The notes below the pieces were generated by a model. The model did no database searches. It had not been told where the DNA came from and saw nothing but the letters and a program-made list of their open reading frames with translations. Positions 1-23,701 of a stretch of 23,701 bases of DNA are shown here, one piece after another; positions within the stretch are counted from its first letter, which is position 1; each line of letters opens with the position of its first letter. The stretch is taken from positions 1 to 23,701 of the IMG/VR virus record IMGVR_UViG_3300032117_000156; one strand, 5' to 3'. The DNA comes from a virus. Position numbers and translations under genes: made by a program.

Positions 1-1586
1 TAAGCCAAGTTAGTAATACCAATGCCTAACGGACGAATTTCATCGTTGCTTAGTTTACTTTGAATACTCAAGAAATCTTGATAGTCCAAAATATTGTTAA
101 GACTGCGATGTAAGATGCGACACGCACGGCGCATATCTTCTGGATTACGGAAAGCACCCCAGTTAATACTACCTAGTGTACATAATGCAATACGGCCTTC
201 TTCGTCATCTAAGCGTTTAAAGGATTTAGTTGGTAATAGAATTTCACAGCACAAGTTCGATTGATAGATAGTATGATACTCTGGATCAAACGGTCCTTGC
301 TTTTGTACGTTATCAATAAACACAAGATAGATACGCCCTGTGTCTGTACGTTCTTTTAAGATGCCGCCTTTGAATACTTCTTCAGCTGACATTGTTTTCT
401 TACGTAGGTCGGTACGCTTTTCGTACTTGACATATAAGTCTTCAAATAGTTCAATATTGCTATAGAATGCTTGATATAAATCAGGAACTTCATTTGGATC
501 AAAGAAGGTAATGTTTTCTTTGTTCTTGAAACGACGCCAGAACAGGGCACTTAGTACAACACCATAGTCCATAAAACGTACACGTGTTTCGTCTGTGCCT
601 TGATTGTTCTTTAATACAATTAGGTCATCAAATTGATGATGCCAAATAGGATAAAATACTGTTGCACTTGCGTTACGAATGCCACCTTGTGAACATGAAC
701 GTAAGTCCCCAAACCACTTCTTTAAGAATGGAATCATTCCAGTATGCATAATTTCGCCGCCACGTATAGGCGATCCTAATGGACGTAAGCGACCAATTTC
801 TAAACCAATGCCTGCACGTTTGCTGGCATACTTGGCCATCATCTCTCCAGAAGCAAAGATAGAATCAAGATCGTCATCAGAGCGGATAAGTACACAGGAC
901 GAAAATTGTTTTGTAGGAGTACCCAGACCAGCGAGTACAGGAGTAGCAAGAGTAAAAAGGCCGTCACTCGCCGCATTGTAGTATTCTTTGATGTAGCGCA
1001 AACGGGCACTACTAGGTTCTTCTTTGTGGAAGACAGTAGCGGCTGCAACCATGTAACGAATTTGTGGAGTTTCATATGTTTCCTTTGTAGCGCGATTACG
1101 TACTAGATATTTTTCAATTAGCTGTTCAATAGCGGCATAACTGTATAGTTCATCTTTGCTGTGATCTAACATAGCATCCATCTTGTCCCACTCTTCTTCG
1201 GTGTACCAAGATAATAATTCATCTGTGTAAAGACCTGTTGCTACATTTGTCTTTACAATGTCATACAGGCGAGGAGGCTCGTAGTCGCCATAAACATCCT
1301 TGCGTAACATCGACAAACGCTGTTTGCCTGCTACGTATTGATAGTTAACGTGCCCAACATCGGGATTTGCTTCTACGTCGATTAAGTCTACAATCGCTCG
1401 TAATGTAATTTCATCTATTTCTTTTGTTGTAATGCCATCATAAAAGTGTGGTTGACTTTTGATTTCAATCATACTTTGACTTACGTCCGCTATGCCTGCA
1501 CAAACCTTAGTAATCTGGGCTTGCCACTTCTCTACTGCGAGCGGTTCTTTTTGTCCACTTCTTTTTGTGACTTGAATTGTCGTCAT
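1..1586 (-). CDS. nrdA: Ribonucleoside-diphosphate reductase alpha subunit (class Ia), 3' end outside window
   Basis: This large subunit reduces ribonucleoside diphosphates to dNDPs for phage DNA synthesis, using a radical passed from a di-iron beta subunit that is not in the window. The first 528 codons are present and uninterrupted. An N-terminal ATP-cone (about residues 3-95, starting TIQVTKRSGQKEP) is followed by the catalytic barrel. Active-site residues are intact: C231 in FSSCVLI and C469 in CTLGSIN (redox pair), and N444, C446 and E448 in SNLCCE. Their spacing matches E. coli C225, N437, C439, E441 and C462. The C-terminal tyrosine pair and swinging-arm cysteines lie beyond base 1. 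The ATG at 1586 has an AGAG ribosome-binding site and begins 9 nt after the preceding gene. No intron or intein is seen. Confidence 0.96.
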   Translation of the reverse strand, partial: MTTIQVTKRSGQKEPLAVEKWQAQITKVCAGIADVSQSMIEIKSQPHFYDGITTKEIDEITLRAIVDLIDVEANPDVGHVNYQYVAGKQRLSMLRKDVYGDYEPPRLYDIVKTNVATGLYTDELLSWYTEEEWDKMDAMLDHSKDELYSYAAIEQLIEKYLVRNRATKETYETPQIRYMVAAATVFHKEEPSSARLRYIKEYYNAASDGLFTLATPVLAGLGTPTKQFSSCVLIRSDDDLDSIFASGEMMAKYASKRAGIGLEIGRLRPLGSPIRGGEIMHTGMIPFLKKWFGDLRSCSQGGIRNASATVFYPIWHHQFDDLIVLKNNQGTDETRVRFMDYGVVLSALFWRRFKNKENITFFDPNEVPDLYQAFYSNIELFEDLYVKYEKRTDLRKKTMSAEEVFKGGILKERTDTGRIYLVFIDNVQKQGPFDPEYHTIYQSNLCCEILLPTKSFKRLDDEEGRIALCTLGSINWGAFRNPEDMRRACRILHRSLNNILDYQDFLSIQSKLSNDEIRPLGIGITNLA

Positions 1587-1595
1587 TGATATCTC

Positions 1596-2051
1596 TTAAT
1601 TGTTATAGTAATCTATTTTTAAATCTACTGCTGTGTACTTGTGTTTTAACTTCAGCGTTTTATTGAACTGTTTGTTATTTACGATCTCTCCGTCGACCAT
1701 ATTAAGTATATATTTCCCCCGGTTGATCCAAGCTAAATTATACTCGTATCCAGAATCTGGATCTTTATAAACACGAAATTCTATATCCAAGTCTTTTCTA
1801 TGCTTACTTAATGTAATAGTATAAACTATCCCGAGACATTTTGCAATATCACAATAACTATTTTCATCAATTAATGTCCAGGGATCTGGCCAATTTTCTT
1901 GATTGCGATAGTCTAGATTATAAGGAACGAATGGTGCACGGGCCCAAAACTCCACGGTTTGGGCAAGTGCTTGTTCTAACGGTAGTTGATCTAACACAGA
2001 TCGAAACTCACGCCAGGATCTCAGACGGTCCTCTGGCTTTTTTTGAAACAT
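1596..2051 (-). CDS. Conserved hypothetical phage protein, 151 aa
   Basis: I do not recognise a family for this soluble 151-residue protein. The N-terminal third is helical and charged (RSWREFRSVLDQLP, LEQALAQTVEFW). The middle is rich in aromatic residues (FVPYNLDYRNQENWPDPW), and the C-terminal half looks like beta structure (IEFRVYKDPDSGYEYNLAW). There is no signal peptide, membrane segment or obvious catalytic motif. The ATG starts 6 nt after the stop of the tail-fibre-type gene upstream, and nrdA follows 9 nt downstream, so it is probably cotranscribed with both. A tail-related or DNA-metabolism role is equally possible from position alone. Confidence 0.75.
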   Translation of the reverse strand: MFQKKPEDRLRSWREFRSVLDQLPLEQALAQTVEFWARAPFVPYNLDYRNQENWPDPWTLIDENSYCDIAKCLGIVYTITLSKHRKDLDIEFRVYKDPDSGYEYNLAWINRGKYILNMVDGEIVNNKQFNKTLKLKHKYTAVDLKIDYYNN

Positions 2052-2057
2052 AAATGG

Positions 2058-2645
2058 TTATTGTGATTTAATAATATATTCTAAAGATGTTGCTGTAGTT
2101 GTAATATAGTTTAGTGATGCCATTGAGCTGTTTGCGGTCATGCTAAATGTTAAATCTGTTGTTGACGTTTCTGTATAATCTTCGTAGTACGAAACTGTAG
2201 ATCCTGCGGCATTGTAAGCAACAACAATATCGCCTGTGCGATGTTTTGTACCTTGGGTTAATGTATAAGTAATCACTGCATTGTTAGCAGAGATGCCTGC
2301 AATATTACCGGATGTACTTGCATTGAGAGCAACACCAGTGCTAGTTACACCCGATTGCAATGCAGAAATTTGCGAGTTGATAGTAGTAATGTTTCCCTGT
2401 AAAACTGTAACATTACTCTGTAAGGCTGTTACGTTGGCAGTAAGGGTATTAGTAAAATTAATAATACTAAACTGAGTTAAAATTTCAGTTGAGCCTACTG
2501 CGGGTGCTCCTTCAGCCAGTGTGCCGTTACCAATGTATAATTGTCTTGTATCATTGCTCCAAGCTAATTCACCGGATGCTAACTGTGGTAAGTCCTGTTT
2601 TAAACCACGTCGAACTTGTATTTGTGAAATTTGTAAAATTGCCAT
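2058..2645 (-). CDS. Tail-fibre/virion protein with major-tropism-determinant-like N-terminus
   Basis: Residues 1-50 (QISQIQVRRGLKQDLPQLAS, then GELAWSNDTRQLYIGNG) match the short N-terminal domain of phage major tropism determinants and related fibre proteins: an RRG segment, a GELAW segment, and a DTRQLYIGNG strand. Residues 60-105 form a Thr/Asn/Val-rich heptad-like stretch (LTANVTALQSNVTVLQGN), probably a trimeric coiled coil. The C-terminal 90 residues are Ser/Thr-rich beta sequence. This architecture fits a small virion fibre or fibre-attachment protein, likely trimeric. A T4-late-like element (TATAAATT, one mismatch) lies 15-22 bases upstream. The ligand cannot be inferred. Confidence 0.75.
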   Translation of the reverse strand: MAILQISQIQVRRGLKQDLPQLASGELAWSNDTRQLYIGNGTLAEGAPAVGSTEILTQFSIINFTNTLTANVTALQSNVTVLQGNITTINSQISALQSGVTSTGVALNASTSGNIAGISANNAVITYTLTQGTKHRTGDIVVAYNAAGSTVSYYEDYTETSTTDLTFSMTANSSMASLNYITTTATSLEYIIKSQ

Positions 2646-2659
2646 TTAACTCGAATCCT

Positions 2660-2667
2660 AATTTATA
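2660..2667 (-). promoter_or_regulatory. Possible late promoter (TATAAATT) for the fibre-type gene
   Basis: On the minus strand the octamer TATAAATT differs from the T4 late consensus TATAAATA only at the last base. It sits in the 36-nt gap before the ATG at 2645. A second near match (CTAAATAC) lies just upstream at 2670-2677. The late gene class of a structural protein agrees with it, but the mismatch keeps confidence low. Confidence 0.4.
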
Positions 2668-2681
2668 CTGTATTTAGCATT

Positions 2682-3668
2682 TTACAAAGTGTATTTCCAG
2701 TAATTTTTCAAAATGTGACTGCGATCCTCGCCGGTAATTGATCCGCCGTTGGGCCCGTTAAATCCACACATATTGCACACTTTTTCAGGAGTTAGTGTTC
2801 TAGCAAACCAGGACTGTATTTCTTCATCGGTACTGTCAGGACCCACTGTTTTATATTCGTTAAGATATGGTGCCCAGTCTGCGCGATCCTGTATGTTAAA
2901 CGTATTCAGTGTATGCTCTAATACTCCCATTGGAGGACACTTCCACATTTTTCCACGGTACAAAGTGATAAAATCATTGGTCTGGCAACTTTTAAAATTG
3001 CTTTCATACCACGTGTCATTATAATCATATACAGGATGCATTTCTTCGGCGTATCCTTCGTAATGCTTGCACCAGTGTAGTTTATGCTGTTCGCAAGTAG
3101 TAAATCCAATACGTGTGCTACGTCCATTAACTACTAAGTTAAACCATTGCTTGGTGTTTATATCTTTTTCATCTAGCCATAGGTTCCATACCGCAGAAGT
3201 TACACCCGGTAAACTTAAATGATATTCTAACACTTTCTGTTTAAGATTTTCAAAGCTGTTTATAACTTTACTTAGGTATGGCTCAGTTGCTGTTTGATAA
3301 CTAACTACCATGCTCATTGCAATGTCATTGGGATTACTGTCAGAAAATAACAAAGGAATATGATCAAGTAGCGTGTCTAGGTAATAGCCATTGGTATTTA
3401 AACTAACCGGAACAGTAGGTCCCCATATACGGCGAATTGCCTGTGCCCATTCTGTAAACTCGGGATGCAGTAGCGGTTCACCGCCAAACAAAGTAATTGC
3501 ATTAGGTTGTAATTTTGTAGACCAAAACTCTAGCCAGTCTATACTTTCATCAATCCTAACTATACCCTTGATATTTTTATGATTACTGTGTGTCATACAA
3601 CCGGCGCAGGCTAAGTTGCAACTTCTAATAATAGGTATATCTAAATGTTCTATTTTAATTTTGTTCAT
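2682..3668 (-). CDS. Radical SAM protein with C-terminal Cys motifs
   Basis: This is a radical SAM enzyme: CNLACAGC (C17, C21, C24; CX3CX2C) would bind the SAM-cleaving 4Fe-4S cluster, and LFGGEP (G62-P65) is the SAM-binding motif. Further cysteines near the C-terminus (CQTNDF...WKCPP, then VCNMCGFNGPNGG) resemble SPASM/twitch auxiliary-cluster sites. At 328 residues it has the size of a radical SAM core plus a short auxiliary domain. The start codon overlaps the stop of the nuclease gene by one base (TAATG), so the two are probably translationally coupled under the sigma70-type promoter at 4386-4414. The substrate is unknown; peptide, glycan or nucleotide modification are all possible. It is one of three radical SAM proteins here. 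Confidence 0.88.
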   Translation of the reverse strand: MNKIKIEHLDIPIIRSCNLACAGCMTHSNHKNIKGIVRIDESIDWLEFWSTKLQPNAITLFGGEPLLHPEFTEWAQAIRRIWGPTVPVSLNTNGYYLDTLLDHIPLLFSDSNPNDIAMSMVVSYQTATEPYLSKVINSFENLKQKVLEYHLSLPGVTSAVWNLWLDEKDINTKQWFNLVVNGRSTRIGFTTCEQHKLHWCKHYEGYAEEMHPVYDYNDTWYESNFKSCQTNDFITLYRGKMWKCPPMGVLEHTLNTFNIQDRADWAPYLNEYKTVGPDSTDEEIQSWFARTLTPEKVCNMCGFNGPNGGSITGEDRSHILKNYWKYTL

Positions 3669-4378
3669 TAATTGCTCAAATAATATAGTTCTACTTTTTT
3701 AGTCCACTCGTCGGTCCAGTACTTAAACTCGTCACCTTCAACAACAAATTCTAAGTATTCTGGTGTGGTAAAGGTACCATCTTCTAGTTCCTTGGGTTGT
3801 ACAGCCATCATAATGACACCGCAATCAATGTCAGTACCGTGTGTAACATTGTGTGCTTGAGCGTATGCAGCCAATTGAATAAAGTAGTCACTGATGTATT
3901 CACGCTTCTTAACCTTGTTGCTTTGTTTAAAGTCGATGATAGCAGGTTTGCCTTTCCATACACCAACACAATCTGTTGTGCCAGCATATAACCCACTATA
4001 ATAAACAGGTACCTCAACTCCCCAGAACTCATCAACATTTACCAGGCCCTTCATAATAACTTCAGCGGCCATAAACCAACTTGGGTGGGCAAAGGGGTTA
4101 GCGGGCAAAGGTTTCATGTCATCGCTAAGTGCGTAAGATTCTAAGTAGGCATGCATACGTGTTCCACGATTAGCGGCTTCTGTAGTAATCTGCTGTGCTC
4201 TAACCTCGCCAACATTCTTACGCCAGTTAGCCAATGCGGCTTTAGATTCTTCTGATTTGGTTCTGTCTAGGATAGTAGTGACGCTAGGTACTTTGTCTCC
4301 GCCGGGTAAAGCATAATGGCGTTTACCTTCGATTGTGGTGCGACTAATTGCTGCGTAGTTAAATTTTTGGGTAATCAT
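3668..4378 (-). CDS. PD-(D/E)XK nuclease of the RecB/Cas4-like type
   Basis: The motifs of the RecB/Cas4/lambda-exonuclease-like fold appear in order: RGTRMHAYLE (G72, H76), E122 in GVEVP, D136 in YAGTTDC, the catalytic D149-x-K151 in AIIDFKQS, and Q168xxxY172 in YFIQLAAYAQ. It is probably a DNA exonuclease or processing nuclease for replication, recombination or host DNA breakdown. I place the start at the ATG at 4378 (236 aa). A TTG 12 codons upstream coincides with the -35 box of the promoter, and its leader peptide does not resemble the family. No ribosome-binding site precedes the ATG, and the -10 box ends 7 nt before it, so the transcript may be leaderless. It is coupled to the radical SAM gene. 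Confidence 0.88.
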   Translation of the reverse strand: MITQKFNYAAISRTTIEGKRHYALPGGDKVPSVTTILDRTKSEESKAALANWRKNVGEVRAQQITTEAANRGTRMHAYLESYALSDDMKPLPANPFAHPSWFMAAEVIMKGLVNVDEFWGVEVPVYYSGLYAGTTDCVGVWKGKPAIIDFKQSNKVKKREYISDYFIQLAAYAQAHNVTHGTDIDCGVIMMAVQPKELEDGTFTTPEYLEFVVEGDEFKYWTDEWTKKVELYYLSN

Positions 4379-4385
4379 AGTAGTA

Positions 4386-4414
4386 ATTATAGCATCTCTA
4401 ATGACAATAATCAA
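4386..4414 (-). promoter_or_regulatory. Sigma70-type promoter for nuclease and radical SAM genes
   Basis: The minus strand reads TTGATT (4414-4409), a 17-nt spacer, then TATAAT (4391-4386) with an extended -10 (TGC before it). Both boxes and the spacing are near consensus. The predicted start of transcription falls at about 4378, the A of the nuclease ATG. It is a host-polymerase promoter, so early or middle expression is expected. Confidence 0.8.
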
Positions 4415-4420
4415 TAAATA
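4413..4420 (+). promoter_or_regulatory. Possible late promoter (AATAAATA) for SGNH-like gene
   Basis: AATAAATA differs from the T4 late octamer in the first base only and ends 5 nt before the ATG at 4426. In T4 the transcript starts about 6 nt after this octamer, so it would start at the ATG itself. It is back to back with the -35 box of the divergent nuclease promoter. Confidence 0.45.
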
Positions 4421-4425
4421 TTTTG

Positions 4426-5163
4426 ATGAAAACTCTAATAAGTGGCTGTAGCTTTACTCAATGGCCCGAATACCCAGGAGGTCCAAATATATGCTGGCCT
4501 GTTTACTTACAAAAACTTTTACCAAATAATCAATTAACTAGCATTGCAGAAGCAGCCGCAGGTAATCAATATATTTGCGATAGTGTAATAAGAGAAACAT
4601 TATTAAATCAATATGACCAAGTACTTGTCATGTGGTCTGGTGTAACCCGGTTAGATTATTTAACTAGCATAGAAGATCCTGCATGGAATAACTTGTTCGA
4701 TAGTTATGGGTTTTATCGTAGAATCCCCGGAGATAAACTAGGTTGGATCTTTAGTGGCGGCCAACTTGGTACTTGGTTCAAGCATCCTGTAGCACATAAG
4801 ATGTTTTACGAAATGTATAAGGTTAGTAGTGATCTAAGTCTGGCAACTATTAATCTAATGGAAATTATAAAACTACAAAACTATCTCAAGGCAAAAGGTA
4901 TACCATTTAAGTTTATGAGTTATATAAACTACTGGACTGAAGGTAAACATATAAGTCCCAACGGCGACTTTGGTTTGTCGGATATTCCCGAAGTGCAGTA
5001 TCTTATCAATGAAATAGATTTTGACCAATGGATTTTTGCAGATAATAAGCGTAAATGTATCTACGATGTTGCTAAAGAACTAAACAGTTTTGAAGCAGAT
5101 GGATTTCATCCCGGCCCTGCAGCACATCAAGCCTGGGCTGAATTAATTACTCGATCAATATGA
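4426..5163 (+). CDS. SGNH/GDSL-hydrolase-like protein
   Basis: The N-terminus (TLISGCSFTQWPEYPGG) has the block-I shape of SGNH hydrolases, with the candidate nucleophile S9 after a beta strand. The C-terminus (EADGFHPGPAAHQAWAE) carries the D-x-x-H-P block that supplies the catalytic Asp and His. The expected block II/III Gly and Asn are less clear, with GNQYICDS as the best candidate. Such enzymes are esterases or acetyl-transfer/removal enzymes on glycans and lipids. I use the ATG at 4426 rather than the TTG one codon earlier. No Shine-Dalgarno is visible. It is one of only four plus-strand genes, and its last 37 bases overlap the convergent glycosyltransferase-like gene. Catalysis is inferred, not certain. 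Confidence 0.72.
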   Translation: MKTLISGCSFTQWPEYPGGPNICWPVYLQKLLPNNQLTSIAEAAAGNQYICDSVIRETLLNQYDQVLVMWSGVTRLDYLTSIEDPAWNNLFDSYGFYRRIPGDKLGWIFSGGQLGTWFKHPVAHKMFYEMYKVSSDLSLATINLMEIIKLQNYLKAKGIPFKFMSYINYWTEGKHISPNGDFGLSDIPEVQYLINEIDFDQWIFADNKRKCIYDVAKELNSFEADGFHPGPAAHQAWAELITRSI

Positions 5164-6209
5164 CTGGCAGCAAATGCAGTCCAGTCGGTTGTCATAATAT
5201 GATTGTAGTTGTAATCTAATACCGGTTGTATAGTGTTGTACACTTCAAGTTGATCCATTGAACATAATTTCTTTACTTGTTCAAATGCTTGTGTGTATCG
5301 TTCTACAGCATCCTCGATTAAGTCGTAACTTTCATCAATTACACAATCAAAAGTTTTAAAGCCTTGTGCTTTTAAATTATATAAGAACTTGTATCCAGTA
5401 AATGCAATAAACAATCTGCGGGCAATCATTGGTTTGGCTGTTTTTTCACTGTAGAAACTTAATGTATTATCGTGGTCAGTTTCTGCAACAATACTGTACG
5501 CTGTATCATTAAAAACACTCACAGGAATCACACGACTCAATCCAGTATGCACCCCATAATACTTTACTGGGCCGGCTGTACCGGGTTGTTGTTCACCTAT
5601 AACTTCAACACCGGGTTCCCAGATAAAATAATCTTTTGCGTAAAACTCTTCATCGTTCCATTTACCACCGTAGGTTAGTATAAACTTATCTTGCAGGCTG
5701 TTTGTTTGTACTGCATCATACACAAAATCCCTATGTGGCTTGGGACTGCCTAATAGGGCATCAAACATTTTAGGTTTACTAACACCATACGTAATTTCTG
5801 CCAATTGCAATGGTAATTGCTTGTACAGTGACGTAGTTGTTTTGAACCAATCGCCCCAGAATATAAGACGATCATTCATTTCTGTGTTTACTTGCCCGGG
5901 TACAATCCAGTAGACGTTATCGTAGTGGCATTTATCCCATATCGTCCAGTGGAAATTATGTAACTCACTTTCAAAAGAAAAAACAAGATTACTAATATTA
6001 CTAAGTTTGTTTATTTTATCTTCAAAGCCCTGGTATGCAGCGCAATTGATATCGTGGTCGCAATGCAGGCGGTGCATAGTAAATGCAATCTTTGTGTCAG
6101 CAGTGGTATCTCTGTATTCTTCAAAACTGTGCGATACAGTATAATCACCTAAATTTAATTTAGGCAACCATTCAAGGTCAATGATTGTACTATCGCTGTA
6201 TACCAACAT
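5127..6209 (-). CDS. Glycosyltransferase-like protein, 360 aa
   Basis: The C-terminal third carries a pattern common to fucosyltransferase/exostosin-like phage proteins: SFYSEKTAKPMIARRLFIAF, then the GYKFLYNLKAQGFKTF segment and a Glu/Asp-rich helix (DESYDLIEDAVERYTQAF). The SEKTAKP segment would bind the nucleotide-sugar phosphate. The N-terminal half (IAFTMHRLHCDHDINCAAYQ and VYWIVPGQVN) looks like a Rossmann-type acceptor domain. It is probably a cytoplasmic enzyme that adds a sugar to a phage or host glycan. Its ATG overlaps the iscA stop by one base (TAATG), so it is the last gene of the isc operon. Its 3' end overlaps the convergent SGNH-like gene. Family assignment is by signature only; it could be a non-catalytic relative. 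Confidence 0.7.
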   Translation of the reverse strand: MLVYSDSTIIDLEWLPKLNLGDYTVSHSFEEYRDTTADTKIAFTMHRLHCDHDINCAAYQGFEDKINKLSNISNLVFSFESELHNFHWTIWDKCHYDNVYWIVPGQVNTEMNDRLIFWGDWFKTTTSLYKQLPLQLAEITYGVSKPKMFDALLGSPKPHRDFVYDAVQTNSLQDKFILTYGGKWNDEEFYAKDYFIWEPGVEVIGEQQPGTAGPVKYYGVHTGLSRVIPVSVFNDTAYSIVAETDHDNTLSFYSEKTAKPMIARRLFIAFTGYKFLYNLKAQGFKTFDCVIDESYDLIEDAVERYTQAFEQVKKLCSMDQLEVYNTIQPVLDYNYNHIMTTDWTAFAASHIDRVINSAQA

Positions 6210-6529
6210 TATATTCTAAAACTTTCTCCGCAGCCACATCTATCCTTTTCGTTGGAATTGATAAATTCAAATCCTTCATTGAGTCCCTGTTGAACATAAT
6301 CTATAGTAATGCCATCAACTATGGGTAGGCTTTTCTTATCCACAATAACGGTAGTATTATTATTCAACATAGATACATCGTCTGGCAGTACTGCATCTAC
6401 ATATTCTAACACATAAGCGAGCCCAGAGCAACCGGTTGTTTTAACTCCCACTCGAATACCTACGCCCGAGCCACGTTTGGTAATATTAGCCGAAATTCTT
6501 TTAGCTGCAGATTCAGTTATTATTATCAA
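6209..6529 (-). CDS. iscA: A-type Fe-S cluster carrier IscA
   Basis: IscA accepts or supplies Fe-S clusters (or iron) during cluster assembly and hands them to apo-proteins. The full-length 106-residue protein keeps all three ligand cysteines: C34 in TTGCSGLAYVLE, and C98 and C100 in DRCGCGESF at the C-terminus. It also keeps the EGLNEGF-type segment (QQGLNEGFEF). The wording is close to proteobacterial IscA (SGCSGMAYVLE, ECGCGESF), which points to capture from a host-like chromosome. Translation appears to start at a TTG at 6529 that overlaps the stop of the upstream small gene (TTGA), giving the N-terminus (M)IIITESAAKRI expected for the family. It sits in the sigma70-driven operon with the split iscU. 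Confidence 0.93.
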   Translation of the reverse strand: MIIITESAAKRISANITKRGSGVGIRVGVKTTGCSGLAYVLEYVDAVLPDDVSMLNNNTTVIVDKKSLPIVDGITIDYVQQGLNEGFEFINSNEKDRCGCGESFRI

Positions 6530-6717
6530 TGGCTTCGATTTTCGTTATCATACGATTCTAATACTGCTTTAAGCTCCGAGCATTGGTCGGAATGTTTACA
6601 CGGTTCTGCTGGTCGTTTCCAAATATTATGAAAATCTCCAAGGCAGAAACCTTCGTATGGTGTATGTTCCAATGGGCACCACGATTGAACTGCAATATCA
6701 ACATTGATTTGTGTCAT
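6526..6717 (-). CDS. Small Cys-rich protein between iscU and iscA, 63 aa
   Basis: The 63-residue protein has four cysteines (C14 in SWCPLEH, C25 in GFCLGDF, and C40 and C46 in PCKHSDQC) and several histidines, so it could bind a metal or a cluster. It has no signal peptide or membrane segment. It is not a ferredoxin, HscB or IscX by sequence. The ATG at 6717 has a clear GGGGA ribosome-binding site 10 nt after the iscU stop, and its stop overlaps the iscA start by 4 nt. Its place where bacteria carry isc accessory genes suggests a helper role, but I do not recognise it. Confidence 0.75.
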   Translation of the reverse strand: MTQINVDIAVQSWCPLEHTPYEGFCLGDFHNIWKRPAEPCKHSDQCSELKAVLESYDNENRSH

Positions 6718-6727
6718 AATTTATCCC

Positions 6728-6997
6728 CTAGTGTTTACTTCTGTAATCCGCTACAGCCGCTTTGATTGCATCTTCGGCCAAGATGCTACAGTGGATTTTA
6801 ACAGGCGGGAGCGCCAACTCTTGTGCAATCTCAGAATTTTTAATTTCCATTGCGGAGTCGAGCGTTTTGCCTTTAACCCATTCCGTGACCAGACTCGAGC
6901 TGGCAATGGCAGATCCACATCCGTAAGTTTTAAATTTTGCATCTACAATAATCCCATCTACTACCTTTATTTGTAACCGCATAACATCTCCGGTCAT
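6728..6997 (-). CDS. iscU: IscU scaffold, C-terminal part of split gene
   Basis: IscU is the scaffold on which 2Fe-2S clusters are built from IscS sulfur. This 89-residue frame holds the C-terminal two-thirds: the conserved Asp (D4 in GDVMRLQIKV), the second cysteine (C27 in KTYGCGSAIASSSLVTEWVK), the chaperone-recognition motif LPPVK (63-67) and the third cysteine (C70 in KIHCSI). The distance C27-C70 equals that in E. coli IscU. The frame opens with ATG at 6997, overlapping the stop of the N-terminal part as ATGA. A second ATG at 6982 has a good GGAG site 5 nt upstream. Compared with intact IscU about 8 extra bases lie at the junction. It may be a two-chain scaffold, a broken gene or a sequence error. 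Confidence 0.88.
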   Translation of the reverse strand: MTGDVMRLQIKVVDGIIVDAKFKTYGCGSAIASSSLVTEWVKGKTLDSAMEIKNSEIAQELALPPVKIHCSILAEDAIKAAVADYRSKH

Positions 6998-7107
6998 CCG
7001 CAAGCTGGGGCACCAACTACACCGGTCCCAACTTGCGCTGTCTCCTCTAATTTCCCAACATTTCTGGGATTTTCATAATGGTCAATGACCTTTGCACTAT
7101 AGGACAT
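6994..7107 (-). CDS. iscU: IscU scaffold, N-terminal part of split gene (37 aa)
   Basis: The 37-codon frame encodes the exact N-terminal part of IscU: MSYSAKVIDHYENPRNVG, then GTGVVGAPACG with the first ligand cysteine (C36), and then TGA. In normal IscU the next residues are DVM(K/R)LQIKV, which are encoded directly downstream in the -1 frame. The ATG at 7107 has a strong AGGAG ribosome-binding site 6 nt upstream. The stop overlaps the ATG of the C-terminal part as ATGA, the arrangement used for coupled reinitiation. All other ligand residues are kept in the downstream part, so the damage, if it is damage, is recent. Confidence 0.85.
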   Translation of the reverse strand: MSYSAKVIDHYENPRNVGKLEETAQVGTGVVGAPACG

Positions 7108-7223
7108 ATTTGTCTCCTAATATAGATTTTACTACATCAGTGGGTTGATAGCTATCCCACTTCTTACGATTTTCTTCACCTTTAATAAATTGTATATTAT
7201 TTCTTTGTCTGAATATGCCATAG
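7098..7223 (-). other. Interval with possible decayed short gene upstream of iscU
   Basis: This interval has no intact gene with a normal start. One frame without ATG, GTG or TTG reads NYGIFRQRNNIQFIKGEE and then WDSYQPTDVVKSILGDKYVL, stopping just inside iscU, which looks like the end of a real protein. Another frame gives a 29-residue peptide from an ATG at about 7222 (MAYSDKEIIYNLLK...) with an AAGG-type site. Joining the two would need a frame change. It may be a frameshifted small gene; no family is recognised. Confidence 0.3.
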
Positions 7224-7535
7224 TTACCTTTTACACATTGAATCTGTTGGACTACAAGTTTTGTTGTTATCTGTGGTAGGGTTATTAGAATTTGTTGGGT
7301 TGGTTGTTGTGGGCACGGGTGCAGCAGGCTTGGGTGCTACCGCCGTCGGTGGTGCAGATTTAGGAGCCAGTATTGGGGTCGGTAACGGCTTAGGTGCCTG
7401 TGGTGGCGCACTAAGTGGTCGAGGTTGCGGCGCAGTTGCAGGAGGTTTTTTAACGCTGTCTATCAACTGTTGTAAACCGGCTGCCATTCCGGTGCCAGCA
7501 ATCAGCATCATAAGCATAAAAGAAATGCGTCTCAT
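7224..7535 (-). CDS. Exported proline-rich small protein, 103 aa
   Basis: The N-terminus (MRRISFMLMMLIAGTGMAAG) is a typical Sec signal peptide, with likely cleavage after the GMAA region. No lipobox cysteine is present. The mature part is a Pro/Ala-rich linker (PPATAPQPRPLSAPPQAPKP) running into an Asn/Thr-rich tail with two cysteines (C94 and C101 in TCSPTDSMCKR). Such proteins span the periplasm. Spanin-like or envelope-modifying roles are conceivable, but there is no direct evidence. The ATG overlaps the stop of the upstream exported protein as ATGA, so the two are coupled. Confidence 0.75.
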   Translation of the reverse strand: MRRISFMLMMLIAGTGMAAGLQQLIDSVKKPPATAPQPRPLSAPPQAPKPLPTPILAPKSAPPTAVAPKPAAPVPTTTNPTNSNNPTTDNNKTCSPTDSMCKR

Positions 7536-7837
7536 TGGTTAGGAACCAATACAGTTTTGTAACAATTACAATTGGCATCTAATATTGCTTCCCAGTGGTA
7601 GCCAGCTGGCTGTGGATATGCCGGTGGTGCTGGCATAGGTTGTTGAATATATACCGGAGTCTGTTGAATAATAACCGGAGGACGAGTTGCTTCATATACA
7701 ATAGCACCACCAATTAGTGCAGGAACTGCCCAGCCGTATCCGGGGTGGTAGTAGTAGGCTCCGCCGCCGTGGCGCCGCCGGTCGGCATGCGCTAAGGAAC
7801 AGATACTTAATAATAAAACAAGTATAATTTTTTTCAT
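7532..7837 (-). CDS. Exported small protein with Gly/Tyr-rich and hydrophobic segments, 101 aa
   Basis: A Sec signal peptide (MKKIILVLLLSICSLAHA) is followed by a basic stretch (DRRRHGGG), a Tyr-rich turn (AYYYHPGYGW), a short hydrophobic glycine-containing helix (AVPALIGGAIVYEA), and a Pro/Gln-rich region (IIQQTPVYIQQPMPAPP). It ends with a small Cys pair (ANCNCYKTV). It resembles small bacterial envelope proteins more than virion proteins, suggesting a host-derived accessory gene. It is the first gene after the strong sigma70-type promoter. Its ribosome-binding site AAGGAG lies at the predicted very 5' end of the mRNA and inside a palindrome. The function is unknown. Confidence 0.75.
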   Translation of the reverse strand: MKKIILVLLLSICSLAHADRRRHGGGAYYYHPGYGWAVPALIGGAIVYEATRPPVIIQQTPVYIQQPMPAPPAYPQPAGYHWEAILDANCNCYKTVLVPNQ

Positions 7838-7846
7838 TACGATTCT

Positions 7847-7864
7847 CCTTATACCATTATAAGG
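7847..7864. promoter_or_regulatory. Perfect palindrome over -10 box, +1 and ribosome-binding site
   Basis: CCTTATA-CCAT-TATAAGG is a perfect 7-bp inverted repeat. It overlaps the -10 box and transcription start of the isc operon promoter and includes the AAGG of the Shine-Dalgarno. It could be a repressor operator. As RNA only its 3' arm would be transcribed from this promoter, so an RNA hairpin would matter only for transcripts coming from upstream. Confidence 0.5.
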
Positions 7865-7884
7865 TATTTATTTTAAAAAGTCAA
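7856..7884 (-). promoter_or_regulatory. Strong sigma70-type promoter of the isc operon
   Basis: The minus strand has TTGACT (7884-7879), a 17-nt spacer, and TATAAT (7861-7856), 11 of 12 consensus bases. Transcription should begin near 7850, leaving a leader of about 12 nt that starts with the AAGGAG ribosome-binding site of the 7837 gene. A late-like AATAAATA (7872-7865) lies inside the spacer, so late use is also possible. Confidence 0.82.
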
Positions 7885-7895
7885 TTGGTTTTTGG

Positions 7896-8321
7896 TTAAG
7901 CGCCGGCAGCTCGTTTAGCCATTGAGCTAACTACTTTAGCTGGGTCGCCTGGAGCCGCATCTTGTGCGCCTAGTGGATCAGAATCATCAACGGTATTTTC
8001 TGGTAAGGCCAAATAGATATACTTGGCTCCAGTTTTTTCATCGTCTTTGATATCTTTAATTAGACTTTTTACAGTTTCGTTGTGCTCATTTGCAGCTTCA
8101 AGAGCAGCAAAATTGAACGCTTCATTGCCTGGGATGGCACGAACACGTTCAATAACTGTATCAACAGCAACACGTGGTGTTACTGCATTGCTTTGTTGCG
8201 CTTCGTGACGTAACCATTCTAGAGTAGTAAGTAAAGCAGAATCTCCACGAGTCTCTGCTTCATCTTCAATTGCGCTACCTGGAACTGTGGTATCTTCTAG
8301 AATGATTTCGTTTATACGCAT
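7896..8321 (-). CDS. Putative head-internal protein with capsid-targeting-like N-terminus, 141 aa
   Basis: The N-terminus MRINEIILE/DTTV matches the pattern of T4 capsid-targeting sequences, which prohead protease gp21 removes after (L/I)-x-E; here I7-L8-E9. The rest is a mostly helical acidic protein (LLTTLEWLRHEAQQ, TVKSLIKDIKDDEK) with a short beta hairpin (GAKYIYLALPEN) and an Ala-rich tail. No enzyme motif is seen. It follows the 8323 gene after one base, so both form a late unit under the promoter at 9064-9071. It could be an internal head or core protein. The targeting reading is an inference from the N-terminus. Confidence 0.75.
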   Translation of the reverse strand: MRINEIILEDTTVPGSAIEDEAETRGDSALLTTLEWLRHEAQQSNAVTPRVAVDTVIERVRAIPGNEAFNFAALEAANEHNETVKSLIKDIKDDEKTGAKYIYLALPENTVDDSDPLGAQDAAPGDPAKVVSSMAKRAAGA

Positions 8322-8322
8322 A

Positions 8323-9036
8323 TTAACGACGCTCGCGGCCTAATTCTTCTTCGCCACCGGCAGCAGCATCAGTAGCGCCAAATTCGTCGCCATCGAAGTC
8401 TGATTCAGGAGGAGCGCCTAAGTCGCCTTCTGGAGCACCACCTAAGTCTGCACCGAGTTCTTCACCACCAAAGCCGCCTTCGTCACCGCCTAAATTCATA
8501 TCACCGGCTGGAGCTTCTTCGCCTGCCAATTGACGTACTGCTGTATCGCTTGATTCACGACCAGACTGTAGTGCTTGATATAAACTAGTCAATACCGGAG
8601 CAATAGCACTTTTAAATGCTTCTGCTTCTGTTGCACCAATTTGATCACGGATTGTGTCAACAAGTGCAGGGATTTGTTCGTTTTGTACTTTAGATACTTT
8701 TTCTAACATGTCTTGTAGACTGTCAACAATATCTTTAGCGGCTAGAACTGCTTCGCTCTTGCCCATTGCGCTTTCAAATAAACCTTGTTCGCTTGACATC
8801 CAACGATCTAGGCCTTCTTTTACTAACATTAATTCCATGTACTTACTATTCTTTTCAGCTGTATGCGAGCCAAAAGATTTCTTAATAGCAGTAATGTTTT
8901 CAGCAAGTGCTTGGCTTAAACGTTCGGCTTTAGCATAAGTTAAGTTATCATAGTCGACTGTGAAGCCAAAGCGACTTTCCATAACTTTATTAATTTTTTG
9001 CGGTGTTACCGCGGTGTGCATTTCAGAGAGTCTCAT
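8323..9036 (-). CDS. Conserved T4-type structural/assembly protein, coiled coil with acidic tail, 237 aa
   Basis: Residues 30-150 are long amphipathic helices (AKAERLSQALAENITAIKKS, KDIVDSLQDMLEKVSKVQ, QIPALVDTIRDQIGATEAEA), probably coiled coil. The last 70 residues are acidic and Gly/Ala-rich (LGGDEGGFGGEELGADLGG), ending in a basic GRERR. I recall proteins of this layout as conserved hypothetical or structural proteins of T4-like marine phages. A scaffold or prohead-core role fits but is not shown. It has its own late promoter (CATAAATA) and an AGGA ribosome-binding site. The start MRLSEMHTAV resembles its neighbours but lacks the (I/L)-x-E cleavage site. Confidence 0.8.
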   Translation of the reverse strand: MRLSEMHTAVTPQKINKVMESRFGFTVDYDNLTYAKAERLSQALAENITAIKKSFGSHTAEKNSKYMELMLVKEGLDRWMSSEQGLFESAMGKSEAVLAAKDIVDSLQDMLEKVSKVQNEQIPALVDTIRDQIGATEAEAFKSAIAPVLTSLYQALQSGRESSDTAVRQLAGEEAPAGDMNLGGDEGGFGGEELGADLGGAPEGDLGAPPESDFDGDEFGATDAAAGGEEELGRERR

Positions 9037-9063
9037 TTGTTTATATTCCTAAACTTTATGTAG

Positions 9064-9071
9064 TATTTATG
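9064..9071 (-). promoter_or_regulatory. Late promoter (CATAAATA)
   Basis: The minus strand reads CATAAATA, one base from the T4 late octamer, between the stop of the 9073 gene and the ATG at 9036. It gives a leader of about 21 nt with an AGGA ribosome-binding site. Confidence 0.6.
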
Positions 9072-9072
9072 T

Positions 9073-9609
9073 CTAATCCCAGACTTTGGCTAACTTTGCA
9101 TATAGGTGTATTTGCGATACTTTGTTCCTAGCAATCGTTAACTTAGTCTCGGCCATTTCCAACCTGGCCACTCGCGAATCTACAAGCAAATAGTCCTTAT
9201 TTTTACGTGCCGCTTCAATTATGTGTCGTAAAGATAACATATCTGTATAGTTTTTATTTATTTCTCTATCAAGGATGATGATTTCATCTGCTGAATGATA
9301 TCGACGCTTAATAGTATATACAGTATACAACATAGCACTAATTTTGTTCTCAAATATGTGAACTAATTCGTGGTTATGATTGTATACTTCGCAGGTTTTA
9401 TTAGGATGTGTAATTAATCTATATTGCCCAATTTTATAGCCGTTGTTGACTGGAATACATAGTGGGCTTGTTTGAGCCTGTTGGATTTTACCTAACTCAC
9501 GTGTGGTCCACTGTTTAATGTAGTCTGTTGCGGCGTTAGATACTGCTCGGATTTCGTGCTTCGCTGGGTTAGCGTATTTTTTTCGTGTATGTGATTTGAC
9601 CATTGTCAT
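9073..9609 (-). CDS. Conserved hypothetical phage protein, 178 aa
   Basis: A basic N-terminus (MVKSHTRKKYANPAKHEIRA) precedes a helix, a beta-rich middle (GYKIGQYRLITHPNKTCEVY, then the HELVHIFENK segment), and a C-terminal helical region with long charged helices (SRVARLEMAETKLTIARNKV). The middle resembles a small nucleic-acid- or peptide-binding fold, but no named family is recognised. Two ATGs (9609 and 9603) are possible; the first overlaps the end of the upstream gene by 41 nt. The promoter of the next gene lies directly after its stop. Confidence 0.72.
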   Translation of the reverse strand: MTMVKSHTRKKYANPAKHEIRAVSNAATDYIKQWTTRELGKIQQAQTSPLCIPVNNGYKIGQYRLITHPNKTCEVYNHNHELVHIFENKISAMLYTVYTIKRRYHSADEIIILDREINKNYTDMLSLRHIIEAARKNKDYLLVDSRVARLEMAETKLTIARNKVSQIHLYAKLAKVWD

Positions 9610-9778
9610 TTCGACGTAACAGGATGTCCTGCGTCGTTAATTGATTTGCAATTACTTGCTCTCGTTCATCGAGTTTATTCTTTGTAATACTAGGTTCATG
9701 TTGAAAACGTCCTAGTAGATCGGCTTGTTCGTTTGTTATTGCAACTTGTATGTTGCTGAGTAATTCTACTATTTTCAT
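9569..9778 (-). CDS. Small phage protein, 69 aa
   Basis: This 69-residue protein is mostly helical (MKIVELLSNIQVAITNEQAD and KLDEREQVIANQLTTQDILL), ending in a short beta tail (GQITYTKKIR). Its ATG overlaps the stop of the upstream membrane protein as ATGA, and its 3' end runs 41 nt into the next gene. The N-terminus looks like the capsid-targeting-type starts nearby but has N rather than E at the cleavage position. The function is unknown. Confidence 0.65.
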   Translation of the reverse strand: MKIVELLSNIQVAITNEQADLLGRFQHEPSITKNKLDEREQVIANQLTTQDILLRRNDNGQITYTKKIR

Positions 9779-10053
9779 TTTAAAAGGTGTAATACTACAC
9801 CAATAAGTCCTGTCATTAATGCTACAAGTACCGCAGTACCAATGGTAATTAATGTTTTATTGCTTTCACCGCCTACTTTACCTAGGCTGTCTTTGATGTC
9901 AATAATATGACCTTCTAAGCTGTCCATCCGTTTATCTAAATTTTCCAGTTTAAATTCCAAGTTAGAGTATCGTTCGGCACAGAGTTCTACGTGCGCTTCC
10001 AGGCTCTTTTTTTCAATATCGGTTGTTGTGGACATTATCCTATTCGCTTTCAT
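9775..10053 (-). CDS. Coiled-coil protein with C-terminal membrane anchor, 92 aa
   Basis: Residues 12-60 form a coiled coil (SLEAHVELCAERYSNLEFKL, then LDKRMDSLEGHIIDIKDSLG). Residues 67-91 are one hydrophobic transmembrane helix (TLITIGTAVLVALMTGLIGV). This tail-anchored layout is common among small T4-like phage proteins of unknown function. It could act in lysis control, superinfection exclusion or as a membrane tether. An internal ATG at 10035 (MSTTTDIEKK) may be the real start, since the family usually begins there as far as I recall. Neither start has a well-spaced ribosome-binding site. Confidence 0.7.
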   Translation of the reverse strand: MKANRIMSTTTDIEKKSLEAHVELCAERYSNLEFKLENLDKRMDSLEGHIIDIKDSLGKVGGESNKTLITIGTAVLVALMTGLIGVVLHLLK

Positions 10054-10129
10054 TTAGCGATGCATTTGTTAATTGAGCCTGTTTGTGCCTTAATAATGAG
10101 CCATAATGGTGCCTAAGCATCTATACTAT

Positions 10130-10558
10130 TTAGCTAGGAATGATTTGTTTAAAGTATATGTTTTTGATTGTGCCATATGGATAAAAGATAGGTAGCATAA
10201 AACGTGCTGTTTCATTTAATCCTGTAATAATAGGCACTTGCTCAAAGTCTTGCATCAGCCCGCCCAGGGGTTTATCGGACATATCATATATACCCGACAC
10301 TTCAACAGCCCATTGCCACATCCAAATTTTTTGTTGTCCAGTGTAAAAGTCGCCAAACTCTAAATTACTCAATTCAAGTTCGGCAGTTATAGGTTCATGT
10401 ATGTGCTGTGGCTGTGTTCGTAACCCGATACATTGTAATACTGTTTCCCAATTACGTTGTTGGTTACGGTCTGTACTGTTGTTGTCCCCGCGAGTCATAC
10501 CAGTGGCTGTAATATCTATTAGACTGTACCCCTGGAAGAAATATAAGTTGCTGGACAT
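10130..10558 (-). CDS. Conserved hypothetical T4-type phage protein, about 142 aa
   Basis: The protein begins MSSNLYFFQGYSLIDITATG and contains QRNWETVLQCIGLRTQPQHI and a Trp/Phe-rich segment (QKIWMWQWAVEVSGIYD). It is soluble, with no catalytic motif I can name, and resembles conserved hypothetical proteins of T4-like phages. I choose the ATG at 10558 rather than the one at 10564, which falls on the last base of a late-like box (ACTAAATA, 10571-10564). That box ends 5 nt before the chosen ATG, so transcription would start at the codon itself. A terminator for the upstream gene separates it from the gene at 10626. Confidence 0.7.
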   Translation of the reverse strand: MSSNLYFFQGYSLIDITATGMTRGDNNSTDRNQQRNWETVLQCIGLRTQPQHIHEPITAELELSNLEFGDFYTGQQKIWMWQWAVEVSGIYDMSDKPLGGLMQDFEQVPIITGLNETARFMLPIFYPYGTIKNIYFKQIIPS

Positions 10559-10563
10559 AAACA

Positions 10564-10571
10564 TATTTAGT
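10564..10571 (-). promoter_or_regulatory. Possible late promoter (ACTAAATA), leaderless arrangement
   Basis: ACTAAATA matches the T4 late octamer at 6 of 8 bases, including the TAAATA core, and ends 5 nt before ATG 10558. It lies immediately after a terminator, where a new promoter is needed. Confidence 0.4.
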
Positions 10572-10576
10572 GGCCA

Positions 10577-10602
10577 TAAAAAAACGCACTATAAAGTGCG
10601 TT
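10577..10602 (-). terminator. Rho-independent terminator after the 10626 gene
   Basis: On the minus strand an 8-bp stem (AACGCACT / AGTGCGTT) with a 4-nt loop (TTAT) is followed directly by a run of T. It lies 24 nt past the stop of the 10626-11027 gene and ends that transcript. Confidence 0.88.
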
Positions 10603-10625
10603 CTTTTGTTAGTTTAAAAAAGCTA

Positions 10626-11027
10626 TTAAGCTAATTTGAAACCTGTTGTACTTGTAACAGTAACAGCGTTAGCCCATACGTTACCTGTACCTAATGTTGC
10701 ACTAGCGTTAGCCAATGTAGCAATAGCTGTAGTATGAGTTGTATCTGAACCGCCTGTAGATTCAACTAAAACGCTTAAACGATCTGTATCAACTTGATAC
10801 ATAACGATTGTTGAATCAATCGCTAGTTCGCGTAAAATTGCTTCTACTGGACCACCAGTAGCTAAGTCTGTTGAAGCAAAAACTTGACTCTTGCCTAAAA
10901 CAATTTTAATTGCTGTTGGGTTTTTTGTTAAACCTGTAGCGATTAATGAACCTAGTGTACCTGTGTAACTTGCGTCAACGTTGTTAACGCCATTTGCATC
11001 ACCTGCATAACGTGTTTGGATTGCCAT
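10626..11027 (-). CDS. Probable abundant virion protein, 133 aa
   Basis: The sequence is Ala/Thr/Val-rich and beta-like, with little charge (VDASYTGTLGSLIATGLTKN, GTGNVWANAVTVTSTTGFKL). That composition is typical of head-decoration or tail-associated virion proteins; no specific family is recognised. It is a single-gene transcription unit with an exact late promoter (TATAAATA, 11068-11075), a strong AGGAG ribosome-binding site 8 nt before the ATG, and its own terminator at 10577-10602. This combination suggests high late expression. Mass spectrometry of virions would be expected to find it. Confidence 0.75.
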   Translation of the reverse strand: MAIQTRYAGDANGVNNVDASYTGTLGSLIATGLTKNPTAIKIVLGKSQVFASTDLATGGPVEAILRELAIDSTIVMYQVDTDRLSVLVESTGGSDTTHTTAIATLANASATLGTGNVWANAVTVTSTTGFKLA

Positions 11028-11067
11028 TTTTAAATCTCCTTAATATATGTGCATCTCTGCATACATT

Positions 11068-11075
11068 TATTTATA
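11068..11075 (-). promoter_or_regulatory. Late promoter (TATAAATA)
   Basis: An exact T4-type late octamer lies on the minus strand, 40 nt upstream of the ATG at 11027. The leader carries an AAGGAG ribosome-binding site. Confidence 0.82.
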
Positions 11076-11106
11076 CTTTTATAAAAAAAATGTTATTTTA
11101 GCTACT

Positions 11107-12177
11107 CTATTTGTTAAAGTGTGCTGCGCCAAATACACCGCGATTGACCAGCTTGATCATTCCTGCTGTGGGGCTATTGAATACAAAGCCCTCTCCTGCT
11201 TTATGACCGCCAGTCCACTGTTCAAAACCCTGTACTTGAGGCTCTAATTGAGCCGCTAAATTAGTTTTTAGTGCATAAATGGCGTTCCAAATAGCCTTTA
11301 ATGCTTCAAACCCTTGTGCGTTGGTATATAGATAGCCATCTTCGTTTTCGCCAACTAATTTCTTAAATTGCTGTGCAGATATATTATGTTGTAGCCAAGG
11401 AACAATTTCTTCATTGGTTTGTGCTGTGATCTTGTGGTTAAAATACTTTTGTATCGCGGCCTTAGCAACACTTTGCAAGCCAGCTAAAAACTCATCGGAC
11501 AATTTGCCATACTGTGTAACTGCCTTGGTAGCAGCTCCAACTAACTGCACAGGTGTGTTTAATTTAAATTTTATACCAGCAGTAGGACTTAGTATTGCTA
11601 CGTTGCCTTTGTTGGCTAGGCCAGTTTTGCCATCCCATGGAGTACCATTCATTTGGTGTACTGCCAAGATGCCAACTTTACCTGCAATCAATTGACCAAT
11701 TGCAGATTTAACCGGAACATGATATTCCACTGTAGTTGGGCTGAATATAAACATACCGTTCTGTGGCTGTAGTTCGCCGACTGACATTAAATCGCCTTTA
11801 AATATCGCTCGTTCTGTTACTGCGGCTTTTAACCCATTCCACACCAATGCAATCTTAGGATATAGATCGGGACGTGCTGTACGTGATGACTTCATTGTAG
11901 TGTCGTATACTTCCCAGTCCTTTGCACTCTTGGCAAAGAAACCTTCAGGCATATATTTGTCATTGATAAAGAATTCGCCAGCAGGTGTATAACCAAATAT
12001 TAATGCAATGCCGCCATCCCACTTAATACTAACGGAGCCGGGATTGGCAATAACTTCTTGTAGGCCTCGAACATACTTGGCCGCGCTGGCACTACCATCA
12101 AATATACTATCTTCTGGGTGCGGAATGCGTGTTGGTGCAGCAGCTTCAAACAGGTTATCTATAAATTCTAATTTCAT
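11107..12177 (-). CDS. DNA/RNA-ligase-like nucleotidyltransferase (DUF6267-like) with capsid-targeting-like N-terminus
   Basis: Motifs of the covalent nucleotidyltransferase superfamily (ligases and capping enzymes) appear in order: motif I K52-W-D-G in VSIKWDGG, a motif-III-like FKGDLM (126-131), motif IV EGFVF (329-333), and motif V MIKLVNR (340-346). K52 would carry the AMP. The opening PHPEDSIFDGSASAAKYVRG resembles a domain I know from cyanophages as DUF6267. The span from motif I to IV is longer than in classical ligases, implying an insertion. The N-terminus MKLEFIDNLFE/AAAP fits the T4 capsid-targeting sequence (L-x-E, then A). The ATG overlaps the upstream stop by 4 nt. Ligation of nicked DNA or tRNA after injection is a hypothesis only. 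Confidence 0.8.
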   Translation of the reverse strand: MKLEFIDNLFEAAAPTRIPHPEDSIFDGSASAAKYVRGLQEVIANPGSVSIKWDGGIALIFGYTPAGEFFINDKYMPEGFFAKSAKDWEVYDTTMKSSRTARPDLYPKIALVWNGLKAAVTERAIFKGDLMSVGELQPQNGMFIFSPTTVEYHVPVKSAIGQLIAGKVGILAVHQMNGTPWDGKTGLANKGNVAILSPTAGIKFKLNTPVQLVGAATKAVTQYGKLSDEFLAGLQSVAKAAIQKYFNHKITAQTNEEIVPWLQHNISAQQFKKLVGENEDGYLYTNAQGFEALKAIWNAIYALKTNLAAQLEPQVQGFEQWTGGHKAGEGFVFNSPTAGMIKLVNRGVFGAAHFNK

Positions 12178-13526
12178 TTAAAATAACCCTTAACCATATC
12201 TAAACCTTGTTGTATTTTTTCTCTATCGCTATTAGCACGTGCAATAGCATCTGGTGTTGTAGCTTTATCACGTTTTTTACCGGCAATATCTATTTGTGCT
12301 TTTTCGTCGTAGCGTTGCAGGAACTTGGTTAAGAAGTCTTGCCCTGACAGGAAACCTGCCAAGTCGCCTTGACCGAACATATCATTCATGTCACAACTTT
12401 CAGCAAAGCCTTTAATACCCTGTACCAATTTACTAATCTTAACATCATTGACGTCATTGCCGGGATTTTGCTTTAATAGTGGACTAACCTTGGGATTCTT
12501 AATACCCAGGTTCTTGGCCAGATACATGAATGTATCATAGATAAATGTTGTTGGGCTAGTTGTAACTGTGACTACCTCTGTGTCTTTTTGTTTACTAAAA
12601 GGAACGTGTTGGCCATCTTGTACTTTTAATTGTACGCCAGCATGTTGAATACTTAGATCAAGTAGTTCTCCTAGTACGCTAAACATATTGCCATGCAATA
12701 AGCCTTTAACTCCGCGTTCGGGAGTAACACGACTCGCACCCCATTGTTCTAACCGCTCTGGGTGCCACATAAAATCTACTTGTACAAATTGGTTGTTACC
12801 CAGGGCAAAGATAGGATGTCCTGCTTTACTTTCGCTTGTATCTACATAAGGAGCATGGCCTTGTTTAACAAAGTCATCAGCCAGCTTGTTCCAGTATGCT
12901 GTAAATTGTCCGTAACTTTGACCCGCTGTTTCTGGACCAATCATTTGTAAATCAATATCACCATATACTTTGTCAGGATTTTCCTGAGTATCAGCTTCGT
13001 GATGTGCGCTGGATCCTGTGGGACGTCCGCGACGTACTGGACCCAATCCGTGTGGCTTTAAATACGCATTAAAGTCTGCAACAAAACGGTCTACTACTTG
13101 CAGGGCTACTGCAACAATCCGAGGGTGTAGAACTGTACCTTGTGTTAAGGTTGTGTCCCAGCCACCTTCCCATAGTCGACCTTCTTCGCCGCGATTCTTG
13201 TCCCAGAAGTATTTGCCAGCATCGGTTTGTTCCGAACTGCGTTCAATTTTAAAACCTAGGCTTTTTACATAATCATACATGATTGCAGCTATGCCTTGCC
13301 CGCGATACTTGTCGTCTACTGCCAAATCATAAGGCACCATAACGTTGCCATCTCGATCAAACTCTGCGTATCCTAGTCTCCGTCCGTTTGATGATGCATA
13401 AACACTTGCATTTTTGCTATTAGTGTTGATACTTACTTGAATACCATCAACCTCTGCTGTTTTATTAATCAACGCAGGTAGACTTGAATCTGAGTTCCAC
13501 TCAAGAATAATATCTCTTATTTTCAT
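12174..13526 (-). CDS. GNAT acetyltransferase-like plus nucleotidyltransferase-like fusion with capsid-targeting-like N-terminus
   Basis: The N-terminus MKIRDIILE/WNSD fits a prohead-protease target (I7-L8-E9). Residues 28-110 look like a GNAT fold: beta strands, then DLAVDDKYRGQGIAAIMYDY with the acetyl-CoA loop R75-G-Q-G78. Residues 135-300 have the polymerase-beta-type nucleotidyltransferase motif: G171-S172, VYGDIDLQMIG with D190-x-D192, and a third acidic residue D251 in NQFVQVDFMW. The C-terminal 130 residues are helical (MNDMFGQGDLAGFLSGQDFL). Start and stop overlap both neighbouring genes by 4 nt. An injected enzyme that modifies nucleic acid or protein is possible; the substrates are unknown. 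Confidence 0.82.
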   Translation of the reverse strand: MKIRDIILEWNSDSSLPALINKTAEVDGIQVSINTNSKNASVYASSNGRRLGYAEFDRDGNVMVPYDLAVDDKYRGQGIAAIMYDYVKSLGFKIERSSEQTDAGKYFWDKNRGEEGRLWEGGWDTTLTQGTVLHPRIVAVALQVVDRFVADFNAYLKPHGLGPVRRGRPTGSSAHHEADTQENPDKVYGDIDLQMIGPETAGQSYGQFTAYWNKLADDFVKQGHAPYVDTSESKAGHPIFALGNNQFVQVDFMWHPERLEQWGASRVTPERGVKGLLHGNMFSVLGELLDLSIQHAGVQLKVQDGQHVPFSKQKDTEVVTVTTSPTTFIYDTFMYLAKNLGIKNPKVSPLLKQNPGNDVNDVKISKLVQGIKGFAESCDMNDMFGQGDLAGFLSGQDFLTKFLQRYDEKAQIDIAGKKRDKATTPDAIARANSDREKIQQGLDMVKGYFK

Positions 13527-14290
13527 ATCTGATGGCCTAGCTTTCTAAACCATGCAGCTGTTCCCGGTGCTACGTCTTCGGGAAGGGTTAGTAACCCCTT
13601 GGCTTGGTCTTGTTTGGCTTGCGCTAACTTGCCTTCGCGGTCGGGGTCACTGGCTAATGCTTTTAATACAGAAGCTACTGAGTTTAAATCTGCGGCGTGT
13701 GCGCCCGGGTTCAAAAGTACTTTTGCGGCTGCTTCACGGGTGTCTGCGACTACGGAGTTGTCGTCCCGGCGCATTACTGTACCACCAAATGCATCTACTT
13801 TAAGACCTAAAAATTTACCAATACTGTTTAATAGAATGAACAATTGATTGCCTTTGAATGCTGGATCATCGTACATGCCACGTGGGCCATGCTGATGCCA
13901 GTCGGCAACTCTTTTAGCATCGGGTATGATCATTAAATCTACTTGTGCATATAATGTCTTACCATCTGCTAGTTTGTAAGGAACATCAACGTGTACGTTG
14001 CGACCTTTTACTGCTACTGCATAACCTTTAGCTTGGAAGTATTGTGCTAATGCTTGTTTAGCCTGCTTCTCATCTGCTACACCAAAGTTCTTTACTGTGA
14101 CAGCTTGATCTAAAAACAAATCAATATCTCCACTTGCTACTTTATAACCAGCACTACCAATATCTGCCATGACATGACGCTGTAGTCCACTTGGTAGATC
14201 TCGTTTAATTGTGTCTACTACTGCGGCAACATTTTCTTTTGCCACATCGCTTGTATTATCGAATACATTTCCACCTTCGTATAGGTACAT
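13523..14290 (-). CDS. Polymerase-beta-type nucleotidyltransferase-like protein, 255 aa
   Basis: The minimal nucleotidyltransferase signature is clear: G45-S46 in MADIGSAGYK, D55-x-D57 in ASGDIDLFLD, and the third metal-binding D118 in LYAQVDLMII. The preceding helix (NVAAVVDTIKRDLPSGLQRH) and following helix (KQAKQALAQYFQAKGY) fit the fold. Family members add nucleotides to RNA, proteins or small molecules. It is a relative of the nucleotidyltransferase part of the next gene, suggesting duplication and divergence. The ATG overlaps the upstream stop by one base (TAATG) and its stop overlaps the next ATG by 4 nt. The N-terminus (MYLYE/GGNVF) has an L-x-E at positions 3-5, but no full targeting sequence. 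Confidence 0.8.
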   Translation of the reverse strand: MYLYEGGNVFDNTSDVAKENVAAVVDTIKRDLPSGLQRHVMADIGSAGYKVASGDIDLFLDQAVTVKNFGVADEKQAKQALAQYFQAKGYAVAVKGRNVHVDVPYKLADGKTLYAQVDLMIIPDAKRVADWHQHGPRGMYDDPAFKGNQLFILLNSIGKFLGLKVDAFGGTVMRRDDNSVVADTREAAAKVLLNPGAHAADLNSVASVLKALASDPDREGKLAQAKQDQAKGLLTLPEDVAPGTAAWFRKLGHQI

Positions 14291-15081
14291 TATTTCTGCA
14301 TACCTAAACTAATATCATGCTGTTGACTTAAGAACTGTTGTAATGATTCAGGCTGAACCTTGCCACTTGCTAAATGAATCCATTGTCCTCGATCGTCAAG
14401 CCCATATTCTTTACCCTTACCTGTTGTAATGATAATGGGTTCTTGATTCTTAATTTGTACGCCAGCAGCTTGTGCTTGTTGTACAATATCTTGTGGCTGA
14501 TCGGGTACAGGTGGTGTTGCCGTTGTTGCCGGTGTTGCCGTTTGTTCATCCCCGGGTTGTTGACCAAGTTGGTTGGCCATTTGCCCAAATACTTTCGACC
14601 CTTGAGCTGGTGCCGGCGCTTTAGCTGTAGCCTTTTTAACAGCAGGACCGTTTTCGATACCAGCTGATACACGGGCAACAATGTTAGTTAAAAATTGACT
14701 TACCCCTTTAGGAGACATATCAGTTGGTTTTGGAATAGCAAATAACTGTGTACCATCGTGTCTTGTTGCTAGTTGTCTAGCATATTTTTGTAGGTTAGCC
14801 GGAGTGTTTGATGCTGGATTTGCCTGTACGCCTTGTGTCCATTTATTGACCCAAATTTTGGCATCTTCTTGATTTCGCTGTGTGGCTTGTTGCCCGGAAA
14901 CCTTGGCCTGTCTTTCAGCTGTGCCAGGAACAAAACCTTTTACTTTGTTCCATAGACTTGCTCTTGCCGGAGTATCCTCAGGTGCTGGCGCCGCCTGTGC
15001 TGGTGCTGCCTGTGCTGGCGCCGCCTTGGGGGTTCCTGTGCCTGTGTTTATTGCTTCGCTAATAACTTCGTTAATCTTCAC
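14290..15081 (-). CDS. Ala/Pro/Gln-rich putative internal head protein with capsid-targeting-like N-terminus, 263 aa
   Basis: The N-terminus MKINEVISE/AINTG closely resembles T4 internal-protein targeting sequences (MKTYQEFIAE/A). A low-complexity APAQA repeat follows at about residues 19-33. A basic helical part (ASLWNKVKGFVPGTAERQAK, KIWVNKWTQGVQANPASNTP), a second Pro/Gln-rich linker and a small C-terminal beta domain (GKGKEYGLDDRGQWIHLASG) complete it. No catalytic residues are seen. Translation starts at a GTG (15081) with GGAG 8 nt upstream, inside the end of the 15071-15319 gene (11-nt overlap). An internal, DNA-associated head protein is the best guess. Confidence 0.78.
   Translation of the reverse strand: MKINEVISEAINTGTGTPKAAPAQAAPAQAAPAPEDTPARASLWNKVKGFVPGTAERQAKVSGQQATQRNQEDAKIWVNKWTQGVQANPASNTPANLQKYARQLATRHDGTQLFAIPKPTDMSPKGVSQFLTNIVARVSAGIENGPAVKKATAKAPAPAQGSKVFGQMANQLGQQPGDEQTATPATTATPPVPDQPQDIVQQAQAAGVQIKNQEPIIITTGKGKEYGLDDRGQWIHLASGKVQPESLQQFLSQQHDISLGMQK
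14984..15025. repeat. 15-bp tandem repeat (2.8 copies) coding APAQA
   Basis: The unit gctggYgcYgcctgt occurs at 14984-14998 and 14999-15013 and in part at 15014-15025, differing only at two third positions. It encodes the Ala-Pro-Ala-Gln-Ala repeat of the internal-head-type protein and could vary in copy number between relatives. Confidence 0.85.
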
Positions 15082-15319
15082 TTTTCATTCTCCGTACACC
15101 GCGTTTAAATTTCTCTGGTTCCTGGGTACGGATTGAATTGATTAATCGTCGTTCCAGCTCTCCTGCTTGCTCGGCATCGTAATTTTCACGTATATAATTG
15201 ATTAGATTGATTGCTCCAGCGATTACGTTGGAGGCACGGCTTTCCACAAGATTCTCACGATCTTTGTGTACTAGCAACGTGTCTAGTTCGTCTAATATGC
15301 TACGGGCCTTCTTTTGCAA
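15071..15319 (-). CDS. Small conserved helical phage protein, 82 aa, TTG start
   Basis: An all-helical protein (ARSILDELDTLLVHKDREN, SNVIAGAINLINYIRENY, GELERRLINSIRTQEPEKF) with a basic C-terminus (KRGVRRMKSED). I recall similar small proteins in T4-like phages without known function. No ATG is available; the TTG at 15319 is set by GGAG 6 nt upstream and by the exact late promoter TATAAATA at 15343-15350. It heads the late operon running to 11107, so it may be connected with head assembly, but this is only context. Confidence 0.75.
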   Translation of the reverse strand: MQKKARSILDELDTLLVHKDRENLVESRASNVIAGAINLINYIRENYDAEQAGELERRLINSIRTQEPEKFKRGVRRMKSED

Positions 15320-15342
15320 GGTATGCTCCAGTTGTTATGTTG

Positions 15343-15350
15343 TATTTATA
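15343..15350 (-). promoter_or_regulatory. Late promoter (TATAAATA) of the 15319-11107 operon
   Basis: An exact T4-type late octamer lies on the minus strand 23 nt before the TTG start at 15319. A GGAG ribosome-binding site falls in the leader. No other promoter is evident before 11107, so it probably drives five coupled genes. Confidence 0.8.
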
Positions 15351-15382
15351 TGTTAATTTATTTAATGATATTTCTCAACGCC

Positions 15383-15390
15383 AGTAAATA
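15383..15390 (+). promoter_or_regulatory. Possible late promoter (AGTAAATA), near-leaderless
   Basis: AGTAAATA matches the late octamer at 6 of 8 bases, including the TAAATA core, and ends 6 nt before the ATG at 15397. The gene has no ribosome-binding site, which fits a leaderless transcript. Confidence 0.35.
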
Positions 15391-15396
15391 TGCTAT

Positions 15397-16419
15397 ATGA
15401 ATAATAATTTTTGTGTAATGCCGTTTTTTGGAGGCGAATACGATAAATCTGGGTTTATTACACCTTGCTGTTTAATGAAACCACACAAGATAGACGAAGT
15501 AAGATCCCAGATGCTTAACAATATTCGTCCAGAATGCTGTAAATCCTGTTGGGATCTTGAGGATCAATCCATTAAAAGCGATAGACAATTAAAAAACGAA
15601 ACCTTTGATTTTTATGAAAATCGAGATATTAATTTTATATTCCAAGATTGTTGTCAAGGCAAATATAGTCCAAAAATTATAAAACTATACACTTCAAATC
15701 TTTGTAATGCAACATGTATTACATGCGGACCAACCGCTAGCACCAGCTGGGCAAAATTGAAAAGTATACCAATTAATTTAGTTACTATGGGTGACGATTC
15801 CTTAAACAAAATTAATTTTTCCACAATAACGTCTCTGAGTTTATTAGGGGGCGAGCCCCTGTACGATAAAAACATTCTTATTATTTTACAACAACTATTA
15901 GATAAAAACAATACCTCGTGTTTTATAAGTATTGTTACCAATGGAAGTACTGAGCTTACTCAAAAACATATAGATATACTTTCCCAATTTAAAAATTTAA
16001 GTATCTGTGTTAGCATTGACGGAATTGGCCCGGTTTTTGAATATTTACGCTATCCGCTAAAATGGTCAGTTTTAATAAACAACATCAAATTATTTAAAGA
16101 ATTTGCAACTTATGTGAGTGTTAGTTATACTATAAGCAATTTAAATATTTTATATTACCATGACACTATTGGGTGGTTTAATCAAAACAATCTAACATTT
16201 AATACTAATATAGTTTCGCATCCTAGTTATTTTAATGTTAATTCATTGCCTCAGTCTATTAAAGATCAACACCCCGAATTAAATCAATTTTTTAGACCCC
16301 ACTTACCAATAGATGATCAAAATTTTATGTTAGCAATAAAAGAAATCAATGCACAAGATCAACTTAAAGGATTAACCGGTGCCAATTTCATACCTCGATT
16401 TACTAACATAATTCTTTAA
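15397..16419 (+). CDS. Radical SAM protein with N-terminal Cys-rich segment (plus strand)
   Basis: The radical SAM site is CNATCITC (C103, C107, C110) and the SAM motif is LLGGEPLYD (G151-P154). The SIDGIG segment (about residue 208) and the following beta strands complete the barrel. About 90 residues precede the core, with cysteines in FCVMPFF, ITPCCLMK and ECCKSCWD. They resemble a SPASM-type auxiliary-cluster region placed at the N-terminus. It is a close relative of the protein at 16403-17461, with which it converges and overlaps by 17 nt. Codons are very AT-rich compared with most neighbours, consistent with separate acquisition. No Shine-Dalgarno precedes the ATG. The substrate is unknown. 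Confidence 0.88.
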   Translation: MNNNFCVMPFFGGEYDKSGFITPCCLMKPHKIDEVRSQMLNNIRPECCKSCWDLEDQSIKSDRQLKNETFDFYENRDINFIFQDCCQGKYSPKIIKLYTSNLCNATCITCGPTASTSWAKLKSIPINLVTMGDDSLNKINFSTITSLSLLGGEPLYDKNILIILQQLLDKNNTSCFISIVTNGSTELTQKHIDILSQFKNLSICVSIDGIGPVFEYLRYPLKWSVLINNIKLFKEFATYVSVSYTISNLNILYYHDTIGWFNQNNLTFNTNIVSHPSYFNVNSLPQSIKDQHPELNQFFRPHLPIDDQNFMLAIKEINAQDQLKGLTGANFIPRFTNIIL

Positions 16420-17461
16420 AATATTCGACTATGTCCGGAAAGACTTCTTTCCAACTGTTTTGCCGACGATGTTCCCACGTATTAATAAAATTATCAATAT
16501 CCGACAGATTACTATTTAATTTGGTGTTGAGCAATAACCTATTAACAATTCCGGCGGGCTCTGTTTTATTAATTAAATCCCGCAGAGAACGAGGAGTCTT
16601 TTCCAAATCCCAAATACCCCAACAAGGGTGAACATTAATTTCCGTGGGATCTCCTAATCTATTAGTAGAAAATGTATTTTTAACCCAGTCTGTTAATCGA
16701 TTATAATAAAAAACATTAAAAAGGTTTAATGTATGGTTAACCCTGAACATAACATTTACGGGAGCTTCCTTAACCAATCTTAGTAGATTATTTTCTACTT
16801 TGTCCCATTTTAATGGCCATCGTATATAATTAAATTGCTCCCCAATTCCATCAATTGATACTTCAAAAAATACCAATTTAAACTGACTCCATGTATTAAA
16901 TACTTCGGCAGTGGGATATATACTACCATTGGTGGTATACCAAATTTCAACTTGAGAGGGATCTGGGATTTTCTTTAACACTTGTAGATGTGTATTTGTA
17001 AATAATGGCTCGCCGCCGAAAAACTTTATACGTCTAAGATGACTCAGATCAAGGTCGGCTAATACTGTATTAATTGAATTAGGTACTATTGAATAGATTC
17101 TCTGGCTTTTTTTAAATTCTTTTTGCCACAATGTGCTTACGTCTGGTCCGCATGTAATACATGCTGCATTGCAATTAAAGTCCAAACTTATATCTATAGC
17201 TACAGGTTTTCCAGGAATCGTATCGGGTATTATATCAAAACTAGCTTGTCTAAAACTACTAATACCCGAATCTTCTTGTTGCTTACATACTCCACATTGT
17301 GGCGTCCAATTGTCAATTTGATGTAAGTGATCCAACGAGTTATTACCGTTTAACAGAATATCTTCCTTATACCAACAACACGGTTTTACAATGATTCCTT
17401 GCTGGTTTTGGAAAATTGACCAACCATTGGTTAAAAATTTACAAAATTTGTTAGACGTCAT
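16403..17461 (-). CDS. Radical SAM protein with N-terminal Cys-rich segment (minus strand)
   Basis: The cluster motif is CNAACITC (C97, C101, C104), with FFGGEPLFT (148-156) for SAM and EVSIDGIGEQFNYIRWPLKW, nearly the same as SIDGIG...YLRYPLKW in the plus-strand relative. N-terminal cysteines occur in KFCKFL, KPCCWYK and QCGVCK. The two proteins share length and order of motifs and are diverged duplicates. The ATG overlaps the helicase stop by 4 nt, so this enzyme is tied to expression of the replication genes. It could modify a peptide, a glycan or a nucleotide; nothing here decides. Confidence 0.88.
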   Translation of the reverse strand: MTSNKFCKFLTNGWSIFQNQQGIIVKPCCWYKEDILLNGNNSLDHLHQIDNWTPQCGVCKQQEDSGISSFRQASFDIIPDTIPGKPVAIDISLDFNCNAACITCGPDVSTLWQKEFKKSQRIYSIVPNSINTVLADLDLSHLRRIKFFGGEPLFTNTHLQVLKKIPDPSQVEIWYTTNGSIYPTAEVFNTWSQFKLVFFEVSIDGIGEQFNYIRWPLKWDKVENNLLRLVKEAPVNVMFRVNHTLNLFNVFYYNRLTDWVKNTFSTNRLGDPTEINVHPCWGIWDLEKTPRSLRDLINKTEPAGIVNRLLLNTKLNSNLSDIDNFINTWEHRRQNSWKEVFPDIVEYFKELC

Positions 17462-18894
17462 TCGGATTTAGCTTTCAGTCCAGCAATCATCTGTTTAAGT
17501 TTATTACTTTCCACACTACTTCCGGGAGGAGGTCCTGTATCTTTATCGAGAGTAAATCCATCTCTTGCCTTAGGCATACCATCATTTACTACTGTAGATG
17601 TCTTGATAGAATTTAAAATACTTGCAGATGGTTTACCATATCCGCCGCTATTACTGTCTCCGCCTTCTTCGCCTGCATCAGTAATACGCATGGTTTCAAT
17701 ATTGTACTCTAAGTCGATCTTTTGTCCTACACCTGTTGAACTACGTGACTTCATACATTGTATTTGATACTTGCCACGTTCTTTCATAGCACGACTTGTA
17801 AAGATACCAAACACGTTATCCGCAGTATTAATCTTTGAAATACCACCTGCAATATGACTATGATCAAATTCAATTTCTTCTACTGCACTACGATTCAACT
17901 GTGATGCTGTTACAAACAACACACCTAGTTCTTGCGATAAGTTACGCAATTCTTCTGCTACATATTTGTCTTTGATAAACTGATCATTTGGATTTACTTT
18001 AACACTCACTGGCATTACCAAGTCCAAGTAATCGCACATGATAAAGTCAACTGCGTTTCCTGTTTGTATTTGATACTCTTTAATAAAGCTACGGATATCG
18101 TTTACGTTGCTCTGCGCCGGTAATGACTTAATACGATACTTTCCCGACTTCTTACCTACCATTTTAACTTTAAGTTCTGTAGTATCAATATCCTTACGAA
18201 TTTCTTTAGTACCTGTGCTGGTTAACATGGCATCAGTACGCAGAGCCACTAGTTCTTCAGAGAGTTCTAAACTAATGTAAACACCACTTAACCCTGCTTG
18301 TAACCAACTCAATGCAATGTTCATCATAACAAGTGATTTACCTGACCCTGATCCGCCGGCAAAGATGTTAAGCTCACCTCGACTAAATCCGCCATACAAG
18401 ATCTTATCCATCTGTGGCCAACCTGTTGATACTTGTCCGCCTGAGTTAAAGTACTTGTCAATACGTGCATGTGGATCTGCAAAGTAATCTGTGCCTAGAT
18501 CTTTTGTTAGGCCAATCTGTACTGCATCTTTAATTAGTTTTTCTACAGGATCGTAATCGCCTTCTTCCAACAAGTCTGCTGCCTTAAGAATAGCCCTAGA
18601 TAGTTCTTCTTTACGACTAAAACTTTCAAACTCCTTCATAAACCATTCTTGATGCCCGTCCCCGGCTTCGGGAATGGGTCTGAGATCTACACCTGTTACT
18701 GCTCGAATCTGTTCAAGTGTAGGTAATGTTTTATATTCAGCAGAGTGACTTTGAATAAACTTGGCCGCTTCTCTAACGCTGCCGTGGAAGTTCTCTGGAT
18801 TGTAGATATTAGCAACACGCACATAACTTTGTGCATCTTGCATCATCATTTCTAAAAATAGTTTTTGTAGTTCGGGTGTGTAATCAGTAGCCAT
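17458..18894 (-). CDS. Replicative DNA helicase (T4 gp41-like, DnaB family)
   Basis: This hexameric 5'-3' helicase unwinds the phage replication fork together with the primase encoded directly upstream. An N-terminal helical domain (about residues 1-130) is followed by the RecA-like motor: Walker A GGSGSGKS (180-187), catalytic glutamate region YISLELSEE (about 207-214), Walker B DFIMCDYLDLV (with D288), and sensor segment TASQLNR. The C-terminal 80 residues are Gly/Ser/Pro-rich, probably disordered. Length (478 aa) agrees with T4 gp41 (475 aa). The gene starts 2 nt after the primase stop and overlaps the following radical SAM gene by 4 nt. Confidence 0.95.
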   Translation of the reverse strand: MATDYTPELQKLFLEMMMQDAQSYVRVANIYNPENFHGSVREAAKFIQSHSAEYKTLPTLEQIRAVTGVDLRPIPEAGDGHQEWFMKEFESFSRKEELSRAILKAADLLEEGDYDPVEKLIKDAVQIGLTKDLGTDYFADPHARIDKYFNSGGQVSTGWPQMDKILYGGFSRGELNIFAGGSGSGKSLVMMNIALSWLQAGLSGVYISLELSEELVALRTDAMLTSTGTKEIRKDIDTTELKVKMVGKKSGKYRIKSLPAQSNVNDIRSFIKEYQIQTGNAVDFIMCDYLDLVMPVSVKVNPNDQFIKDKYVAEELRNLSQELGVLFVTASQLNRSAVEEIEFDHSHIAGGISKINTADNVFGIFTSRAMKERGKYQIQCMKSRSSTGVGQKIDLEYNIETMRITDAGEEGGDSNSGGYGKPSASILNSIKTSTVVNDGMPKARDGFTLDKDTGPPPGSSVESNKLKQMIAGLKAKSE

Positions 18895-18896
18895 AT

Positions 18897-19931
18897 TTAA
18901 TTATATACTTTTTTCTTTCTAAGCTCAATTTTTAATCTGTTCGATTGTCTAGCGTCTATAATACTCTTAATAACAAATAGCTTGCCGTATTCTTGTACTG
19001 CACTAGCTACGTCTTTGTGCTTGTCTTGCCATACCGGAAAACTAACACTCCACCCGTATTCCAATGCCTTGTCTACTAGATTGGCGCCGGCCTTGTCGGC
19101 ATCAGGTACAACAATAACTTCACGACCCAAGCTGTCGATAATGTCTGCTTGTATTTCACTACACTCATTGCCTAAGATAGCAACACCATCTACAGCCATG
19201 GCATCAAACGGGCCTTCGACTACAATAACAAATTTACTATCTCGATGTTGATTGTCTGTGTTGAATACATAGTTACCTTCGTGACTGTTGTGGTACTTGG
19301 GCTTTACATCTTCTGCAAAGGTACGAGCTGTATAACCAATAATTTGATTTTTCCATGTAAATGGAACAATCACACGTTTATTCATGTTATGTGCCGTATC
19401 GGGTGTCCAGTAGAAATGATATTTATTTAAATCTATTTTTCTATCGTTAACATATACCACAGCAGCCACGAATTCTAGTGGCATGTTTGTAAAGTCTTGG
19501 AGCCGATACATTAAACCAAGTTCTTCTAAGTTACTAGCATCTGGCGGCAAAGGCCTTGCTTTAAACTTTATTTCTTCTTGTTCAATTACTTCTACTAGTT
19601 GTTCGGGTGCTATCAAGTCCTTAACACGGATAGCATCAATGACCAAGCGTTGGACTGTGCCATCATCTGCACCTAACCATGACAATAGTTTGCGAAACTT
19701 ATATGTTAAATGACGACCCGGGACATAGCTGGCCTTAAATTGGCAATTGAAGCAATGGTACGAGACACCACCATCTGCGTTCATAACTAGACCGCCACGA
19801 CCACGTGTGTCTGCCGATTCACCGTTGTGTTGACAGCAAACGCCGTTGAAACTTATCCAACCTGAGCTAGAGTTAGTTTTACGTTTATGCGGTAATATTT
19901 GGGTTACGGCGTCGCGAATAGAGTTTAACAT
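18897..19931 (-). CDS. DNA primase (T4 gp61-like)
   Basis: It synthesises RNA primers for lagging-strand DNA replication. An N-terminal zinc-binding motif (VCCQHNGES, then YHCFNCQFK: C33, H35, C60, C63) is followed by a TOPRIM catalytic core with VVVEGPFDAMA (catalytic Glu) and VVPDADKAG (metal-binding D-x-D). At 344 residues it equals the usual gp61 size. The ATG at 19931 has no ribosome-binding site; the -10 box of its sigma70-type promoter ends 7 nt earlier, suggesting a leaderless mRNA. It forms a unit with the helicase and the radical SAM gene. Confidence 0.94.
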   Translation of the reverse strand: MLNSIRDAVTQILPHKRKTNSSSGWISFNGVCCQHNGESADTRGRGGLVMNADGGVSYHCFNCQFKASYVPGRHLTYKFRKLLSWLGADDGTVQRLVIDAIRVKDLIAPEQLVEVIEQEEIKFKARPLPPDASNLEELGLMYRLQDFTNMPLEFVAAVVYVNDRKIDLNKYHFYWTPDTAHNMNKRVIVPFTWKNQIIGYTARTFAEDVKPKYHNSHEGNYVFNTDNQHRDSKFVIVVEGPFDAMAVDGVAILGNECSEIQADIIDSLGREVIVVPDADKAGANLVDKALEYGWSVSFPVWQDKHKDVASAVQEYGKLFVIKSIIDARQSNRLKIELRKKKVYN

Positions 19932-19932
19932 T

Positions 19933-19947
19933 CTGTATAGTATACAG
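19933..19947. promoter_or_regulatory. Perfect palindrome over the primase promoter -10 box
   Basis: CTGTATA-G-TATACAG (plus strand) is a perfect 7-bp inverted repeat around one base. It covers the -10 box and the start region, as expected for a repressor operator. It resembles a LexA box (CTGT-N8-ACAG) but has N7 spacing. Confidence 0.5.
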
Positions 19948-19967
19948 GATTGTTTGAGTTACGTCAA
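19939..19967 (-). promoter_or_regulatory. Sigma70-type promoter of primase-helicase-radical SAM operon
   Basis: The minus strand has TTGACG (19967-19962), a 17-nt spacer and TATACT (19944-19939). It fills the 39-nt gap between two genes, and its predicted start lies at the primase ATG. Confidence 0.8.
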
Positions 19968-19970
19968 CTG

Positions 19971-20426
19971 TTATGGGGTTGTAGAATAGTAGGCCGGAAG
20001 TACTTCTAGATCCAAAGGAACACCATAATTATCATCAATGTAAACTGGTGTTACGTGTGTGACATTACCAGTTGTTTTGCTGGTACTAAAGGTTAATTTG
20101 TAGAAACGGTTTTCCAAACTGTCTATAGTAGCACGATCTAGTGTGAAATTGCCTTGACCTAACATTATGTTTGCCCAAGTAACTGGATATGAGCTGATAG
20201 TTGTTTGATTGGTAGGATCTTGTATTTGTGCAGTCATTGTGGATCCAGTTAAATCAATGGATTTTTGGTCCTGATTACGGACTATAACTTGTACGGGATT
20301 GTCTATGCCTTGATAGACTTTAATTGGTCGTGAATACACTTGGCGATTCCTTGTTGTAAATATCGTAGGATCAAAAACTTGGACTTCCGCGGTATTTGGG
20401 TAGATGTATGCTTTTACGGTGATCAT
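19971..20426 (-). CDS. Probable virion/baseplate-type beta-sandwich protein, 151 aa
   Basis: The sequence is mostly beta strands (MITVKAYIYPNTAEVQVFDP, NPVQVIVRNQDQKSIDLTGS, TMTAQIQDPTNQTTISSYPV). The TAQIQDP...GNFTL...RFYKLTF pattern recalls the Ig-like N-terminal domain found in phage baseplate and receptor-binding proteins. No enzyme motif, signal or membrane segment is present. An exact late promoter (20448-20455) precedes it, in line with a structural role. Specific identity is not recognised. Confidence 0.75.
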   Translation of the reverse strand: MITVKAYIYPNTAEVQVFDPTIFTTRNRQVYSRPIKVYQGIDNPVQVIVRNQDQKSIDLTGSTMTAQIQDPTNQTTISSYPVTWANIMLGQGNFTLDRATIDSLENRFYKLTFSTSKTTGNVTHVTPVYIDDNYGVPLDLEVLPAYYSTTP

Positions 20427-20447
20427 AGTTTTAGGTCTCTTATTCTA

Positions 20448-20455
20448 TATTTATA
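20448..20455 (-). promoter_or_regulatory. Late promoter (TATAAATA) for the beta-sandwich protein
   Basis: An exact T4-type late octamer lies on the minus strand, 21 nt before the ATG at 20426. It is divergent from another exact copy 30 bp away on the plus strand. Confidence 0.8.
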
Positions 20456-20485
20456 CGTTATTCTTTTGATTGGCTGTATCCAGAA

Positions 20486-20493
20486 TATAAATA
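20486..20493 (+). promoter_or_regulatory. Late promoter (TATAAATA) for the homing endonuclease
   Basis: An exact late octamer on the plus strand; the transcript should start near 20499. That rules out the TTG at 20340 as start of the endonuclease and leaves the TTG at 20511 or GTG at 20520. Confidence 0.75.
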
Positions 20494-20519
20494 AACAAGC
20501 ACAACAATTATTGGACACC

Positions 20520-21155
20520 GTGGAAGATTTAACTCAACAGATAACAAAATTTTATGTATATTCTTATGCACGATCCTCTAACGGAACGCCGTACCATATC
20601 GGTAAGGGCTGTGGTTGGAGAATGTTTAGTAAACAACACTCAGTCACTGTCCCCAAAGATAGATCTAAAATACAAATAATAGCAAAAAATCTATCGGAAT
20701 CTGAGGCACACCAATTGGAGGCAAAATTAATTTCTATTTTTGGTCGTAAAGATTTAGGAACTGGAATTTTACATAACCGTAGCAATGGCGGAGAAGGATC
20801 TAGCGGAGCATATAGATCTGCCGAAACTCGTGCTAAAATTAGTGCTAGTAATACTGGTAAAAAATTACCAAACAGATCAGAAATACACCGCAAACGATTG
20901 TCAGACTCGCAAAAAGGTATTAAACGTTTGCCATTGTCTAAAGAACATAGAGATAAAATAGGGCAAGCACATAAAGGGAAAACAATTACTAAAGAAACTA
21001 CAGATAAATGGCGTAAATCAATGGAACTACGCAAACAATCCGGGGTTATTGATATCCGCAATATTAAAAAAGTAACTTGTCCGCATTGTAATAAAACCGG
21101 CGGTGGTGGTAATATGACCCGGTATCACTTTAATAATTGTAAGAATAATGAATAA
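20520..21155 (+). CDS. GIY-YIG homing endonuclease with NUMOD3 repeats and C-terminal zinc finger
   Basis: A free-standing homing endonuclease that cuts related phage DNA and spreads its own gene. The GIY-YIG core is visible: KFYVYSYARSS, GTPYHIGKG, the Arg in GWRMFSKQH, the catalytic Glu in SEAHQLEAKLISIFGRKD, and LHNRSNGGEG. Three NUMOD3-type DNA-binding repeats follow (SAETRAKISASNTGKK, SEIHRKRLSDSQKGIK, SKEHRDKIGQAHKGK). A zinc finger (CPHCNK...RYHFNNC) ends it. The start is the GTG at 20520 or the TTG at 20511, both downstream of the late promoter. The gene sits between oppositely oriented genes and overlaps the next by 8 nt. Target site unknown. Confidence 0.88.
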   Translation: MEDLTQQITKFYVYSYARSSNGTPYHIGKGCGWRMFSKQHSVTVPKDRSKIQIIAKNLSESEAHQLEAKLISIFGRKDLGTGILHNRSNGGEGSSGAYRSAETRAKISASNTGKKLPNRSEIHRKRLSDSQKGIKRLPLSKEHRDKIGQAHKGKTITKETTDKWRKSMELRKQSGVIDIRNIKKVTCPHCNKTGGGGNMTRYHFNNCKNNE

Positions 21156-21522
21156 CGAACAGACATCAGTACTTAGCTCCTACCCTTTCCTTTCTCACGT
21201 TACCTACGGTGGCAATGATTACATCGGAATTATTCAAAATTCTGATGAAGTTATTACAACTCTATACGACTTTGGACTCTTAAGAGGAGATGAAGTTAAG
21301 AAGGTATTCCTAAGTTTAGGGGAAACGTGGTGGTGGGAAAGTAATAGATTAATCCCAATTAATGTATTTCTTAAAGCCGATTGGTCTTTGTTTAAAACTT
21401 GTCTACGTACTATGAACAGTAAAGACGTTGAAATTAAAATGGGCCCTTATGTGAGCCTAAAAGAAATGGCTAGCAAACGAAGCAAGCGTAAGAGCATCAC
21501 TCTTATACGAAAAGTAAGCTAA
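21148..21522 (+). CDS. Conserved hypothetical phage protein, 124 aa
   Basis: A compact alpha/beta protein with distinctive conserved-looking segments: LSSYPFLSHVTYGGNDYIGI, LGETWWWESNRLIPINVFLK, DWSLFKTCLRTMNSKDVEI. The C-terminus is basic (KEMASKRSKRKSITLIRKVS), suggesting nucleic-acid binding. I recall similar proteins in T4-like phages but no function. Its ATG lies in the last codons of the homing endonuclease, so it shares the late transcript from 20486. A role in gene regulation is possible but not shown. Confidence 0.75.
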   Translation: MNNEQTSVLSSYPFLSHVTYGGNDYIGIIQNSDEVITTLYDFGLLRGDEVKKVFLSLGETWWWESNRLIPINVFLKADWSLFKTCLRTMNSKDVEIKMGPYVSLKEMASKRSKRKSITLIRKVS

Positions 21523-21562
21523 ATAAAGGTGTAGTTCGCGATATTGGCGTATTAAGCCAAAA

Positions 21563-22153
21563 TCACACGCTATAACGTTCCTGGTTGGATAAAAGATTCA
21601 TATTAACTACTACCAGGTGTGCATAGGCCACAGAATGGCTACGTTTGAAAAAATAACTGTCATCCTCGGGACGTTCCCAAACTGATTCACCAACCTCTTT
21701 CCAAGTTCGACCTATTAGGTGTCGTTTTGCCGGACGTATTACTGCCAACAACATAGCCATACGCACAATACTATTAACTGCTTCTGGCATTTGTATTAGT
21801 GTTTTATAGTGATTACCAATGTGTATTAGTTTTCCACAGAACTCTGGATCATACAGTTTGTCCCATTTGGGTTCCTGTGCAATAAGTTCTTGTAAATGTT
21901 CTTCACTCTTTATCTGCGTATATAACGATACGTTCAAAAAGTCCAGTTTAGCATAGCCGCGATCTTCTGCCGACTCATGGTCAATGCTGGCAATACCAGT
22001 AAATGGATCAACAGGAATGTCTGTGGCATATACTCCTGTATTGTGTCGAATTAAACGACCATCACGCAGGATGCTCGCAGGTGTAGTTTTAAGCAATGCA
22101 AGTGCTCGATCTCTATCGGGGAAGTCAATATCAATGTCTGATTTAAATTTCAT
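21563..22153 (-). CDS. Short protein resembling DNA polymerase III alpha palm, 196 aa
   Basis: Two blocks recall the catalytic palm of bacterial DnaE. KSDIDIDFPDRDRAL resembles PDFDIDF...RD, placing D8 and D10 at the metal-binding positions. RHNTGVYATDIP...AEDRGYAKLDFLNVSLY resembles the H-x-x-G-V...KFDFLGL block, placing the third Asp at D71. Only about 60 residues separate the blocks, against about 150 in DnaE, and there is no PHP or tau-binding domain. It may therefore be a minimal relative with another job. The C-terminal half is helical. The ATG overlaps the stop of the zinc-finger gene upstream (ATGA), which suggests the two proteins act together. Activity is unproven. Confidence 0.78.
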   Translation of the reverse strand: MKFKSDIDIDFPDRDRALALLKTTPASILRDGRLIRHNTGVYATDIPVDPFTGIASIDHESAEDRGYAKLDFLNVSLYTQIKSEEHLQELIAQEPKWDKLYDPEFCGKLIHIGNHYKTLIQMPEAVNSIVRMAMLLAVIRPAKRHLIGRTWKEVGESVWERPEDDSYFFKRSHSVAYAHLVVVNMNLLSNQERYSV

Positions 22154-22842
22154 AGATTTGCTTTCTGCAATATATCCTTAACCCACTCAGTGTCTGCTAG
22201 ATAATCTTTAAATTTGCGTTGCCAGTGGTCGGGATCAATCCACGGCAGGATTATTTGAACTTGTTCATCACCCAGGTTATCCAGGAACTCAACTCCCGAT
22301 GTGCAGTTATAAACGACCCACGGGCTAATGCGACCGGTAGCAATATGATGCACCACACGATTGCTGTTACCATACCTAAAATAGTCGCTAAATCCATTCC
22401 TAAGTTCCAAATGATCTTCTGCATACGTTTGCATTTCATTTAATGCTCTCTCCAATGCGTCCTGTACTGCTTCTCTACGTAACCACTCGTGCAAGTAGGT
22501 GACATAGAACTCGTCTTTACACCAGTGGTCAATTTTCTTGTTGTTTTTTAATAGCCAGTCTAAGAAAGCTGTGGGATTAATGCCACGTATACCTACCATA
22601 TGACGACCCCACTTAACAAACGCACCATAGTATGGGCTAGTTACAAAGTTCTCGTAGCTCTTTAACTTGGCGCTACCCTGTGTCATTTCATAAAACTTTA
22701 GATATGCTTTAAGTCCTAATTGCACACCTACTTCTTTTTCTTGTTGCCAACGACGCTTTTGTTCACAGAGATGCACAGCCAACGTACTTTCCTTGGCAAA
22801 TGTTTTTTCACAATACCGACACTTAAATGATGTTGCAGTCAT
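22150..22842 (-). CDS. Zinc-finger protein of T4-like phages, 230 aa
   Basis: Residues 6-26 form a zinc finger (FKCRYCEKTFAKESTLAVHL, then C), C2HC-like: C8, C11, H24, C26. The rest is a helical domain with Trp- and Tyr-rich segments (LGLKAYLKFYEMTQGSAKLK, SPYYGAFVKWGRHM, and then ISPWVVYNCTSGVEFL). Proteins of this pattern are conserved in T4-like cyanophages as far as I recall, next to a polymerase-III-like fragment, as here. DNA binding during replication or repair is the likely role. It overlaps the upstream gene by 20 nt and the downstream one by 4 nt. Confidence 0.82.
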   Translation of the reverse strand: MTATSFKCRYCEKTFAKESTLAVHLCEQKRRWQQEKEVGVQLGLKAYLKFYEMTQGSAKLKSYENFVTSPYYGAFVKWGRHMVGIRGINPTAFLDWLLKNNKKIDHWCKDEFYVTYLHEWLRREAVQDALERALNEMQTYAEDHLELRNGFSDYFRYGNSNRVVHHIATGRISPWVVYNCTSGVEFLDNLGDEQVQIILPWIDPDHWQRKFKDYLADTEWVKDILQKANL

Positions 22843-23560
22843 TGATATACTTTACAAGATACTCGTTAAGAACAGCATGTTCTCCTGCTTTTGGGTGACG
22901 CATATGGTCAGGAGTTGATTGAGGTCCAATAAAATTGCCACCAGTAGATGAAGCCTTAGCAACACCTTGTTCATGCTGGTACCCAACTGCACACCAACGG
23001 AACCCATCAATGATACAATCTGTACTGGACAATAAACTTAATCTAGGATTTTCCAGTAGATATCTATAACTATCATCAGCCTGTTGATATACCAATACGC
23101 GATGTCCTCTAGACTTTAAGCTATCTATAGTTGACAGTATACGATACAGTAAATCTTCAGTTCTGTCAATTAAGCTATAGGCTTCTACCATTAGTTTTTG
23201 TTTAACAAACTTTTCACTTTCTGTTTTGTTCCAGAAGTGATCGTAACGATTAGCAAATTCCTGATTTTGCGGATTACACCAGCGTCCTTCAAACGAGTCA
23301 GCTTCAGTTGCTGGATCCATACCAAGAATAGGTATTTCGCCACGGCTTATAAAAGTTAATCCTAATACATACAAAGTAGGTTCTGTTGCTCTATAACTAT
23401 GCTTTAGTGTAGTTCTAATTATTCTGCTGTTGGCGCTACCACCGATGGCCAAACTTTCTGCATGTGGAATACCCAATCGGTTAGCCAAGTCTACATGTCC
23501 GTTGCCAATGGCATATCCTTCCATGTAACTACATCCATTGACAACTAGATTCTTGATCAT
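22823..23560 (-). CDS. SGNH-hydrolase-like protein (second copy of the fold), 245 aa
   Basis: The N-terminus (NLVVNGCSYMEGYAIG) gives the block-I nucleophile candidate S11, the IGGSANSRIIRTTL segment supplies block-II-like Gly/Asn, and the C-terminal TPDHMRHPKAGEHAVLNEYL gives the Asp/His pair. The layout is the same as the plus-strand protein at 4426-5163, with low overall identity. It is probably an esterase-type or carbohydrate-modifying enzyme, or a non-catalytic derivative. The ATG overlaps the stop of the gene at the right edge (ATGA), and the next gene begins inside its last 20 bases. Confidence 0.72.
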   Translation of the reverse strand: MIKNLVVNGCSYMEGYAIGNGHVDLANRLGIPHAESLAIGGSANSRIIRTTLKHSYRATEPTLYVLGLTFISRGEIPILGMDPATEADSFEGRWCNPQNQEFANRYDHFWNKTESEKFVKQKLMVEAYSLIDRTEDLLYRILSTIDSLKSRGHRVLVYQQADDSYRYLLENPRLSLLSSTDCIIDGFRWCAVGYQHEQGVAKASSTGGNFIGPQSTPDHMRHPKAGEHAVLNEYLVKYINDCNII

Positions 23561-23701
23561 GTTAGCTCTTTGATCTTTTTATCATCCCATCCTAGCTCTT
23601 TTGCATAGGCCTTGAGATCGTCTTTAGTATTAATTTGTGCTAATAGTTTAATTTCATCTTCTTTTAAATCAGGTCGTAGTGCTTTTAAGAATTTAACAGC
23701 C
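23557..23701 (-). CDS. C-terminal end of an unidentified phage gene (5' end outside window)
   Basis: Forty-seven residues are visible, in two helical stretches (AVKFLKALRPDLKEDEIKLL and DLKAYAKELGWDDKKIKELT), followed by TGA overlapping the next ATG. The frame is open to the window edge and the composition is clearly coding. The helix-turn-helix-like tail is common in small phage replication proteins, but I cannot name it. Confidence 0.7.
   Translation of the reverse strand, partial: AVKFLKALRPDLKEDEIKLLAQINTKDDLKAYAKELGWDDKKIKELT

Follow-up and report, generated by a model that had tools for sequence, protein, structure and literature searches.

This locus raises the question of why a palindrome should lie across both the core of a promoter and the ribosome-binding site downstream of it. 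We analyzed a 23.7-kb record (23,701 nt, referred to here as the window) from an uncultured phage of a family of large lake and freshwater phages. On its minus strand, CCTTATA-N4-TATAAGG (7847-7864) links the -10 hexamer, the predicted start site and the Shine-Dalgarno (SD) sequence of a sigma70-type promoter, an arrangement that had been claimed in the first-pass annotation and was confirmed by the positions of the elements (Table 1). The promoter has a 17-nt spacer between -35 and -10, and the ATG of the first gene is at 7837 (minus strand). It had also been described as near-perfect, and we found it to be the strongest of 70 promoter-like sites (score 11/12) in a scan of bases 1-20000. The gapped palindrome is found at a single place in the 23.7-kb record, and there were no occurrences of the reversed pattern. 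When the -10, the late-like box and the SD were held fixed and the other 17 bases were permuted, the stem in the window had p = 0.005 (0.007 in another run). On its own, this is a modest excess over chance, and the predicted energy of the window hairpin alone is only -4.7 kcal/mol.

Table 1. Coordinates of the isc promoter, its palindrome and other features of the window.
Feature	Position	Strand	Remarks
-35 hexamer TTGACT	7879..7884	-	TTGAC retained in most relatives
Late-like box AATAAATAC, T4 late TATAAATA type	7864..7872	-	within the spacer
Palindrome left arm CCTTATA	7858..7864	-	
-10 hexamer TATAAT	7856..7861	-	
Palindrome loop ATGG	7854..7857	-	
Palindrome right arm TATAAGG	7847..7853	-	overlaps SD and predicted sigma70 start (~7849, placed by spacing)
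Shine-Dalgarno AAGGAG	7845..7850	-	
Operon gene 1, 101 aa	7532..7837	-	signal-peptide-like N-terminus
Operon gene 2, 103 aa	7224..7535	-	proline-rich
iscU	6728..7108	-	split into two frames after ...GAPACG
iscA/HesB-like gene	6209..6529	-	Pfam PF01521, E 1.1e-15
Upstream gene, 141 aa	7896..8321	-	conserved, co-directional; possible read-through source
Radical-SAM protein and two sub-threshold ORFs	2682-3668, 15397-16419, 16403-17461		
Primase promoter palindrome CTGTATA-C-TATACAG	19933..19947	-	second instance

The first gene of the operon had been taken for an isc gene, which was wrong: the only Pfam match of the 101-aa product falls below the curated cut-off, and iscU and iscA come later. 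The gene order after it is the proline-rich gene, iscU, a 63-aa ORF and the iscA/HesB-like gene. Pfam and PHROG searches with the 103-aa proline-rich protein gave no match. Because iscU lies directly behind the element in some relatives, "isc promoter" is nonetheless a fair name. Neither the window DNA nor two upstream genes (tblastn) had a match in the named phage collection.

We collected relatives of the locus in protein scans that yielded 36, 18, 80 and 80 loci, with contigs partly shared between scans. The isc set consisted of 60 distinct rows, giving 50 distinct 36-nt cores and 31 representatives with <80% identity; L085 and L111 were dropped for having no credible promoter. The exact palindrome was retained only in near-identical contigs (L002, L003, L035, L036). 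The promoter was retained in most relatives, with different palindromes at the -10. The commonest was TACGTTA-TAA-TAGCGTA, and others included TACGCTA..TAGCGTA, TACACTA..TAGTGTG, TATACTAG..CTAGTATA and CGTTATA..TATAACG. A short stem and a 3-nt loop are also reminiscent of the hairpin promoter recognized by the N4 virion RNA polymerase. The first-pass annotation had named loss of the palindrome from relatives as a point against it. In the sense that matters it is not lost: the letters change, yet most relatives remain self-complementary there.

This conservation was evident in several measures. The stem score of the 31 representatives was 423, compared to 243 expected from the constrained shuffles (z 8.2; this and the other z values overstate independence because the representatives share descent), and 20 of them (18 on rerun) had p<0.05. 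In the main register (28 rows, with L080, L110 and ten off-register rows left out of the pair count), 83.2% of cells were paired, compared to 18.9-54.6% with slid partners, and the covariation score was 0.268, compared to 0.060-0.218 when slid. One pair in this register was UG in 9, UA in 6, CG in 5 and GC in 2 of the 28 rows. The structure is kept by pairing in the relatives. There were exceptions in which the promoter was kept without a stem (L137, L122, L093) or with a weak one (L105, L051, L153, L096). In L064, L079, L116 and L167 the start codon is 45-71 nt away, and yet the stem is still located at the -10. Universal hiding of the SD was ruled out, as the SD is distant from the stem in some relatives. 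Upstream of the 101-aa gene in L025/L182 and L027/L198, we also observed an 8-bp inverted repeat that takes up the spacer from -35 to -10; two of its base pairs differ by compensating changes between these two pairs of contigs.

Chance and base composition could produce such stems, since the motifs of the -10 and the SD can in part pair with themselves: TATA pairs with TATA, the DNA is A+T-rich, and a smaller stem excess is present in other viruses. However, the excess persisted with the -10, late box and SD fixed (p 0.005 in the window, z 8.2 in relatives), and promoter-like matches within genes had z ~0. We consider this explanation improbable.

The kinds of mismatches in imperfect stems bear on whether the palindrome acts as DNA or as RNA. 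In a DNA dyad, G.T and A.C mismatches should be equally acceptable, whereas a hairpin in the sense-strand RNA should tolerate only G.U. The 14 imperfect isc stems had G.T in 7, A.C in 3, A.G in 3 and A.A in 1; in the null for imperfect stems, G.T was found in 132 of 1305 (~10%). At 125 other promoters, there were 11 G.T (3.3 expected) and 6 A.C (5.1 expected). At the primase promoter (see below) the counts were 4 G.T (1.5 expected) and 3 A.C (2.0 expected), and the stem z was 4.1 allowing G.T and 1.2 allowing A.C. The summed z values for the 125 other promoters are counter-evidence, as they were nearly alike (5.5 with A.C, 6.3 with G.T). The mismatch patterns fit a sense-strand RNA hairpin better than a DNA operator, and we regard such a hairpin as likely, though not proven.

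An operator would be a site for a dimeric phage or host protein, bound to the dyad over the -10 and controlling early promoters. Repressor sites typically cover the -10 and start, as this dyad does, and a palindrome recurring at many promoters would fit. However, the arms have no common sequence across promoters or relatives and their changes compensate, and G.T is tolerated above A.C at both isc and primase. We found neither a shared arm sequence nor strand-symmetric mismatch tolerance, so that the shared sequence-specific site implied by the earlier annotation did not hold up, and an operator seems to us very improbable. The mismatches bear in the same way on a purely mutational origin, in which template switching between near-palindromic strands would perfect the arms without function. 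Perfect arms in many registers are as this process would leave them, but decay of such repeats should yield G.T and A.C equally and G.T dominates; we regard it as quite improbable.

The dyad might also mirror an overlapping antisense -10, making a pseudo-symmetric bidirectional promoter. Such promoters are common in bacteria, according to parts of PMC12825309 and PMC10268837. Antisense scores at isc averaged little more than those of shuffled sequences (7.55 vs 6.96), and none of 31 reached 10; at other promoters the scores were 7.17 vs 7.03, and 4 of 125 reached 10. The arms lie largely beyond the -10, and no antisense -10 and -35 were found over the palindrome. This possibility is barely credible. 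The DNA operator, the bidirectional promoter and pure chance were each lowered in our estimation after these tests (nulls, mismatches, in-gene controls and antisense scores).

The position of the arms relative to the predicted starts suggests another role. Because the left arm is upstream of these starts, only RNA derived from farther upstream would hold both arms. We propose, as the reading we favor but hold to be short of probable, that the palindrome is an RNA hairpin that filters transcripts by origin and forms only in read-through RNA from the upstream gene. Promoters within the palindrome would start RNA downstream of the left arm, and no hairpin would form. From the sigma70-type start (~7849), the RNA would begin at the SD, and from a late start at ~7859, directed by the AATAAATAC box, it would lack nearly all of the left arm. 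In read-through RNA, the hairpin would overlap or abut the ribosome-binding site and translation would be reduced; promoter-born RNA would be free of the hairpin and would remain translated. The same design appears at many other promoters of the family, including apparently leaderless ones. The start sites, the read-through and the reduced translation are the parts of this scheme that we infer.

We modeled the accessibility of start sites in such transcripts, with gene starts taken from mechanical ORFs and with predicted RNA starts. Opening the start site required 5.01 kcal/mol in read-through RNA, compared to 3.90 kcal/mol for shuffles (z 7.3, n = 101), and 1.87 kcal/mol in RNA truncated to begin where transcription is predicted to start. 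Occlusion was found with a co-directional upstream gene (z 8.1, n = 84) and was near zero with a divergent one (z 0.2, n = 14). The first set without isc and primase still had z 7.4 (n = 97). In a replication with 46 new promoters, z was 4.3 (co-directional 4.5, divergent 0.55). For the co-directional minus divergent difference, the one-sided p was 0.048 in the combined sets (115 vs 24) and 0.069 in the first set. There was no occlusion in 94 other viral contigs (z -0.8, n = 37), and T4 had z 1.5 (n = 15).

Among the isc representatives, 29 of the 31 were modeled, with opening costs of 4.00 for read-through, 2.59 for late and 1.82 for sigma70 transcripts against a null of 2.94 (z 4.1). In the window, AAGG of the SD sits in the right arm, and the opening cost of the SD in read-through RNA was 1.5-3.4 kcal/mol (p 0.14-0.72 over ten contexts, and 0.64 in a separate run), which is not above shuffles; the modeled late transcript was about as closed as the read-through RNA. 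As modeled, the T4-like reading discussed below rests on the family and less on the window copy.

The first-pass annotation had noted the late-like box in the spacer and suggested a second mode of use. This box is conserved at a fixed spacing and is nearly confined to the isc locus: TAAATA precedes the -10 by exactly 9 nt in 22 of the 31 representatives (38 of 48 cores), compared to just 5 of the 171 host-type promoters identified in seven relatives, 4 of which were isc. Late boxes cluster 20-29 nt ahead of ATGs in relatives, and also precede several other minus-strand genes in the window. By count, neither TAAATAC nor ATAAATA is enriched in the window; only their position stands out. A query with T4 gp55 had matches in 4 of 10 relative records. 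In L367, an ORF matching the PHROG late sigma (E 5.8e-81) adjoins an SbcD/gp47-like gene, and gp47 is likewise near gene 55 in T4. A gp55-like late sigma is thus encoded in relatives, outside the window fragment. Because the late box is conserved and a late-sigma homologue is present, it is plausible that the isc promoter serves as a dual early/late promoter. The hairpin as a general trait of late promoters was rejected (62 sites, z 0.3); 7 of these 62 sites had p<0.05, three of them isc. One exception is a cytidylyltransferase-like gene (L340:4608 and L356:13542), where a late box is combined with a long hairpin containing or adjoining the start codon, closely resembling the design of T4 gene e.

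The hairpin could instead be a 3'-end element of the transcript from the upstream gene, either a terminator that is weak or has decayed or a stabilizing or processing hairpin, and overlap the promoter only because intergenic space is short. Some relatives have full terminators at the same junction (L107, and L080 with a 14-bp stem, a T run and the -10 in the stem-loop), and elsewhere a stem with a T run carries the -10 in its left arm (L354, L452, L476, L490, L493). A 3'-end element would also account for stems far from the SD. However, unlike the hairpin of L080, those of the window and of the main class of relatives have no T run after the stem, and the window site lacks the G+C-rich stem and trailing T run of intrinsic terminators and is not among the listed terminator sites. 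A 7-bp AU-rich stem is weak for a 3'-end function, and occlusion of start sites is enriched independently. We judge a 3'-end role unlikely, though it deserves consideration.

A second palindrome lies at the primase promoter, where the -10 (TATACT, 19944-19939) is close to the ATG (19931) and the mRNA is apparently leaderless. The two palindromes had been said to share one position relative to the -10. Both do start 3 nt upstream of it, but their centers differ, being inside the -10 at primase and just downstream of it at isc. With the search limited to a -10 at 4-10 nt from the ATG, 53 of the 57 distinct sequences upstream of primase had a promoter; L392, L393, L424 and L447 were dropped for having no promoter, and L373, L376 and L409 for having no gene start in the locus. 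Among 31 representatives, the palindromes vary, the distance to the ATG is 5-8 nt, and 8 have p<0.05. These distances suggest that the primase mRNA is leaderless. The ATG is 5-8 nt after the -10 (peak at 6 nt) at 44 of the 171 host-type promoters in the seven relatives, suggesting that leaderless early mRNAs are widespread in the phage family. Parts of PMC5312081 describe phage transcripts as often leaderless, and leaderlessness alone is already known and hence not new.

Host-type promoters of the family, that of primase among them, repeatedly have a palindrome at the -10, which gives statistical backing to the earlier suggestion of one scheme for early operons. The 125 representatives without isc and primase had a stem z of 6.3, and 20 had p<0.05. 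In a replication with 46 promoters dissimilar to the first set, from eight further contigs, z was 5.4. Promoter-like matches inside genes had z values of 0.3 and 0.0 (150 each, of 255 and 216), and nine T4 promoters had z -0.5. The stem z was 3.15 (n = 37) in 94 other viral contigs that were chosen for a composite pattern; part of the stem excess is common to other viruses, beyond the lake-phage family. Terminator-like hairpins with T runs and a sigma70 -10 in the left arm were also seen shortly before a gene start (L354:8834, L338:10522, L452, L476, L490, L493), and in L354 at least, the right arm contains a possible SD.

Extended to the whole family, marking of transcripts by origin would mean that hairpins at most host-type promoters between co-directional genes silence run-on RNA and that each gene is translated only from RNA of its own promoter, often leaderless; we find this extension doubtful.

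Regulation of this kind has precedents. As described in parts of PMC3014915, a helix in the long early transcripts of T4 e, soc, 49 and I-TevI buries the start site. The DNA encoding the 5' strand of this helix contains the late promoter, and late RNA is free of the helix. Similar hairpins are reported in parts of PMC2988022 for I-TevII, I-TevIII, segB and Aeh1 mobE. The same parts describe seg43(25) of Aeromonas phage 25, in which a very stable hairpin abuts a free ribosome-binding site, with an effect that was not established. Compared with the T4 genes as presented there, the isc element is alike in that its 5' arm overlaps the promoter and would be lost from promoter-born RNA, in its T4-type late box, and in that similar structures are predicted in relatives. 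In contrast to them, the isc arm also contains a host-type -10 and forms only a short, weak hairpin. The habit moreover extends across the genome, apparently leaderless genes included, and is absent from ordinary late promoters of these genomes. The main class of relatives (TACGTTA-TAA-TAGCGTA followed by AGGAG) has the stem flush against an unpaired SD, like seg43(25) as described, but the isc hairpin is weak and overlaps the promoter. If the proposed filter holds, the isc element would be a variant of the T4 plan built around a host-type promoter, and not a proven member of it.

In the titles and abstract openings of the open-access literature on hairpins, late promoters and read-through and on leaderless RNA, there was no report of a genome-wide habit. 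In the parts of PMC3014915 and PMC2988022 cited above, the T4 device of a promoter within a hairpin is described for a few mostly late genes and for homing endonucleases. If genome-wide in large freshwater phages and valid for host-type promoters and leaderless mRNAs, it would be a compact insulation of neighboring genes without terminators or repressors.

Other features of the window concern Fe-S functions and mobile elements. One radical-SAM protein (PF04055 above the cut-off) shares the window with the isc genes, and two further ORFs have sub-threshold matches to radical-SAM or 4Fe-4S domains, hinting that the phage supplies its own Fe-S enzymes. A NUMOD3-containing ORF (20340-21155, plus strand), possibly a homing endonuclease, is antiparallel to and overlaps the gene start at 20426. 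In the window (6728-7240, minus strand) and in L011, L078, L111 and L172, iscU is divided into two frames behind the active-site PACG. In 7 of the 101 distinct iscU sequences, an insert of 7-8 nt introduces a stop codon (TGA, TAA or TAG); after it come GGAG-N5-ATG and the remaining IscU in another frame. As judged by eye, an ORF like an HNH-type homing endonuclease lies just upstream of iscU in L011, L172 and L078, and the window keeps the tail of such an ORF and a stray iscU start. Between L011 and L172, pS was 0.00 in the N-terminal half of iscU, which seems to travel with the endonuclease, like split genes described in parts of PMC2988022. In the C-terminal half, pS was 0.78 and pN was 0.09, values that clearly point to selection on that half.
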